Of a stretch of 58,018 bases of DNA, positions 1 to 58,018 are shown piece by piece. Positions within the stretch are counted from its first letter, which is position 1. The number at the start of each line of letters is the position of its first letter. The stretch spans positions 1 to 58,018 of the forward strand of contig NZ_JAABNR010000021.1 in assembly GCF_009925085.1 (NCBI RefSeq), written 5' to 3'. A program made the position numbers and the translations under genes. The stretch comes from Stagnihabitans tardus (GTDB lineage Bacteria > Pseudomonadota > Alphaproteobacteria > Rhodobacterales > Rhodobacteraceae). The notes beneath the pieces were generated by a model. That model ran no database searches. It saw only the letters and a program-made list of their open reading frames with translations, and had not been told where the DNA came from.

Positions 1-120
1 CCTCAAGGACTGGCGCAGGATCGCAACCCGCTACGACAGATGTCCCAAGGTCTACCTCTCGGCCATCGCACTCGCCGCAACTGTCATCTTCTGGCTCTGA
101 AACTCAATGAGTCCTGAACC
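1..120 (+). mobile_element. 3' end of an IS5-family insertion sequence
   Basis: An open frame enters from the left edge and stops at 98-100. Its last residues (LKDWRRIATRYDR... ending in a hydrophobic ATVIFWL) match the conserved C-terminus of IS5-family DDE transposases. About 20 bp after the stop lies GAGTCCTGAACC (109-120), which reads GGTTCAGGACTC inward and looks like the terminal inverted repeat. It is followed directly by TAG, fitting the TA/CTAG targets of the IS427 subgroup. Only the right end is inside the window, so completeness and the other terminal repeat cannot be judged. The element cuts the minus-strand gene that follows. Confidence 0.75.
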
Positions 121-387
121 TAGGACGCGCGCGGAGGCCAGAGAACCGAGAAATTCTGGAATGGCCGGCAGCCATGTCGACGACGAATCGGTCGCGCCGA
201 CGGCAGTCGACATCAAGGGCATCAGGTAACTGTCTGTCGTGACATCAAAAAAGTGTTGAGCGAAGGTCAAGCTGGATAAATGCTTCCTCCCGGTGGCATC
301 GTAGCAAAGGTTGCCGGTGACCAAATCTTCATTGGCCGTGAAGCCCATCGACGCCTGGATCTGGCGGACGCCAAACTTTGAGATCAA
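121..387 (-). pseudogene. N-terminal fragment of an unrecognised protein, cut by the IS5-family element
   Basis: A minus-strand frame begins at a possible TTG start (385-387) and reads about 89 residues (MISKFGVRQIQASMGF...) before entering the IS terminus at 120; the remaining codons to the stop at 52-54 are IS sequence. The wording looks protein-like and less G/C-biased at third positions than the core genes, so I take it as the surviving N-terminal part of a truncated gene. I do not recognise the family. The TTG start is a guess; an in-frame TAG upstream bounds the frame. It could also be chance coding. Confidence 0.35.
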
Positions 388-1065
388 GCCGGAACGTTTT
401 AAACAACCTGTCTAAGGGCGTGGCATTCCAGGAAGTCAAAGCGGGCTTCTGTCCTGCGCCTCACGACGCGTCCCCGACCTGTTCAGATGCTTGATCGTCA
501 AGTCTACGATAGGAGGCAAGGCTCCGTATTCGCCCCCCAAAGACGTCGACGCTCCCGGATGTTTTTCGCTACCTGACGGGATTTCCACAGTCGCACTGTC
601 TATGGCTTTCGCGCCCAGCCAGGAGGCTTTCCGTTGGACCTGCGCGGAACAAGCCCGCCCTTCTTCACCCTAACGACAGAGCCATACCTTGGCTCGCAGT
701 CCGAATTTCGCAAATTTATTTTTCTGAAACATATACTTATATTGTTTGCGCCTGCGGAATCCGGGTTGACGGGCGCGGCTATCCAGCCTTAGCGTGATGC
801 CAAGGAATCACGTCACCCGCCCAGAACGCCGGTCTCCCAATAGGAGACCCGGTTTTCGCACGCCTACGATCGCAACTGCGGGCGCCAGCAAAGGTTTGCC
901 TGCCGGACCGGATGAACGACATGCTCGAAACGACCTGACGGCGCTTGCGCGACCGACTGCGCCTTGGCTGAAGGGCCCAAAACCTGGCCTAACCCCATCC
1001 TCCAGAGATCGCCTTGGCTGTCCTGCGACCAGCCAATGGTCCCGCGTTGCCAAAAGAGTCCCACC
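388..1065. other. Intergenic stretch with no convincing gene
   Basis: About 680 bases between the IS-cut fragment and the AAA remnant. Short open frames occur (for example 491-673 plus) but none shows a ribosome binding site or a recognisable protein. An AT-rich patch around 707-750 breaks the high GC and could be an old promoter or a junction of rearranged segments. It reads as degraded accessory DNA. Confidence 0.5.
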
Positions 1066-2038
1066 ATGCCCACGTTCCCCTTCATCAAATGTCCTTTCCC
1101 GCCCAATCAAACGCAAAGGGATCTCGAAAGCCATCTTGTGGAGGTTCTTCGCAAGCTCAGACGCGCCCGCGCGGTCAAGATGGTTGACCTATCGAATGAG
1201 GCTGAAGGCGCGCAGAGCACCCCATCGGAAGATCTGCCAGAGGAGATCAAAAGCCCCGTCGTTCACGTGGTCAACGACGACCACGACAGGATTTCGCGAC
1301 GGGCGAAAGCGCTGACGGACCGCAGGCAGGCCGCCTCCGGGATGGCGCACCTGAAGAAGGAAGACCGAGAGCGGCTGTTTCCGCTCCGTGACGGAATCAA
1401 TCTTTTCCGGCTTGCCAATGAACATCGCGCGGATGAGATCGCCGCAGAAATGCAAGCCGAATTTCCCTGAACGAGACCCCACGGAAGTGCCTGGGCTTCC
1501 GAACCCCCGCCGAAGTCTTCCGCGCCCATGTCCTTGGCCGAGGTCATCGCAAGGCGAAACTCTCCACCAAACCAAAGTCGCATCTGGGCTAGCGCGCCCA
1601 GGGAACCCGATCGCGATCATGGATGAGATCGAGAAGGCTGGCGGGATGACCAGCAGACAAGGGAACAGTTTTGATCTCTGCAACGGCCTCTTGCCGCTGC
1701 TCGAACCCTCGACGGCCGGAAAGTGGAACTGTCCTTACTTCGAGATTCCCTTCGACATGTCCCTCGTCAGCTGGTTCCTGACCGGTAACGACATCCGCCC
1801 TGTTCCCGCTCCTTTGAGAAGCAGGTGTCCGCCGATCCATGTCGGCCTCCCCACAAGGAAACATCTCATCGCCTTCGCCGAACGCGTTGGACGGCGGCGC
1901 GATCTGTCGAAGGAGGGGATCGAAGTGGTCCAAGACCTCGTCGAACGATCGGGGGGAACGGCAGCGCTATCCCTTCGCATGGTGCAGCGCATGATCGAGG
2001 CGGCCCTGGCCTTCGAGAACAAGTCAAGACTCAACTGA
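1066..2038 (+). pseudogene. Lon-like AAA-family ATPase gene, split and missing its ATP-binding core
   Basis: Two fragments of one protein type are visible. The N-terminal part starts at ATG 1066 and runs to the stop at 1470; it ends in a helical segment (HRADEIAAEMQAEFP). The C-terminal part resumes in another frame near 1595 with a Walker-B-like IAIMDEIEKAG, then a segment ending RSRCPPI, and stops at 2038. From memory, intact relatives in Rhodobacterales carry GPPGxGKS between these parts; here that segment is absent and an IS30 transposase tail sits in its place. The product cannot work as an ATPase. In relatives it is an AAA protein resembling the ATPase part of Lon. The DUF6634-like gene follows 14 bp later, an association I recall from related genomes. 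Confidence 0.6.
1467..1592 (+). mobile_element. Remnant of an IS30-family transposase (C-terminal tail)
   Basis: In the third frame, between the two AAA fragments, is LNETPRKCLGFRTPAEVF, close to the conserved C-terminus of IS30-family transposases, ending in TAG at 1590-1592. Only about 41 codons remain, on the same strand as the AAA gene. The most economical reading is that an IS30 element inserted in the AAA gene, followed by a deletion that took most of the element and the P-loop part of the host gene. No terminal inverted repeat could be defined. Confidence 0.7.
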
Positions 2039-2052
2039 CGAAGGGCATTCAA

Positions 2053-2553
2053 ATGTCACCCGTGTTGAACCTTCCGCCGATCAGGCCGCTGTCCGCCATG
2101 ATCGAACATGTCCGGGCCGAGATGCAAACCTCGAACCCAATAGACGTTTTGCAGGAGAACCCCGTGTTCGTGGCCCTCATTCTCCTGTTTCGACTCGGGC
2201 CGGCCCTCGGGGAGGCGCCACAGCTGGACGATATCCTGCGTCACCTCGACGATCCCAGCCGCGAGAGACCCGGTGCGTCTGACTTGCATGACGCCCCCTT
2301 TGTGGATCCTTGGTGCGCGGTGTTCGACCGGGGCTGCCCGGTGTTGATCGGTCATGTCGAAAAGCATCCCACGATCCGTCTGGGCGCCAGGTTCAGAAGT
2401 TCGCCGGTGTTTCAGATTTCGCATCTCGACGGATGGGCGAGGACCTGGTCCCGTTTCTACCGTCTCGGCCAATATGACGACCATTTGCCGGAGGAGTGGA
2501 TCCGGCGCGGCGTCATCCATGAGCACGTCACACTGATTCAGCTGGAGGCTTGA
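2053..2553 (+). CDS. DUF6634-like hypothetical protein
   Basis: 166 residues starting at ATG 2053, 14 bp after the broken AAA gene, with a weak purine-rich site (GAAGG) upstream. Conserved-looking features are VDPWCAVFDRGCPVLIGHV in the middle and WARTWSRFYRLG near the C-terminus. I associate this pattern with the DUF6634 family of Rhodobacterales, usually found beside the Lon-like AAA gene. No signal peptide, membrane segment or catalytic motif is visible and the function is unknown. Unlike its partner the frame is intact. Confidence 0.6.
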   Translation: MSPVLNLPPIRPLSAMIEHVRAEMQTSNPIDVLQENPVFVALILLFRLGPALGEAPQLDDILRHLDDPSRERPGASDLHDAPFVDPWCAVFDRGCPVLIGHVEKHPTIRLGARFRSSPVFQISHLDGWARTWSRFYRLGQYDDHLPEEWIRRGVIHEHVTLIQLEA

Positions 2554-2700
2554 TGCTTGCCGCAGGCGACCATGGCGAGATCAGTCCCGGCCGTCCCGTG
2601 ACCAAAACTGGCCGAACGGGAAGTGCGATCCATTGCTCCTTCCAGATCCGCCCGGCTTGCGCCGTATCCGAGCACGACCGTCTGCTTTTGGACGAGAAGG

Positions 2701-2745
2701 TTGACCACGCGCGGATGGTTGCAAGGGACGGAAAGCTGCCGTTGG
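2701..2745. repeat. Dispersed intergenic repeat, copy A
   Basis: The core GGATGGTTGCAAGGGACGGA followed by AAGC matches copies near 26305 and 31008 with few differences, and the flanks (GACCACGCG before, TGCCGTT after) also resemble the copy at 26295-26340. All copies lie outside genes. Confidence 0.55.
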
Positions 2746-2973
2746 GTCAGTTCCGAGACTTTTCAGGCAAACTCTAGAGCGGCCAATCAACCATATCTTG
2801 TCGACTTTTCCCCGCCAGATTACGGCACGAAGCAGATGGCCCAGCATGCGTGGCGAAGAATGGTTGCGCGAGGTTTGCGGCGAAAGGCTGCCCTCATCGC
2901 GGACGGGAAGACACCCGGTCCAATCTTCATGCCAAGGTAGAGGTTGCCGCCAACGCACGCATTTGGGCGCTAA

Positions 2974-2989
2974 TGCAATGAAACTTGCA
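2974..2989. promoter_or_regulatory. Perfect inverted repeat TGCAA-N6-TTGCA, likely operator
   Basis: TGCAATGAAACTTGCA has perfect 5-bp arms with a 6-bp spacer. It overlaps the likely -35 element of the hybrid regulator gene that starts at 3036. The same arms and spacing recur at 5049-5064 in front of iolG1, so it is probably the regulator's own operator and implies autoregulation. Confidence 0.6.
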
Positions 2990-3035
2990 TATCTCTGACC
3001 GACTGCTATGCTTCCTGCACAACAGGAAGATGCAT

Positions 3036-4166
3036 ATGGCCAAACCCACCACCGCTGACGAGCTTCGCGTCCACCTTCTGGCCGTTCAGGGCAATTTCTC
3101 CAAGGGCACGCGGCGGCTGGCGGATTTCCTCTTGGCCAATCCCGGGGCGGTGGCGCTCTTGTCTTCAGCCGAGGTCGCCAAGCGCTGCGATGTCCATGCC
3201 TCCAGCCTCGTGCGTTTGGCGCAGACCCTTGGGCTTTCGGGCTTTCGCGAGCTTCAGGCGATCTTGCAAAGCGATGTGGCGGCGCGGGTCGACCAGGCTC
3301 CGCCTGAGCCCCGGGCCGCGCCGCGCGAGAGGCTGCGGCTGAGGCTTCTGGCGGAATCAGGGCGGTCGTTCAACCAGGCTGCGGCCGAGGCGGCGGACCG
3401 CTATTGGGTGGCCCATCCGGAGGTCGAATTCCACTCCGAGCTGCATGTTTCCCACGCGATCAGCGCCGAAGAGATGGCGCATCGCATCGAGACGGTGGCC
3501 GAGGGGGCCGATGGGCTGGTGCTGGTGGCGCGCGAACATCCGGCGGTCAACCGGGCGGTGCAGGGCGTGGTGGCGCGGGGCGTGCCGGTGGTCTGCCTGA
3601 CCTCGGACCTGCCCTCCTCGGGGCGGACGGCCTTCGTGGGCTCGGACCAGTTTGCCAGCGGCTCGACGGCGGGCTGGTTCTGCGGGCGGCTGATGCCGCG
3701 CCATCCGCCGGGGCGGGTGCTGTTCGTGGGCTCGGTGCCGTTTCGCTGCCAGCTGGACCGCGAACAGGGCTTCCGCCAGGTGCTGCGGTCCGAGTTTCCG
3801 ATGCTGAGCATCGAGGAGAAGGTGAGCTCGGATGAAAGCGTCGAGGTGGTTTATGACGCGATCCGCCGCCATATCGCGATGCATGGCGCGCCAGGGGCGA
3901 TTTACAATGTCTCGGGCGCGAACCTGGGGATTGGGCGGGCGCTGGAGGATGAGGGGCTGGCGGGCAAGGTCGTCTTCGTGGGCCATGAGCTGACCGCCAA
4001 CGTCCGGATCTTGCTGGAAAAAGGCGTGATGGACGTGACGATCGGCCATGACTTCGACCGCGAGATCGCAGGGGCGGTGGACTGCATCGCCCAGGCGCGG
4101 GCGGGTGTCCAGCCGGCCAGCCGCCTCACGCCCAGCCTGCTTTACACCCGCTACAACTGCCTTTAG
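3036..4166 (+). CDS. Hybrid transcriptional regulator: RpiR-type HTH plus periplasmic-binding-type sugar domain
   Basis: 376 residues. The start at 3036 is preferred over the in-frame ATG at 3030 because AGGAAG (3024-3029) sits 6 bp upstream. Residues about 10-80 form an RpiR-type HTH (RRLADFLLANPGAVALLSSA, then a recognition-helix region CDVHASSLVRLAQTLG). RpiR proteins normally continue into a SIS domain, but here residues about 100-376 look like the type 1 periplasmic-binding fold of LacI regulators: GADGLVLVAREHP, GVPVVCLTSD, AFVGSDQFASG, GRVLFVG, FVGHE and a C-terminal LLYTRYNCL. It probably senses a free sugar or cyclitol and represses itself and the divergent SDR/iolG1 promoters through TGCAA-N6-TTGCA sites. 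It converges with the SDR gene, their stop codons overlapping. The ligand is unknown. Confidence 0.8.
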   Translation: MAKPTTADELRVHLLAVQGNFSKGTRRLADFLLANPGAVALLSSAEVAKRCDVHASSLVRLAQTLGLSGFRELQAILQSDVAARVDQAPPEPRAAPRERLRLRLLAESGRSFNQAAAEAADRYWVAHPEVEFHSELHVSHAISAEEMAHRIETVAEGADGLVLVAREHPAVNRAVQGVVARGVPVVCLTSDLPSSGRTAFVGSDQFASGSTAGWFCGRLMPRHPPGRVLFVGSVPFRCQLDREQGFRQVLRSEFPMLSIEEKVSSDESVEVVYDAIRRHIAMHGAPGAIYNVSGANLGIGRALEDEGLAGKVVFVGHELTANVRILLEKGVMDVTIGHDFDREIAGAVDCIAQARAGVQPASRLTPSLLYTRYNCL

Positions 4167-4978
4167 GCGCTCAGTGCCGTCTCGGGGACCGGGGGCGCGG
4201 AAGGGTAGGCGCCATAGACCGACTGGTCGAAATGGATGACCGCGCCGGTCATCATCCCGGAGTCGTCCGACAGCAAAAAGGCCACCGCCTTGGCGACCTC
4301 TTCCGGCGCCAGAAGCCGGCCGAAGGGCTGCGAGGCCGCCACGGCCTCCAGCCAGTTCGGATCGGCGCCGTGGTAGTCGCGCTGGATCCGGTCCTCGCCA
4401 TCCGACGCCATCCAGCCGATGTTCAGCTGATTGACCCGCACCCGGTTCTTCATCGCGGCAAAGGCCACGTTGCGCGTCAGCGTCGCCAGGGCGCCCTTTG
4501 ACCCGCTATAGGCGCAGATGAAGGGCTGGCCGGAATGGGCCGCGGCCGAGCCGATATTGACCACGGCGCCCGGCTTGCCCGCCTGGACCATGCGCCGGAT
4601 CGCCTCTTGCATGAGGAAAAACGGCGCGCGGGTGTTGATGGCGAACATCCGGTCGAAGAGGGCCTCATCTGTCGTCAGGATGTCGCCCCGGTCGGTGATG
4701 CCCGCCGCATTGACCAGCATGTCGACCCCGCCGAATTCATCCACCGCCGCCGCCACCTTGCGGCAATCGGCGACGCTTTCCAGATCGGCCTGGACGAAGC
4801 GCACCTGGCATCCCGTCTCGGCCTCGATCGCCTGGGCCACCGCCTGACCCTTGGGCAGGCTCCGCCCGCAGGTCACCAGCGCCCGCGCGCCCTGGGCCGC
4901 CAGGTGCCGCGCCACCGCCGCGCCCAAGCCTTGCGTTCCCCCGGTCACGATCCCGACCTTGCCATCCACCCTGCTCAT
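4163..4978 (-). CDS. Short-chain dehydrogenase/reductase (SDR)
   Basis: 271 residues from ATG 4978, chosen because GGAGG lies 7 bp upstream; longer in-frame starts lack this. It has the NAD(P) motif TGGTQGLG near residue 10, an NAAG motif, and the catalytic Tyr/Lys in AYSGSKGAL after a serine-containing NIGSAAAHSG strand, all classical SDR features. It closely resembles the second SDR at 19665-20474 (same TQGLG, GQPFI.AY..SKGAL, RVNQLN.GWMASD patterns), so the two are paralogues placed beside different iol genes. It is divergent from iolG1 across about 120 bp holding two operator-like repeats. Likely role: oxidising or reducing a cyclitol or keto-inositol; the substrate cannot be read from sequence. 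Confidence 0.85.
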   Translation of the reverse strand: MSRVDGKVGIVTGGTQGLGAAVARHLAAQGARALVTCGRSLPKGQAVAQAIEAETGCQVRFVQADLESVADCRKVAAAVDEFGGVDMLVNAAGITDRGDILTTDEALFDRMFAINTRAPFFLMQEAIRRMVQAGKPGAVVNIGSAAAHSGQPFICAYSGSKGALATLTRNVAFAAMKNRVRVNQLNIGWMASDGEDRIQRDYHGADPNWLEAVAASQPFGRLLAPEEVAKAVAFLLSDDSGMMTGAVIHFDQSVYGAYPSAPPVPETALSA

Positions 4979-4990
4979 GCCATCCTCCAT

Positions 4991-5006
4991 TGCATCACAT
5001 ATTGCG
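4991..5006. promoter_or_regulatory. Imperfect TGCAT-N6-TTGCG site, likely operator for the SDR gene
   Basis: TGCATCACATATTGCG fits the TGCAA-N6-TTGCA pattern at 8 of 10 arm positions with the same 6-bp spacer. It lies just upstream of the SDR start, where it would overlap that gene's translation or promoter region. Confidence 0.45.
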
Positions 5007-5030
5007 AAGTTCATCCTTTCAAAATTCCTA

Positions 5031-5064
5031 TTGACAGACTCAGGATCATGCAACAGGTATTGCA
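5031..5064 (+). promoter_or_regulatory. iolG1 promoter with TGCAA-N6-TTGCA operator over the -10 region
   Basis: A consensus -35 TTGACA sits at 5031-5036. A perfect inverted repeat TGCAACAGGTATTGCA occupies 5049-5064, covering the expected -10 position 17-18 bp downstream (around 5054-5060). Binding there would block RNA polymerase, so repression is likely. Confidence 0.6.
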
Positions 5065-5097
5065 CCAACGAAGAAAGATTTGCGTGAGGGGGAGAAG

Positions 5098-6105
5098 ATG
5101 TTGCGCATGGCGGTTCTGGGATGTGGGCGGATCGGGCAGATGCATGCCGCCAATGTGGCGCGCCATCCCCGCGCGACGCTGGCCGGGGTCTATGACCTGC
5201 ATGCGCCCTCGGCGGCCAAGGTGGCCGAGGCTCAGGGTGTGCGCGCCTTCGCCAGTGCGGAAGAGGTCTTTGCCAGCCCTCAGGTCGATGCCGTCCTGAT
5301 CGCCACCGCGACCCCCACCCATGCCGATTACATCGAGATGGCGGTGGCGGCGGGCAAGGCGGTGCTCTGCGAAAAGCCCATCGACCTGAACCTCGCCCGC
5401 GTCAACGCCTGCGCCGACCGGATCAAGGGCACCAAGCTGCCGATCCAGCTGGGCTTCAACCGCCGCTATGACCCCGGCCATTCCGCCGCGCGCAAGGCCA
5501 TGCAGGCGGGCGAGATCGGCGAGTTGCACCAGGTCATCATCACCTCGCGCGACCCTAGCCTGCCGCCGCGCGCCTACCTCGAGGCCGCGGGCGGGCTGTT
5601 CCGCGACATGACGATCCATGACTTCGACCTCGCCCGCTTCATGCTGGGCGAGGAGCCCACCGAGGTCTTCGCCCTCGCCGGCGCGCTGATCGACCCGGCG
5701 CTTGGCGCCGAGCTGAACGAGATCGACAGCGCCATGGTCATCCTGCGCACGGGCAGCGGAAAGCAATGCCACATCAACAACTCGCGCACCGCCGTCTACG
5801 GCTATGACCAGCGGGTGGAGCTCATGGGATCGAAGGGCATGCTGATTTCGGACAACCGCAAGCCGCATGAGCTGCGCCGTTTCACCGCGACCCGGACCGA
5901 AGGCGCCGAGCCCTATCAGTTCTTCTTCCTCGAACGCTATCTCGAGGCCTTCATGGCCGAGATCGACGGTTTCGTGGATTGCGTCGAACAGGGCGCCCAG
6001 CCGCTGGCCAGTTTCGAGGACGGCCGCCGGGCGCTGATCCTGGCCGAGGCGGCCTACCGCTCCTTGGCCGAGCGCCGCCTGGTGCAAGTCGCAGAGATCG
6101 CCTGA
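5098..6105 (+). CDS. iolG: Inositol 2-dehydrogenase, IolG-type (Gfo/Idh/MocA), copy 1
   Basis: 335 residues from ATG 5098 with a GAGGGGGA site upstream. The N-terminal Rossmann motif is LGCGRIGQMHAANV. CEKPIDL (about 91-97) carries the conserved Lys, and RDMTIHDFD carries the Asp and His that form the catalytic triad in B. subtilis IolG. GFNRRYDP and YGYDQRVE are also typical of inositol 2-dehydrogenases, the usual size for which is about 335. The expected reaction is myo-inositol + NAD to 2-keto-myo-inositol in the cytoplasm. It heads an operon with the ribose-type ABC transporter. Two further IolG-type proteins (15780-16787, 31120-32112) share these motifs, so each may be tuned to a different stereoisomer or modified inositol. 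Confidence 0.85.
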   Translation: MLRMAVLGCGRIGQMHAANVARHPRATLAGVYDLHAPSAAKVAEAQGVRAFASAEEVFASPQVDAVLIATATPTHADYIEMAVAAGKAVLCEKPIDLNLARVNACADRIKGTKLPIQLGFNRRYDPGHSAARKAMQAGEIGELHQVIITSRDPSLPPRAYLEAAGGLFRDMTIHDFDLARFMLGEEPTEVFALAGALIDPALGAELNEIDSAMVILRTGSGKQCHINNSRTAVYGYDQRVELMGSKGMLISDNRKPHELRRFTATRTEGAEPYQFFFLERYLEAFMAEIDGFVDCVEQGAQPLASFEDGRRALILAEAAYRSLAERRLVQVAEIA

Positions 6106-6207
6106 CAGGACCCCGGGGAGGGGGTTCCGAAGGCCAGAGGGACCGGGGCGAAAGCCCGGGACGAGGACGGGCGCCCATAAGGCGCGCCTGCAACAGTGGA
6201 GGAAGAC

Positions 6208-7236
6208 ATGAACAAACTGACCCGCCGCACGCTCGGTGCGCTGACCCTGGCTGCCATGGCCACGGGCGCCCTGGCTGACAATTCCAAGGTGGCCATCGGC
6301 TTTACGCCCAAGTTCCTGAAAGACGATTTCCAGACCCTGATGCTGCAGCTTTCGCTGAAGGCCTTTGCCGACAAGGGGATGACGGTCGTGGGCTCGCCCG
6401 ACCCGAATGGCGATATCGCGGCCCAGGTCGATGCGCTGCAAAACCTGATCGCCAATGGCGCCAATGTCATCGTCTTTGCGCCCCTGGACTCGGCCGGCAT
6501 CGTCCCGGCGGTCAAGCGCGCGAATGAGGCCGGCGCGCTGGTGTTTTCCATCGACGACGCCCCGGCCGGCGGCATGGTCACCGCGACGATCCGCGCCGAC
6601 AACCTGGATGCGGGCGTGCAGGGCGCCACCGAAATGGCCAAGCGCCTGCAGGGCAAGGAGTGCTGGGCCGCCAAGACCTGCACTGTGCTGGAGCTGCAGG
6701 GCGCCCTGACCACGCCCAATGGTCTGGACCGCTCGAAGGGTTTTGCCGATACGATGGCGGCCTTGGCACCGGATGTGAAGGTGATCCAGCGCCCGACCGA
6801 ATGGACCGCCGACATGGCGGCCGATGCGGCGCAGAACGTGCTGACCCAGACGCCGGACCTTGCGGGGATCTTCATGGCCTCGGAACTCATGGCGACCGCC
6901 GTCAATGCGCAGCTGAAGGCCGCCGGACGCGATGCGGCGGTGGGCGATGCGGCCTCGGTCATCCGGGTGGCCATCGACGGCACGCCCCAGGGCCTGCAGC
7001 TCATCCGCGACAAGGCCTTGGATGCGACCGTGTCCCAGCCCCTCTCGGCCTATGCCACCAAGACGGCCGAGCTGATCGAGCTCGTCTCGGGCGGCGGCAA
7101 GATCGAGCTTGGCCCCCGCGACGATGGCCAGGTCATCGAGACCCCGGTCGGGCCGCAATACCAGCTGAAGGCGACGCTCGTCACGGCGGACAATGTCGAT
7201 GACGCGGGCCTCTGGGCCAACCAGCTGGCGAAGTAA
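6208..7236 (+). CDS. ABC sugar transporter, periplasmic substrate-binding protein (system 1)
   Basis: 342 residues from ATG 6208, with GGAGGAAG just upstream; an earlier in-frame ATG at 6196 lacks this. A signal peptide of about 22 residues ends at GALA-DN. The mature part looks like a type 1 periplasmic-binding protein of the ribose/galactose/inositol class: IGFTPKFLKDDF, LIANGANVIVFAPLDS, IDDAP and VAIDGTPQG. It should capture a sugar or cyclitol and deliver it to the permease at 8715. It follows iolG1 by 102 bp in the same operon, suggesting an inositol-like ligand. The spacer has a GGGC-GAAA-GCCC hairpin at about 6149-6160. Confidence 0.85.
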   Translation: MNKLTRRTLGALTLAAMATGALADNSKVAIGFTPKFLKDDFQTLMLQLSLKAFADKGMTVVGSPDPNGDIAAQVDALQNLIANGANVIVFAPLDSAGIVPAVKRANEAGALVFSIDDAPAGGMVTATIRADNLDAGVQGATEMAKRLQGKECWAAKTCTVLELQGALTTPNGLDRSKGFADTMAALAPDVKVIQRPTEWTADMAADAAQNVLTQTPDLAGIFMASELMATAVNAQLKAAGRDAAVGDAASVIRVAIDGTPQGLQLIRDKALDATVSQPLSAYATKTAELIELVSGGGKIELGPRDDGQVIETPVGPQYQLKATLVTADNVDDAGLWANQLAK

Positions 7237-7239
7237 GCG

Positions 7240-8718
7240 ATGGTCGTGGAACCCAAGGCGCCCATCGTAGAGATGCGCCAGATCACCAAGACCTTCGGTT
7301 CCACGCGCGCGCTTCGGGGCGTGGATTTCACCGTGCTCCCCGGTGAGATCCACGCGCTTCTGGGCCGCAATGGCGCGGGGAAATCGACGCTGGTCTCGTG
7401 CCTCAGCGGTATCGTGGCGGCCGACAGCGGGCGGGTCCGCATCGGCCAGGCCGATATCATCGCCAATGGCGAGAGCTATGCGGCCGCCCTGCGGGACGAG
7501 ATCGCCCATGTCCAGCAGACCCCGCGTCTGTTCGATCTGCTGACCGTGGCCGAGAACCTGTTCCTGGAAAACCCCGCCGTGCGCCGGCGCGGCTGGGTCA
7601 GTCACCGCCAGATGATCGCCCGCGCGGCCCAGGTTCTGGAGACCTGGGGCATCGAGATCAGCCCGACGGCCTTGGCCGGGCAATTGGGCGCGGGCACGAG
7701 GCAGCTTCTGGAGATCATCAAGGCGCTCAATCGCGGCGTTCCGGTGATGATCCTGGATGAACCCACCGCCGCGCTTTCGAATGCCGAAAAGCGCGTGCTG
7801 TTCGACCATGTGCGGGCCTTGAAGGCCCAAGGGGTGAGTTTCGTCTATATCTCGCATCACCTGGATGAGGTCTTCGAGATCGCCGACACCGTCACCATCC
7901 TGCGCGATGGCCAGACGGTGACGGAACGGGCGGCGGTCAGCAGCCTCGACGTCGAGACCATCGCCGACCTGATGATGGGGCAAAAGACCCAGCGTTCGGT
8001 GCGCGAGGATTTCACGGATGCCTCCGCGCCGCCGCTGCTGGAGGCGCGGGGCCTGCGCCTGGGCAAGGGCACGGTCGATTTCCAGGTCCGCAAGGGCGAG
8101 ATCGTGGCCCTGGCGGGCCCGGTGGGCAGTGGCAAAGAGGATCTGGCCATGATCCTTGCCGGTCACAAGGCGCCTTTGGGGGGCAGGGTCTTTAGCCCCT
8201 CGGGCAAGCTGCCGGTGATTGGCCTGGTGCCCACCGACCGCCATGCCTCGGGCTATGTGGGTCTTCTGGGCGTGCGAGAGAATGTGACCCTGGGCGGCCT
8301 CGACCTCTTGTCGGGCGGCTTGGGCTTCATCGACCGGGGGCGGGAGGCGGCCCATGTCGGCGACCTTGCACGGCGGACCAATGTGATTGCGGCCTCGCTG
8401 GAGCAGCCGGTGGGGCAGCTTTCGGGCGGCAACCAGCAGAAGGTGGTCTTTGCCCGCGCGCTGTGCCGGGATCCGCAGGTCATCGTGGCGCTCAGCCCCA
8501 CGCGCGGCGTCGATGTCGGCGCCAAGGAACAGCTTTACGGCCTCCTGCGCGATCTTGCGGCCAAGGGCATGGGCGTCGTCGTCGTCTCGGACGAAGAGGA
8601 CGAAATCTCACAACTCGCCAACCGCGTCGTCATCGTCTTCGAGGAGGAGATCGTGGGCGAACTGGTGGGCGATTACAGCATGAAGGATCTGATCTTGCGG
8701 ATGGAGGGGGTGGCATGA
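7240..8718 (+). CDS. ABC sugar transporter, double ATP-binding protein (RbsA/MglA type, system 1)
   Basis: 492 residues, the usual length for the two-domain ATPases of CUT2 sugar importers, starting 3 bp after the binding-protein stop. Domain 1 has an intact Walker A (GRNGAGKST, 42-50) and Walker B (VMILDEPTAAL); its signature is degenerate (LGAGTRQ). Domain 2 has an altered Walker A (GPVGSGKED, 293-301) but a good signature (LSGGNQQ), and the Walker B acidic pair usually written LDEPTRG reads ALSPTRG (Leu418-Ser419). The second site is therefore probably not hydrolytic. The stop overlaps the permease start (ATGA), indicating translational coupling. Confidence 0.88.
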   Translation: MVVEPKAPIVEMRQITKTFGSTRALRGVDFTVLPGEIHALLGRNGAGKSTLVSCLSGIVAADSGRVRIGQADIIANGESYAAALRDEIAHVQQTPRLFDLLTVAENLFLENPAVRRRGWVSHRQMIARAAQVLETWGIEISPTALAGQLGAGTRQLLEIIKALNRGVPVMILDEPTAALSNAEKRVLFDHVRALKAQGVSFVYISHHLDEVFEIADTVTILRDGQTVTERAAVSSLDVETIADLMMGQKTQRSVREDFTDASAPPLLEARGLRLGKGTVDFQVRKGEIVALAGPVGSGKEDLAMILAGHKAPLGGRVFSPSGKLPVIGLVPTDRHASGYVGLLGVRENVTLGGLDLLSGGLGFIDRGREAAHVGDLARRTNVIAASLEQPVGQLSGGNQQKVVFARALCRDPQVIVALSPTRGVDVGAKEQLYGLLRDLAAKGMGVVVVSDEEDEISQLANRVVIVFEEEIVGELVGDYSMKDLILRMEGVA

Positions 8719-9728
8719 TGGTGCGCGCAGAGAGGTCGCGGTGGCAGGCCTTCGGGCAGGGATTCGTGGCGCATGGCTTCACGATGTATCCGGTGCTTTT
8801 GCTTTTGGTCATCGTGGGGGCGGTGGTGGCGCCGCGGTTCCTGTCGACGATCAACCTGATCAACATCCTGGAACAGGTCTCGGTCCTGGGCCTGACCACG
8901 ATCGGCCTCAGTTTCGTCGTGCTGATCGGGCGGCTGGACCTGTCGCTGGAGGGCATCGTGGGCTTTGCGCCGATGCTGGCGGCGGTGCTGATGGCCTCGG
9001 CCTCGGCGGGGGGATATGGGGTCGAGCTGCCGGGCTGGGCGGGGCTTCTGGTGGCCCTGGGCTCGGCGGGCCTCATCGGGTTCTTCAATGGTTTCATGGT
9101 GGTGCGGGTGGGGCTGAACCCCTTCATCTCGACCCTGGGGCTTTTGGTTCTGCTGCGCGGCTCGATCCTGATCATTTCGAACGGGCGGTCGATATACTCC
9201 CCGGGCGCGGCGCTGACTTACCTCGGTTCGGCCAAGATCGCGGGGCTTCCGGTCTCGGTCCTGGTCTTTCTGGCGGTGGCGGTGCTGGTCGGCTGCATCT
9301 TTCAATACCACCGCTATGGCCGCGCGCTTTACGCCATCGGCCGCAATGAAGAGGCCGCGCGGGCGGCGGGCATCGACGTGGACCGAGTGATCTGGTCGGC
9401 CTTCGTCTTTGCCGGGCTGCTGGCGGGGCTGGCGGGGGTGCTGATGACCGGGCGCCTGGACAGCGCGGTGACGACGCAGGGCGAAGGCATCATCTTCTCG
9501 GCCTTTGCGGCGGCGGTGATCGGAGGCGTCTCGCTTGGCGGCGGCAAGGGGAACATCATCGGCGTGGTCTCGGGCGTCTTGCTGATCGGGGTCATCAACA
9601 ACCTGCTGACCCTGGCGCAGGTGCCGTCCTTTTACGTCCAGGCCTCGACGGGCGCCGTGATCATCGTGGCGGCCGTGCTGACGACGCTCGCCAGCCGCAG
9701 ATCCTCGGGCGTCAAGACAAGGACCTGA
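8715..9728 (+). CDS. ABC sugar transporter, permease (CUT2 family, system 1)
   Basis: 337 residues from ATG 8715, which overlaps the ATPase stop. Roughly eight to ten hydrophobic segments are visible, starting with YPVLLLLVIVGAVVAPRFLS. Typical CUT2 permease motifs follow: GRLDLSLEGIVGFAPML, FNGFMVVRVGLNPFISTLG, YAIGRNEEAARAAGI and AAVIGGVSLGGGKG. It forms the inner-membrane channel of system 1 and ends the operon 5098-9728; a strong intrinsic terminator follows. Confidence 0.88.
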   Translation: MMVRAERSRWQAFGQGFVAHGFTMYPVLLLLVIVGAVVAPRFLSTINLINILEQVSVLGLTTIGLSFVVLIGRLDLSLEGIVGFAPMLAAVLMASASAGGYGVELPGWAGLLVALGSAGLIGFFNGFMVVRVGLNPFISTLGLLVLLRGSILIISNGRSIYSPGAALTYLGSAKIAGLPVSVLVFLAVAVLVGCIFQYHRYGRALYAIGRNEEAARAAGIDVDRVIWSAFVFAGLLAGLAGVLMTGRLDSAVTTQGEGIIFSAFAAAVIGGVSLGGGKGNIIGVVSGVLLIGVINNLLTLAQVPSFYVQASTGAVIIVAAVLTTLASRRSSGVKTRT

Positions 9729-9743
9729 GGGCGCAAAAGGAAC

Positions 9744-9773
9744 CCCCCGCCGGAGCGATCCGGCGGGGGTTTT
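9744..9773 (+). terminator. Intrinsic terminator after ABC system 1
   Basis: A perfect 11-bp stem (CCCCCGCCGGA / TCCGGCGGGGG) with a 4-base GCGA loop is followed by TTTT. It lies between the converging permease and IolI-like genes and could serve the plus-strand operon; the A-rich stretch at 9735-9742 gives it some reverse activity too. Confidence 0.85.
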
Positions 9774-9778
9774 GCCTT

Positions 9779-10576
9779 TCAGGCCAGGAGAGCTGCGACG
9801 TAGTCGAGACTGGCCCTCAGGTGCTGCGCCAGGTCGGGGTCGTTCTGGACGGCGGGAGAGAAGGGCTCCATCGAGACGAACCCCTGGTAGTCCGCCGCCT
9901 TCAGCGCCTGAAGCTGGGCGATATTGCCCACCCGGTCGCCCGGGAAGATCAGGCCGCGCTGGGGTTCCACCAGGTCACCCGGCGCGCCCGGGTCGGTGAT
10001 GCCCGACATGTGTGCCAGACCGATATGGGCGGGGAAGAGCCGGTCATCGCCGCAGCGGAAGAACTGGAAGGTGTCATAGCAAAGCTGCCAGGGCCCGCCG
10101 ACCTCCTCCATCGCAGCCACGGCCATTTCCTGGCGCTTCATGGTGGAATGGGTCATGCCAAGCGGCTCGACATAGCCCGTCACGCCATGGGCTTTCAGGA
10201 TCGGCGCCAGCCCGGCAAGGCCGTCCCGCAGCTGCGCCTCGGAGCGCGCCTGGTCCCAGCCCTCGGGCACATGGACCGGGCAGAGCACCAGCCCCGGCGC
10301 GCCAAGCGCGGCGGCATAGGCGGCCAGCCGCTCGGCCTCCGCCGCGCGCTCGGGCGTCCAGTCGTTGAAACGCTGCAACGCGTTGACAGAGGCCACGACG
10401 AGCCCCGCATCCTCCAGCCTTGCGCGGACTTCGGCGGCGGGCGTGCCATCGGCGAATTCCCTTCCCTCGATGTCATTGCGGATTTCCACCGCGCCGACGC
10501 CCACTCTCTGGGCCAAAGCGATGAAATCGGCAAGGGAAAGCCCCGGCGCGCAGGTCCGGTTGATCGCGAATTTCAT
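9779..10576 (-). CDS. Sugar isomerase-type TIM-barrel protein, IolI-like (2-keto-myo-inositol isomerase)
   Basis: 265 residues. The protein belongs to the xylose-isomerase-like TIM-barrel group (AP endonuclease 2 fold). NALQRFNDW near residue 64, GYVEPLGM, LCYDTFQFF and the C-terminal DRVGNIAQL / FVSMEPFSP segments resemble B. subtilis IolI, which interconverts 2-keto-myo-inositol and 1-keto-D-chiro-inositol; the acidic and His residues in these strands would bind the metal. It is last in the seven-gene minus-strand operon starting at iolG2, and its ATG directly abuts the preceding stop. A keto-inositol isomerase would let D-chiro-inositol enter the myo-inositol route. Another keto-sugar specificity is possible. 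Confidence 0.7.
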   Translation of the reverse strand: MKFAINRTCAPGLSLADFIALAQRVGVGAVEIRNDIEGREFADGTPAAEVRARLEDAGLVVASVNALQRFNDWTPERAAEAERLAAYAAALGAPGLVLCPVHVPEGWDQARSEAQLRDGLAGLAPILKAHGVTGYVEPLGMTHSTMKRQEMAVAAMEEVGGPWQLCYDTFQFFRCGDDRLFPAHIGLAHMSGITDPGAPGDLVEPQRGLIFPGDRVGNIAQLQALKAADYQGFVSMEPFSPAVQNDPDLAQHLRASLDYVAALLA

Positions 10577-11500
10577 TCAGGCCTCGTAAAGCTGGGGTTT
10601 GGCGGGAAGGGTGATGGTCTGGGGCAGGCCCGAGGCCAGCCCCGGGATGATCTGCTCGGCAATCGCCGTGGCCGCATAGCCATCCCAGGCCGAGGCGCCC
10701 GCAAGGCTGCCGCTGCGGGCCCCCGCGACGAAAGCATTCATCTGGGCGCGGTAGGCCTCGGCAAAGCGCGGCACCCAGTTCATCGGATAGCCATGGCCAT
10801 GCGCGCCCGCCCGGTTGGTCAGCACCCGGGTCGGCTGCGCCATGGCAACCGTCCCCGCCCGCCCCACCAATTCCGCATGCACGTGATAGCCGTAAGCCGC
10901 ATTCATGAAGACCTCGGTCGAGATCAGCACGCCCTTGGCGGTCTGCATCGTCACCAGCATCGGGTCCTGGCCCACCACCCGGGCCTCGGTGATCTCGTCG
11001 TCCAAAAGCCAGCGCGAGATGTCGATCTCATGCACCAGAGAGTTGGTGATCGGCATGGCCCCCACGAACCAATCGGGCGCCTGGGCATTGCGGTGGATGT
11101 TGTGCAAGAGCGCGGGCTCCCCCACGTCGCAGGCCTTCATCGCGAGATATGCCGGGTCAAAGCGGCGCATATAGCCCACCTGCACCAAGCGGCGGCCCAA
11201 GGCGACCTCGGCCTCGACCACGCGCCAGGCCTCGGCCGCCGTGGCACCGAGCGGCTTTTCGCAAAGCACCGGCTTGCCCGCCGCGAGACAGGCCAGCGCG
11301 AGATCCGCATGGGTTGCATCGGGCGAGGCGATGACCACCGCATCGACCACCTCGATCATCTCATGCGGGTCGCGGTGGGAGCACTCCCCCACCGGATCGC
11401 AGGTGGCGGCCAGATGGGCGCCCCGCACTTCGCCCTGCAAGACCCGCGCGTGATCGGCCCCCATGACGCCGAGGCCGATGACCCCAACCCGCAGGCTCAT
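10577..11500 (-). CDS. Gfo/Idh/MocA family oxidoreductase
   Basis: 307 residues. Rossmann motif [14 protein letters not shown] at the N-terminus; [15 protein letters not shown] and VLCEKPLG carry the family's Lys; [11 protein letters not shown] and [13 protein letters not shown] follow, the latter with the conserved acidic/His region. It is shorter and more divergent than the IolG copies and lacks their RDMTIHDFD motif, so it is probably not a myo-inositol 2-dehydrogenase; scyllo-inositol or a keto-sugar are possibilities. Its start overlaps the stop of the upstream Gfo/Idh/MocA gene (ATGA), and the two may act in sequence. Confidence 0.75.
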
Positions 11501-12609
11501 TTGACGTCGATCCAGCGTTCCTCGCGCGAGGAGGCCTGGATCGTCTCGACCAGCGCTTGGATGCGCAGGCCCTTGCGGAAGTTGAAGGGCTCGGGCGCGC
11601 CGCCGATGGCCTGGACATAGCCTGCGACCTCGATGGCCTTGAGGTCGTTGAAGCCGATCTGGTGGCCTGCCGCGACGCAGAAAAGGCCATAGGGCGCGTG
11701 ATCCGGCGAAGCTTCGATCCGGCGGAAGCCCTGGCGGCCCTTGGGGTCTGCGGTGTTGAAGAAGTTCAACACGTTGAAATGCTCTTGGGAGAAAGCCAGC
11801 GCGCCCTTGGTGCCATAGACCTCGAAGTCATGCTGCATCTTGCGACCCGTCGCGATCCAGTTGCCCTCGATGGAACCCGAGGCGCCGTTTTCAAACCGCA
11901 GGAAGGCGCGGCCGAGGTCGTCGACCGTCACCGCGCGGCGCCCGCCGCGGCCGTCGGGGCGCTCATGGATCATGGTGACGCAATCGCCCATGACGCGGGT
12001 GATCGGGCCGCACAGGAACTCTGCCGTGGCCAAGGCATGAGAGCCGATATCAGCCAGCGCCCCGCCCCCTGCCGGGTCGTGGCGGAAGGTCCAGGGCCCA
12101 TTGGGGTCGGCCATGTAATCCTCAGCATGGAGCCCGCGATAGCCGCGGATCTCACCGAGCTCTCCGGCCTGGATCATGTCACGCGCGAGCGCCAGCATCG
12201 GGTTGCAGAGGTAGTTGAAGCCCACCTGGGTCTTCACCCCCCTGGCCTCGGCGGCGAGGGTCATCTCCAGGGCGTCGGCGGCCAGGGGCGCCAGCGGCTT
12301 TTCGCAATAGACATGCTTGCCGGCGGCGATGGCGGCCAAGGACATCTCCTTGTGCAGGGCATTGGGCGCGGTGATCGAGACCACATCGATGGCCGGATCG
12401 GCGATGATGCTGCGCCAATCGGCGGTGGCCTGTTCGAAGCCCAGGGCGAGGCGCGCGCGCTCGGAGGCCTCGGGCGTGATATCGGCCACGGTGTGCAGAT
12501 GCAGATCGAAGGGCAGGTCAAAGACCTTGGGGGCCGAGGTGAAGCCGAAGACATGGGCCTTGCCCATGAAACCCGTGCCGATCAGGCCGATGTTGAGACG
12601 CTTTTTCAT
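11497..12609 (-). CDS. Gfo/Idh/MocA family oxidoreductase
   Basis: 370 residues. [16 protein letters not shown] at the N-terminus, APNALHKEM and VYCEKPLAP (conserved Lys) are family hallmarks; [21 protein letters not shown] has the conserved Asp/His of the second domain and [21 protein letters not shown] is typical of the longer sugar-dehydrogenase branch. It resembles the protein at 39308-40420 (same SGS/SGI-type strand, ATGRK and EIYGTKG segments), so these two are paralogues. The stop codon overlaps the next start and the ATG overlaps the 2-hydroxyacid dehydrogenase stop by one base. Substrate unknown; likely an NAD(P)-dependent keto-sugar or keto-inositol reductase/oxidase. Confidence 0.77.
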
Positions 12610-13547
12610 CAGGATACCTTGTTCACGATCAGCGAGGGGTCGAGCCGCCCCGCAAAGAAATCAAGCACGTTCTGCACCGAGGCCAGGGCCATGCGCTCGG
12701 CGCATTCCACGGTCAGGGCGGCATTGTGCGGGGTGAGGATGGCGTTTTCCAAGCCAAAGAGCGGATGATCTTGCGCCGGAGGCTCGGCGTCGAAGACTTC
12801 GATCCCGGCGGCGCCAAGGTGACCGGCCAGGGCGCGGGCCAGGGCGGCCTCGTCAATGAGGCCGCCGCGTGCCGTGTTGACGACGACCGCGCCGGGCTTC
12901 ATCGCGGCAAGCTCGGAGGCGCCCAGGATCACCCGGTCCGCACGCGGCAGGTGCAAGGAGACCGCATCGGCCGCGCGCAGGCCCTCGGTCAGATCGGTGA
13001 CGCGGGTGGCAAGATCGGGCCAGTCGGTCACATAGGGGTCATAGGCCGCGACCTTCATGCCGAAGGCCCGCGCCATCCCCGCCAGATGCCGCCCGATCCG
13101 GCCGAAACCCACGATCAGCAGGGTCTTGCCCGCGACTTCATGGGTCTGCAGCCCGTTCCGCCAGGCCCAGTTGCCCGACCTGGTCGCCCGATCCGCCGCG
13201 ATAAGCCGGTGGGAGGCCGCGAGGATCAGCATCATCGCATGTTCGGCCACGCCGGCCGAATTCACATCCCCCACGATGCAAAGCGGGATGCCCCGGGCGT
13301 TCAGCGCCGCCACATCCACCGCATCATATCCCACGCCATGGCGCGAGACGATCTGCAGCCCCGGCGCCTTGGCAATGGACGCGGCCCCCAGCGGCTGGGT
13401 GCGGATCACGATGGCCTCGGCCCGCGGCAGGGCCTCTTGATAGGAGGCCTCGGTGATGGCCTCGACATAATCGAAACTATGGCCCGAGCCTTGCAAGAGC
13501 TTCAGCCCAGAAGGGTGCAGCTTTCCGGCCACGAGAAGATGGGGCAT
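12609..13547 (-). CDS. D-isomer-specific 2-hydroxyacid dehydrogenase
   Basis: 312 residues from ATG 13547 (TGATG overlap with the aldolase stop; a TTG one codon earlier is less likely). The NAD-binding motif is [20 protein letters not shown]. The catalytic Arg, Glu and His of the family are in [20 protein letters not shown] and LTPHNAALT. It is near the size of hydroxypyruvate/glyoxylate reductases and SerA-type catalytic domains. In this operon it could reduce a 2-keto acid produced by the neighbouring HpcH/HpaI aldolase or oxidise a 2-hydroxyacid formed by the aldehyde dehydrogenase. The family assignment is firm, the substrate is inference. Confidence 0.83.
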
Positions 13548-14353
13548 CAATAGGCTCCCTTTTCGGTGCGGGCTTCGCCTTGGGTCAGCGCGCGGAAACG
13601 CGTCACCGCGGCCCCGGCAGCGGCGGAGAGGAAGCGTGAGTCGCCGCCGACCGTGGTCAGGTCGAAGCCCCAGCCGATGGCTTTGGCGGCATAGTCCGGC
13701 GTGCCGCAGTGGAGGCCCGCCCGGATGCCCGCTTTCTTGGCGGCGGCAAGGATGGTTTGGATCGCCTCGACCATCTCGGGCTCTTCGCGGTCGAAGCCGG
13801 GGGCGAGGCGGCCTTGCGTCAGGCTTAGCGTCAGGTCGGCCGGGCCGATGTAAAGCCCGTCGAGCCCCGGGGTGGCCGCGATGGCATCGACATTGGCGAA
13901 GGCTTCCGCCGTTTCGATCATCGCGAGGCCCAGCATATTGTCATTGGCCTCGCCCGCGTAATTGGCGCCGGCGGCGAAAGACACGCGGGTCGGGCCAAAG
14001 CTGCGCTCGCCATGGGGCGGATAGCGCAGGCATTTGACGAAGGTCGCCGCATCGGCCGCGGTGTTCACCATCGGGCAGATGATGCCATAGGCGCCCGCAT
14101 CCAGCGCCTTCATGATCACCCCGGGCTCGTTCCAGGGCACGCGGGCCATGAGCACGGCTCCGCTCGCCCGCATCGCCTGGAACATCGGCAGCACGGCGCT
14201 GTAATCCAGCGCGCCATGCTGCATGTCGATGGTGATGCTATCAAACCCCTGCGCCGCCATGATCTCGGCGGTGAAGGGGTTGCCGATGCTGCACCAGCCG
14301 TTGATGGCGGGTTTCCCCTCGGCCCAAAGGGATTTCAAACGGTTCGCGATCAT
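13547..14353 (-). CDS. HpcH/HpaI-family aldolase (2-keto-3-deoxy acid aldolase)
   Basis: 268 residues from ATG 14353, which overlaps the ALDH stop (ATGA); a GTG two codons earlier is possible. Class II, metal-dependent aldolase features are clear: DMQHG near residue 47, RVPWNEP, a CPMVNTAADA strand, MIETAEA with the metal-binding Glu, and GLDGLYIGPADLTLSL with the metal-binding Asp. Relatives cleave 2-keto-3-deoxy-glucarate, 2-keto-3-deoxy-rhamnonate or 4-hydroxy-2-ketoheptanedioate to pyruvate plus an aldehyde. In a locus with IolD/IolE but no IolB, IolC or IolJ, it may replace the phosphorylated aldolase step; that is inference from gene context. Confidence 0.82.
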   Translation of the reverse strand: MIANRLKSLWAEGKPAINGWCSIGNPFTAEIMAAQGFDSITIDMQHGALDYSAVLPMFQAMRASGAVLMARVPWNEPGVIMKALDAGAYGIICPMVNTAADAATFVKCLRYPPHGERSFGPTRVSFAAGANYAGEANDNMLGLAMIETAEAFANVDAIAATPGLDGLYIGPADLTLSLTQGRLAPGFDREEPEMVEAIQTILAAAKKAGIRAGLHCGTPDYAAKAIGWGFDLTTVGGDSRFLSAAAGAAVTRFRALTQGEARTEKGAY

Positions 14354-15780
14354 GCCCACACCACCTGGCTGGATTTCACGTCGAGGTAATCCCGGATGCC
14401 CTCGGCGCCGCCCTCTCGCCCCATGCCGGAGTGGTTGGTGCCGCCGAAGGGCGCCTCCGAGGCTGCCATGGCGAAGGAGTTGATCCCCACCATCCCGGCC
14501 TTCAGCGCCGCCACCGTGCGCCGTGCCCGCCCGGGGTTCGAGGTGAAGGCATAGGCCGACAGCCCCATGTCGCAGGCATTGGCGCGCCCAAGCACCTCGG
14601 CCTCGTCGCGGAAGCGGGTGATGGCGGCGATGGGGCCGAAGTTCTCCTCGGCCATCACGGCCATGTCATCGGTGCAATCGGCCAAGACGGTGGGCAGGTA
14701 GAAATGGCCCGCGTTGAAGCCCGCCCTTGCGCCGCCCGTCACCAGACGCGCGCCTGCGGAGAGCGCGCCTGCGGTGATCTTCTCCATCTCGTCCAGGCGG
14801 CCTGCGTTGATCAAGGGCCCCATGCCCACCGTTGGGTCAAGCCCGTCGCCCAGCTTGATCGCCTCGGCCCGCGCCTTGAAGCCCGCGACGAAGGCGTCAT
14901 GCAGGCTTTCATGGACATAGAACCGGTCGCCCGTCACGCAGACCTGACCGGCATTGGCGAATTTGGTGGGGACGGTGACATTCAGGCAGGCCTCGAGGTC
15001 GGCATCGTCATAGATGATGACCGGGGCATTGCCGCCGAGCTCCATCGAGACCTTCTTCAGCGTCGAGGCCGCGTCGCGGATCATCTGCTGACCCACGCGG
15101 GTAGAGCCGGTCAGAGAGACCTTGCGGACGCGCTTGTCCGCCATGATCGGCGCATAGGTGGCCTGCGTCGGCCCCACGACCAGCCCCAAGGCCCCTTCCG
15201 GCAGCCCCCCTGCCCGGCAGCAATCGACCATGACCATGGCCACGCCCGGCGTCTGGGAGGAGGGCCGGACGATGACGGAACAGCCCGCCGCCAAGGCCGG
15301 CGCGACCTTGCGGGCGATCAGCGCCGCCGGGAAGTTCCAGGCGGTGAAGGCGGCCACGATCCCAACCGGCTCGTGGTGGATCTCGAAGCGGCCACCCGGC
15401 ACGCGGGATTCGACGATGCGGCCATAGATCCGGCGGGCCTCCTCGGCATACCAGCGGAACTGGTCGATGGAGAGCCCCCATTCCCGCCCCGCCTGGGCAA
15501 TCGGCTTGCCGGTTTCGAGGCTGATCATCCGCGCGGCCTCATCGGTGCGGCGGGTCATCTCGTCGGCAATCTTGTGCAGCGCGTCGGCGCGGGAGAAGGC
15601 CGGGGTGGCAGCCCAGGCCTTCAAACCCCGGGCGGCCGCGTCGATGGCGGCCTCGGTGTCAGACACACCCGCCTGGGGGCAATCCCCCAGGGGCTTCTCG
15701 CTGACCGGGGAAAAGACCGGGGCGGTTTCGGCCCCCTGGACCCAGGCGCCGCCGATGAACAATCCGAAAGAGCCATACAT
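14350..15780 (-). CDS. NAD(P)-dependent aldehyde dehydrogenase (succinate-semialdehyde dehydrogenase-like)
   Basis: 476 residues, starting at ATG 15780, which overlaps the iolG2 stop (TGATG). FTAWNFPAALIARK, VRPSSQTP, GSTRVGQQM, MELGGNAP (catalytic Glu) and NAGQVCVTGDR (catalytic Cys) are all present, so it should be active. The overall pattern (WYAEEARRIYG, EENFGPIAAI) is of the GabD/semialdehyde dehydrogenase class. It is the second gene of the iolG2 operon and probably oxidises an aldehyde acid; 5-deoxy-glucuronate or the semialdehyde from the aldolase are candidates. Confidence 0.82.
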   Translation of the reverse strand: MYGSFGLFIGGAWVQGAETAPVFSPVSEKPLGDCPQAGVSDTEAAIDAAARGLKAWAATPAFSRADALHKIADEMTRRTDEAARMISLETGKPIAQAGREWGLSIDQFRWYAEEARRIYGRIVESRVPGGRFEIHHEPVGIVAAFTAWNFPAALIARKVAPALAAGCSVIVRPSSQTPGVAMVMVDCCRAGGLPEGALGLVVGPTQATYAPIMADKRVRKVSLTGSTRVGQQMIRDAASTLKKVSMELGGNAPVIIYDDADLEACLNVTVPTKFANAGQVCVTGDRFYVHESLHDAFVAGFKARAEAIKLGDGLDPTVGMGPLINAGRLDEMEKITAGALSAGARLVTGGARAGFNAGHFYLPTVLADCTDDMAVMAEENFGPIAAITRFRDEAEVLGRANACDMGLSAYAFTSNPGRARRTVAALKAGMVGINSFAMAASEAPFGGTNHSGMGREGGAEGIRDYLDVKSSQVVWA

Positions 15781-16787
15781 CACAGCACCTCGGAGACTTG
15801 AACGGCACGGCCCTCGGTGGCCGAGAGAAGCGCGGCCTCGGCCAGGACCAGGGCCTGGACCCCATCCTCGAACCCCACCTCCGGCGCAGAGCCGCTTTCG
15901 ATGGCGGTGACGAAAGCGTCGATCTCGGCGTCGAAAGCCTCGCGGTAGCGCTCGATGAAGAAATCCAGCAGGGGTGCCGCGGCATCGGTCGTGGCGGCCC
16001 CGGTCAGGCGCATGGCATGGGGGCGGCGGTTTTCCGAAATCGCCATGCCGGCCGAACCAAAGGCCTCGACCCGCTGGTCATAGCCATAGACCGCGCGGCG
16101 CGAATTGCCGATCACCGCCTGTTTGCCCGAAGCGGTGGTCAAGACCACGGTGACCGTGTCGAAATCGCCCAAGGCCGCCATCAGATCGGGCCCCACCAGC
16201 CGCGAGCCGGTGGCGAAGACCGTTGTGATCTCCTCGCCCAAGATAAAGCGGGCCATGTCGAAGTCGTGGATCGTCATGTCGCGGAAGATCCCGCCCGAGG
16301 CGCGCAGATAGGCCTCGGGTGCCAGCCCCGGATCGCGGGAGGTGATGGTGACCTGATGGACCTCTCCGATCTGGCCCGCCTGAATGGCCAGACGCACGGC
16401 GCGGTGGCCGGGGTCGAAGCGGCGCACGAAGCCGAGTTGCACGGGCAGGGTATTGCCCTTGATCCGCTCGGCGCAGGTCTTCACCCGGGCCAGCGACAGG
16501 TCGATGGGCTTTTCGCAGAGCACCGGCTTGCCTGCGGCCAGGCAGGCCTCGAGGAGGTCGGCATGGGTGTCGGTCGCCGTGGCGATCAGCACGGCATCGA
16601 CGCCCGGATCGGCCAGGCATTCCTCCACCGAGGCGAAAACCCGCGCCCCCGTGGTCTTGGCCACCCCAAGGGCGGCCGGCGCATGGATGTCATAGACACC
16701 CGCCAGGGCCGCGCGCGGATGGGCGGCGATATTGGCCGCGTGCATCACACCGATGCGGCCGCAGCCCAGAACGGCGATACGGATCAT
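15780..16787 (-). CDS. iolG: Inositol 2-dehydrogenase, IolG-type (Gfo/Idh/MocA), copy 2
   Basis: 335 residues from ATG 16787, preceded by AGAGGGGGAAC. Motifs parallel copy 1: LGCGRIGVMHAANI, CEKPIDLSLARV (Lys), RDMTIHDFDMARF (Asp and His of the triad), RRFDPGH and YGYDQRVEAFGS. It is the first gene of a tight minus-strand operon ending at 9779 and is divergent from iolD across about 130 bp that hold GCAA-N6-TTGC-type sites. Position beside iolD/iolE makes it the best candidate for the main myo-inositol dehydrogenase of the window. Confidence 0.86.
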   Translation of the reverse strand: MIRIAVLGCGRIGVMHAANIAAHPRAALAGVYDIHAPAALGVAKTTGARVFASVEECLADPGVDAVLIATATDTHADLLEACLAAGKPVLCEKPIDLSLARVKTCAERIKGNTLPVQLGFVRRFDPGHRAVRLAIQAGQIGEVHQVTITSRDPGLAPEAYLRASGGIFRDMTIHDFDMARFILGEEITTVFATGSRLVGPDLMAALGDFDTVTVVLTTASGKQAVIGNSRRAVYGYDQRVEAFGSAGMAISENRRPHAMRLTGAATTDAAAPLLDFFIERYREAFDAEIDAFVTAIESGSAPEVGFEDGVQALVLAEAALLSATEGRAVQVSEVL

Positions 16788-16837
16788 GTGGTTCCCCCTC
16801 TGTGCCCCGAGCCGATGGCGGGGGCAGATTCCTTGCA

Positions 16838-16893
16838 ACAATATTCATTGCTTCCATTGCCTATTGTCAATGGTCAATGCAATCCCCTATGCT
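16838..16893 (+). promoter_or_regulatory. iolD promoter with two degenerate GCAA-N6-TTGC sites
   Basis: TTGTCA (16864-16869), an 18-bp spacer and TATGCT (16888-16893) form a plausible promoter for iolD. One site, ACAA-TATTCA-TTGC (16838-16851), matches the core at 7 of 8 arm positions. A second, TCAA-TGGTCA-ATGC (16867-16880), fits less well in the arms, but its centre read on the other strand (TGACCA) is identical to the centre of the site at 21602-21615. Both sites could also control divergent iolG2. Confidence 0.5.
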
Positions 16894-16919
16894 GAAGCCG
16901 CGAATCCGAGGAGGGGAAG

Positions 16920-18773
16920 ATGGCAAGACTGACGATGGCGCAGGCTCTGGTGCGCTGGCTTTGTGCGCAGATGACCGAGATCGAAGGGCAGCGCGTGCCG
17001 CTGTTCGCCGGGGTCTTCGGGATTTTCGGCCATGGCAATGTGACCTGCCTGTCCGAGGCCTTGGAGGCCGTGCAGGACCAGCTTCCGACCTGGCGCGGGC
17101 AGAATGAGCAGTCCATGGCCCTGGCCGCCATCGGCTTTGCCAAGGCCAAGCGGCGGCGGCAGATCATGGTGGCCACTTCCTCCATCGGGCCGGGCGCCTT
17201 GAACATGGTGACGGCGGCGGGGACGGCCCATGCCAACCGCCTGCCTTTGCTCTTGATCGCGGGGGATACCTTCACCAACCGCCTGCCTGATCCGGTGCTG
17301 CAGCAGGTCGAGCATTACAACGACCCGACGATCACCGTGAACGACGCCTTCAAGGCGGTGACGCGCTATTGGGACCGCATCACCCATCCGGCGCAATTGC
17401 TGCAAAGCTTGCCCCAGGCGGTCGGCGCCATGCTGGACCCGGCCGATTGCGGCCCGGCCTTCATCGCTTTGCCGCAGGACATCCAGGAGATTGCCTTCGA
17501 CTACCCCGAGGCCTTCTTTGAACCGCGCGTCTGGCGCATCCCCCGCCCCCGCCCCGACCGTGACGCCCTGGCCGAGGCGGCGGCTTTGCTGAAGACCGCC
17601 AAGAAGCCCCTGATCATCTCGGGCGGCGGCGTGCGCTATTCCGGCGCCGAAGAGGCCTTGCGCGCCTTTGCCGTCAAGCGTGGCATCCCCGTGGTCGAGA
17701 CCATCGCGGGCAAGGGCGGCTTGACCCATGACGACGCGGCCCATTGCGGGCCGATCGGGATCATCGGCTCGACCTCGGCCAATGCCCTGGCCGAGGAGGC
17801 GGATGTGATCCTGGCCCTCGGCACAAGGTTGCAGGATTTCACCACCGGCTCCTGGACCGCCTTTGCCCAGGATGCCCGCTTCATCGCCATCAATGCCGCG
17901 CGGTTCGATGCCTTGAAGCACCGCGCGCTGCCCGTGGTCTGCGACGCCTTGGAGGGTCTGACGGAACTGGACGCCGCCCTGGGCGATTGGCGGGTGGAGC
18001 ATCTGGCCCGCGGCAAGGCGCTCTTCGCCGAATGGAATGCGCTTTTGGACAGCCACCAGGCGCCCACCAATGCCCCGGTGCCGACCTATGCCCAGGTCGT
18101 GAATGTGGTGAATGCCTTCGCCGCCCCCAATGACACGCTGATCGCCGCGGCGGGCGGCATCCCGGGCGAGGTCGCCAAGGGCTGGCGGGTGAAGTCTCCC
18201 AACACCTTCGACCTGGAATTCGGCTTCTCTTGCATGGGCTATGAGATCGCGGCCGGTTGGGGTTGTGCGATGGCCCAGGAGGGCCCCGGGAGCCTGGGGG
18301 GAACGCCCATCGTCATGCTGGGCGACGGGACCTATATGATGATGAACTCGGACATCTATTCGACGGTGCTTTCGGGTCACAAGATGATCGTGGTGGTCTG
18401 CGACAATGGCGGTTACGCGGTGATCTCGCGTCTGCAGCAATTCAAGGGCGTGCCGGGGTTCAACAACCTCTTGCAAGATTGCCGGATCACCGACAAGGCG
18501 AACCCGCTGCATGTCGATTTCGCGGCCCATGCGGCCTCGATGGGGGCTTTGTCGCGCAAAGTGGAAAGCCTGGCCGACCTGGCCGAGGCGCTCGACTGGG
18601 CGCGGGGCAATGACCGGACCACGGTGATTGCGATCACCACGGATGCCTATTCCTGGGTCCCCGGGGATGCCGATTGGGACGTGGGCGTCCCCGAAGTGTC
18701 CAACCGCGAAAGCGTCCAGAAGGCGCGCGAGGCCCAGATCGCCATCCGCGCCAAGCAACGTATCGGAGTCTAA
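16920..18773 (+). CDS. iolD: 3D-(3,5/4)-trihydroxycyclohexane-1,2-dione acylhydrolase
   Basis: 617 residues, the normal length for IolD, from ATG 16920 with GAGGAGGGGAAG upstream. It is a thiamine-diphosphate enzyme: the catalytic Glu is in WRGQNEQSMALAAIG, and the ThDP/Mg motif runs from GDG (468-470) to Asn at about 496 in VVVCDNGGY. FGIFGHGNV, VATSSIGPGALNMVTAA and VSNRESV..ARE are specific to IolD. It hydrolyses the cyclic dione formed by IolE to 5-deoxy-D-glucuronate, opening the inositol ring. iolE follows one base after the stop. Confidence 0.95.
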   Translation: MARLTMAQALVRWLCAQMTEIEGQRVPLFAGVFGIFGHGNVTCLSEALEAVQDQLPTWRGQNEQSMALAAIGFAKAKRRRQIMVATSSIGPGALNMVTAAGTAHANRLPLLLIAGDTFTNRLPDPVLQQVEHYNDPTITVNDAFKAVTRYWDRITHPAQLLQSLPQAVGAMLDPADCGPAFIALPQDIQEIAFDYPEAFFEPRVWRIPRPRPDRDALAEAAALLKTAKKPLIISGGGVRYSGAEEALRAFAVKRGIPVVETIAGKGGLTHDDAAHCGPIGIIGSTSANALAEEADVILALGTRLQDFTTGSWTAFAQDARFIAINAARFDALKHRALPVVCDALEGLTELDAALGDWRVEHLARGKALFAEWNALLDSHQAPTNAPVPTYAQVVNVVNAFAAPNDTLIAAAGGIPGEVAKGWRVKSPNTFDLEFGFSCMGYEIAAGWGCAMAQEGPGSLGGTPIVMLGDGTYMMMNSDIYSTVLSGHKMIVVVCDNGGYAVISRLQQFKGVPGFNNLLQDCRITDKANPLHVDFAAHAASMGALSRKVESLADLAEALDWARGNDRTTVIAITTDAYSWVPGDADWDVGVPEVSNRESVQKAREAQIAIRAKQRIGV

Positions 18774-18774
18774 T

Positions 18775-19668
18775 ATGAAAGCGAAACTGGGCATTGCCCC
18801 CATCGCCTGGTGGAATGACGACCTGGCCGAACTCTCGGACGATGTGTCCCTGGAGGAGTGCCTGCGCCAGGCCTCCGTCGCGGGCTTTACCGGGATGGAG
18901 ACCGGGCGGCGCTTTCCGATGGATATGGCCGAACTGGGTCCGATCCTGGCGCGGCATGGGATTTCCGTCTGCGGCGGCTGGTTCTCGGGGCTGCTCTTGG
19001 ATGGCGATATCGAGGTCGAAAAGGACCGCATCGCCGCGCAGCATGCCTTCTTCAAGGCGGCGGGGGCTCCTTGCATCGTCTATGGCGAGACGGCGCGCTC
19101 GGTCCAGGGCGTGAAATCCGCGCCCCTGGCCACGAAACCCAAGCTCACCGAGGCCGAGATTGCGACCTACGGCCGCAAGATCTCTGACTTCGCCGACTGG
19201 TGCGCCGGGAATGGCATGCCGATCTCCTATCACCACCACATGGCGGCGGCGATCGAGACGGAAGAGGAGCTGGATTTGCTTATGAAGCACTCCACCGTGC
19301 CGCTTCTCTTCGATGCGGGCCATATGGCCTTTGCGGGTGGAAATAATCTGCGGGTGATCGAGAACCACCACAAGCGCATCACCCATGTCCATACCAAGGA
19401 CATCCGCCAGGCCGTGGTGGATGGGCTGGACCGGAGCCGGGAGTCTTTCCTCGATGCTGTCGTGAAGGGGGCCTTCACCGTGCCGGGTGATGGGTCCTTG
19501 GACTTCGAGGTTTTGGTCAAGGCGCTCGCCGCCAAGGGCTATGAGGGCTGGTTCGTCGTCGAGGCAGAGCAGGACCCGAAGGTCTCTCCGCCCTTGGAGA
19601 TGGCCAAGAAGGGCCACAAGGAGCTGCTGCGGGTCATGGCGGCGGCGGGCTACGAGGTGGCCAAATGA
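18775..19668 (+). CDS. iolE: myo-Inosose-2 dehydratase
   Basis: 297 residues from ATG 18775. It starts LGIAPIAWWNDD, the characteristic IolE N-terminus, and contains SYHHHMAA, LLFDAGHMAFAGG, ITHVHTKDIR and a C-terminal YEGWFVVEAEQDP, all typical of the xylose-isomerase-like TIM-barrel dehydratases that convert 2-keto-myo-inositol to the cyclic trihydroxy-dione used by IolD. His/Asp/Glu residues in these strands bind the metal. The gene lies between iolD and an SDR; its stop overlaps the SDR start (ATGA). Confidence 0.94.
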   Translation: MKAKLGIAPIAWWNDDLAELSDDVSLEECLRQASVAGFTGMETGRRFPMDMAELGPILARHGISVCGGWFSGLLLDGDIEVEKDRIAAQHAFFKAAGAPCIVYGETARSVQGVKSAPLATKPKLTEAEIATYGRKISDFADWCAGNGMPISYHHHMAAAIETEEELDLLMKHSTVPLLFDAGHMAFAGGNNLRVIENHHKRITHVHTKDIRQAVVDGLDRSRESFLDAVVKGAFTVPGDGSLDFEVLVKALAAKGYEGWFVVEAEQDPKVSPPLEMAKKGHKELLRVMAAAGYEVAK

Positions 19669-20474
19669 ACCGGATGGACGGCAAGGTCTGCGTCGTCACC
19701 GGGGCCACGCAGGGCCTGGGGGCTGCGATTGCGCGGCGGCTGGCCGCGGCGGGGGCCAAGGGGATCGTGGTCACGGGGCGCAATGCCGAGCGCGGCGCCC
19801 TGGTGGCGCGCCACATCGCCGAGGCGCATGGGATTTGGGCGCATTTCGTCCAGGCCGATTTCGGGAATGTGGAGGATTGCCGCAAGGTCGTGGCCGAGAC
19901 CGACCGGCTCTTCGGCCGGCTCGATGTGCTGGTGAACGCGGGCGCCTCGACCGCGCGGGGGACCATCGTGGACACCTCGCCTGAGACCTTTGACGCGCTT
20001 TTCGCCACCAATGTGCGCGGGCCCTATTTCCTGATGCAGGAGGCGATCCGGCTGATGATCGCCAAGGACATCCAGGGCGCGATCTGCAACATCGGCTCGA
20101 TCAGCGCGCTGGCGGGGCAGCCCTTCATCAACGCCTATTGCGCGTCGAAAGGGGCGCTGACGACCCTGACCGCCAACACCGCCTTCTCCGTCCTCGCCAA
20201 CCGCATCCGGGTCAACCAGCTGAACGTCGGCTGGATGGCGTCCGACAACGAACGCGGGCTGCAAGAGGCACAGGACCCCGATTGGGAGGCCAAGGCAGCC
20301 GCAAAATTGCCCTTCGGCCGCCTGGTCGATCCCGAGGAGGCCGCGCGGGCGGTCAACTTCCTCGTCTCGGACGACGCGGGCCTGATGACCGGCGCCATCG
20401 TGAATTTCGACCAATCGGTCTGGGGTGCCGTCGCGGGCGGCATGCCCACGCCGGATGGACCTTTGCGGCTGTAA
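19665..20474 (+). CDS. Short-chain dehydrogenase/reductase (SDR)
   Basis: 269 residues, ATG overlapping the iolE stop. TGATQGLG at about 12-19, a serine-containing NIGSISALAG strand and AYCASKGAL with catalytic Tyr/Lys identify a classical SDR. It resembles the SDR at 4163-4978 along its whole length, including the RVNQLNVGWMASDNE segment, so the two are paralogues or arose from a shared module. Last gene of the iolD operon. The role may be redox chemistry on an inositol isomer; substrate unknown. Confidence 0.85.
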   Translation: MNRMDGKVCVVTGATQGLGAAIARRLAAAGAKGIVVTGRNAERGALVARHIAEAHGIWAHFVQADFGNVEDCRKVVAETDRLFGRLDVLVNAGASTARGTIVDTSPETFDALFATNVRGPYFLMQEAIRLMIAKDIQGAICNIGSISALAGQPFINAYCASKGALTTLTANTAFSVLANRIRVNQLNVGWMASDNERGLQEAQDPDWEAKAAAKLPFGRLVDPEEAARAVNFLVSDDAGLMTGAIVNFDQSVWGAVAGGMPTPDGPLRL

Positions 20475-20549
20475 CCCCGCTCCCATGGGAGGCCGCATCG
20501 AGGGGGGCGGGATGGAGCAGCCGTCCCGCCCCTTTCCATGCGGGCCCAG

Positions 20550-20648
20550 ACCCGGGGTTTACCCCGGGCTACGCTGTCGAAACAGAGCGACCTTGCCGGA
20601 AGGGTGCGCGCGTGTCACTGGCGTAGCCCGGGGTACACCCCGGGTTAC
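20550..20648. repeat. REP-like inverted pair between converging operons
   Basis: ACCCGGGGTTTACCCCGGGC plus TACGC (20550-20574) and GCGTAGCCCGGGGTACACCC plus CGGGTTAC (20621-20648) are inverted copies of one another about 46 bp apart, and each is itself near-palindromic. This is the form of REP/BIME elements between converging genes. It sits between the plus-strand iolD operon and the minus-strand RpiR gene and could terminate or protect both transcripts. Confidence 0.65.
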
Positions 20649-20658
20649 CGGCCAATTC

Positions 20659-21519
20659 TTACGGACCAGTCACCACCGGGATGCGCGGCTTCTCGCCCTG
20701 TTGCAGGCCGGCCATCGCCACGCACAGCGCCTGCGCGAGGCACATCGGCGCGGCCAGGCTGCGGGAGAAGGTGTATTCGTGCTCGGGCACCGCAAAAAGC
20801 ACCCGGGCGGATTTCGCCAAAGGAGATAGCGTCGAGTCGGAAATCGCCACCACGGGCACGCCCCGGGCGGCGGTCTCTTCGACCACGTTCACCACCTCGG
20901 TCGCATAGAACCGGAAGCTGACGGCGAAGAGCAGGTCACTGGGACGCGCCACCTTGGCCATATGGGTGGCCAGCCCCCCGCCCGTGTCCAGAAGCACCGT
21001 CCGCTTGCCCAGCATGGTCAGGACATAGCGCAAGAGCTCCACCACCGGGGCCGAGCGCAGCTGGCCCGCCAGGTAGATCGTATCGGCCGCCTCCATCAGG
21101 GCCGCCGCCGCTTCGATATCCGCCGCGCTGGTATTGGCCAAAAGATCCTGCAACGAGGCCATGTCACGCACCACGAGGTCGCGCAGATGGCCGATGCCGC
21201 CCTCGGTCGCGCCCAGCTCATGCTCCAGCGCCTTGATGCGGGCGTCAAAGCCCGGGGCGGCGGTGGAGAGGCGGCGCTGGAAGACCGTCTGCATCTCCTT
21301 GAAGCCCTTGTACCCCAGCGTCTGCGCGTAACGCACGAAGCCCGAGGCATGGATGCCGCATTTCTCGCCGATGGCATTGACCGACATGACCGCCACGTCA
21401 TTGGGGTTCTGCGTCAGGAACAGCGCGATCTTCTGATAGCTTTTCGACGTGTTCTCATAGCGGTCATGGATCAGACGGATCAGGTCTTCATAGGTCTCGG
21501 GCGGGCGGTAGTCGGACAT
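20659..21519 (-). CDS. RpiR/MurR-family transcriptional regulator with SIS domain
   Basis: 286 residues from ATG 21519 with AAAGGAGAGG upstream. Residues about 15-90 hold an RpiR-type HTH (KIALFLTQNPNDVAVMS, IGEKCGIHASGFVRYAQTLG). Residues about 125-265 form a SIS sugar-phosphate-binding domain (AADTIYLAGQLRSAPVVELL, LLFAVSFRFYATEVV, GVPVVAISDS). Its recognition helix resembles that of the hybrid regulator at 3036, consistent with their operators sharing GCAA-N6-TTGC. It is divergent from ABC system 2 across a promoter region with a near-perfect site and probably also controls iolG2/iolD. Regulators of inositol genes in alphaproteobacteria are often of this family; effector unknown. Confidence 0.85.
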   Translation of the reverse strand: MSDYRPPETYEDLIRLIHDRYENTSKSYQKIALFLTQNPNDVAVMSVNAIGEKCGIHASGFVRYAQTLGYKGFKEMQTVFQRRLSTAAPGFDARIKALEHELGATEGGIGHLRDLVVRDMASLQDLLANTSAADIEAAAALMEAADTIYLAGQLRSAPVVELLRYVLTMLGKRTVLLDTGGGLATHMAKVARPSDLLFAVSFRFYATEVVNVVEETAARGVPVVAISDSTLSPLAKSARVLFAVPEHEYTFSRSLAAPMCLAQALCVAMAGLQQGEKPRIPVVTGP

Positions 21520-21601
21520 GGGCCTCTCCTTTGGGCGTCAGACTAGGGCCCGGGCGCCGCCCGCGCAAGCATTGGACGTTGCGAAGCGGAAAACAGTGTT
21601 G

Positions 21602-21656
21602 GCAATGACCATTGCGTGAGATTGAAATTGACAAAGATTGCGAATCTGCATCTTAT
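21602..21656 (+). promoter_or_regulatory. Promoter of ABC system 2 with GCAA-TGACCA-TTGC operator
   Basis: GCAATGACCATTGC (21602-21615) has 6-bp arms GCAATG/CATTGC around AC. Downstream, TTGACA (21628-21633), a 17-bp spacer and TCTTAT (21651-21656) form a good promoter for the binding-protein gene. A second inverted repeat CGCAA-N10-TTGCG spans 21564-21583, nearer the RpiR gene. Confidence 0.65.
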
Positions 21657-21715
21657 GAAGCCCGGCGAATACGCCCGCTGGCCCGGGAAGCCAGCATTCC
21701 AAGGGAGGAATACCA

Positions 21716-22738
21716 ATGATGAAGTCCATTCTGCTGGCCACCGTTGCGGTGGCCGGGCTGGCAACGACTGTCCAAGCGGCCGACCTTTCGGTCTGCGTCA
21801 GCTGGTCGAACTTCCGCGAAGAGCGCTGGAAGACCGACGAAGCCGCCATCAAGGGCGCGCTGGATGCTGCGGGCGCCAAGTATGTCTCGGCCGATGCCCA
21901 GACCTCGGCCACCAAGCAATTGGCCGATATCGAGGGCATGATCACCCAAGGGTGCTCGGCGCTGATCATCCTGGCGCAGGACTCGGCCTCGATCGGGCCG
22001 GCCCTGGATGCCGCAGCCGATGCGGGCATCCCGGTTGTGGGCTATGACCGCATGATCGACGATCCGCGCGCCTTCTACCTGACCTTCGACAACGTGGAGG
22101 TTGGCCGCATGCAGGCCCGCGCCGTGCTGGAGGCCATGCCCAAGGGCCGCTATGTCATGATCAAGGGCTCGCCCGTCGATCCGAACGCCGACTTCCTGCG
22201 CGGCGGCCAGCAAGAGGTTTTGCAGGCGGCCATCGATGCGGGCGACATCACCATCGTGGGCGAGGCCTATACCGACGACTGGCAGCCCGCCAATGCCCAG
22301 AAGAACATGGAGCAGATCCTGACCGAGACCAACAACGGCGTCGATGCCGTGGTGGCCTCGAACGACGGGACCGCGGGCGGCGTCGTGGCGGCGCTGACGG
22401 CGCAGGGCCTGGCGGGGATGCCGGTCTCGGGCCAGGATGGCGACATGGCGGCGCTGAACCGCGTGGCGCTTGGCACGCAGACCGTCTCGGTCTGGAAGGA
22501 CAGCCGCGCCTTGGGCAAGGCCGCCGGTGAAATCGCCGTGGCCCTGGCTTCGGGCACCGCGATGGACAAGATCGAAGGCTCGGCCGTCTTCAAGTCGCCC
22601 GGCGGCAAGGACCTGAACTCGGTGCTTCTGAAGCCGGTTCCGATCACCAAGGACAACCTGAACGTCGTCCTGGATGCGGGCTGGATCACCAAGGACCTGC
22701 TTTGCCAGGGCGGCGCGACCGTCGAGGTCTGCAAGTAA
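21716..22738 (+). CDS. ABC sugar transporter, periplasmic substrate-binding protein (XylF-like, system 2)
   Basis: 340 residues from ATG 21716 (a second ATG follows directly), with GGGAGGA upstream. Signal peptide of about 21 residues ending VQA-AD. The mature part resembles the D-xylose-binding protein XylF: VSWSNFREERWKTDE, LIILAQDSASIGPAL, GIPVVGYDRMI, VASNDGTAGGVVAAL and VSGQDGD. Likely ligands are pentoses, hexoses or cyclitols. Divergent from the RpiR gene, which presumably represses it. Confidence 0.87.
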   Translation: MMKSILLATVAVAGLATTVQAADLSVCVSWSNFREERWKTDEAAIKGALDAAGAKYVSADAQTSATKQLADIEGMITQGCSALIILAQDSASIGPALDAAADAGIPVVGYDRMIDDPRAFYLTFDNVEVGRMQARAVLEAMPKGRYVMIKGSPVDPNADFLRGGQQEVLQAAIDAGDITIVGEAYTDDWQPANAQKNMEQILTETNNGVDAVVASNDGTAGGVVAALTAQGLAGMPVSGQDGDMAALNRVALGTQTVSVWKDSRALGKAAGEIAVALASGTAMDKIEGSAVFKSPGGKDLNSVLLKPVPITKDNLNVVLDAGWITKDLLCQGGATVEVCK

Positions 22739-22755
22739 ACCCTTCGGACAGAACA

Positions 22756-22787
22756 GGCGCCGTCCCCCCGGGGGCGGCGCCCTTTTT
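22756..22787 (+). terminator. Hairpin with T-tract between binding protein and permease (system 2)
   Basis: GGCGCCGTCCCCC / CGGGGGCGGCGCC forms a long GC stem followed by TTTTT (22783-22787). Its place between the binding-protein gene and the permease, within one operon, suggests partial termination that keeps binding-protein mRNA in excess. Confidence 0.75.
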
Positions 22788-22801
22788 GCAAGGACAAGAC
22801 C

Positions 22802-24073
22802 ATGAGCGATGCAACCCGCCGCAGCCTTGCCGACACGCTGGAACTGGACAAGCGCCTCTTTGGCATGATCATCGCCTTTGCGGTGCTCTGCCTGGTGTTT
22901 CAATTCCAGACCGGAGGCACGTTCCTTTCGGCACGCAATATCTTCAACATTTCGGTGCAGACGGTCTCCGTGGGCATCATGGCGACGGGGATGGTCTTCG
23001 TCATCGTCTCGCGCAATATCGACCTCTCGGTGGGTTCGGTGCTGGCAACCTGCTCGGCCCTGATGGGGATGCTGCAGACCCAGTGGCTGGTGCCGGTGAC
23101 CGGGCTTGGGACCGGGACGACGCTGGTCGTCTCCATCCTCTTGGGGCTGGGCGTGGGCACGGCGATGGGGGCGGCCACGGGCTGGATGGTGGGCTATCAG
23201 CGCATCCCCTCCTTCATCGTGACGCTGGGGGGCTTGCTGATCTGGCGCAACGTCGCCTGGTACACGACCAACGGCCAATCGGTCGCGCTGCGCGACCCAA
23301 GGCTTTTGGCCTTCGGCGGGACCGAGGGCGTCATGGGGCCGGAGTGGAGCTGGGTCCTGGGCGGCCTTGCCACCCTGGCCGCAGCCGCAGCCGTGATCGC
23401 GGCGCGGCGTGGCAAGATGCGGCATGGCTTCCTGGTCAAGCCCGTCTGGGCCGAGGGCCTGCTGGTTGCCATGATCGCCGGCGGCATCCTGGGCTTCGTG
23501 GCGCTCGTGAATTCCTATGAAATCCCGGTGGGCAAGCTCAAGCGCATGTTCGAGGCGCAGGGCATGGACGTCCCCGAGGGCTATGTCGCCTATCACGGCT
23601 TGCCGATCTCGGTGCTGATCCTGGTGGCGGTGGCGGTGGCCATGACGGTGATCGCCCGCAAGACAAGGCTGGGGCGCTATATCTATGCCATCGGCGGAAA
23701 CCCGGATGCGGCCGAGCTTTCGGGGATCAACACCCGGATGATGACGGTCAAGATCTTTGCGCTGATGGGGTTCCTTTGCGGGCTTGCGGCTTTGGTGGCC
23801 CAGGCGCGGTTGCAAAGCCATGGCAATGACATCGGCACCTTGGATGAACTCAAGGTCATCGCCGCCGCCGTCATCGGGGGCACGGCCCTGGCCGGTGGGG
23901 TCGGCACGATCTATGGCGCGCTTCTGGGCGCCTTGGTCATGCAATCGCTGCAATCGGGCATGGCCATGATCGGGGTGGACACGCCCTTTCAGAACATCGT
24001 CGTCGGAGGCGTGCTGATCATCGCCGTCTGGATCGACATCTTCTACCGCAAGCGCATGGGGGAACGCACATGA
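22802..24073 (+). CDS. ABC sugar transporter, permease (XylH-like, system 2)
   Basis: 423 residues, longer than the system 1 and 3 permeases and matching the XylH type. Hydrophobic segments occur throughout, with [52 protein letters not shown] and [18 protein letters not shown] as family landmarks. A soluble insert at about 195-250 is usual in XylH-type proteins. The stop overlaps the ATPase start (ATGA). Confidence 0.88.
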
Positions 24074-24813
24074 CACCGCTTCTGGAGATGCGCGACATCT
24101 CGATTTCCTTCGGTGGCATCAAGGCGGTGGATCACGTCACCATCGACCTGCGTCCGGGCGAGGTCGTGGGGCTTCTGGGCCACAACGGCGCGGGCAAGTC
24201 GACGCTGATCAAGTGCCTCTCGGGCGCCTACCAGGCCGACCAGGGCCAGATCCTGATCGAGGGGCGGCCGGTGACCATCCAGAACCCTCGCGACGCCCGC
24301 GCCTTCAACATCGAGACGATCTACCAGACCCTGGCACTCTCGGACAACTTGGACGCCTCGGCCAACCTGTTCCTGGGGCGCGAGATGCTGACGCCCCTGG
24401 GCTTCATGGACGACGCGCGGATGGAGGCCGAGACCCGCCGCATCATGGGTCGCCTGAACCCGAACTTCCGCAAGTTCAACGTGCCGGTCTCGGCGCTGTC
24501 GGGCGGGCAGCGGCAATCGGTGGCCATCGCAAGGGCGGTCTATTTCAACGCCAAGATCCTGATCATGGACGAGCCCACGGCCGCCCTTGGCCCGCACGAG
24601 ACCCAGATGGTGGCGGAGCTGATCCAGGAGCTGAAGGCGCAAGGCCTGGGGATCATCCTGATCGAGCACGACATCCACAATGTGATGAAGCTCTGCGACC
24701 GAGCCTCGGTGATGAAGAACGGGCAACTGGTCGGCACGGTCAAGGTCGACGAGGTGACCGACGAGGAGATCCTGGCCATGATCATTCTCGGCAAGAAACC
24801 GGTGCGCGCATGA
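24070..24813 (+). CDS. ABC sugar transporter, single-domain ATP-binding protein (system 2)
   Basis: 247 residues. Walker A is GHNGAGKST (37-45), signature [15 protein letters not shown], Walker [13 protein letters not shown], and the switch His is in IIEHD-type LIEHDIHNV. Single-domain ATPases pair as homodimers with XylH/FrcC-like permeases, unlike the double-domain ATPase of system 1. The start overlaps the permease stop and the stop overlaps the next start (ATGA in both cases). Confidence 0.9.
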
Positions 24814-25874
24814 TCCGTTATGCCGTCATCGGCGCGGGCTGGATCGCGCAAGAGGCCTTCCTGCCCGGCGTTCCTGCCACCGGCAATTCCCGCGTGCAGG
24901 CCCTGGTCTCCGGCCATCCCCGCGCGCGGGAGCTCGCGGATTTCCACGCCATCCCCGAGGTCCTGGGCTATGGCGACTACGACGCCCTGGTGGCCTCTGA
25001 CCGGATCGACGCGGTCTATATCGCCCTGCCGAACTCGATGCATGCCGATTACGCGATTCGGGCCTTGCGGGCGGGCAAGCATGTCCTGGTGGAAAAGCCG
25101 CTGGCCACGACGCTGGAGGAAAGCCGCGCCATGATCGCGGCCGCCGAGGCCTCGGGGCGGTTCCTGATGACCGCCTACCGGCTGCACAACGAGCCCGGGA
25201 CGCTGGCCGCGCTTGAGGCGATCAGGGCGGGCAAGATCGGCCAGCCGGTACATTTCACCTCTGCCTTCGGCTTCCAAAGCGCGATTGGCAACCACCGTTT
25301 GCAAGCCAGCTACTGGGGCGGGCCCTTGCAAGACATCGGCGTCTATTGCCTGAACGCCGCCCGCCATGTCTTTGGCGCGGAGCCCCTGGCGGTTCAGGCC
25401 ATGGCCTCCCGCCCGCCACAGGACCCCCGTTTCACCGAGATCGACGCTCATGTCGCCGTCACCCTGCGTTTCCCGCAAGGCCTGGCGCAGTTCTTCTGCT
25501 CCTTCGGCACGGAAGGCGTCGAATACTGCCGCGTCCTCGGCACCCAGGGCGAGCTGATCCTTGACCCCGCCTTCCGCTTCGAGAACGCCATGTCGCTGCG
25601 GCTGCGGCAGGGGGACCGCGTCACGGTCACCGATTTCCCGGCGGTGGATCACTTCGCGGGGCAGTTGGCCTATTTCTCGGACTGCATCGCGGCGGGGACC
25701 GCGCCCGAAGCCGACGGCGCGGAAGGCCTGGCCGATATGGTGGCACTTCTCGCCATCGAAGAGGCGATCCGGACAGGTGCCACCGTGGCGCTGGATCTCC
25801 CCCCGCGCCCCCGACACCCCGATGCGACGATGGAACGCCGCTTCGCGCCCACCACGCATCGGCTGTTGTTGTAA
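24810..25874 (+). CDS. Gfo/Idh/MocA oxidoreductase, glucose-fructose-oxidoreductase-like
   Basis: 354 residues from ATG 24810, coupled to the ATPase. [45 protein letters not shown] (Lys), [10 protein letters not shown] and [20 protein letters not shown] match the Zymomonas glucose-fructose oxidoreductase and sugar 1-dehydrogenase branch. No signal peptide is visible, so it acts in the cytoplasm. It probably oxidises the sugar imported by system 2 to a lactone or ketone. It ends the operon; GGCTGAC/GTCAGCC arms at 25879-25885 and 25908-25914 may form a weak terminator. Confidence 0.8.
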
Positions 25875-26363
25875 CCCCGGCTGACGGCTGGAGGCTTCTC
25901 CTGCAAGGTCAGCCGTGCCTTTGCCCCTGGGCGGTCGATGCGGCCTCCGCCGCCTTTCCCGCCTTGTCGCCGACGCGTAGCAGGCTCCTGAATGCTTCTC
26001 CAGAGCGGGGACCAATGACTGGACCAGGCAGGGCTTGCAAAAGCCGTGCCTGGAGGCCGCCAACCTCGAAACGTCCCGTCCCGCGCCAAAGGTAGAGCGC
26101 CGAGGCGAAAACGGTCGGTCGGTTTCGGGGACCTGCACGGGCACCGCAGCGAGGGTCGGCCAAAGCCGCCCCAGGTCCCGTTCGGAACAGGCAAGCGATC
26201 GTTCCCCAAGACCCTCGAGCCGTCGAACGACTGCTTTCCCTTGGCTCTCGAAAGATCACTTCGGGCGACGACCGTCAGCAATGGGCCGGGCACGCCGACC
26301 ATGCGTGGATGGTCGCAAGGGGCGGAAAGCAGTCGTTCCAGACTGCAAGTCTTGTCTCTCCGT
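25875..26363. other. Intergenic stretch with dispersed-repeat copies
   Basis: About 490 bases between the GFOR-like gene and the stop of ltrA. Overlapping open frames look like repeats read through by chance; none has a recognisable protein or ribosome binding site. The right half holds a composite repeat (about 26218-26340) also present near 31000-31120. Confidence 0.55.
26295..26340. repeat. Dispersed intergenic repeat, copy B
   Basis: The core GGATGGTCGCAAGGGGCGGA, followed by AAGCAGTCGTTCC, matches copy A (2701-2745) and copy C (30992-31040). Just upstream, 26218-26256 (CGTCGAACGACTGCTTTCCC and on) resembles 31091-31122, so the repeat is composite. Confidence 0.6.
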
Positions 26364-27491
26364 TCAACCCATCCTGCGGAAAGCCAGGGACATCGCGATC
26401 TGGCCAACGGCCAGGGCCAGAATGCCCGCGACCAAGACGGGTGCAGTTGATGAGACAACCGGCGCAGCGGCGGCAATCAAGGCAGCAAGAAAGTAGGGCC
26501 AACCCGAGGAAAGCGAGCGGCCGTGGGTGGCAAAGGACACAAGGGTGACCCCGGTCATAGCGCATGCCGCCCCCAGGGCAAACACCCATGGCGCGGGCCC
26601 TGCCAGGTCGATGTGATGGGCAAGATAGACCGTCCCAGCCCCGAGGCTTGCGATTCCGAGATAGAGCGGAATGTGGCCGTAAGCCCAGAGCCGCAGGCTC
26701 CGCCCGGCAGCGGCATCTGCGATGTGCCGTTCGGCATTGCCGCGGGCGCGGCGGAAGTAGCCTATCCAGTAAAGAAAGCCCAAGCCCGCCCCCATCAGCG
26801 CCACGGCAAGGGTGTCGCCGTGCAATTCGGGCCCGTGGTCAAGGGCATGGACCGCGGCGGCGGCGGTCTCGCCCAGGAGGATGATGGTGAAGAGGCCAAA
26901 CCTTTCGGGTAAATGCTCCGGGTGTGGCGGCGCGTGATGGGTCTCACGCGCCACAAGGAAGGGCGTCGCGACGTCGATCAACAGGGCCAGCGCCCAGAGC
27001 GTCTGGCGCGTCGCAGGCTCGGTCCAGATCGACCCGGCCCAGAGCAGGGCCTGCCCCCCGTAAGTCGCGCCGTAGAGCGTGCAAAGACGCGACAGCCCGG
27101 GCCTGCGGATCTCGCGCAGGTAGCCCAGCATCAGCAAGGCCTTGAACCCGGCCACGCCCCCGGCAAAGGCCCAGGCGCGGGCCTCGAAGGCGTCGCCGGC
27201 CCCATGGGCGATGAACACGACGGCAAGGATCTGGGCAAAGCCGATCGCCCATTGGTCCGGACGGTCCTCGTCAAAGCGGCTGGCATGGAAGGTGTGCCCC
27301 AGCCAGAGCCACCAGAGGACAAGGAACAGAAACCCGAACTCTGCCAGGCCCGCCCAGTCGTAGTGATGCGACAGCGCACCGCCAAGGGCTGCCACCGCGA
27401 CCACGAAGACCAGGTCGAAGAACAGTTCGAACCAGCTGGCTTTGCGGCCTTCGGCATGGGTCAGGACAGCAGTCTGCGGGGGGTGGTTCAT
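26364..27491 (-). CDS. LtrA-family membrane protein (low temperature requirement A)
   Basis: 375 residues from ATG 27491, chosen because GGGAG lies 7 bp upstream; a longer frame exists without one. The start region RKASWFELFFDLVFVVAVAA is the LtrA-family signature, followed by FLFLVLWWLWLGHTFHASRF and ERFGLFTIILLGE. About ten hydrophobic segments fill the rest. The family was named from a Listeria cold-growth mutant; its biochemical role is unsettled. Last gene of a stress-type operon with PfpI, ABM-like and GFA proteins. Confidence 0.82.
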   Translation of the reverse strand: MNHPPQTAVLTHAEGRKASWFELFFDLVFVVAVAALGGALSHHYDWAGLAEFGFLFLVLWWLWLGHTFHASRFDEDRPDQWAIGFAQILAVVFIAHGAGDAFEARAWAFAGGVAGFKALLMLGYLREIRRPGLSRLCTLYGATYGGQALLWAGSIWTEPATRQTLWALALLIDVATPFLVARETHHAPPHPEHLPERFGLFTIILLGETAAAAVHALDHGPELHGDTLAVALMGAGLGFLYWIGYFRRARGNAERHIADAAAGRSLRLWAYGHIPLYLGIASLGAGTVYLAHHIDLAGPAPWVFALGAACAMTGVTLVSFATHGRSLSSGWPYFLAALIAAAAPVVSSTAPVLVAGILALAVGQIAMSLAFRRMG

Positions 27492-27550
27492 GATGGCTCC
27501 CAAGGATGTGGAGAGGCCGGGCCGGGCGCCTTTGACCCGGCCCGGTGCGT

Positions 27551-28288
27551 TCAACGGCCCAGCGTCTGGACGACCAGTTCAGCCGCCGCCCCGCCCGAGA
27601 ACTGCTGCTGGCCGGTGATCAAGTTGCGATCGCGCAGCGCAAAGGCCTTGAACATCGAATTCACCACGAAGTTGGTGCTTTCGAGCTTCTTCGCCTCTTC
27701 CTCGATCCAGAAGGGCTGAATCTTCTGGCCCACCCAGGCGTCGGCGAAGGCCTCTTCGCTGTTGGCGAAACCGGTCCAGGTCTTGCCCTTGACCAGCAGG
27801 TCGCCGTTAGACAGCCGCGTTCTCAGCAGGATGCAGGTGCCGTGGCAGACGATCGAGACGATCTTGCCCGCCTCATAGGCGCGGGCCACGAAGGCATGCA
27901 GCGCGGTGTCGTCGATCATGGTGACCATGGGCGACTGCCCCCCGGCCAGGAAGACCACGTCATAAGCCGTCGGGTCCACCTCGGCGATGGATTTCGTGCC
28001 TTTCAGGAGGGCCGCATGGGTGGCCGACTTCTTGAAACCAAGAGAAATCAGGTCATGCGCGGAATAGCCCGACGGGTCTTCGGGGTCCGAAAACCCGTCG
28101 GCCACCAGATCGCCGCCCTTGGGGCTGACGATCTCGATCTCGTAGCCGGCTTCCGAAAAGGTCCAGTAGGGATGGGTCAGCTCCGCCCACCAGAAGCCCA
28201 CGGGCCAGCCGGTGGTGGGAGAGGTGCCGGGGTTGGCGGCGATCATCAGGACTTTTTTCTTGGTATGCACGTCGATGGAGGCAGACAT
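27551..28288 (-). CDS. DJ-1/PfpI-family protein, class I glutamine amidotransferase-like
   Basis: 245 residues. VLMIAANPGTSPTTGWPVGFWW at the N-terminus, then YEIEIVSPKGG with the conserved Glu, DVVFLAGGQSPMV and the nucleophile elbow IVCHGTCILL with the reactive Cys. The pattern and length match the Hsp31/HchA-like chaperone, glyoxalase III and protease-like branch. Likely a cytoplasmic stress protein detoxifying reactive aldehydes such as methylglyoxal, or a chaperone; sequence alone does not decide. Lies between LtrA and the ABM-like gene in one minus-strand operon. Confidence 0.83.
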   Translation of the reverse strand: MSASIDVHTKKKVLMIAANPGTSPTTGWPVGFWWAELTHPYWTFSEAGYEIEIVSPKGGDLVADGFSDPEDPSGYSAHDLISLGFKKSATHAALLKGTKSIAEVDPTAYDVVFLAGGQSPMVTMIDDTALHAFVARAYEAGKIVSIVCHGTCILLRTRLSNGDLLVKGKTWTGFANSEEAFADAWVGQKIQPFWIEEEAKKLESTNFVVNSMFKAFALRDRNLITGQQQFSGGAAAELVVQTLGR

Positions 28289-28300
28289 TGTCTCGTCCTT

Positions 28301-28855
28301 TCAGAGGGTTTTCGATTTCGGATAGATGAAGCGGGCGATCAGCGGCGTCAGGCGGGGCATGATGACGTAAGTCATCAGCCCGACCTGGATGCAGACCGTC
28401 ACAAGCACCCGAAGCGGCAGCGGCCAGGCGATCATCAGCGGCCCCAGGATCAGGTTCAGTGCCAGCACCAGCGTGAAGACCACCGCGATCAGAACCAGCG
28501 CCATGCGGTGCGGGCTCGGTTGCGGGACCTTCGTGCCGGGGGGAGGGTCGAACCAGAACTCAAGGCCGGTCAGCCGCTCCCAAGCCGCATCGGCGGCAAA
28601 GAGCGGCGCGGCATCGGCCAGCATTGCGGCCCGGAAGTCCGACCGCTCGAAAGCGTCAAGATGGTCCATGCTGTCAAAGCGAAAGACGCTGCGATAGGCG
28701 CCCCCGGGGGTGGCAGGGCGGTGGAACTCGGCCCCCAGATAGCCCTTGAACTGCGCAGCCGCCCCGTGCGTCAGGCGTTCCAGCCAGGCCTCATAATCCG
28801 TCTCGCGCCCGGGCCTGACCCTGCGGCGCACGACGATGGTGACCGGACCCGTCAT
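28301..28855 (-). CDS. ABM-domain (antibiotic biosynthesis monooxygenase-like) membrane protein
   Basis: 184 residues from ATG 28855, which overlaps the GFA stop (ATGA). Residues about 1-95 resemble an ABM dimeric alpha-beta barrel (TIVVRRRVRPGRETDYEAWL, FRFDSMDHLDAFERSD), and the C-terminal part has two clear membrane segments (about 120-140 and 145-165). Such ABM-plus-two-TM proteins are common and mostly uncharacterised. Context suggests a part in stress or detoxification. Confidence 0.72.
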   Translation of the reverse strand: MTGPVTIVVRRRVRPGRETDYEAWLERLTHGAAAQFKGYLGAEFHRPATPGGAYRSVFRFDSMDHLDAFERSDFRAAMLADAAPLFAADAAWERLTGLEFWFDPPPGTKVPQPSPHRMALVLIAVVFTLVLALNLILGPLMIAWPLPLRVLVTVCIQVGLMTYVIMPRLTPLIARFIYPKSKTL

Positions 28856-29229
28856 GACGCCACCTTGGGCAGGTCGTACCAGTCGGGCTTCGACGGCTCC
28901 CACAGGTTCTTGATGATCCGTCGGCCCGTCGGCCCGTTGATCAGCCCGGCCGAGACCAGCCAGCGTCCGGCGGCGGTGATCTCTTTGACCACCCGCGCAC
29001 CGCAGGTCCCGCAAAAAGCCCGGCGCGAGGCCTCGGAGGATTGATACCAGACCAGCGCCTCCTCTCCTGTCACGGTCATGTCGGAACGGGAGGCGGCGAC
29101 GAAGGCGTTGAAATTGCCATGCATCTTTTGGCAGTCGCCGCAATGGCAGGCCAAAACCCCGGCCGCGCTGGCGGGCATCGTGATGTGAACCTTGCCGCAG
29201 TGGCAGGAGGCGGTCAGGATGTCGGTCAT
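28852..29229 (-). CDS. GFA/CENP-V family zinc protein (glutathione-dependent formaldehyde-activating type)
   Basis: 125 residues. Zinc-binding Cys clusters CHCGKV (from residue 9), CHCGDCQ (from about 28) and CGTCGARV (from about 72) match the GFA family, named for Paracoccus denitrificans Gfa. Members bind glutathione or other thiols; only some help formaldehyde react with glutathione. Starts 3 bp after the stop of the broken reductase and is coupled to the ABM-like gene. Confidence 0.85.
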   Translation of the reverse strand: MTDILTASCHCGKVHITMPASAAGVLACHCGDCQKMHGNFNAFVAASRSDMTVTGEEALVWYQSSEASRRAFCGTCGARVVKEITAAGRWLVSAGLINGPTGRRIIKNLWEPSKPDWYDLPKVAS

Positions 29230-29232
29230 TGC

Positions 29233-29865
29233 TCAGCCCTCCACCGCCGAAAAGGCCCAGTTGCGGCCCTTGGCCCGGAACAGGGCCTGGTTGATCCAGA
29301 CCATGGCGAAGGGCTCCAGCAGGCGGGCCTTGGTCAGGTCGCCCGCGTCCAGCGACGCAAAGCCGAGGTCGGTCAGAAGTTCCGCCACCTGCGCCTTCGC
29401 GCCCGCATCGTTTCAGGCCATGAACATGACCGGGCGCAGAGGCAAATGGGCGTTCCGGGCCATGATCTCGGCCCCCACCTGGTTCAGGGTCTTGACCACA
29501 TTCGCCTGGGGAAGCCAGCCCTGCACGATCTCGCCGCCCGAGGTCTTGTGCCCGACCGTCAGGCCCAGGGCGCCGTCGATCATCCCCAGCGGGTTCATGC
29601 AGTCGATGACGGTCTTTCCTTCCAGCGACCCCAGGGCCTTGACGGCGCCTTCGGCCACGCCCCAGGGCAGGGCCAGGATGATGACATCGGCGGCCTCGGC
29701 GGCGTCAGCCGGCAGCATCGGCCTGGCGTCGGTCTCGGAGGCCAGCGCGACGACCTCGGCCGCCTGCGGATCGCGCGCACCAAGGCCTATGGCATGGCCA
29801 CGGCCCCTCAGTCCCCTGGCGATGGCAGAGCCGACCTTTCCGGTGCCGATGATCGCGACGCGCAT
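29233..29865 (-). pseudogene. NADPH-dependent F420-reductase-like gene with one in-frame stop
   Basis: From ATG 29865 (GGAGA 8 bp upstream) a Rossmann protein reads MRVAIIGTGKVGSAIARGL, ILALPWGVAEGAV, VIDCMNPLG, VVKTLNQVGA and PVMFMA, then meets TGA (29413-29415). After the stop the same frame continues sensibly (NDAGAKAQVAELLTDLGFAS ... LLEPFAMVWIN) to a natural end at 29233. Relatives usually have a Gly at this place (FMAGND), so a single GGA-to-TGA change explains it. Full length would be about 210 residues. It is either a recent pseudogene or a base-call error. The truncated 150-residue product would keep the NADP-binding domain only. Confidence 0.75.
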
Positions 29866-29939
29866 CCCACTTTCTCCTTGCTTCATTCTGCGCATCCGAG
29901 ATATGCGGCAAATGAAAGAATTGATAATGAATAAGCATC

Positions 29940-30863
29940 ATGTCTGAGTTAAGCACATCAGAACTCCGCCGCCTGGACCTGACCTTGCTCCTGGTCTTTC
30001 TGGGGCTGGTGCGGCACCGCAAGGCGCTGGATGTGGCGGCCGAACTGGGCCTCACCCAGTCGGCCATCAGCCAGTCGCTGAAGCGGCTGCGTGACATCTT
30101 CGGGGATGAGCTTTTCCTGCGTCGTCCGCATGGGATGGAGCCCACGGCCACCGCACTTGCCCTTGAGGCGCCAGTTGCCGCAGCCGTCGATGCCCTGCGG
30201 GGCGCGCTGGGGGCCGCGCGGGATTTCGACGCCGCCACGGCGACGGGCCTTGTCCGCATCGCAGCGCTCGATGCCGAACAGGCCGTCCTGATCCCGCCCC
30301 TTGCAGCGCGGCTGCGTCAGCTCGCCCCCGGACTAACCCTGTCGGTCCTGCCGCTGGGGCGTGGAGCCGCCATGGACGCCCTGTCGGAAGGCCGGGCCGA
30401 TCTGGTGCTGGGCTTCGTCTGGGAACTGCCGGAAATGGTTTCCGGCAAGACAATCTACGAGGAATCCTTCCTGGTCGCGGGCCGGCCTGAAGCCCTGCCA
30501 AAGGCGCCGGACATCAGCATCGATGCCTACTGCGCCGCCGACCATGTGCTGATTTCACCCGGAGGCGACCTGCGAGGGGTGGTGGACGACCAGCTGGAGG
30601 CCATGGGCCGCAGCCGTCGCGTGATCCTGGGCCTGCCGGCCTTTTTGCCCGCGCTGGCCGCCGCAGCCGAGTCTGGCGCCCTCGTCACCCTGCCAGCCCG
30701 CGTCGCGCGTGCCTTTGCAGCGGGCTTCGGCCTCGTCACAGCTGAGCCGCCCATTCCCGTGCGGAGGTTCCCGGTCTCGGTCTTCTGGCACCGACGGAAC
30801 GAGACCGACCCGAGAACGACCTGGATCAGACAACAGATCCTCGGGGTTTCGATAACTCACTGA
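29940..30863 (+). CDS. LysR-family transcriptional regulator
   Basis: 307 residues. N-terminal winged HTH: LDLTLLLVFLGLVRHRKALD, then AAELGLTQSAISQSLKRLRD, then GDELFLRRPHGMEPT. The rest is a substrate-binding-like effector domain. Divergent from the reductase-GFA-ABM-PfpI-LtrA operon with only about 74 bp between starts, so it very likely regulates that operon and itself. The effector is unknown. The intergenic is AT-rich (around 29910-29940). Confidence 0.87.
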   Translation: MSELSTSELRRLDLTLLLVFLGLVRHRKALDVAAELGLTQSAISQSLKRLRDIFGDELFLRRPHGMEPTATALALEAPVAAAVDALRGALGAARDFDAATATGLVRIAALDAEQAVLIPPLAARLRQLAPGLTLSVLPLGRGAAMDALSEGRADLVLGFVWELPEMVSGKTIYEESFLVAGRPEALPKAPDISIDAYCAADHVLISPGGDLRGVVDDQLEAMGRSRRVILGLPAFLPALAAAAESGALVTLPARVARAFAAGFGLVTAEPPIPVRRFPVSVFWHRRNETDPRTTWIRQQILGVSITH

Positions 30864-30929
30864 CTGCCGTTCGGACATGATCCCTCTGGAACCCCCATTG
30901 AATGGTAATGAGCGAATGTCGATGTGACT

Positions 30930-31040
30930 TTGGTTCGTCGCAAGGGGCCAACCTCGTTGATGACGGCCTGGATCGTCACAAGGGGCGGAACAATTCGATC
31001 AGGCCCGGATCGTTGCAAGGGGCGGAAAGCGGTCAGTTGC
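30930..31040. repeat. Cluster of short dispersed repeats, copies C-E
   Basis: Three related units lie in a row: GTCGCAAGGGGCCAACC (from 30936), GGATCGTCACAAGGGGCGGA (from 30970) and GGATCGTTGCAAGGGGCGGA (from 31008). Each shares the GCAAGGGGCGGAA-type core with copies A and B. A perfect inverted repeat GGTCGTTCG/CGAACGACC (31076-31084 and 31095-31103) follows and may end the minus-strand operon. Confidence 0.55.
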
Positions 31041-31119
31041 AGCCCATGGGAGCGGGTCAAACAATGCGCCGAAGCGGTCGTTCGAAGCTTCCAACGAACG
31101 ACCTTCCCTTTCCTCTCGG

Positions 31120-32112
31120 TCAGCCGAGATCCGCCAACCGCACCGGTTCGCCCTTGGCCAACGACAGGGTTGCGGCTTCGGCCATCGCCAAGGCTGCAAC
31201 GCCGTCCTCAAGCGTCACAGGCACACTTTGGTCAGCGTGGAGGGCACCCACGAAGGCCGCCCATTCCGCGCGGTAGGCGGGCATGTAGCGTTCCAGAAAG
31301 AAATACGTCGGCTTGGCGCTGGTGACGCCGCCCGTGGTCGATTTCACCAGAGTAGATTCCAGCATGTTGCCTGCCTGCAAAAGCCCCTCGGACCCCAGAA
31401 GCTCGACCCGCTGGTCATAGCCATAGACCGCCCTGCGCGAGTTCTTGATCACCGCGATGCGGCCGTCGGCGTAGGTCAGGGTCACGACGGCGGTATCGAC
31501 ATCTCCGGCCGCGCCGATGGCGGGATCGACAATCGAGGAGCCGGTGGCCAAAACCGCAACCGGCGCGGCACCCATCAGGAAATTCGCCATGTCGAAGTCG
31601 TGGATCATCATGTCGCGGAAGATCCCGCCCGAGACCTTGATATAGGCCACCGGCGGCGGGGCGGGGTCGAAGGAGGTGATGGACAGCAGTTCCGCCTTGC
31701 CGATCTCGCCCGCATCCAGGGCGGCTTTCAGCCCGGCGAAGTTCGGGTCGAAGCGGCGGTTGAAGCCGATCATCACCGGGGCGCCACCCACCTTGGCAAG
31801 GCAGGCCTGCGCACGCGCCAGCGACAGATCCACCGGCTTTTCGCAGAGCACCGCCTTGCCCGCGGCCACGGCGCGCTCGATCAGGTCGGAATGGGTGTCG
31901 GTCGAGGTGGCGATCAGCACCGCGTTGATCGAGGGGTCGGCGAGGATCGCATCGACGCTGCGAGCCTCGGCGCCGTATTGGGCGGCGAGCTTGCCCGCAG
32001 CCTCGGCATTGATATCGGCGACCGCCACGAGGCGCGAGCCGGGATGGGTCGAGATCGCGGTGGCATGGACGCCGGCGATCCGGCCGGCGCCGAGGAGAGC
32101 AGTGTTCAGCAT
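31120..32112 (-). CDS. Inositol 2-dehydrogenase-like protein, IolG-type (Gfo/Idh/MocA), copy 3
   Basis: 330 residues from ATG 32112 with AAAGGA upstream; it overlaps the PanB-like gene by 7 bp. LLGAGRIAGVHATAI, CEKPVDLSLARA (Lys), GFNRRFDPNF, RDMMIHDFDMANF (Asp and His) and YGYDQRVELLGS parallel copies 1 and 2, so the triad is intact. Last gene of the hydroxylase/ABC/Rieske operon, which makes it comparable to MocA of rhizopine clusters. It would oxidise the inositol-type product made by the upstream enzymes to a keto form for IolE. Confidence 0.83.
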   Translation of the reverse strand: MLNTALLGAGRIAGVHATAISTHPGSRLVAVADINAEAAGKLAAQYGAEARSVDAILADPSINAVLIATSTDTHSDLIERAVAAGKAVLCEKPVDLSLARAQACLAKVGGAPVMIGFNRRFDPNFAGLKAALDAGEIGKAELLSITSFDPAPPPVAYIKVSGGIFRDMMIHDFDMANFLMGAAPVAVLATGSSIVDPAIGAAGDVDTAVVTLTYADGRIAVIKNSRRAVYGYDQRVELLGSEGLLQAGNMLESTLVKSTTGGVTSAKPTYFFLERYMPAYRAEWAAFVGALHADQSVPVTLEDGVAALAMAEAATLSLAKGEPVRLADLG

Positions 32113-32927
32113 GACTTGTCCTTTGAAAGATCGGCCAGAAGGGCCTGGTATTCGTCGTCCGCCATGGCGACATCGTGTTGCGGCTGCGGATAGGCGCCGG
32201 AGTTCACATCGGCGATGAATTCGCGGAAGGCCGCGATGCGCTCCTCCTGCAGCCGTGCATATTCGGCGGCGAAGTTGCGGTAGGTCTTGGCATGGCGCGG
32301 CTTGTGGCCATCCGTGCAGCCAAGGACGTCCTCGGCGAAAAGGTATTGCGCATCGGCCCCCGGCCCCGCGCCCATGCCCAGCATGATCATGGTTGTATTG
32401 GCGCTGATGAGGGCGCCCAGGCGGTCCGGGACGACTTCCAGCTCGGCGCCGAAACAGCCGATGGATTCCAGGCGTTTCACATGGTCCCAGACGGCCCGGG
32501 CCTCGGAAGCCGTCTTGCCCACGGCGCGCCAGCCGGTCCAGGTGATATAGGAGGGGATCAGACCGACATGGGCCACGACGGGCATGTGGTTGTCGCAAAG
32601 CGCCTTCTGGATATCGAGGCTTGCGGCGCAGTAAAAGCAATCGCCCCCCATGGCGGTGAACTTGAAGGCCGCGCGGAGGTAGTCTTCCGCCGTCGCAAGG
32701 CCTCCGTAAGGGCCGAAGGGCAGGCCGACCTGGACAAAGCAGCGCCCGGCCGCCTCGCGCATCTCCGGCGAGAAGAAGCGGCTCTCGATCGACAGCATAT
32801 GGATGCCAGCCGCATCGGCGGCGGCGGCTTCCTCCAGCGTGGTGACATAAAGCATCGAGATCTTTTCGCCCCGCGCTTTCATGGCGCGCATGTCATGGAC
32901 GGTCGGACGGTTGGCTTTGTGGACCAT
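32106..32927 (-). CDS. PanB-like (ketopantoate hydroxymethyltransferase family) protein, active site altered
   Basis: 273 residues, similar in length and fold pattern to PanB: VGLPFGPYGGLATAEDYLRA, PVVAHVGLIPSYITWTGW, GCFGAELEVVP, MIMLGMGAGPG, DGHKPRHAKTYRNF and SGAYPQPQH. By-eye comparison with E. coli PanB: the metal-binding Asp of VGDS reads Glu (SIES), the Asp of ADLPF reads Gly (VGLPF), and the Lys/Glu pair of VKIEGG is missing (FYCAAS); the base Glu before VP is kept. Normal pantothenate synthesis is therefore unlikely. Set among sugar-catabolic genes, it may be an aldolase or lyase on a keto acid. Function inferred only. Confidence 0.7.
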   Translation of the reverse strand: MVHKANRPTVHDMRAMKARGEKISMLYVTTLEEAAAADAAGIHMLSIESRFFSPEMREAAGRCFVQVGLPFGPYGGLATAEDYLRAAFKFTAMGGDCFYCAASLDIQKALCDNHMPVVAHVGLIPSYITWTGWRAVGKTASEARAVWDHVKRLESIGCFGAELEVVPDRLGALISANTTMIMLGMGAGPGADAQYLFAEDVLGCTDGHKPRHAKTYRNFAAEYARLQEERIAAFREFIADVNSGAYPQPQHDVAMADDEYQALLADLSKDKSC

Positions 32928-32929
32928 GG

Positions 32930-33703
32930 TTACACCGTAAATGCGTTGCGGAAGGCCTCGAGCGCGGCTTCTTCGGAGCCCGAGGCAAAGCCTTCGAGGC
33001 CGACGGGGCCGGAATAGCCCATGGCCTTCAAGGCGCGGGCCACGCCGGGGTAGTTGATCTCGCCAGTCCCAGGCTCATTCCGGCCCGGGTTGTCGGCCAC
33101 CTGGACCTCTCCGATCCAGGGCAGGCAGGCTTGGCACCAGCGGATCAAATCACCCTCGCCGATCTGCGTGTGGTAAAGGTCGAGGTTGATGCGCAGCTGC
33201 GGCCGGTTGACTGCCGAGACGAGGCCCAGCACCGCCGCCGTCGACCCAAAGGGGCAGCCGGGGTGGTCGATGGGGTTCAGGTTCTCCAGCGTGAAGACCT
33301 GGCCCGAGGCCTCGGCCAGGTCACAGATCCGGTGCAGGGTGTCGCGGGCGCGTTGCTCCATCCCCGGGGCGAAGGCGCCGATCCGGGGGATCGGGATCCC
33401 CATGTCCCCCAGCCCCGTGCCATGCAGGTTCAGCCGGTGGACGCCCAGACGCTGGCCCACTTTGGCCGTCTCGGCGGCGGAGGCGAGAAGCATCTCGCAG
33501 CCCTCGGCGTCGGTCAGGCGGCCCTGCAGATAGCCGTTCATGATGGTAAAATTCGCCCCGGTGGCGATCAGCGCGTTGATATCCCAGGCAGGCCAATTCC
33601 ACAGGCCCACGCCGAAACCCATCTCCTTCAGGCGCGCGGCCCGCCAGGCGATGGGCTTGTCGCGCCACAGCATTTCCGCGCAGGCAGCAAGTTGGAAGGT
33701 CAT
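32930..33703 (-). CDS. Hydroxypyruvate isomerase-like TIM-barrel protein
   Basis: 257 residues from ATG 33703, one base after the Rieske stop. FQLAACAEMLW at the start, NLHGTGLG, VFTLENLNPIDHPG, INLDLYHTQIGEGDLI, GEVQVADNPGRNEPGTGEIN and GPVGLEGF are the pattern of hydroxypyruvate isomerase (Hyi) and 2-oxo-tetronate isomerase (OtnI). Conserved Glu residues in the LENLN and LEGF strands are the expected acid/base and metal ligands. Here the substrate may be a keto-inositol or keto-sugar fragment; in rhizopine clusters MocC is another member of this TIM-barrel group. Confidence 0.78.
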   Translation of the reverse strand: MTFQLAACAEMLWRDKPIAWRAARLKEMGFGVGLWNWPAWDINALIATGANFTIMNGYLQGRLTDAEGCEMLLASAAETAKVGQRLGVHRLNLHGTGLGDMGIPIPRIGAFAPGMEQRARDTLHRICDLAEASGQVFTLENLNPIDHPGCPFGSTAAVLGLVSAVNRPQLRINLDLYHTQIGEGDLIRWCQACLPWIGEVQVADNPGRNEPGTGEINYPGVARALKAMGYSGPVGLEGFASGSEEAALEAFRNAFTV

Positions 33704-33704
33704 C

Positions 33705-34016
33705 TCACAGCTCCAGGTAGACCTGGCCATCCTCGACTTTGACGGGGAAGGTCTTCAGGTTGATGCAGGCGGGCGCACGTTTCGCCTCGCCGGTGCGGTA
33801 ATCGAAAGTCGCATTGTGTTTCGGGCATTCGACGCGGCCATCCATCACCAGCCCATCGCAGAGATGGACCTTCTCGTGGCTGCAGATCCCGTCCAGGGCG
33901 TGGAACGTGTCGTCTTCGGAGCGGACGATGATGAAGGTCCGGGCGCCATGGTCGAAGCGGATCATGTCGTCGGCGTCGATATCCTCGGTGGCGCAGGCGC
34001 GAATCCAGGTGGGCAT
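33705..34016 (-). CDS. Rieske [2Fe-2S] ferredoxin, MocE-like
   Basis: 103 residues from ATG 34016, with AAGGAAA upstream. The Rieske ligands are visible: Cys45 and His47 in CSHEKVHL, Cys64 and His67 in CPKHNATFDYRTGE. Small soluble Rieske proteins of this kind pass electrons to oxygenases and hydroxylases. Rhizopine clusters include such a ferredoxin (MocE) serving an oxygenase that removes an O-methyl group. The di-iron membrane hydroxylase at 36983 is the obvious partner. No reductase gene is seen in this operon, so electrons must come from another locus. Confidence 0.87.
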   Translation of the reverse strand: MPTWIRACATEDIDADDMIRFDHGARTFIIVRSEDDTFHALDGICSHEKVHLCDGLVMDGRVECPKHNATFDYRTGEAKRAPACINLKTFPVKVEDGQVYLEL

Positions 34017-34036
34017 GTCGGTTTCCTTGTCGAAGT

Positions 34037-34087
34037 GGTCCGGGCCAGTGGAACGGCCCGGACCGTCGTGATGCGCCCTTGGGCGCA
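34037..34087. promoter_or_regulatory. Two hairpins between ATPase and Rieske genes
   Basis: GGTCCGGGCC (34037-34046) and GGCCCGGACC (34055-34064) form a perfect 10-bp stem with an 8-base loop. Next to it ATGCGCCCTTGGGCGCAT (34070-34087) is a near-continuous palindrome. Neither has a T-tract on the minus strand, so mRNA processing or stability is more likely than termination. Confidence 0.5.
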
Positions 34088-34119
34088 TGTCCGGGGGATG
34101 AATGGGAGAGCCCCCCGGG

Positions 34120-34899
34120 TTACGCTGAAGCCGCGATCTCGGCCTCCAGGGCGGACATCGAGGCGCCACCGGCCATCAGGTCGGTGATCTCTTCGCGGGT
34201 CTTCTCGCCCTTGTGGAAGTCGGCGGCGACCGCGCCCCGGATCAGGACGGCGAAGTGATCGCCCACCGCCATGGCATGCATGACCTGGTGGGTGATGAAG
34301 ATGACGGCGAGGCCGCGCTTCTTGGCCTCGTTGACGATGCGCAGGACATGGGTGGCCTGTTTCACGCCCAAGGCGGCGGTGGGCTCGTCCAGGATCAGCA
34401 CCCGTGCGCCGAAATGGACGGCGCGGGCGATGGCCAAGGCCTGACGCTCGCCGCCCGAGAGGCCGCCGACCAGCCTGTCGCCGTCGTCGATCCTTGTGAT
34501 GCCGAAGTTCTGCACCGCCTTGACCGCGATTTCGTTGGCCTTCCGACGGTCGTAGATGCGGAAGGGCCCAACCCAGCGCGTGGGCTCGCGCCCGACAAAG
34601 AAGCTGCGGCCGATCGACATCAGGGGGAAGGTCCCGCCGAACTGGTGGACCGTGGCGATGCCGTGGTCAGCGGCCTCGCGCGGGTTGCGGAAGGTGACTG
34701 GCTTGCCATCCATCACCATCTGGCCCGAGGTCGGCTGATGCACGCCCGACAAAAGCCGGATCACGGTGGATTTGCCCGCGCCATTGTCGCCCAGCAGGCA
34801 CAGGACCTCGCCCGCCTTCACATCCAGGTTGATGTCATGCAGCACATCGATGGGGCCAAAGCTTTTGTTGACACCCTGAAGGGACAGGATCGTGCTCAT
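34120..34899 (-). CDS. ABC sugar transporter, single-domain ATP-binding protein (system 3)
   Basis: 259 residues. Walker A GDNGAGKST (37-45), signature LSGGERQALAIARAV, Walker [13 protein letters not shown], and switch His in VIFITHQV. It is a single-domain CUT2 ATPase like that of system 2, overlapping the permease stop (ATGA at 34896-34899). It powers uptake by the permease at 34896 and belongs to the hydroxylase/Rieske operon. Confidence 0.88.
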   Translation of the reverse strand: MSTILSLQGVNKSFGPIDVLHDINLDVKAGEVLCLLGDNGAGKSTVIRLLSGVHQPTSGQMVMDGKPVTFRNPREAADHGIATVHQFGGTFPLMSIGRSFFVGREPTRWVGPFRIYDRRKANEIAVKAVQNFGITRIDDGDRLVGGLSGGERQALAIARAVHFGARVLILDEPTAALGVKQATHVLRIVNEAKKRGLAVIFITHQVMHAMAVGDHFAVLIRGAVAADFHKGEKTREEITDLMAGGASMSALEAEIAASA

Positions 34900-35903
34900 T
34901 TCGCGACCTTTTTTGGGGCAGAGGCCAGGGCCATCTTGCGGAAGGTGTTGTTCATCAGGACGGCGCAGAGGAGCAGCACGCCGATGATCAGCGACGACCA
35001 GTTGCGGTCGAAATCGGTGTAGTAGATGCCCTGGGTCACGATGGCGAAGGTGATCGTGCCGAAGAAGATCCCCACGACAGACCCAAAGCCCCCGGTCAGC
35101 AGGACGCCTCCCACGACGACCGAGATGATGGCGTTGAAGATGAAGCTTTGCCCGCCCGCCACCTGGGCGGAGTTATACAGGATCGCCTGGCACATGCCGA
35201 CGAAGGCGGCCGAGGTGGAGGACAGGACGAAGAGCAGCATGGTCATCCGCTCGGTCGGGATGCCAGCGTTGCGGGCGGAAACCTTGTCGCCGCCCATGGC
35301 GAAGATCCAGTTCCCATAGCGCGAGAAGTGGACAAACAGGATATAACCCGCGGTCACCGCCAGCCACCACAGCACCATGACCTGCACCTGGCCGCCCATG
35401 ACGAAGTCACCAAAGATCGCCTTGGCGGGGCCGGTGACGGTCAGAGCCACCGAGGTGGATTTGGTGATCAGCACGGTCAGGCCGAGGACCACGCCCTGGA
35501 CCGCAAACAAAGTCCCCAGCGTCACGATCAAGGAGGGCACGGCGGACTTGATCACCATGTAACCGTTGATCAGGCCGATCATAACGCCGAAGGTCATGGT
35601 CACGGCGATGCCCGCCCAGATCGGCAGCCCGTAATGGCCCGACAGGACGGCGACGGTCATGGCGCCAAAGGGCACCATGGCGCCCACGGAAATGTCCAGC
35701 TCTCCGGCGATCATCAACAGGCCGACCGGAATGGCGATCAGGCCGAGGTTGGCGGCCACATTCATCCAGGAGGCCATCCCGCCCGGCAGAAGGAAGGTCA
35801 CGCCGCCGAAGATGGCGAAGAAGCCAAGGACAGCGACAAGGCCAAGGAAAGCCCCAGCTTCAGGACGGCGCAAGAGCCCGCCCAGGGTGGAATTGCGGTT
35901 CAT
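34896..35903 (-). CDS. ABC sugar transporter, permease (CUT2 family, system 3)
   Basis: 335 residues from ATG 35903 (5 bp after GGGGGAG; the ATG one codon earlier is too close). Membrane segments begin at AGAFLGLVAVLGFFAIFGGV. Family motifs: MIAGELDISVGAMVPFGAM, LINGYMVIKSAVPSLIVTLG, FAMGGDKVSARNAGIP and VVVGGVLLTGGFGSVVG. It forms the channel of system 3. Relatives carry ribose, inositol and similar sugars. Confidence 0.86.
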   Translation of the reverse strand: MNRNSTLGGLLRRPEAGAFLGLVAVLGFFAIFGGVTFLLPGGMASWMNVAANLGLIAIPVGLLMIAGELDISVGAMVPFGAMTVAVLSGHYGLPIWAGIAVTMTFGVMIGLINGYMVIKSAVPSLIVTLGTLFAVQGVVLGLTVLITKSTSVALTVTGPAKAIFGDFVMGGQVQVMVLWWLAVTAGYILFVHFSRYGNWIFAMGGDKVSARNAGIPTERMTMLLFVLSSTSAAFVGMCQAILYNSAQVAGGQSFIFNAIISVVVGGVLLTGGFGSVVGIFFGTITFAIVTQGIYYTDFDRNWSSLIIGVLLLCAVLMNNTFRKMALASAPKKVAK

Positions 35904-35924
35904 CATGTCTCCCCCGGAAAGATG

Positions 35925-35948
35925 GGCCCGCCGCGCGCACGGCGGGCC
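35925..35948 (-). promoter_or_regulatory. Intercistronic hairpin after the system 3 binding-protein gene
   Basis: GGCCCGCCG (35925-35933) and CGGCGGGCC (35940-35948) form a perfect 9-bp GC stem around CGCGCA. It lies directly after the binding-protein stop and before the permease, as in systems 2 and 4. It probably protects the binding-protein mRNA or cuts back transcription. Confidence 0.6.
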
Positions 35949-35955
35949 TGCAGGC

Positions 35956-36912
35956 TTAGCGTGCGCCCTTGGCGACGCCTGCGAGGGTCGCATCGATGTT
36001 GGACGCATCGACGATGCCCGGGCCGGTCAGCACCGGGTTGGTCGGCAGGTCGGTGCCGAAGTCGATGGCCGAGGCCAGGATCGAGACGGCCAGGTAGCTT
36101 TGCAGATAGGGCTGCTGGTCGATGGCAAAGGACTGCGTGCCGGCCTTGATCCGGTCGAGCCCCGCCTGGTTCATGTCGAAGGTCCCGAGCGAGATCGTCC
36201 GTCCGGCCTGGGCCACGGCGATGGCCGCGCTGTCGGCATCGCCCGCGCTGATCGTGATGACGCCGTCGATGGTCTCGTCCTTCAGCATCTCGGCCTTGAT
36301 GGCCTCAGCCACGGCGGTCGGGTCGCCGAACGAGGTCGAGGGCAGAGGGAGCTGCGCGCCCTTGCCGCCCGCGGCGGTGATGGCGTCGATCACGCCCTTG
36401 CAGCGCGCCTCGGTATTGGCCGCGCCCGGAAGGGTGTTGACGCACAGCACGTTCTTCTGCCCGGCCTTGCCGAAATAGGCGCCGCCCGCCTGCCCCGCCA
36501 CATATTCATCCGAGCCCACGTAGTTGATGGCGCCCAGTTCCTTGGCCTTCTCCGCGCCGCCCGCGTTCATCAGGATGACCTTGATGCCCGCTGCCACGGC
36601 TTCCTTGATCGCCGGATCCTCGGCCTCCGGCACCCAGTTCGGGATGACCAGGCCGTCGACCTCCTGGGCGATGGCGGTGCGGATCAGCTGGACCACGTCG
36701 GGGGCGAAGTTGTCGTAATTCACCAGGCGCAGGTAGTTGACCGAGCCGCCATTGGCCACGACCGCCGGGGTCGCATCGTCGATCCCCTTCTTGATGATGT
36801 TCCAGAAGGCATCGTCGTTCGAGCCCCCGATCACCGCGATATCGGCGGCCATCGCCGAGCTTGCCATCAGCGTGGCGAGCGCCGCCGCCTTCAAGGTCCG
36901 TGCAAAAGTCAT
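35956..36912 (-). CDS. ABC sugar transporter, periplasmic substrate-binding protein (system 3)
   Basis: 318 residues. The signal peptide (about 22 residues) ends AMA-AD. The mature protein has the type 1 binding-protein pattern: IAVIGGSNDDAFWNIIKKG, DGLVIPNWVPEAEDP, VILMNAGG, VGSDEYVAGQAGGAYF, CVNTLPGAANTEARC, GVITISAGDADSAAIA and LGTFDMNQAGLDRI. This type includes ribose-, inositol- and rhizopine-binding proteins (MocB). Second gene of the operon after the hydroxylase, so its ligand is probably the hydroxylase substrate. Confidence 0.85.
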   Translation of the reverse strand: MTFARTLKAAALATLMASSAMAADIAVIGGSNDDAFWNIIKKGIDDATPAVVANGGSVNYLRLVNYDNFAPDVVQLIRTAIAQEVDGLVIPNWVPEAEDPAIKEAVAAGIKVILMNAGGAEKAKELGAINYVGSDEYVAGQAGGAYFGKAGQKNVLCVNTLPGAANTEARCKGVIDAITAAGGKGAQLPLPSTSFGDPTAVAEAIKAEMLKDETIDGVITISAGDADSAAIAVAQAGRTISLGTFDMNQAGLDRIKAGTQSFAIDQQPYLQSYLAVSILASAIDFGTDLPTNPVLTGPGIVDASNIDATLAGVAKGAR

Positions 36913-36961
36913 GGTCTCTCCTCCCGTTGTACCGGTGCTCCGGCGGTTGCTTTGGGTGTGT

Positions 36962-36980
36962 CCCGGGCCTCCCGCCCGGG
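36962..36980 (-). promoter_or_regulatory. Hairpin between the hydroxylase and binding-protein genes
   Basis: CCCGGGC (36962-36968) and GCCCGGG (36974-36980) form a 7-bp stem with a 5-base loop just after the hydroxylase stop. No T-tract follows on the minus strand, so partial termination or mRNA stabilisation is possible. Confidence 0.4.
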
Positions 36981-36982
36981 GA

Positions 36983-37990
36983 TCAGCGCTTGGCGTTGGC
37001 CCGCGCCTTCTTGGCCTCGAAGCGCGCTTCCATGCGGGCTTCGGCTTCCTTGGTGCCGTCGTGCCAATAGCCGAACCACTTATCGAGTGGGATCAGACCA
37101 TCGCCGCCGTAATTCACCTCGAAATACTTGTGGTGCAGGTAATGGGCGTAAGCATGGGATTCCAAAGGCGTATCCTCGGTGATCTCCAGCTTGTCGAAGC
37201 CTATATGCCCGTTCACCGCGCCAAACCCCGCGACATGCAGCTGAAACATCGCCACGATCGGATTGGAGGGGATGACCAGGTGCCAGAGCGCCACGGCATG
37301 GTACAGGAAACCTTCCACCGGATGCATCGACAGCGACGACCAGGGCGAGGGGTTGACCGAGTTGTGGTGGACGGAATGGACGTGCTTGTACAGGAAGTCC
37401 GTGTGGATCAGCCGGTGGATGCAGAAGAAATGCACCTCGTGGATCACCGGGCACAGCAGCACCAGAGCGGCCAGGTAGACGGGATTGGCGCTCCAGGTCA
37501 GCCAGGGGACATAGCCCTTGGCGAAGGCGTAAAGGAAGATCACCTCGACCAGGGTCCAGAGCGGGATCGAGATGAAGAACGACCGCAGGAAGTTGTCGAT
37601 GTTCTGGCTCTTGAACCAGAAGACATCCGAGGGCTGATCGGCCGGGAACTTGCCGTTGTACTTGAACCGCGTGCCCTGCTTGCGCTTGACGTACCAGAAG
37701 AACTCGACCGAGCCGTAGAGGGCGAAGATCGCCGCCGCATTGACCGCGTAAAGCCAGAGCGCCCAGCCCCAGGAGAGCGTTTGCAGCGTCTCGACCGGCG
37801 GGACGACGTAGAACCAGTAGAGGAGCGCCGTCGCAATGTGGAAGGCATTCCACGGGAAGAGGTATCCCGGGATGAACTTCAGGAACTGGCCCAGGCGGAA
37901 GGGGACGGCCCAGGAGGAGGCGATCTGCAATGGCTCTTTCGGCGCCCAATCGCCCCTCTTGTTCCGCGTGCCGAATTGCAGGTCGTCCAT
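36983..37990 (-). CDS. Membrane di-iron hydroxylase (sterol desaturase/fatty acid hydroxylase superfamily)
   Basis: 335 residues. Hydrophobic segments at about 50-65, 75-95, 138-158 and 170-190 frame His clusters that bind two irons: HRLIH (192-196), HSVHH (205-209) and HYLHH (283-287), with further His at 184, 187 and 231. This arrangement defines the fatty acid hydroxylase superfamily. The best context clue is the operon: sugar ABC transporter, Rieske ferredoxin and inositol-type dehydrogenase, so a sugar-like substrate is likelier than a lipid. It may hydroxylate an O-methyl group, releasing formaldehyde. First gene of the operon, divergent from the LacI gene at 38193. Its role in demethylation is inference. 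Confidence 0.83.
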   Translation of the reverse strand: MDDLQFGTRNKRGDWAPKEPLQIASSWAVPFRLGQFLKFIPGYLFPWNAFHIATALLYWFYVVPPVETLQTLSWGWALWLYAVNAAAIFALYGSVEFFWYVKRKQGTRFKYNGKFPADQPSDVFWFKSQNIDNFLRSFFISIPLWTLVEVIFLYAFAKGYVPWLTWSANPVYLAALVLLCPVIHEVHFFCIHRLIHTDFLYKHVHSVHHNSVNPSPWSSLSMHPVEGFLYHAVALWHLVIPSNPIVAMFQLHVAGFGAVNGHIGFDKLEITEDTPLESHAYAHYLHHKYFEVNYGGDGLIPLDKWFGYWHDGTKEAEARMEARFEAKKARANAKR

Positions 37991-38149
37991 CTTTCCCTCC
38001 TTCAGGCAAAGCGAGGCCAGGGGGCGAAATCATCGCCCCTGCGGTCGCTTGGCTGTCCGAAACTCTCCCCCGGGGCCGCAGCCCGTCGTTGCGGCCGACA
38101 TTGCCCGCTTGACGGGGCTTCGATCAAGATGCGATGTTTCACGCCATGG

Positions 38150-38194
38150 ATTTCGTCTCAGCGTATCACGCGAGACCGGAAAATGAGATGAAAT
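38150..38194. promoter_or_regulatory. Inverted repeat between the hydroxylase operon and the LacI gene
   Basis: ATTTCGTCTCA (38150-38160) and TGAGATGAAAT (38184-38194) are inverted copies with one mismatch and 23 bp between them; the second overlaps the LacI start codon. It could be an operator for either divergent gene. It does not look like the TGGAAC-type sites found downstream. Confidence 0.35.
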
Positions 38195-39215
38195 GACACG
38201 TCCAACCATCCCCGACCTCGCCAAAGCCGCCGGAGTTTCGGTGGCCACCGTCAATCGCGTCCTGGCGGGGGCCGAGAATGTGCGCCAGCCGACCCGGCTT
38301 TTGGTGCAAGAGGCGGCGGCGCGCATCGGCTTTTATGGCCTCGGCACGATCGAGGCCAAGGTCGCAGCCCACCGGCCGCGCTTTCGATTCGGCGTGCTTC
38401 TGTTGCAGCCACATCGCCAGTTCTACCAGACCTGCGCCGCCGCCATCCGCGAGGCCGCCGCCGCGCTGGAGTCGGTCGATGTCGAGGTCCGGATCGAGTT
38501 CCTCGACGACCTCTCGCCGCAGAACACCGCCGCCCGCATCCTGGCGCTCGGCGAGGACTGTCATGCGGTCTGCGTCACCACGGCCGTCCATCCCGTGGTG
38601 ACCGAGGCGGTCGAGACCCTGCAAGCCCGAGGCCTGCCGGTCTTTGCGCTGATCGGTCAGCTCTCGGCGGCGGGGCTGGTGCATTACGTGGGCCTGGACA
38701 ACTGGAAGGTCGGGCGGACCTCGGCCTGGGCGGTGCATCACCTCTGTCAGGGACCGGGCAAGATCGGCATCCTGATGGGCAATCCGCGCTATCGGAACCA
38801 GGAGATGAACGAGGCCGGCTTCCGGTCCTATTTCCGCGAATATGCCCCGGAGTTCACCCTGCTGGAGCCGCTTTCGACCTTCGAATCCGCCGCCGTGGCC
38901 GAGGAGATGACGGAACGGCTCTTGACCCAGAACCCCGACCTGAAGGCCCTTTTCGTCTCGGGCGGAGGGATCACCGGGGCCATGGCGGCCCTGCGGCGGG
39001 CGGGGCGCAACCTCGTCGTCGTGGGCTATGACCTGATGGACAGCACCCGGGCCGGGCTTCTGGACGGCACCCTCTCCGTCGTGATCGCCCATCCCCTGCG
39101 GCAACTGGCCGATGCGCTGATCGGGGGGATGATCCGGGCCGCGAAGTCTCCGGCCGATGGGGTGAACCACACCCGCATCGTGCCCTTCCAGATCCACACG
39201 CGCGAGAACATCTGA
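38193..39215 (+). CDS. LacI-family transcriptional regulator
   Basis: 340 residues. LacI HTH and hinge: PTIPDLAKAAGVSVATVNRV, LAGAENVRQPTR and IGFYG. The effector domain is of the type 1 periplasmic-binding kind (GLPVFALIGQLS, HYVGLDNWKVGRTSAW, IGILMGNPRYRNQEMNEAGF, ALFVSGGGITGAM, VVGYDLMD). A typical C-terminal FQIHTRENI follows. The gene lies just upstream of an operon whose promoter has two TGGAAC-type half-symmetric sites; the same pair recurs at 44364-44397, so it probably controls both operons. A free sugar or sugar acid is the likely inducer. Confidence 0.88.
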   Translation: MTRPTIPDLAKAAGVSVATVNRVLAGAENVRQPTRLLVQEAAARIGFYGLGTIEAKVAAHRPRFRFGVLLLQPHRQFYQTCAAAIREAAAALESVDVEVRIEFLDDLSPQNTAARILALGEDCHAVCVTTAVHPVVTEAVETLQARGLPVFALIGQLSAAGLVHYVGLDNWKVGRTSAWAVHHLCQGPGKIGILMGNPRYRNQEMNEAGFRSYFREYAPEFTLLEPLSTFESAAVAEEMTERLLTQNPDLKALFVSGGGITGAMAALRRAGRNLVVVGYDLMDSTRAGLLDGTLSVVIAHPLRQLADALIGGMIRAAKSPADGVNHTRIVPFQIHTRENI

Positions 39216-39231
39216 CGCCTGATCTCTCGGA

Positions 39232-39274
39232 TTGACCATTTTGGAACCTTCCACTATTTTATTGGAAGGTTCCA
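39232..39274 (+). promoter_or_regulatory. Promoter with paired LacI-type operators in front of the sugar-acid operon
   Basis: TTGACC (39232-39237), a 17-bp spacer and TATTTT (39255-39260). Operator 1 TGGAACCTTCCA (39242-39253) lies in the spacer; operator 2 TGGAAGGTTCCA (39263-39274) follows the -10. Centres are 21 bp apart, two helical turns. The two operators are also inverse copies of each other, so a hairpin ending the LacI gene is a second possible role. Confidence 0.7.
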
Positions 39275-39307
39275 TTTTCCCGCCTTGGGCGGATTCGGGA
39301 GGAAAGC

Positions 39308-40420
39308 ATGACCGAGATCAAAGTGGCGGTTCTGGGCGCCAGTGGCTGGATGGGCAAGGTTCACACCATGGCCTGGGCCACCTATCCGCATTTCTTCGCC
39401 GATGCGCCGCGCGCGCGGGTCGTGGCTTTGGTCGAGGCCAATCCGGCAGCGGCGGCCGATCTGGCGGCGCGCGCGCCCGGCGCCCGGATCCTGCAGGACT
39501 GGCAGTCGGTCGTGGCCGATCCCGAAATCGACCTGATCGACATCTGCCTGCCCGATCACCTGCATTATCCCGTCGCCAAGGCGGCGCTTGAGGCGGGCAA
39601 GCATGTCTATTGTGAAAAGCCGCTCGCCGATACAGCCGCCGAGGCGCGGGAGCTTGCCGACCTCGCCCGGGCCAAGGGCGTCATCAGCCGCGTGGGCCAT
39701 GCCTTCCCGCGCAACCCGGTCCATGACCTCGCGCGCGAGATCATCCAATCGGGCGAGATCGGCGAAATCCGCCTCTTCAAGGCCTGCCAGCATATCGATG
39801 TCTTCGGCGACCCGCTCGCCCCCTTCATGTGGCGCGCCGATGGCAAGCTGGCCCCCACGGGGATCATCGGTGACACGGGCTCCCATGTCTTCAGCTTCAT
39901 GGAATTCCTGGTGGGCCGCGTCTCCTCGCTGATCGCCGAGAACCTGATCCTGACCCGGAGCCGCCCCGGGGGAGAAGTCACCAATCCCGATGCCACCAAC
40001 CTTCTTTGCCGGTTCGAGAACGGCGCCTCGGGGATCATCGACTTCAGCCGCGTGGCCACCGGGCGCAAATTCCGCCAGACCTATGAGATCTATGGCACCA
40101 AGGGCAGCCTCGCCTACGATTACGACCAGGTGAACCGGCTGCAGTTCTACACCAACGATGACCGCGAAGGCCGCCGGGGCTACCGTGCCATCGACGTGGG
40201 GCCAGAGAACCCCACCTACCGCGCCTTCCTGCCCCTGCCGAATTTCGCGCTTGGCTATAACGAGACCAAGATCATCGAGGCCTGTGAGGTCGCCCGATCC
40301 ATCGCCACGGGCCGCCCGTCCTGGCCGGATTTCGACACCGGCCACCACATTTGCCAGATCGTCGACGCCTGCATGACCTCGGCCGCCACCCGCGCCTGGG
40401 TCGATATCCCGGGGGCCTGA
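39308..40420 (+). CDS. Gfo/Idh/MocA family oxidoreductase
   Basis: 370 residues from ATG 39308 after [52 protein letters not shown] (Lys), VGHAFPRNPVHDLARE, IIGDTGSHVFSFMEFLVG and VATGRKFRQTYEIYGTKGSL fit the long sugar-dehydrogenase branch and resemble the protein at 11497-12609. First gene of the operon leading to KDG kinase and KDPG aldolase, so it may oxidise the incoming sugar or a keto-sugar. Confidence 0.8.
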   Translation: MTEIKVAVLGASGWMGKVHTMAWATYPHFFADAPRARVVALVEANPAAAADLAARAPGARILQDWQSVVADPEIDLIDICLPDHLHYPVAKAALEAGKHVYCEKPLADTAAEARELADLARAKGVISRVGHAFPRNPVHDLAREIIQSGEIGEIRLFKACQHIDVFGDPLAPFMWRADGKLAPTGIIGDTGSHVFSFMEFLVGRVSSLIAENLILTRSRPGGEVTNPDATNLLCRFENGASGIIDFSRVATGRKFRQTYEIYGTKGSLAYDYDQVNRLQFYTNDDREGRRGYRAIDVGPENPTYRAFLPLPNFALGYNETKIIEACEVARSIATGRPSWPDFDTGHHICQIVDACMTSAATRAWVDIPGA

Positions 40421-40422
40421 CG

Positions 40423-42453
40423 ATGGAGATGACCCAAGAGATCCTCGACGCCCTGACCGACATCGAGATGCCGCGCCTGCCCCCCGAGACCCCGCCCACC
40501 GAGACCGCGCAGGGCCTGCCCTTGATCCGTGCCGCCGCCGTGGTGGTGGGCAGCGGGGCAGCGGGCCTGCGTGCGGCCGTCGAGATGAAGCGGCGCGGCG
40601 TCGATGTGGTGGTGATCAGCCAAAGCGCCTGGGGCGGGACCTCGGCCTGTTCGGGCTCGGACAAGCAGACGCTGCACACCGCCAATACCGCCGACCGGGG
40701 CGACAATTTCCGGTCGATGGCCCAGGCCATCGGCGCGGGTGGCGCGATGGATGCGGACACGGCCTATGTCGAGGCCGTGGGCTCGGTGCGCGCCATGGCC
40801 TCCTTGCAATACATGGGCCTGCCCCTGCCGCAGGACGCCCTGGGCGGAACCCTGCGTTACCAGACCGACCATGACGAGGTCGGCCGCGCGACCTCTTGCG
40901 GGCCGCGCACCTCTCGGCTGATGGTCAAGGTCCTGGCGGAAGAGGCGTTGCGCCTTGGCGTGCCGATCCTGAACCACACGACCGCCGTCTCGATCCTGCG
41001 GAAGTCCCGGGTGACCGGGCTTCTGGCGATGCGGATGGCGGCGCGCAGCGAGGCCAATCCCTATGGGCTGACGGTCTTCGCGGCCCCTGTCGTGGTGCTG
41101 GCCGGGGGCGGGCCCGGGGAGCTTTACCGCGACTCTGTCTATCCCAACGGCTGTTTCGGCGCGCTTGGCCTCGCGCTCGAGGCCGGGATCACGCTGGTCA
41201 ACCTCACCGAAAGCCAGTTCGGCATCGGCACGCGGCGCGAGGGCTTTCCCTGGAACCTCTCGGGCACCTATGTCCAGGCCCTGCCGCATCTCTTCTCGGT
41301 CGATGCCGAGGGCCGCGAACATGCCTTCCTGAAGGACTACTACCGCACGACGCAAGAGATGGCGTCGAACATCTTCCGCAAGGGCTATCAATGGCCCTTC
41401 CATGCGACGCGGATGCTGGATTTCGGGTCAAGCCTCATCGACCTTGCGATCTTCCGCGAGACGCAAATGGGCCGCCGGGTATTCATGGATTTCAACCGCA
41501 ATCCGGAAGCGATCGACCAGGCCTTCTCGCTGGACCGCCTTGACCCCGATGTCCGCACCTATCTGGCCACGGCGGGCGCCGTGCAAGCGCTTCCCATCGA
41601 CCGCCTGCGCCACATGAACCCCTTGGCGATCGAGCTTTACCGCCGCTACAAGGTCGACATCGCGGCCGAGCCCTTGGAGTTCGCCGTCAACAACCAGCAC
41701 ATGAACGGCGGCGTGGCGGTGGACAGCTGGGGGAGAAGCTCCTTGCCCGGCTGCTATGCGGTCGGCGAGGCGGCTGGCACCCATGGCGTCACCCGTCCCG
41801 GGGGCGCCGCCTTGAACGCGGGCCAGGTCTTCGGCACCCGCGTGGCCGAACATGCGGCGGGCGCGGAGACGGCTGTGGCCGCGCCCGAGGGGCTGGCCGA
41901 GGCGCTGACCGACCTGCGCGCCGCTTTGCGGCCCGGGGGTCTTGGCGTCAAGGCGCTGAAGGACGAGATCCAGGCCCGGATGAGCGACCATGCCGGCATC
42001 CTCTGCACCCCCGACGAGGTCCGCACGGCCCGCCTGGCTTCGGAGGCGCTGGTGGCAAGGGTCCAGGCGCAGGGCGTGGCCCCCTCCCGCCCCGCCGAGG
42101 CGGCGCGTGCGGTTCAGTGGCGCCAGATGGCCCTGGCCTCGCAGGCCGTGCTGACGGCCTTGGACCACTATATCTCCCAGGGCGCCGGCTCCCGCGGGGC
42201 GCGGGCGATCTGCGAGCCCTCGGGCACCGGCCTGCCGCAAAGCGCGCTTGGGCCCCTGGAGAGCTACCGCTTCCGCGAAGAACGGGCCCAGGACCGCGAG
42301 GCGCAGATGTTGGTCCGCTGGCAGGACGGCGCGCTGCACCTGAGCACGCGGCCCAACCGCGCCCTTGATCCCGCGCGGAGCTTCTTCGAACGCGACTGGC
42401 CCGCCTGGCTGACCGGCGCCATCCGCGCCACCCCCTGGCCGGAGGCGCAATGA
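40423..42453 (+). CDS. FAD-dependent oxidoreductase of the fumarate reductase/succinate dehydrogenase flavoprotein type
   Basis: 676 residues from ATG 40423, two bases after the preceding stop. The FAD motif is VVVGSGAAGLRAAVEMKRRG at about 37-56, followed by GGTSACSGSDKQTLH. A second FAD-contact region near the C-terminal half reads MNGGVAVDSWGRSSLPGCYA and GEAAGTHGVTRPGGAALNAG, typical of the SdhA/FrdA/aspartate oxidase family. There is no signal peptide and no iron-sulphur partner gene. Substrate unknown; in a sugar-acid operon it may oxidise or dehydrogenate a sugar lactone or acid. The stop overlaps the KDG kinase start (ATGA). Confidence 0.78.
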   Translation: MEMTQEILDALTDIEMPRLPPETPPTETAQGLPLIRAAAVVVGSGAAGLRAAVEMKRRGVDVVVISQSAWGGTSACSGSDKQTLHTANTADRGDNFRSMAQAIGAGGAMDADTAYVEAVGSVRAMASLQYMGLPLPQDALGGTLRYQTDHDEVGRATSCGPRTSRLMVKVLAEEALRLGVPILNHTTAVSILRKSRVTGLLAMRMAARSEANPYGLTVFAAPVVVLAGGGPGELYRDSVYPNGCFGALGLALEAGITLVNLTESQFGIGTRREGFPWNLSGTYVQALPHLFSVDAEGREHAFLKDYYRTTQEMASNIFRKGYQWPFHATRMLDFGSSLIDLAIFRETQMGRRVFMDFNRNPEAIDQAFSLDRLDPDVRTYLATAGAVQALPIDRLRHMNPLAIELYRRYKVDIAAEPLEFAVNNQHMNGGVAVDSWGRSSLPGCYAVGEAAGTHGVTRPGGAALNAGQVFGTRVAEHAAGAETAVAAPEGLAEALTDLRAALRPGGLGVKALKDEIQARMSDHAGILCTPDEVRTARLASEALVARVQAQGVAPSRPAEAARAVQWRQMALASQAVLTALDHYISQGAGSRGARAICEPSGTGLPQSALGPLESYRFREERAQDREAQMLVRWQDGALHLSTRPNRALDPARSFFERDWPAWLTGAIRATPWPEAQ

Positions 42454-43355
42454 CCCCGAAGCTTTGCGCCATCGGTGAGGCGATGATCGAACTGGCCCCG
42501 GTCGAGGGCGGGCTTTACGCCCGGGGCTTTGCGGGCGACACGTTCAACACGGCCTGGCACATGGCCCAGGTCCTCGGCCCCCGCGCCCGGGTCGGCATGG
42601 TGACGCGGCTGGGGCGGGACGCGCTGTCGGATGCCTTTGCGGCCGAGATGGTGGCCGATGGGCTGGATGTCTCGGGCGTCTCGCGCGACGATCACCGCCG
42701 GATGGGGCTTTACCTGATCGAGCTCGATGGCGTCGAGCGCAGCTTTCACTACTGGCGCGAGACCTCGGCCGCGCGCCACCTGGCCGATGACCCCCAGGCG
42801 CTGGAGGCCGCGCTGACGGGCGCATCGCTCATCCACCTCTCGGGGATCACCCTGGCGATCCTGGCGCCCCCGGCGCGCGAAACGCTGTTTTCCGCCCTGG
42901 CGCGTACGCGGTCCCAAGGTGCCCGGGTGTCGTTCGACCCCAATATCCGCGCCCGGCTCTGGCCTTCGCCCGAGGAGCTGCGCCAGACCCTGACCGCGAT
43001 CCTGCCGCTCGTCGACATCGCCCTGCCCAGCTTCGACGACGAGGAGACGCATTTCGGCGATACCTCGCCCGAGGCCACGCTGAAGCGCTTCCAGGCGGCG
43101 GGCGTGACGGAGGTCGTCGTTAAGAACGGCGCCGGGCCGGTGACTTGCCACGCGGGCCAGATCGAGACCCCGCCCGTGTCGGAGATCCGCGACACGACCG
43201 GCGCGGGGGATGCCTTCAACGCGGGCTACCTTGCTGCCCGCATGATGGGGCACCCCGTGGACCGGGCGATCCGCGCGGGCCAGGCGCTCTCCTCCGTGGT
43301 CCTGCGCCACCCCGGCGCCCGGGCGCCGAAATCCGCCCTCCTGCCGCTTGACTGA
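42450..43355 (+). CDS. kdgK: PfkB-family kinase, 2-keto-3-deoxygluconate kinase-like
   Basis: 301 residues. CAIGEAMIELAP at the start, GMVTRLGRDALSDAF, FHYWRETSAAR (typical of KDG kinases), SFDPNIRARLWPS and the C-terminal PfkB signature DTTGAGDAFNAGYLAA with the catalytic Asp. KDG kinase makes 2-keto-3-deoxy-6-phosphogluconate, the substrate of the next gene's product. Overlap with the flavoprotein stop shows tight coupling. Confidence 0.87.
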   Translation: MTPKLCAIGEAMIELAPVEGGLYARGFAGDTFNTAWHMAQVLGPRARVGMVTRLGRDALSDAFAAEMVADGLDVSGVSRDDHRRMGLYLIELDGVERSFHYWRETSAARHLADDPQALEAALTGASLIHLSGITLAILAPPARETLFSALARTRSQGARVSFDPNIRARLWPSPEELRQTLTAILPLVDIALPSFDDEETHFGDTSPEATLKRFQAAGVTEVVVKNGAGPVTCHAGQIETPPVSEIRDTTGAGDAFNAGYLAARMMGHPVDRAIRAGQALSSVVLRHPGARAPKSALLPLD

Positions 43356-43365
43356 AAGGCCCCAG

Positions 43366-44007
43366 ATGTCCGTCTTCCATGAGCTTGCCCGCTTTGGCGT
43401 CGTCCCCGTCATCGTCCTCGACCGGGCCGAGGATGCCCTGCCACTGGCCGATGCGCTGATCGCGGGCGGCCTGCCGCTGGCCGAGATCACCCTGCGCACG
43501 CCCCAGGCCCTGGCTGGCCTGGCCGAGATCGCCCGTCACCGCCCCGCCATGCTGGTGGGCGCGGGCACGGTCCTCACCGAAGACCAGGTTCACGAGGCCA
43601 AGGCGGCAGGCGCCCGCTTCGCCCTCTCGCCCGGGATCGACCCCCTGGTCCTGACCGAGGCGCAAGGCGCGGGCCTGCCCTTCGCCCCCGGCATCGCCAC
43701 CGCGACCGAGGTCCAGATGGCGCTGCGGGCTGGCTGCGAGATGGTCAAGTTCTTCCCCGCCGTCCCGGCCGGCGGCATCGCGCTCTTGAAGTCGATCGCC
43801 GCGCCCTATGTCCATACTGGCCTTGGCTACAATCCCACCGGGGGCGTGACCGCCGAGACCCTGGGCGATTGGCTGGCGCTGCCGCAGGTGCGCGCCGTGG
43901 GCGGCACCTGGATCGCCACCCAGGCCGATATCGCCACGGGTGCCTGGGAGGCGATTGCGCACAAGGCCCGGGCCGCCGTCGACCTGGTCACGCGCCTGCG
44001 CGGATGA
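43366..44007 (+). CDS. eda: 2-keto-3-deoxy-6-phosphogluconate aldolase
   Basis: 213 residues from ATG 43366 (GAAAGG upstream). Catalytic Lys128 in EMVKFFPA forms the Schiff base; Glu40 in LAEITLRT is the conserved acid/base; VGAGTVL and SPGIDP bind phosphate and substrate. It cleaves KDPG to pyruvate and glyceraldehyde 3-phosphate, finishing the Entner-Doudoroff route after KDG kinase. 6-Phospho-2-keto-3-deoxygalactonate is an alternative substrate. Last gene of the operon starting at 39308. Confidence 0.9.
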   Translation: MSVFHELARFGVVPVIVLDRAEDALPLADALIAGGLPLAEITLRTPQALAGLAEIARHRPAMLVGAGTVLTEDQVHEAKAAGARFALSPGIDPLVLTEAQGAGLPFAPGIATATEVQMALRAGCEMVKFFPAVPAGGIALLKSIAAPYVHTGLGYNPTGGVTAETLGDWLALPQVRAVGGTWIATQADIATGAWEAIAHKARAAVDLVTRLRG

Positions 44008-44328
44008 TCACAGGCACTCCGTCACATGGTGATGGATGCGGCCGGTGAAGAAACGGGGCAGCACGCGCTGGGTCGCGGCGCGGCTGTCCAGGCGCTCCTG
44101 GCTGGCAAGGGCGCGCTCCAGCGTCGCGCGATCGGGGAAATCCACCGCCAGGACAAGCGGGAAAGAGGGCGCGCCCGCGTCGCGTTCCACCCCAAAGCTG
44201 ACCCGGACGGCGACGGCACCGGGATAAGCTTCCCAGGTCGGCAGAAGCTCGCTTCGGACCGCCTCGCGGAAGGCCGCTTCCAGGCCGGGCGTCAGGTCCC
44301 CTTCGAAGAAGGCATAGCGGGTCAGCAT
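44008..44328 (-). CDS. Small dimeric alpha-beta-barrel-like protein
   Basis: 106 residues, on the strand opposite to its neighbours; its stop abuts the eda stop. LTRYAFFEGDLTPGLEAAFR, PGAVAVRVSFG, FPLVLAVDFPDRATLERALA and a C-terminal FTGRIHHHVTECL suggest a stress-responsive or EthD-like barrel domain. The small size and HHH motif may mark a mutarotase-like function; related small barrels include L-rhamnose mutarotase-type proteins. Divergent from the CoA-transferase operon, sharing the region with the paired LacI-type operators, so it is probably in the same regulon. Confidence 0.65.
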   Translation of the reverse strand: MLTRYAFFEGDLTPGLEAAFREAVRSELLPTWEAYPGAVAVRVSFGVERDAGAPSFPLVLAVDFPDRATLERALASQERLDSRAATQRVLPRFFTGRIHHHVTECL

Positions 44329-44353
44329 CGGTGGTTCCTTTCATACAGGGCGA

Positions 44354-44397
44354 TTGACAGATATAGAACGTTCCAGTAATCAATTTGGAACGATCCC
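44354..44397 (+). promoter_or_regulatory. Promoter with paired LacI-type operators in front of the CoA-transferase operon
   Basis: TTGACA (44354-44359), a 17-bp spacer and TAATCA (44377-44382). Operator 1 TAGAACGTTCCA (44364-44375) lies in the spacer; operator 2 TGGAACGATCCC (44386-44397) follows the -10, 22 bp further on. The geometry matches the promoter at 39232-39274: in both, operator 1 begins 10 bp after the first base of the -35 box. Confidence 0.7.
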
Positions 44398-44436
44398 GAA
44401 AGGGAGAATCGCGGAAAGCCGCGTGAGGAGGGGAAG

Positions 44437-46008
44437 ATGGGCAAACTGGTATCCGTGGCAGAGGCCGCATCGCGCATCCCCGATGGGGCGGTCCTGACGG
44501 TCTCCTCCTCCTCGGCGCTCGGTTGCCCGGACAAGATGCTGGAGGCCATCGGGGCGCGGTTCCGGGCCGAGGGGCATCCGCGCGGCCTCACCTCGATCCA
44601 CCCGATCGCGGCGGGGGACATGTATGGCGTCAAGGGCATGGACCACATCGCCCAGGACGGGCTTTTGACCCGGGTGATCGCGGGGTCTTACCCTTCGGGC
44701 TCTTCGAACCTGCCGATGCCCGAGATCTGGAAGATGATCACCGAGGATCGGATCGCGGCCTATAACGTGCCCTCGGGGATCCTCTTCGACATGCACCGCG
44801 ACGTGGCGGCGCGGAAGCCCGGGGTTCTGACCAAGGTGGGGCTCGAGACCTTTGCCGATCCGGTCCGCGAGGGCTGCGCGATGAATGCCAAGGGCGCCGC
44901 GGCCCCCATCGTGGCGCGGGTCGAGTTCGGGGGCGAGACCTGGCTGCATTTCCCCAACATTGCCCCCAATGTCTGCCTCCTGCGCGCCACCACGGCGGAT
45001 GAGCATGGCAACCTGACCTATGAACACGAGGGCGCCTATCTCGGCGGCCTCGACCAGGCGATTGCGACGCGCAACCATGGCGGCCTGGTGATCGCCCAGG
45101 TCAAGCGCGTCACCGCGCGGGGCTCGCTACGGCCCCATGACGTCCGCGTGCCGGGCCACCTTGTGGACCTGATCGTGCTGGACCCCGACCAGAAGCAGAC
45201 CTGCGAGACACCTTATGACCCGGCCATCTCGGGCGAGATCATGCGGCCCTGGGCCTCCTTTGCCCCCGCCGCCCATGGCGTGGAAAAGATCATCGCCCGC
45301 CGTGCCGCGATGGAACTGCGGGCGGGCATGACCGCCAACCTCGGCTTCGGCATCTCGGCCATGGTGCCTTATGTCCTGCTGGAGGAAGGCCATCCCCAAG
45401 CCGTCACCTGGGCCATAGAACAGGGCGCGGTGGGGGGCATGCCGCTGACGGGCTTTGCCTTTGGTTGTGCCTCGAACGCCGATGCCTTCATGCCCTCGCC
45501 CCAGCAATTCACCTATTTCCAGGGCGGCGGCTTCGATTTGTCCTTCCTCTCCTTCATGGAAGTGGACGTGGAGGGCAACGTCAATGTCTCGAAACTGGGG
45601 AAAAAGCCCTATCTGACGGCGGGCTGCGGGGGGTTTGTCGATATCACCTCCCATGCGCGGGAGATCGTCTTCTCCGGCTGGTTCGAGGCCGGGGCCGAGA
45701 TCGCCCTGACCGAGCAGGGCGTGCAAGTGGTGCGCCCGGGCAAGTTCACCAAGATGGTCGAGAAGGTGGAACATGTCACCTTCTCGGGGGCCCGCGCCGT
45801 GGCCCAGGGGCAGAAGGTGCTTTACGTCACCGAACGCTGCGTGATCCGTCTGACGCCGGAGGGCCTGGTGGCGACCGAGATCATGCCGGGCATCGAGCCC
45901 GCGCGTGACATCGTGGCGGCCTCGGGCGGGCGGGTGCGGGTGGCGCCCGAGGCGGTGACGCTGCCCCTGTCGATCCTGGCGCAAGGTCCGATGGGGTGGC
46001 AGCCATGA
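44437..46008 (+). CDS. Acyl-CoA:carboxylate CoA-transferase, fused alpha-beta (family I)
   Basis: 523 residues from ATG 44437 with GAGGAGGGGAAG upstream. N-terminal half (alpha-like) has AGSYPSGSSNLP; C-terminal half (beta-like) has the catalytic Glu in TWAIEQGAVGGMPLTG, as in propionate CoA-transferase and YdiF-type enzymes, followed by FQGGGFDLSFLSFME. The two halves are fused, normal for this subgroup. It moves CoA between acyl-CoA and a free acid, and with the enoyl-CoA hydratase next door would activate and process an organic acid. Placement within a sugar regulon is unusual. Confidence 0.83.
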   Translation: MGKLVSVAEAASRIPDGAVLTVSSSSALGCPDKMLEAIGARFRAEGHPRGLTSIHPIAAGDMYGVKGMDHIAQDGLLTRVIAGSYPSGSSNLPMPEIWKMITEDRIAAYNVPSGILFDMHRDVAARKPGVLTKVGLETFADPVREGCAMNAKGAAAPIVARVEFGGETWLHFPNIAPNVCLLRATTADEHGNLTYEHEGAYLGGLDQAIATRNHGGLVIAQVKRVTARGSLRPHDVRVPGHLVDLIVLDPDQKQTCETPYDPAISGEIMRPWASFAPAAHGVEKIIARRAAMELRAGMTANLGFGISAMVPYVLLEEGHPQAVTWAIEQGAVGGMPLTGFAFGCASNADAFMPSPQQFTYFQGGGFDLSFLSFMEVDVEGNVNVSKLGKKPYLTAGCGGFVDITSHAREIVFSGWFEAGAEIALTEQGVQVVRPGKFTKMVEKVEHVTFSGARAVAQGQKVLYVTERCVIRLTPEGLVATEIMPGIEPARDIVAASGGRVRVAPEAVTLPLSILAQGPMGWQP

Positions 46009-46763
46009 TCCACCTGATCCGCCATGGCGAGCTGGTCGAGTTGCGGCTCGACAACCCGGCCAAGCTGAACGCCCTGACCGTGGAGATGCTGGAGGCGCTT
46101 TCGGCGCATCTGGAGAATGTGGAGCGCGAGGGCGCCCGGGGGCTGCTTTTGACCGCCGAGGGGACGCGCGCTTTCTGCACCGGGGCGGATATCAACGCCT
46201 GGGGCGGGCTCTCGCCGGAGGACTTCGCGCGCAACTGGGTGCGCGGCGGCCACCGGATCTTTGACCGTCTGGCGCGGCTGGCCTGCCCGACCATCGCCGT
46301 CCTGCAAGGCCATGCCTTCGGCGGCGGGCTGGAGCTTGCCGCAGCCTGCGACATCAGGGTGATGGCCCCGGGCGCGACGCTTGCCCTGCCAGAGACCGGG
46401 GTCGGCATCGTGCCGGGATGGTCGGGCACGCAGCGGCTGGTCCGCCTCTTGCCAGAGCCCGTGGTCAAGGAGATGGCGCTGTTCGGGCGCCGCCTCTCGG
46501 CCGAACGCGCCTATGCCCTGGGCTTCGTGGCCGAGGTCTCGGATACGCCGCTTGAGGCCGCCATGACCATCGCCGCCCGGCTGACCGAGACCTCTCCGCG
46601 CGCCACAGAAGTGGCGAAATACATGATCCATGCCGGTCGCGGCGAGGACACCCCCGCTCTGATCGAGGCGCTCGCCTCGGGCATGACGGCCGCCAGCCTG
46701 GACAAGGCCGAGGGTGTCGAAGCCTTCCGCGCCAAACGCAAACCCGATTTCAAAGGTGCATGA
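46005..46763 (+). CDS. Enoyl-CoA hydratase/isomerase family protein
   Basis: 252 residues from ATG 46005, overlapping the CoA-transferase stop (ATGA). Crotonase hallmarks: TGADINAWGG, the oxyanion-hole GHAFGGGLELAAACD and LPETGVGIVPGWSGTQRLVR. Both catalytic Glu positions of hydratases are filled (GGGLE and LPE), so hydratase activity is plausible. With the CoA-transferase it suggests a CoA-thioester step, for example dehydration or hydration of a hydroxyacyl-CoA derived from a sugar acid. Confidence 0.85.
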   Translation: MIHLIRHGELVELRLDNPAKLNALTVEMLEALSAHLENVEREGARGLLLTAEGTRAFCTGADINAWGGLSPEDFARNWVRGGHRIFDRLARLACPTIAVLQGHAFGGGLELAAACDIRVMAPGATLALPETGVGIVPGWSGTQRLVRLLPEPVVKEMALFGRRLSAERAYALGFVAEVSDTPLEAAMTIAARLTETSPRATEVAKYMIHAGRGEDTPALIEALASGMTAASLDKAEGVEAFRAKRKPDFKGA

Positions 46764-46764
46764 G

Positions 46765-48282
46765 ATGAATGACCTGACCCTGACCCATGCCACCGGAAAG
46801 CCCCTTCCCGCGCCCTTCCACGCCCGCCACCTGATCGGCGGCCAGTTCCAGGACAGCGCCGATGGGGCGGTGTCGGAGCGTCTCTCGCCTGCCCATGCCG
46901 TGGTCGTCAGCACCGCCGCCAAGGGCAGCCAGGTTGAAGTCGATGCCGCTGTCGAGGCCGCCCGGGCTGCCTTGCCGGGTTGGGCCGAGACCACCGGCAA
47001 GGCCCGCGCCGCGATCCTCCTCAGGGTCGCGGACCTGATCGAACAGCACGCCGAACGCATGACCCTTCTGGAATGCCTCGAGACCGGCAAGCCCATCGCC
47101 CAGGCGCGGGGCGAGGTGACGGGCTCGGCCGACCTTTGGCGCTATGCGGCCTCCTTGGCGCGGACGCAAAAGGGCGACAGCCACAACACTTTGGGCCCCG
47201 ACATGCTGGGCCTCGTCCTGAAGGAGCCGCGCGGCGTGGTCTCGGTCATCACGCCCTGGAACTTCCCAATGTGGATCCTCAGCCAGAAGCTGCCCTTTGC
47301 CCTGGCCGCGGGCTGCACCTGCGTGGTGAAACCCTCGGAACTGACGCCCTCGACCACCGCGATGCTGGGCGAGCTGCTGGTCCAGGCGGGCCTGCCTGCG
47401 GGCGTGGTCAACATCGTTTTGGGGTTCGGCCAGCCGGTGGGCGCGCGGATGGTGAGCCACCCGGAGGTCGACATGGTGACCTTCACCGGGTCCAGTGCCG
47501 TCGGCCGCGCCATCGCCGCCGAGGCGGGCAAGAGCCTGAAGAAGGTCGCCCTGGAGCTTGGCGGCAAGAACCCGCAAGTCATCTTCCCCGATGCCGACCT
47601 CGAAAGCGCCGCCGATGCCGTGACCTTCGGCATCTATTTCAACGCCGGGGAATGCTGCAACTCGGGCAGCCGGATCATCGTTCACGCGGACATCGCCGAG
47701 GCCTTCACCGCCCGCGTCGTGGCACTCTCGAAACAGGTGGCCTTTGGCGACCCTTTGGACGAGGCCACGCAAGTCGGCGCCATCGTCACCCCCGAACACA
47801 ATGCCAAGATCGACGGCTTCGTCCGCGCGGCCGAGGCCCAGGGCGCCAGGGTGGCCCTCGGCGGCGGCCCGCTGGTGATCCCGGGCCTCAAGGGCCAGTT
47901 CTACGCCCCCACCATCGTGACCCATGTCACCGCCGACATGGCGATCGCCCGCGAAGAGGTCTTTGGCCCGGTCCTCTCGGTCCTGACCTTCCGCACCCTG
48001 GAGGAGGCCATCGCCTTGGCCAACGACGCCTCCTATGGCCTCTCGGCGGGCGTCTGGAGCGAAAACGTCCACACCTGCCTGACCTTCGCCCGCCGCGTGC
48101 AGGCGGGCACCATCTGGACCAACACCTGGATGGACGGTTTCCCCGAAGTCACCTTCGGCGGCATGAAACAATCCGGCCTCGGCCGGGAAATCGGCTCTTA
48201 CGGGCTGGAGGAATTCCTCGAGGTGAAATCGGTCGCGATGCGGGTTGGCCGCACGCGCGCACCCTGGGTGAAGACGATCTGA
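46765..48282 (+). CDS. NAD(P)-dependent aldehyde dehydrogenase (betaine-aldehyde dehydrogenase-like)
   Basis: 505 residues from ATG 46765, one base after the hydratase stop. [43 protein letters not shown] (catalytic Glu) and [12 protein letters not shown] with the catalytic Cys (the usual Gln before it is Glu-Cys). [12 protein letters not shown] and [11 protein letters not shown] complete the fold. Substrate unknown; it could oxidise an aldehyde made by the GMC oxidoreductases or upstream steps. Third gene of the CoA-transferase operon. Confidence 0.85.
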
Positions 48283-48332
48283 CGCTGGGTCAGGGGTCAA
48301 CGAGAGAAACGCAATCAACGGGAGGCTATCTG

Positions 48333-49586
48333 ATGCGTGGATTTTTCGGGAAGACCATGACGGCTGCGGCGGTTCTGGCGATGACGACCAGCTTTGCCCG
48401 CGCGACCGATGTGGAAGTGCTGCATTGGTGGACCAGCGGCGGGGAGGCTGCCGCGCTGAATGTGCTGAAGGACATGCTGGCCGGGCAAGGCATCGGCTGG
48501 GTCGACATGCCGGTCGCGGGCGGGGGCGGCGAGGCTGCGATGACGACGCTGAAGGCGCGCGTCAATGCGGGCGATGCGCCGACCTCCGTGCAGATGCTGG
48601 GCTTCGACATCCAGGACTGGGCCGAACAGGGCAGCTTGGGCAACCTCGACGAGGTGGCGGCCAAGGAGGGCTGGGATGCGGTCATCCCGGCGGCCCTGCA
48701 GCGCTTCGCCAAGTATGACGGGCATTGGGTCTCGGCGCCGGTCAATGTCCATTCGACCAACTGGGTCTGGATCAACAAGGCGGCGCTGGACAAGACGGGC
48801 CTGGCCGTTCCGACCAATTGGGACGAACTGGTGACGGTGCTGGACAAGATGAAAGAGGCGGGCATCACGCCGATCGCCCATGGCGGCCAGCCCTGGCAGG
48901 ATGCGACGGTCTTTGACTCGATGGTCCTGGCCCAGGGCGTCGATTTCTACAACAAGGCCTTCGTCGAACTGGACCCCGAGGCATTGGGGGGCGCGCAGAT
49001 GGCCGAGGCTTTCGACCATTTCATCAAGCTCTCCTCCTATCTCGATGCCAATTTCTCGAACCGCGACTGGAACCTGGCCTCGGCCATGGTGATCAAGGGC
49101 GAGGCGGGCATGCAGATCATGGGCGACTGGGCCAAGGGCGAGTTCCTGAAGGCGGGCCAGAAGCCCGGCGCCGATTTCGTCTGCATCCGCTTCCCCGGCA
49201 CGCAAGGCGCGGTCTCCTTCAACTCGGACCAGTTCGCCATGTTCAACGTGGACGGCGATGACAAGAAGGCCGCGCAACTCGCCATGGCCCAGGCCATCGA
49301 GAGCCCGACCTTCCAATCGGCCTTCAACGTGGTCAAGGGCTCGGTCCCCGCACGCACCGATGTGCCCGACACCGACTTCGACGACTGCGGCAAGAAGGGC
49401 ATCGCGGACCTGGCCGAGGCCAATGCCAAGGGTTCGCTGGTGGGCTCCATGGCCCATGGCCATGCAGCCCCTGCCGCCGTCAAGAACGCCGCCTATGACG
49501 TGATCACCGGCGCGATGAACGGCAAGTTCGCCAGCGGAACCGAGGCGGCCACGGCGCTGGCCGCCGCTGTCGCTGCCGCGAAGTAA
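48333..49586 (+). CDS. ABC sugar transporter, extracellular substrate-binding protein (CUT1 type, system 4)
   Basis: 417 residues from ATG 48333 with GGGAGG upstream. Signal peptide of about 24 residues ends ARA-TD. The mature part begins [16 protein letters not shown], the pattern of family 1 solute-binding proteins for glucose, mannose or oligosaccharides (GtsA-like). [31 protein letters not shown] and [10 protein letters not shown] are typical. Different class from systems 1-3 (CUT1 not CUT2), suggesting a glycoside or disaccharide ligand. Confidence 0.85.
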
Positions 49587-49592
49587 CGATCT

Positions 49593-49614
49593 GGGGGCGC
49601 CTTCGGGTGCCCCC
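49593..49614 (+). promoter_or_regulatory. Hairpin with TTCG loop after the system 4 binding-protein gene
   Basis: GGGGGCGCC and GGTGCCCCC pair (one G-T wobble) around a TTCG tetraloop, just after the stop. No T-tract. As in systems 2 and 3, it probably keeps binding-protein mRNA abundant. Confidence 0.6.
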
Positions 49615-49642
49615 TCCCCCCAAACGTCCCGGAGTGCCCAAC

Positions 49643-50536
49643 ATGACTGGATCCCCCCAGCCAGATTTCCGCACGCGCCTGCAGGATTGGCTGCCCAAAC
49701 TCGTGCTGGCCCCCTCCTTCGCCGTCACCATCTTCTTCGTCTACGGCTTCATCCTCTTCACGGTCATCTTGTCCTTCACCGGGTCCAAGATGCTGCCGCT
49801 GTGGAAGTTCGTCGGCCTGTCCAACTACTCCAAGCTTTGGGCGCTGGAGAACTGGAACACCGCCATCGTCAATATCGGCATCTTTGCCGGGCTCTACATC
49901 ACGATCTGCATGGGCGTTGGCCTGATGCTGGCCATCTTCCTGGACCAGAAGATCCGGGGCGAGGGGATGCTGCGGCCGATCTACCTTTACCCCATGGCCT
50001 TGTCCTTCATCGTCACGGGCACGGCCTGGAAGTGGTTCCTCGATCCCGGCATCGGGCTGGAGCATATCCTGCAATCCTGGGGCTGGACCTCGTTCCACTT
50101 CACCTGGATCAAGGATGGCGATTTCGCGATCTATTGCATCGTCATCGCGGCCGTCTGGCAGACCTCCGGCTTCGTCATGTCGATGTTCCTGGCGGGCCTG
50201 CGCGGCATCGACAACGAGATCCTGAAGGCCGCCCAGATCGACGGCGCCTCGACCCCGCAGCTTTACCGCCGCATCGTCATTCCCCTTCTGCGCCCCGCCT
50301 TCATGTCGGCCTTCGTGATCCTGGCCCATCTGTCGGTCAAATCCTATGACCTGGTCATCGCGCTGACCGGAGGCGGCCCGGGCCGCGACACCGAACTGCC
50401 CGCGACCTTCATGTATTCCTACACCTTCACCCGCAACCAGATGGGCGTGGGCGCCTCCTCGGCCGTGATCATGCTGATGACCGTGGCGGCCATCATGGTC
50501 CCCTACATCTATGCCGAACTGAAGGAGAAAGCCTGA
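49643..50536 (+). CDS. ABC sugar transporter, permease 1 (CUT1, system 4)
   Basis: 297 residues from ATG 49643 (GGAG about 9 bp upstream). Six membrane segments are visible, with LVLAPSFAVTIFFVYGFILF first. The CUT1 permease EAA loop reads EILKAAQIDGASTPQLYRRI and PLLRPAF. It resembles GtsB-type permeases of glucose/mannose importers. The stop overlaps the start of permease 2. Confidence 0.87.
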   Translation: MTGSPQPDFRTRLQDWLPKLVLAPSFAVTIFFVYGFILFTVILSFTGSKMLPLWKFVGLSNYSKLWALENWNTAIVNIGIFAGLYITICMGVGLMLAIFLDQKIRGEGMLRPIYLYPMALSFIVTGTAWKWFLDPGIGLEHILQSWGWTSFHFTWIKDGDFAIYCIVIAAVWQTSGFVMSMFLAGLRGIDNEILKAAQIDGASTPQLYRRIVIPLLRPAFMSAFVILAHLSVKSYDLVIALTGGGPGRDTELPATFMYSYTFTRNQMGVGASSAVIMLMTVAAIMVPYIYAELKEKA

Positions 50537-51414
50537 TGTCCGCCGTGGCCCAAGAGAGCGCCGCAGGCACCGGCCGCGCCGCCCGCGCAGGCATCCAGCT
50601 CGTCCTGGTGCTCTTCGCGCTTTTCTACCTTCTGCCGCTTTACGTCATGGGGGTGAATTCCTTCAAACCCCTCTCCGAGATCACCGGAGGCAACATGATG
50701 GCCCTGCCGCAGGTCTGGACGCTGGAGGCCTGGGGCGCCGCCTGGTCGACCGCCCAGATCGGGGTCGAGCCCACGGGCCTGCGCCCCTATTTCCTGAACT
50801 CGATCCTGATGGTCGTGCCGGCGGTGGCGATCTCGACCATCCTTGGCGCGCTGAATGGCTATGTCCTGACCAAATGGCGCTTTCGCGGTGACAAATGGGT
50901 CTTTGGGCTGATGCTGTTTTCCTGCTTCATCCCCTTCCAGATCGTCCTGATCCCCATGGCGGTGACGCTTGGCAAACTCGGCCTCGCAGGCTCGGTCCCC
51001 GGCCTGGTGCTGGTCCATGTCGTCTATGGCCTGGGCTTCACGACGCTGTATTTCCGCAACTACTATGCCGCCTTCCCGACCGAGCTGGTGCGGGCGGCCC
51101 AGATCGACGGCGCGGGCTTCTTCCGCATCTTCTGGCGCATCCTTCTGCCCGTGTCCGGTCCCATCGCCGTCGTCTCGGTCATCTGGCAATTCACCAATAT
51201 CTGGAACGACTTCCTGTTCGGAGCCTCCTTCGGCGGGACCTCCCAGCCCATGACCGTGGCGCTGAACAACCTGGTGCAGTCGTCCACCGGCGTGAAGGAA
51301 TACAACGTCCACTTCGCGGGCGCGATCCTTGCCGCCCTTCCCACCCTCGTCGTCTATATCGTCGCAGGCCGCTATTTCGTGCGCGGCCTGATGGCTGGCT
51401 CCGTGAAAGGCTGA
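50536..51414 (+). CDS. ABC sugar transporter, permease 2 (CUT1, system 4)
   Basis: 292 residues, start overlapping the permease 1 stop by one base (TGATG). Six membrane segments, first LVLVLFALFYLLPLYVMGVN. The EAA loop reads ELVRAAQIDGAGFFRIFWRI and LLPVSGPIAVV, and the GtsC/UgpE-like LNGYVLTKWRFRGDK precedes it. Together with permease 1 it forms the inner-membrane channel of system 4. Confidence 0.88.
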   Translation: MSAVAQESAAGTGRAARAGIQLVLVLFALFYLLPLYVMGVNSFKPLSEITGGNMMALPQVWTLEAWGAAWSTAQIGVEPTGLRPYFLNSILMVVPAVAISTILGALNGYVLTKWRFRGDKWVFGLMLFSCFIPFQIVLIPMAVTLGKLGLAGSVPGLVLVHVVYGLGFTTLYFRNYYAAFPTELVRAAQIDGAGFFRIFWRILLPVSGPIAVVSVIWQFTNIWNDFLFGASFGGTSQPMTVALNNLVQSSTGVKEYNVHFAGAILAALPTLVVYIVAGRYFVRGLMAGSVKG

Positions 51415-51417
51415 CCT

Positions 51418-52524
51418 ATGGGCTTCCTCGATATCCGCAACGTCACCAAATCCTATGGCCAGGTCCAGGTCCTGCACCGTGTCGACATTCAGGTCGAGGA
51501 GGGCGAGTTCCTCGTCCTCGTCGGGCCCTCGGGCTGCGGGAAATCCACGCTTCTGAACATGATCGCGGGGCTCGAGGCGATTTCGGGCGGCGAGATCGCC
51601 ATCAAGGGCCGTGTGGTCAACGGGGTGCATCCGTCGAAGCGCAACATCGCCATGGTGTTCCAGAGCTATGCGCTTTATCCCAACATGACCGTGGGGCAGA
51701 ACATGACCTTCGGCCTGGAAATGCACGGGGTGCCGAAGCCCGAGCGTGACCGCGCCCTCGCCCAGGTGGCCAAGCTTCTCCAGATCGACCACCTTCTGGA
51801 CCGCAAGCCCGGACAGCTCTCGGGCGGGCAGCGCCAGCGGGTGGCCATGGGCCGCGCCCTGGTCCGCAACCCCGATGTCTTCCTCTTCGACGAACCGCTC
51901 TCGAACCTGGACGCGAAACTGCGCGTCGACATGCGCACCGAGATCAAGAAGCTGCATCAAAAGCTGAAAACCACCATCGTCTATGTGACCCATGACCAGA
52001 TCGAGGCCATGACGCTCTCGACCCGGATCGCGGTGATGAACAAGGGCCATGTCCAGCAGCTGGGCACGCCGAAAGAGATCTATGACACGCCCGCCAATGT
52101 CTATGTGGCGACCTTCATGGGCAGCCCGGCGATGAACATCCTGCCCGCGAAAGTCGTGGTCCAGGAGGGCGCGCATCACGCCCAGATCACCGACAGCGAA
52201 GGTGCTCCCCAGCTTCTGCGCCTGTCGCAGACCAACCTGGCGGCGGGGCAAGAGATCCTTCTGGGCATCCGCCCCGAGGCCATCACCGACCCCGAGGGCG
52301 CCGACCGCAAGTCCGGCAATATCGTGAGCCTGAAAAACCGCGTCACCGTGACCGAGCCCGCCGGCGCCGATACTTTCGTCACCATGACGCTGGGCGGCCG
52401 CGACACGATCGCCCGGATGCGCGCCGATGCTTCGGTCGCGGCCGGCCAGGTCTTCGACTTTGCCGTCAACATGGAAAAAGCCGTGGCCTTCGATCCCAAG
52501 ACCGAGGAAAGGATCGCCCCGTAA
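51418..52524 (+). CDS. ABC sugar transporter, MalK/UgpC-type ATP-binding protein (system 4)
   Basis: 368 residues. Walker A GPSGCGKST (36-44), signature LSGGQRQRVAMGRAL, Walker B VFLFDEPLSNLD, switch His in VYVTHDQIEAMTL. The C-terminal third is the TOBE-type regulatory domain with LGIRPEAITDPE, typical of MalK/UgpC proteins. Starts 3 bp after permease 2; its stop shares a base with the GMC oxidoreductase start. Confidence 0.92.
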   Translation: MGFLDIRNVTKSYGQVQVLHRVDIQVEEGEFLVLVGPSGCGKSTLLNMIAGLEAISGGEIAIKGRVVNGVHPSKRNIAMVFQSYALYPNMTVGQNMTFGLEMHGVPKPERDRALAQVAKLLQIDHLLDRKPGQLSGGQRQRVAMGRALVRNPDVFLFDEPLSNLDAKLRVDMRTEIKKLHQKLKTTIVYVTHDQIEAMTLSTRIAVMNKGHVQQLGTPKEIYDTPANVYVATFMGSPAMNILPAKVVVQEGAHHAQITDSEGAPQLLRLSQTNLAAGQEILLGIRPEAITDPEGADRKSGNIVSLKNRVTVTEPAGADTFVTMTLGGRDTIARMRADASVAAGQVFDFAVNMEKAVAFDPKTEERIAP

Positions 52525-53993
52525 TGCGTCCCGACCTCGTCATCATCGGCTCCGGCATGGGCGGGGCGACGCTGGCGGCGGCCTTGGCGCCCTCTGGGCG
52601 GCGGATCCTCGTGCTGGAGCGCGGCGATCACCTGACCGACACGCCCGAGACCCGCGACGACCGCGCGATCTTTGGCCGCGGCCATTTCCGCCCGCGCCAG
52701 GTCTGGCTGGACGGCAAGGGCCAGCCCTTCAACCCCGGCAATTACTACTATGTCGGCGGCAATTCGAAATTCTACGGCGCGGTGCTGATCCGCTATCGCC
52801 GCGAGGATTTCTCGCCGCTCCGCCACATGGGCGGCACGACCCCGGGCTGGCCGCTGAGCTATGACGAGCTGGAACCCGATTACCAGGCGGCCGAGCGGCT
52901 TTACAACGTCCGCGGCCAGATCGGCGAGGATCCGACCGAACCGCCCCATTCGGGCCCTTATCCTTTCCCGCCCGTGCCGGACGAGACCTCCATCGCCTGG
53001 GCCCGCGCCCGGCTCAAGGCGGTGGGCCTGCATCCCTCCAGCCTGCCGCTGGGAGTGGACCTGGACGCTTGGCTGAAACGTGCGCCCACGCCCTGGGATG
53101 CTTTCCCCAATGCGGGTTCCGGCAAGATGGATGCCGAGACCGCGCTGATCCAGGCGCTGCGTCATCCCAATGTGACCCTGCTCACCCAGACCCGCGCCAC
53201 GCGGCTGCGCGCCGATGCCACGGGCCGTATCTTGGCGGTGGAGGTCCTGCAGAACGGCCAGCCGCAGACCATCGAGGCCGAGAGTTTCGCCCTGGCCGCA
53301 GGGGCCGTGCAGACGGCGGCGCTGCTTCTGGGGTCATCCGATGCGCGCCACCCCAGGGGCCTGGCCAATGGCTCCGACCAGGTCGGGCGGAACTTCATGA
53401 ACCACAATGCCTCGGCGGTGCTGGCGGTGCATCCCCTGCGCCGGAACGCGGCGATCTATCAAAAGACCTTCCAGATCAACGATTTCTACCTGAAGGGCCC
53501 CGAGGGCGCACCCCTGGGCAATATCCAGCTTCTGGGCAAGATCTCGGGGCCGATCCTGCAGGCCCAAGGAGTACCGGGCCTCATCGCCCATTGGATCGCG
53601 AAACATTCCTGGGACTTCTACGCCATGTCCGAGGACCTGCCCGATCCCGAAAGCCGCGTCACGCTGCGGGACGGCCAGATCTGCCTCGACTGGCGGAGGT
53701 CGAACTGGGAGGCGCATCTGGCGCTCGTCAGGACGCTGAAGGCCAAGCTGCGCCAGGCGGGCTTTCCCCTGGTCCTGTCGCGGCCCTTCGACCGCAAGAC
53801 GCCCAGCCATCAATGCGGCACGGCGCGGATGGGGGCGGACCCGCGCACCAGCGTGGTGGACCCTTTCAGCCGCGCCCATGACCACCCCAACCTCTGGATC
53901 ACCGATGCCTCGGTCCTGCCCACTTCGGCGGCGGTGAACCCGGCCCTGACCATCGCCGCCCTCTCGCTGCGCGCAGCGCGGAGGATGGCATGA
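52524..53993 (+). CDS. GMC-family FAD oxidoreductase
   Basis: 489 residues. FAD-binding N-terminus LVIIGSGMGGATLAAAL and ILVLERG; YYVGGNSKFYGAVLIRYR contacts FAD; the C-terminal GMC motif has SHQCGTARMGADP with the catalytic His and VNPALTIAALSLRAA. This subgroup includes membrane-linked sugar dehydrogenases such as gluconate 2-dehydrogenase and glucoside 3-dehydrogenase subunits. No signal peptide or cytochrome gene is visible here. In line with the binding-protein class it may oxidise a sugar or glycoside to a keto form. Confidence 0.82.
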   Translation: MRPDLVIIGSGMGGATLAAALAPSGRRILVLERGDHLTDTPETRDDRAIFGRGHFRPRQVWLDGKGQPFNPGNYYYVGGNSKFYGAVLIRYRREDFSPLRHMGGTTPGWPLSYDELEPDYQAAERLYNVRGQIGEDPTEPPHSGPYPFPPVPDETSIAWARARLKAVGLHPSSLPLGVDLDAWLKRAPTPWDAFPNAGSGKMDAETALIQALRHPNVTLLTQTRATRLRADATGRILAVEVLQNGQPQTIEAESFALAAGAVQTAALLLGSSDARHPRGLANGSDQVGRNFMNHNASAVLAVHPLRRNAAIYQKTFQINDFYLKGPEGAPLGNIQLLGKISGPILQAQGVPGLIAHWIAKHSWDFYAMSEDLPDPESRVTLRDGQICLDWRRSNWEAHLALVRTLKAKLRQAGFPLVLSRPFDRKTPSHQCGTARMGADPRTSVVDPFSRAHDHPNLWITDASVLPTSAAVNPALTIAALSLRAARRMA

Positions 53994-54742
53994 GGCTCGC
54001 CGTGATCACCGGGGGCCATCAGGGCGTGGGCCTCGGCATCGCCGAGGCGCTGCAGGAGGCAGGCTTTGCCCTGGCCCTGGTGGGCCAGGCGCCGCCGCGT
54101 CACCCGGTGATCGCCGCCGCGCTGGGTCGCTTGCCAGGGGCGCGCTATTTCCAGCACGACCTGCAAGAGGTCAAGAAGGTCGCCCAGCTGGTCTCCGAGA
54201 TCGAGACCACCTGCGGGCCGATCTCGACCCTGGTGTCAAACGCCGGGGTGCCGGCCAGGATCGCGGGCGACATGCTGTCGATCGAACCCGCCAATTTCGA
54301 CTTCGTCCTCGACATCAACCTGCGCGGCAGCTTCTTCCTTGCGCAAGAGGTCGCCCGCCGCATGGTCTCGCGCCCCGCAAGCGATTACCGCGCCCTGATC
54401 TTCGTGACCTCGGTTTCCGCCGGCATGGTCTCGGTCGACCGGGCGGAATATTGCATCTCGAAGGCGGCGGCCTCGATGGCGGCCGAGGCCTTTGCGGTCA
54501 GGCTTGCGCCCGAGGGGATCGGCGTCTTCGAGCTTCGCCCCGGGTTGATCGAGACCGAGATGAGCGACGAAATCCGCGCCCGCCACGAGGCGCGGATTGC
54601 AGGCGGACTGGTGCCTGCAGGCCGTTGGGGGCAACCTGCCGACATCGGGCGGGTCGTGGTGCCGATGGCCATGGGGGCGATGGATTTTGCGACGGGGGCA
54701 ATCGTGCCGGTGGACGGCGGATTGTCGATCCCGCGACGCTAG
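53990..54742 (+). CDS. Short-chain dehydrogenase/reductase (SDR)
   Basis: 250 residues, start overlapping the GMC stop (ATGA). TGGHQGVGLGIAE is the cofactor motif; NAGVPAR follows; catalytic Ser in VTSVSAGMVS and Tyr/Lys in AEYCISKAAASM. C-terminal FELRPGLIETEM and GAIVPVDGGLSI are classical. It differs from the two iol-linked SDRs and looks more like 3-ketoacyl-ACP reductase-type sugar or keto-acid dehydrogenases. Lies between two GMC genes. Confidence 0.83.
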   Translation: MRLAVITGGHQGVGLGIAEALQEAGFALALVGQAPPRHPVIAAALGRLPGARYFQHDLQEVKKVAQLVSEIETTCGPISTLVSNAGVPARIAGDMLSIEPANFDFVLDINLRGSFFLAQEVARRMVSRPASDYRALIFVTSVSAGMVSVDRAEYCISKAAASMAAEAFAVRLAPEGIGVFELRPGLIETEMSDEIRARHEARIAGGLVPAGRWGQPADIGRVVVPMAMGAMDFATGAIVPVDGGLSIPRR

Positions 54743-54750
54743 GAGGCGAC

Positions 54751-56322
54751 ATGGCTTGGGATTACATCATCGTGGGTGGCGGCTCGGCCGGCTCGACCCT
54801 GGCGGGGCGGCTGTCGGAGGACCCTGCCCTGCGCGTCCTGCTCTTGGAGGCGGGGCCGCGCGACTGGCATCCCTTCTACACGATCCCGGCGGGGTTCGCG
54901 AAGATGACCAAGGGGATCGGGTCCTGGGGCTGGCAGACCGTGCCCCAGCGTCACATGAAGAACATGCAGATCCGCTTTACCCAGGCCAAGGTCCTGGGCG
55001 GAGGCTCGACGATCAACGCGCAGATCTATACCCGCGGCCATCCGCTGGACTATGACAACTGGCGCCAGATGGGCTGCCCGGGCTGGAGCTATGAAGACGT
55101 CCTGCCCTATTTTCGCAAGGCCGAGGACAACGACACCTACGACAACCGCTGGCATGGCAAGGGCGGGCCCCTGGGGGTCAGCAAACCCTCGGCGCCCCTG
55201 CCGATCTGCGAGGCGTACTTCGCGGCGGCGGGTCAGTTGGGGATCCCCACGAACCCCGACCTGACCTCCGAGACGCCCGAGGGCGTGGGCTATTACCAGC
55301 TGACCCAGCGCAATGTGCGCCGGTCCTCGGCGTCGAAGGCCTATCTGGGGCCGGCGCGGGGGCGGGGGAACCTGCAGGTGATGACCGGCGCCCAGGTGCT
55401 GCGCATCGTCGTCGAAAAGGGCCGCGCGGTGGGGGTGGAACTGGCGGGCAAGGGCCTCGTGCGGGCCGAACGCGAGGTGATCCTGTCCTCGGGCGCCATC
55501 GGCTCGCCCCGGCTGCTGCAGCTCTCGGGGATCGGTCCGGCCGATCACCTGCGGGATTTGGGGATCCCGGTCGTGCTGGATCAGCCCGGCGTGGGGTCGA
55601 ATTTCCACGACCACCTTGATCTTTTCGTCATCGCCGAATGCACGGGGCCCCATACCTATGACCGCTATGCCAAGCCGCTTTGGTCGGCGGTCGCAGGGCT
55701 GCAATACCTGTTGACGCGCAAGGGGCCGGTGGCCTCGAGCCTGTTTGAAACGGGCGGCTTCTGGTGGGCCGACAAGGACGCGGCGCACCCGGATATCCAG
55801 TTCCACCTCGGCCTTGGCTCGGGAATCGAGGCCGGGGTCGCCGCCATGCCCCAGGGCGGCGTCACCTTGAACTCGGCGCTTTTGCGGCCCCGGTCGCGGG
55901 GCACGGTGCGCCTGGCCTCCGCCGATCCATTGGCCGCGCCGCTGATCGATCCGAACTACTGGGCCGATCCCTATGACCGCGAGATGTCGATCCGGGGGTT
56001 GAAGCTCGCGCAAGAGATCATGTCCCAGCCCGCCCTGAAGCCCTTCGTCCTGGCCGAGCGTCTGCCGGGGCCGAACGTCCGCAGCGACCAGGATTATTTC
56101 GACTATGCCTGCCATCATGCCAAGACCGACCATCACCCGGCAGGCACCTGCCGGATGGGCGCGGATGCCGAGGCGGTGGTCGATCCGCAGCTCCGCTTCA
56201 ACGGGATCGCGGGGCTGCGGGTCGTCGATGCCTCGGTCATGCCGCAGGTCGTGTCCTCGAACACCAATGCCGCCACGATCATGATTGCCGAAAAGGCGGC
56301 CGACATGATCCGGAAGGGTTAA
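54751..56322 (+). CDS. GMC-family FAD oxidoreductase (choline dehydrogenase-like)
   Basis: 523 residues from ATG 54751 with AGGAGG 5 bp upstream. YIIVGGGSAGSTLAGRLSED and VLLLEAG bind FAD; AKVLGGGSTINAQIYTRGHP is the GMC signature 1; LSSGAIGSPRLLQLSGIGP is signature 2; the C-terminal active-site His is in HHPAGTCRMG, with SSNTNAATIMIAEKAADMI. Relatives oxidise choline, alcohols, polyethylene glycol or sugars. Here it may oxidise an aglycone alcohol or a sugar alcohol. Last enzyme gene before the LacI regulator. Confidence 0.87.
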   Translation: MAWDYIIVGGGSAGSTLAGRLSEDPALRVLLLEAGPRDWHPFYTIPAGFAKMTKGIGSWGWQTVPQRHMKNMQIRFTQAKVLGGGSTINAQIYTRGHPLDYDNWRQMGCPGWSYEDVLPYFRKAEDNDTYDNRWHGKGGPLGVSKPSAPLPICEAYFAAAGQLGIPTNPDLTSETPEGVGYYQLTQRNVRRSSASKAYLGPARGRGNLQVMTGAQVLRIVVEKGRAVGVELAGKGLVRAEREVILSSGAIGSPRLLQLSGIGPADHLRDLGIPVVLDQPGVGSNFHDHLDLFVIAECTGPHTYDRYAKPLWSAVAGLQYLLTRKGPVASSLFETGGFWWADKDAAHPDIQFHLGLGSGIEAGVAAMPQGGVTLNSALLRPRSRGTVRLASADPLAAPLIDPNYWADPYDREMSIRGLKLAQEIMSQPALKPFVLAERLPGPNVRSDQDYFDYACHHAKTDHHPAGTCRMGADAEAVVDPQLRFNGIAGLRVVDASVMPQVVSSNTNAATIMIAEKAADMIRKG

Positions 56323-56364
56323 AATCCGCTGGACAGGGCGGGCATCGGGCGGGAAAGAAGTCAT

Positions 56365-57345
56365 ATGGGACGACCGACGATCATAGATGTGGCCAAGGCG
56401 GCGGGGGTCTCGAAATCCACCGTCAGCCTGGTATTGCAAAACAGCCCGACCGTGGCCGCCCAGACGCGTGAGGATGTGCGCCGCGCCATGGCCGAATTGG
56501 GCTATGTCTACAACCGGGCGGCGGCCAATTTGCGCTCCTCCCAGGTCGGGCTGATCGGGCTGGTGATCAACGACCTGCGCAACCCCTTCTTCACCGAATT
56601 CGCCACCTCGGTGCAGATGGCGCTGTCGGAGGCGGGCTTTGCCGCCGTCATCGCCAATACCGACGAGGACCCCCGCCTCCAGCAACGCGCCATCGCGGGG
56701 ATGGTCGAACATGGCGTCTCGGCCCTGATCATCTCGCCCGCCTATGGCGACGACGAGGCTTTCGGGCTTCTGGAGCGCGCGGGCGTCCCCGCCCTGCAGG
56801 TCCTGCGCAAGGTCAGCGAGAGGACCGACCTCTTTCCGTTTTCCGTGCCCGACTACGGCCATGGCAGCCAGCTTGCCACCCAGCACCTGATCGACCAGGG
56901 CGCGCGCCGCATCGCCTTCGTCGGCGGGGTCGAGGGGCGCTCGGTCACGCAAGAGCGCATGTCGGGCTATCTCTCGACCATGCAGGCGGCTGGGCTCGCG
57001 CCGCATGTGATCCTCGGCCGCCCGACCCGGGCCTTTGGCCGCGCGCAGATGGGCGATTTCGACGCGGCCTTGTGCTTCAACGACCTTGTGGCCTTGGGGA
57101 TGCTCTCGGGCCTGACCCATCGCGGGGTCAAGGTCGGCCAGGACTTCCGCCTCGTGGGCTTCGACGACATCGAGGAATCCGCCCAGTCCCTGCCCGGCCT
57201 GACCACGGTGCATTGTGACATCGAGGGCTTTGGCCGCCGCTCGGCCGAGGCGGTGCTGGCCTGGCTGAACGACGGCACGAAGCCTCCGCCCGAGACGCGC
57301 ACCCCCGTCACCCTCGTGGTCCGCGGCTCGTCTCGTGCCGGGTGA
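56365..57345 (+). CDS. LacI-family transcriptional regulator
   Basis: 326 residues from ATG 56365 (GGGAAAGAAG upstream). N-terminal HTH and hinge: PTIIDVAKAAGVSKSTVSLV, LQNSPTVAAQTR and LGYVYNRAAANLRSSQ. Effector domain of the periplasmic-binding type: GLIGLVINDLRNPFFTEFA, ALIISPAYGDDEAFGLL, IAFVGGVEGRSVTQER and VGFDDIEESAQSLPGLTTV. A local regulator of the GMC/ABC genes is likely; its operator was not found. The TGGAAC-type sites at 44364-44397 could also be its target instead of that of the LacI at 38193. Confidence 0.88.
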   Translation: MGRPTIIDVAKAAGVSKSTVSLVLQNSPTVAAQTREDVRRAMAELGYVYNRAAANLRSSQVGLIGLVINDLRNPFFTEFATSVQMALSEAGFAAVIANTDEDPRLQQRAIAGMVEHGVSALIISPAYGDDEAFGLLERAGVPALQVLRKVSERTDLFPFSVPDYGHGSQLATQHLIDQGARRIAFVGGVEGRSVTQERMSGYLSTMQAAGLAPHVILGRPTRAFGRAQMGDFDAALCFNDLVALGMLSGLTHRGVKVGQDFRLVGFDDIEESAQSLPGLTTVHCDIEGFGRRSAEAVLAWLNDGTKPPPETRTPVTLVVRGSSRAG

Positions 57346-57430
57346 CGGGCGTCACAGCCCCGACGCGATGGCCGTCTTGGACAGAGGTGACCTCGGCAAG
57401 CTTGACCAAGCGCAAGACAGCAGGCCTTTC

Positions 57431-57456
57431 CCTTCTGACATGACCATGTCGGAAGG
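57431..57456. terminator. Hairpin between converging LacI and LysR genes
   Basis: CCTTCTGACATG (57431-57442) and CATGTCGGAAGG (57445-57456) pair with a single wobble, leaving a 2-base centre. The place between converging genes favours a two-way terminator, but no clear T-tract follows on either strand. Confidence 0.45.
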
Positions 57457-57473
57457 TCGGCCGGCTTGGACGC

Positions 57474-58018
57474 CTATGACCTCAGCCGCAGGATCTCGAC
57501 CAGGGCGGCCAGCGCCGAGGAGGGGGCGGCGCGGTTGGGGTAGTAGAGGTGATAGCCGGGGAAGCTGGGGCACCAGTCCTCCAGCACCGAGGCCAGGCGG
57601 CCCTCAGTGACATGGGGGCGGACGAGGTCGGCGGGCAGCCAGGCGAGGCCCATGCCGTCCAAGGCTGCCGCAAGACCCAAGTGCAGGCTGTTGTTCACGA
57701 AGCTGGGCGTGACCCGGACATTGACCACGCGGCCCTCCTTCTCGAACTCCCAGGGCGCGATATTGCCCAGGCGCGGCAGGCGCAGCGCGATGCAGCGGTG
57801 GGTGTGCAGGTCGGCGGGGGTCTGGGGCGTCCCGTGGGTGGCGAAGTAACCCGGCGCGCCCACGACCGCCATCCGAAGGGGCGGGGAGATTGCCACCGCG
57901 ATCATGTCCTGCGCCAGGTGCTCGCCGATGCGGATGCCTGCGTCGAAGCGCTCGGCCACGATGTCGGTCAGGCCATAATCGACCGAGACCTCGACCGTCA
58001 CCAGAGGATGCGCCGCCA
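57474..58018 (-). CDS. LysR-family regulator, C-terminal part (runs off the right edge)
   Basis: About 181 residues are visible up to the window edge; the frame stays open there and the HTH lies beyond. LTDIVAERFDAGIRIGEHL, MAVVGAPGYFATHG, DLHTHRCIALRLPR, GLAAALDGMGLAWLPADLV and YLYYPNRAAPSSALAALVEI-type C-terminus are the substrate-binding domain of LysR regulators of the CrgA/DmlR-like group. Its target genes are likely outside the window. Confidence 0.82.
   Translation of the reverse strand, partial: AAHPLVTVEVSVDYGLTDIVAERFDAGIRIGEHLAQDMIAVAISPPLRMAVVGAPGYFATHGTPQTPADLHTHRCIALRLPRLGNIAPWEFEKEGRVVNVRVTPSFVNNSLHLGLAAALDGMGLAWLPADLVRPHVTEGRLASVLEDWCPSFPGYHLYYPNRAAPSSALAALVEILRLRS

Follow-up and report, generated by a model that had tools for sequence, protein, structure and literature searches.

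A conserved operon with a PF04116 membrane di-iron oxygenase, a MocE-type ferredoxin and a PanB-like protein as a candidate pathway for the demethylation of methylated cyclitols

The window that we analyzed, a 58,018-nucleotide stretch of DNA from Stagnihabitans tardus, contains an eight-gene operon on the minus strand (31120-37990) that faces a divergent LacI-family regulator gene on the plus strand (38193-39215; PF00356 and PF13407); adjacent genes of the operon overlap by at most 7 bases and are separated by at most 103. Every gene of the set originally predicted to form one operon is found there, on one strand. The first gene encodes a putative O-demethylating membrane di-iron oxygenase of 335 residues (36983-37990) and is followed by a CUT2-type importer composed of a periplasmic substrate-binding protein (35956-36912; Peripla_BP_4), a permease (34896-35906, refined limits; BPD_transp_2, PF02653) and a 259-residue ATPase with a single ATPase domain (34120-34899; ABC_tran, PF00005). 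The remaining genes encode a 103-residue Rieske [2Fe-2S] ferredoxin (33705-34016, refined limits) that scores 157.4 against the MocE family model TIGR02377 (cut-off 136.15), a xylose-isomerase-like TIM barrel resembling hydroxypyruvate isomerase (32930-33703, refined limits; AP_endonuc_2, PF01261) that falls under every NCBIfam cut-off among the matches listed, a PanB-like protein (32106-32927; Pantoate_transf) and the inositol 2-dehydrogenase IolG (31120-32112, refined limits; GFO_IDH_MocA), which scores 416 against TIGR04380 (cut-off 355). The iol genes said to lie near the operon are likewise present on the plus strand of the window, with both the inositol pathway hydrolase iolD (16920-18773; 815 bits, TIGR04377 cut-off 715) and the inosose dehydratase iolE (18763-19668; 384 bits, TIGR04379 cut-off 290) well identified by their models.

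The LacI regulator gene adjoins the oxygenase gene in many relatives, and the region common to regulator and operon (37991-38192) offers a lead only: a search for a single common LacI operator upstream of relatives returned one weakly recurring TTGATTTGA-type 9-mer (27 of 56 upstream regions) and nothing more, and its exact form was not found in the window's own region.

The oxygenase belongs to PF04116 (FA_hydroxylase; 63.8 bits, cut-off 31), as do all 60 members of our oxygenase alignment, the window sequence included (E 0.01). The three histidine motifs that had been noted in it (HRLIH, HSVHH and HYLHH) are present and their ligand residues are almost all invariant: H192, H196, H205, H208, H209, H223, H262, H286 and H287 are identical in all 143 core sequences, including that of the window, and H283 is kept in 99% of them. 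The comparison with lipid hydroxylases proposed in the original prediction returned no curated NCBIfam family even at E 10, no meaningful match by sequence in the PDB and, with an AlphaFold2 model of high confidence (pLDDT 92.8), nothing significant by Foldseek (an Scs7p domain at E 3), so the structure adds nothing on the substrate. No biochemically known close relative was present in the sequence, profile and structure libraries used, and no solved PF04116 member was found to be close by sequence or fold. Alkylglycerol monooxygenase and other PF04116 enzymes share the Pfam family and the pattern of histidine clusters with the window oxygenase, and alkylglycerol monooxygenase cleaves an ether via hydroxylation next to the oxygen; however, the substrate that we propose here would be small, polar and imported, and the electron donor would be a Rieske ferredoxin.

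To describe the neighborhood of this oxygenase, we considered the 122 stretches with a relative of at least 55% identity (duplicates and sub-stretches L001, L002, L005-L033, L101, L102, L111, L116, L119 and L197 were dropped; the duplicate pair L169/L182 and 18 other near-identical oxygenase pairs remain among the 122). The full set of eight genes recurs in the same order and strand in 39 of these 122 stretches, counting the window and an annotated plasmid of Gemmobacter fulvus, and the operon is therefore not a chance arrangement. Presence was scored by tblastn as any match of more than 55 bits, in stretches no longer than 25 kb, a measure that for the ATPase and the dehydrogenase includes unrelated paralogues. 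A MocE-type ferredoxin was found in 92 of the 122 stretches (of the 30 in which none was found, 14 break off no more than about 6 kb downstream, but 16 continue beyond that), the PanB-like gene in 73, a ferredoxin reductase in 32, purU in 18 and folD in 7, as opposed to one ferredoxin, two PanB-like genes, no purU and one folD in 33 stretches whose oxygenase relatives share less than 47% identity. Rhodobacteraceae make up many of the closest oxygenase relatives (best 80), and all 18 purU-bearing stretches come from rhizobial and betaproteobacterial kin, with purU found in none of the Rhodobacteraceae stretches of the 122. Among the 113 plasmid records that contain a relative, rhizobia predominate (Sinorhizobium 31, Rhizobium 22, Bradyrhizobium 16).

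The operon bears a close resemblance to the mocDEF rhizopine system, in which mocD is described as the oxygenase that converts 3-O-MSI to SI (PMC2593844). Both systems combine a MocE-family ferredoxin with a membrane di-iron oxygenase and include a Gfo/Idh/MocA dehydrogenase, a TIM barrel and a periplasmic binding protein, and a dependence on the inositol pathway is described for rhizopine use (PMC5789663, PMC2593844, PMC10107442). In addition, Rhizobium etli CIAT 652, R. johnstonii 3841 and Sinorhizobium meliloti ml66 all carry the arrangement LacI - mocD - mocE - mocF - PanB-like, such that a LacI regulator and a PanB-like gene are common to the three annotated mocD-type loci. The differences are that the window's operon has LacI in place of MocR, that its binding protein scores far under the cut-off of the rhizopine model and that no ferredoxin reductase (MocF) is encoded within 31120-37990, a homologue of 41% identity being located elsewhere in the genome (G000:C11). 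The oxygenases also differ in family: the annotated mocD of R. etli CIAT 652 matches PF00487 (136.2 bits), whereas the window oxygenase has no PF00487 match and belongs to PF04116 only. PF00487 is a membrane di-iron family itself, so the contrast lies between two such families, which corrects the original prediction on this point. Oxygenases of PF04116 and of PF00487 are found in one slot beside common partners.

The PanB-like gene, which had been listed correctly among the operon genes but without a role, is linked to genes of one-carbon metabolism in a manner that suggests a central part. Some related operons contain, or lie beside, purU, folD or a gene for glutathione-dependent formaldehyde dehydrogenase (one example each of PurU and FolD, and both formaldehyde dehydrogenases described below, pass their NCBIfam cut-offs). 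Of the 73 stretches that carry a PanB-like gene, 18 also carry purU or folD, whereas neither is found in the 49 that lack it (P = 4e-5). Since near-identical oxygenases remain within the 122, we repeated the test on 103 representatives after removing oxygenases 95% alike, and the association persists (12 of 57 versus 0 of 46; P = 5e-4). Formaldehyde dehydrogenase (at least 60% identity; matches of 25-28% in L052, L154 and L162 were excluded) was found in two of the 49 stretches that lack the PanB-like gene (L096 and L166) and in none of the 73 others. We read these enzymes as a sign that one-carbon units are released. In the breakdown of nicotine, FolD and PurU likewise act after a demethylation linked to folate, in which the demethylating enzyme is an N-methylaminobutyrate oxidase (PMC3891541). 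The oxygenase operons would differ in using a membrane oxygenase with a PanB-like partner. No PurU scores above the cut-off in the genome of S. tardus and the corresponding step must take another route in this organism, which does encode a formate-tetrahydrofolate ligase.

The PanB-like protein shares the fold and Pfam family of PanB and is distinct from it in sequence, scoring 80.2 against TIGR00222 (cut-off 207.55), and a true PanB is encoded elsewhere in the genome. In the numbering of Escherichia coli PanB, the two active-site positions H136 and E181 are kept among the PanB-like proteins, whereas the residues of the metal site are lost: positions D84, K112 and E114 are replaced in most of them and the D45 motif is gapped in 134 of 135 sequences. 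We propose that the protein would pass the methyl carbon to tetrahydrofolate, and because the metal site of true PanB is gone, this folate chemistry is a guess.

Several clues bear on the substrate. Among NCBIfam models, the binding protein best matches NF052284, built for rhizopine binding proteins (157.5 bits, cut-off 420), and its nearest solved relative is 4ru1 (E 1.4e-38), described as a verified myo-inositol transporter (PMC10747050). iolD is present in 22 of 23 genomes that encode the oxygenase compared with 128 of 267, a contrast uncorrected for kinship and computed with genome G292 left out. Methylated cyclitols account for a major share of the carbohydrate in many plants (PMC5889025), and pinitol is the most concentrated measured component of Mimosa root exudate (PMC5789663). 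Mimosa symbionts, which live with this pinitol-dominated exudate, possess nod-box fatty-acid hydroxylases; these were followed as a lead and set aside because the same source describes them as sharing less than 40% identity with other bacterial proteins and as being under nod-gene-like control (PMC5789663).

We consider it probable that the operon imports a methylated cyclitol, which would be demethylated by the PF04116 oxygenase, its one-carbon unit handled by the PanB-like protein and its breakdown finished by the iol genes; the most likely substrate would be a plant mono-O-methyl inositol such as pinitol, ononitol or a related compound. The CUT2-type importer would take up the compound, whose presence the LacI regulator would sense, and the MocE-type ferredoxin would deliver electrons to the oxygenase, which we infer to hydroxylate the methyl carbon. 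The hemiacetal formed would then collapse, freeing the cyclitol and releasing a one-carbon unit; the latter would be loaded onto tetrahydrofolate via the PanB-like protein, and formate would be recovered from it by FolD and PurU or, in this genome, through formate-tetrahydrofolate ligase. The freed inositol would be oxidized by IolG, and its product isomerized or dehydrated by the TIM barrel before entering the iol pathway. The oxidative O-demethylation at the heart of the original prediction is supported independently by the one-carbon genes, the partners shared with mocD loci, the excess of iolD and the kinship of the binding protein.

The same chemistry could act on a rhizopine-like aminocyclitol, methylated or N-methylated, such as 3-O-methyl-scyllo-inosamine. 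The MocE score above its family cut-off, the rhizopine model as best match of the binding protein and the mostly rhizobial plasmid records are all consistent with such a substrate; however, the binding protein lies far under the cut-off of that same model, the operon includes neither an aminotransferase nor a MocR-type regulator and many of the 80 closest oxygenase relatives belong to Rhodobacteraceae, which together make a rhizopine rather unlikely. A methylated sugar such as a 3-O-methyl hexose or pentose would suit an importer of the general CUT2 sugar type and a TIM barrel that resembles sugar isomerases, but it accords poorly with an IolG above the inositol 2-dehydrogenase cut-off, with the co-occurrence of iolD and the oxygenase and with an inositol binder as the nearest solved binding protein, and we judge it quite improbable.

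Other readings change the reaction itself. The reaction of PanB forms or cleaves a hydroxymethyl bond, and the one-carbon unit might arise by retro-aldol cleavage of a substrate hydroxymethyl group by the PanB-like protein, the oxygenase having hydroxylated a ring or chain carbon beforehand. This would agree with the co-occurrence of purU and folD with the PanB-like gene, yet the two formaldehyde dehydrogenase operons lack that gene, so that release of the one-carbon unit seems independent of it, and the protein has no PanB metal site. The matching partners kept by mocD, described as the oxygenase for the step from 3-O-MSI to SI (PMC2593844), also argue against retro-aldol cleavage, which we hold to be unlikely. 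The oxygenase might instead act on lipids or hopanoids and only happen to lie in a sugar operon, as suggested by the lipid enzymes for which PF04116 is named and by the sterol desaturase label that its relatives carry in databases. Against this, its gene opens a conserved catabolic operon that also encodes an importer and a ferredoxin, these partners are rare beside the relatives of less than 47% identity, and the curated-model and PDB sequence searches gave the oxygenase no lipid-enzyme match; we find this reading very improbable and, with no lipid context at the locus, a lipid hydroxylase identity was dropped.

Demethylation of an imported cyclitol, if confirmed, would have consequences for annotation. 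The literature surveyed, represented mostly by titles and the beginnings of abstracts, describes no bacterial gene set for demethylating methylated cyclitols, and the operon would supply one. An oxygenase family that carries the sterol desaturase label would gain a soluble-substrate role, and a widespread protein now annotated as a pantothenate enzyme would acquire a function open to testing. By extension, annotated mocD-type loci that include a PanB-like gene may serve this broader function too.

The PanB-like gene accompanies oxygenases of both the PF04116 and PF00487 types. From 107 places listed, 83 were taken for a linkage count (without the 23 weakest and one fragment), and at least 13 of these lie with iolD against 1.6 expected, assuming 1.3 copies in 4.0 Mb. 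We also chose 60 PanB-like loci, covering 61 of the 107 places, as lacking a previously seen PF04116 relative alongside; the count of 45 of 60 holds for that choice of loci only, as about 27 further places, mostly weak, were left out, several of which lie beside a PF04116 match by coordinates. It is possible, if on balance doubtful, that the PanB-like protein represents a new kind of enzyme that transfers the methyl carbon of a hydroxylated ether, or formaldehyde, onto tetrahydrofolate as the common partner of two membrane di-iron oxygenase families. Bacteria would then possess a general, formaldehyde-sparing module for the oxidative demethylation of methylated cyclitols and similar compounds. 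A PF00487-type relative is also present at a second cluster of the S. tardus genome.

On the minus strand of the window, eight genes lie in a row, with spacing that ranges from an overlap of 7 bases to a gap of 103: an oxygenase (36983-37990; PF04116, its sole Pfam family), a binding protein (35956-36912), a permease (34896-35906), an ATPase (34120-34899), a MocE ferredoxin (33705-34016), a TIM barrel (32930-33703), a PanB-like gene (32106-32927) and IolG (31120-32112). All of the genes of the operon originally predicted at 31120-37990 are thus present, with the ferredoxin and IolG above curated cut-offs; a LacI regulator (38193-39215) faces the operon, and iolD and iolE (16920-19668) both exceed theirs. 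The original prediction, oxidative O-demethylation, holds with corrections on the basis of one-carbon gene linkage, the moc parallel and iolD association. We think it fairly probable, with substrate and roles that we infer, that the operon imports a methylated cyclitol, that the oxygenase removes the methyl group oxidatively and that the PanB-like protein passes the one-carbon unit to tetrahydrofolate. This PanB-like step is what would be new in kind; the titles, abstracts and passages of open-licence literature that were covered describe neither the operon nor a PanB-like/oxygenase pairing.

The closest parallel is with moc loci. MocD is presented in a passage of PMC2593844 as a rhizopine oxygenase that makes scyllo-inosamine from 3-O-methyl-scyllo-inosamine, and is placed there among membrane desaturases. 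The annotated mocD locus of R. etli CIAT 652 (LacI, mocD, mocEa, mocFa, PanB-like) shares its gene order with R. johnstonii 3841 pRL11 and S. meliloti ml66, and all three oxygenases are PF00487, whereas that of the window is PF04116; the comparison uses mocD as annotated, the original rhizopine mocD being known through citations. Among 60 further PanB-like loci from the window's bacterial family, selected as those not already seen beside a PF04116 relative, 45 lie no more than 3 kb from a relative of the PF00487 mocD protein, and 37 of those 45 also have a MocE-type ferredoxin; one has a PF04116 relative and 14 have neither, although five of these 14 still carry a ferredoxin and one (L204) has a PF04116 oxygenase across its record start. 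Because it occurs beside both PF00487 and PF04116 oxygenases, the PanB-like protein is tied to the module, whichever family supplies the oxygenase. The window operon belongs to the MocDEF kind, as a variant whose oxygenase comes from another family.

We compared 161 stretches around oxygenase relatives. Where oxygenase identity is at least 55% (n = 122), 39 keep all eight genes in identical order and strand, including one on an annotated Gemmobacter fulvus plasmid; ferredoxin occurs in 92, the PanB-like gene in 73, ferredoxin reductase in 32, purU in 18 and folD in seven. At 47 to 55% (n = 6) ferredoxin and PanB-like gene occur once each, and below 47% (n = 33) the counts are one ferredoxin, two PanB-like, no purU and one folD. 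Several rhizobia and Paracoccus show another layout (LacI, oxygenase, MocE, binding protein, reductase, TIM barrel; some with members missing), and three stretches (L043, L046, L048) line up LacI, PanB-like gene and oxygenase, accompanied by a ferredoxin or a binding protein but lacking a transporter close by. Ferredoxin is missing from 30 stretches. In 14 of them the sequence runs out no more than about 6 kb downstream of the oxygenase; the remaining 16, including L059, L060 and an annotated Pararhizobium plasmid (L100), are not cut short and are true counter-examples at the search sensitivity used. Of 295 genomes sampled from the same bacterial family, 105 have an oxygenase match at E 0.001 or better, a threshold that takes in distant members; close matches (E 1e-75) occur in 7/385 genomes sampled from the class and 10/398 from the phylum, the window's own genome counted in each.

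What the PanB-like protein does is the most speculative step. It scores 80 bits against TIGR00222 (cut-off 207.55), and a true PanB (317 bits) lies on another contig of the host genome. Its confident predicted model (94.7) finds PanB structures as best fold matches. In 135 sequences (134 relatives plus the window), numbered as in E. coli PanB, D84 is replaced by Gly in 121, K112 by Tyr in 127 and E114 by Ala or Ser in 116, and 134 have a gap at the D45 motif (alignment-dependent); H136 is retained in all and E181 in 134. Loss of the metal site disfavours keto-acid hydroxymethylation, and the company of purU and folD favours a putative folate chemistry. Of the 73 stretches with a PanB-like gene, 18 hold purU or folD, against 0 of the 49 without (P 4e-5); once near-identical oxygenases are removed, the counts are 12/57 and 0/46 (P 5e-4). 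Since purU lies variously downstream of the reductase, divergently upstream with it or behind IolG, with still different orders in a Comamonadaceae MAG (L158) and Leptothrix (L175), the link is not inherited in one fixed arrangement. Outside these counts stands a Neotabrizicola plasmid whose oxygenase lies at the record's end (L045) and whose operon runs on across the record's start (L204: binding protein, transporter, ferredoxin, TIM barrel, reductase, PanB-like, folD, purU, iolG). Formaldehyde dehydrogenase (at least 60% identity) occurs in 0/73 stretches with the PanB-like gene versus 2/49 without (L096, L166), which suggests two alternative outlets, folate with the PanB-like protein and glutathione without it, the latter on two cases. 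Examples were confirmed for PurU (TIGR00655, 333 bits; cut-off 285.95), FolD (NF010785, 479.6; cut-off 396) and S-(hydroxymethyl)glutathione dehydrogenase (TIGR02818, 590 and 627; cut-off 544). Nicotine breakdown offers a precedent for FolD and PurU following folate-linked demethylation (a passage of PMC3891541). The window's genome has no PurU over cut-off; its formate-tetrahydrofolate ligase and formaldehyde dehydrogenase are both unlinked to the operon.

Tight grouping with characterised lipid enzymes would have spoken against the original prediction, and the oxygenase shows none in the libraries searched: it has no NCBIfam match even at E 10, no meaningful sequence match among solved structures and, from a confident model (pLDDT 92.8), no significant Foldseek hit, the Scs7p hydroxylase domain ranking seventh (E 3). 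The His clusters are invariant in 143 core sequences including the window's, except H283 (99%), and N112, H184, E185, N210 and H279 are common to 92-97% of these versus 0 of 12 distant relatives.

As to substrate, genomes that carry an oxygenase of at least 55% identity have iolD in 22 of 23 cases, the others in 128 of 267 (P 2.8e-6, kinship ignored), and iolD lies within 30 kb of at least 13 of 83 PanB-like places, where about 1.6 would be expected under a rough assumption; this association, with IolG inside the operon, favours a putative cyclitol. Of the methylated cyclitols that occur in nature, it is the O-methyl inositols that are abundant. The binding protein's top NCBIfam match is a rhizopine binder model, below cut-off, and among solved structures its top relative is 4ru1 (E 1.4e-38), which a passage of PMC10747050 describes as a verified myo-inositol transporter. 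A rhizopine-type methylated aminocyclitol is an unlikely substrate by our estimate; the 113 plasmid records with oxygenase relatives (tblastn) are chiefly rhizobial, which, with the 16 uncut ferredoxin-less stretches, slightly raises that possibility and slightly lowers our confidence in methylated-cyclitol demethylation with folate transfer. Pinitol is the most concentrated exudate compound in a passage of PMC5789663, where Mimosa symbionts also induce, in pinitol-dominated exudate, a nod-box-preceded fatty-acid hydroxylase of unassigned function.

The 4.59-Mb host genome carries another such cluster, on contig 36 (oxygenase 63% identical), adjoined by a converging mocD-type module (L034, 12.2-16.0 kb: PF00487-type oxygenase, MocE ferredoxin, PanB-like, Gfo/Idh), and a third module on contig 5 (positions 16000-26000) has a PF00487-type oxygenase, ferredoxin and PanB-like gene. 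Distant PF04116 oxygenases directly follow PanB-like genes in Bradyrhizobium sp. 172 (43% identity) and Leisingera sp. M527 (29%; no sugar genes among annotated neighbours), and the pairing may predate the cyclitol role. An early in-frame stop codon interrupts another PanB-like gene (L208, about 4.5-5.3 kb), whose neighbours are a mocD-type oxygenase and a ferredoxin. The motif TTGATTTGA, which may be part of a candidate LacI operator, is present in 27 of 56 regions upstream of relatives, and window 37991-38192 holds a partial match only. Both CUT2-type ATPases of the window (34120-34899 and 24070-24813; 259 and 247 aa) have a single ATPase domain, and the sugar-ATPase models nearest to them are about 500 residues long. 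By family resemblance, 39308-43355 is a candidate further sugar-acid operon (levoglucosan-dehydrogenase-like Gfo/Idh, fumarate-reductase-like flavoprotein and KDG-kinase-like protein, none over curated cut-offs).
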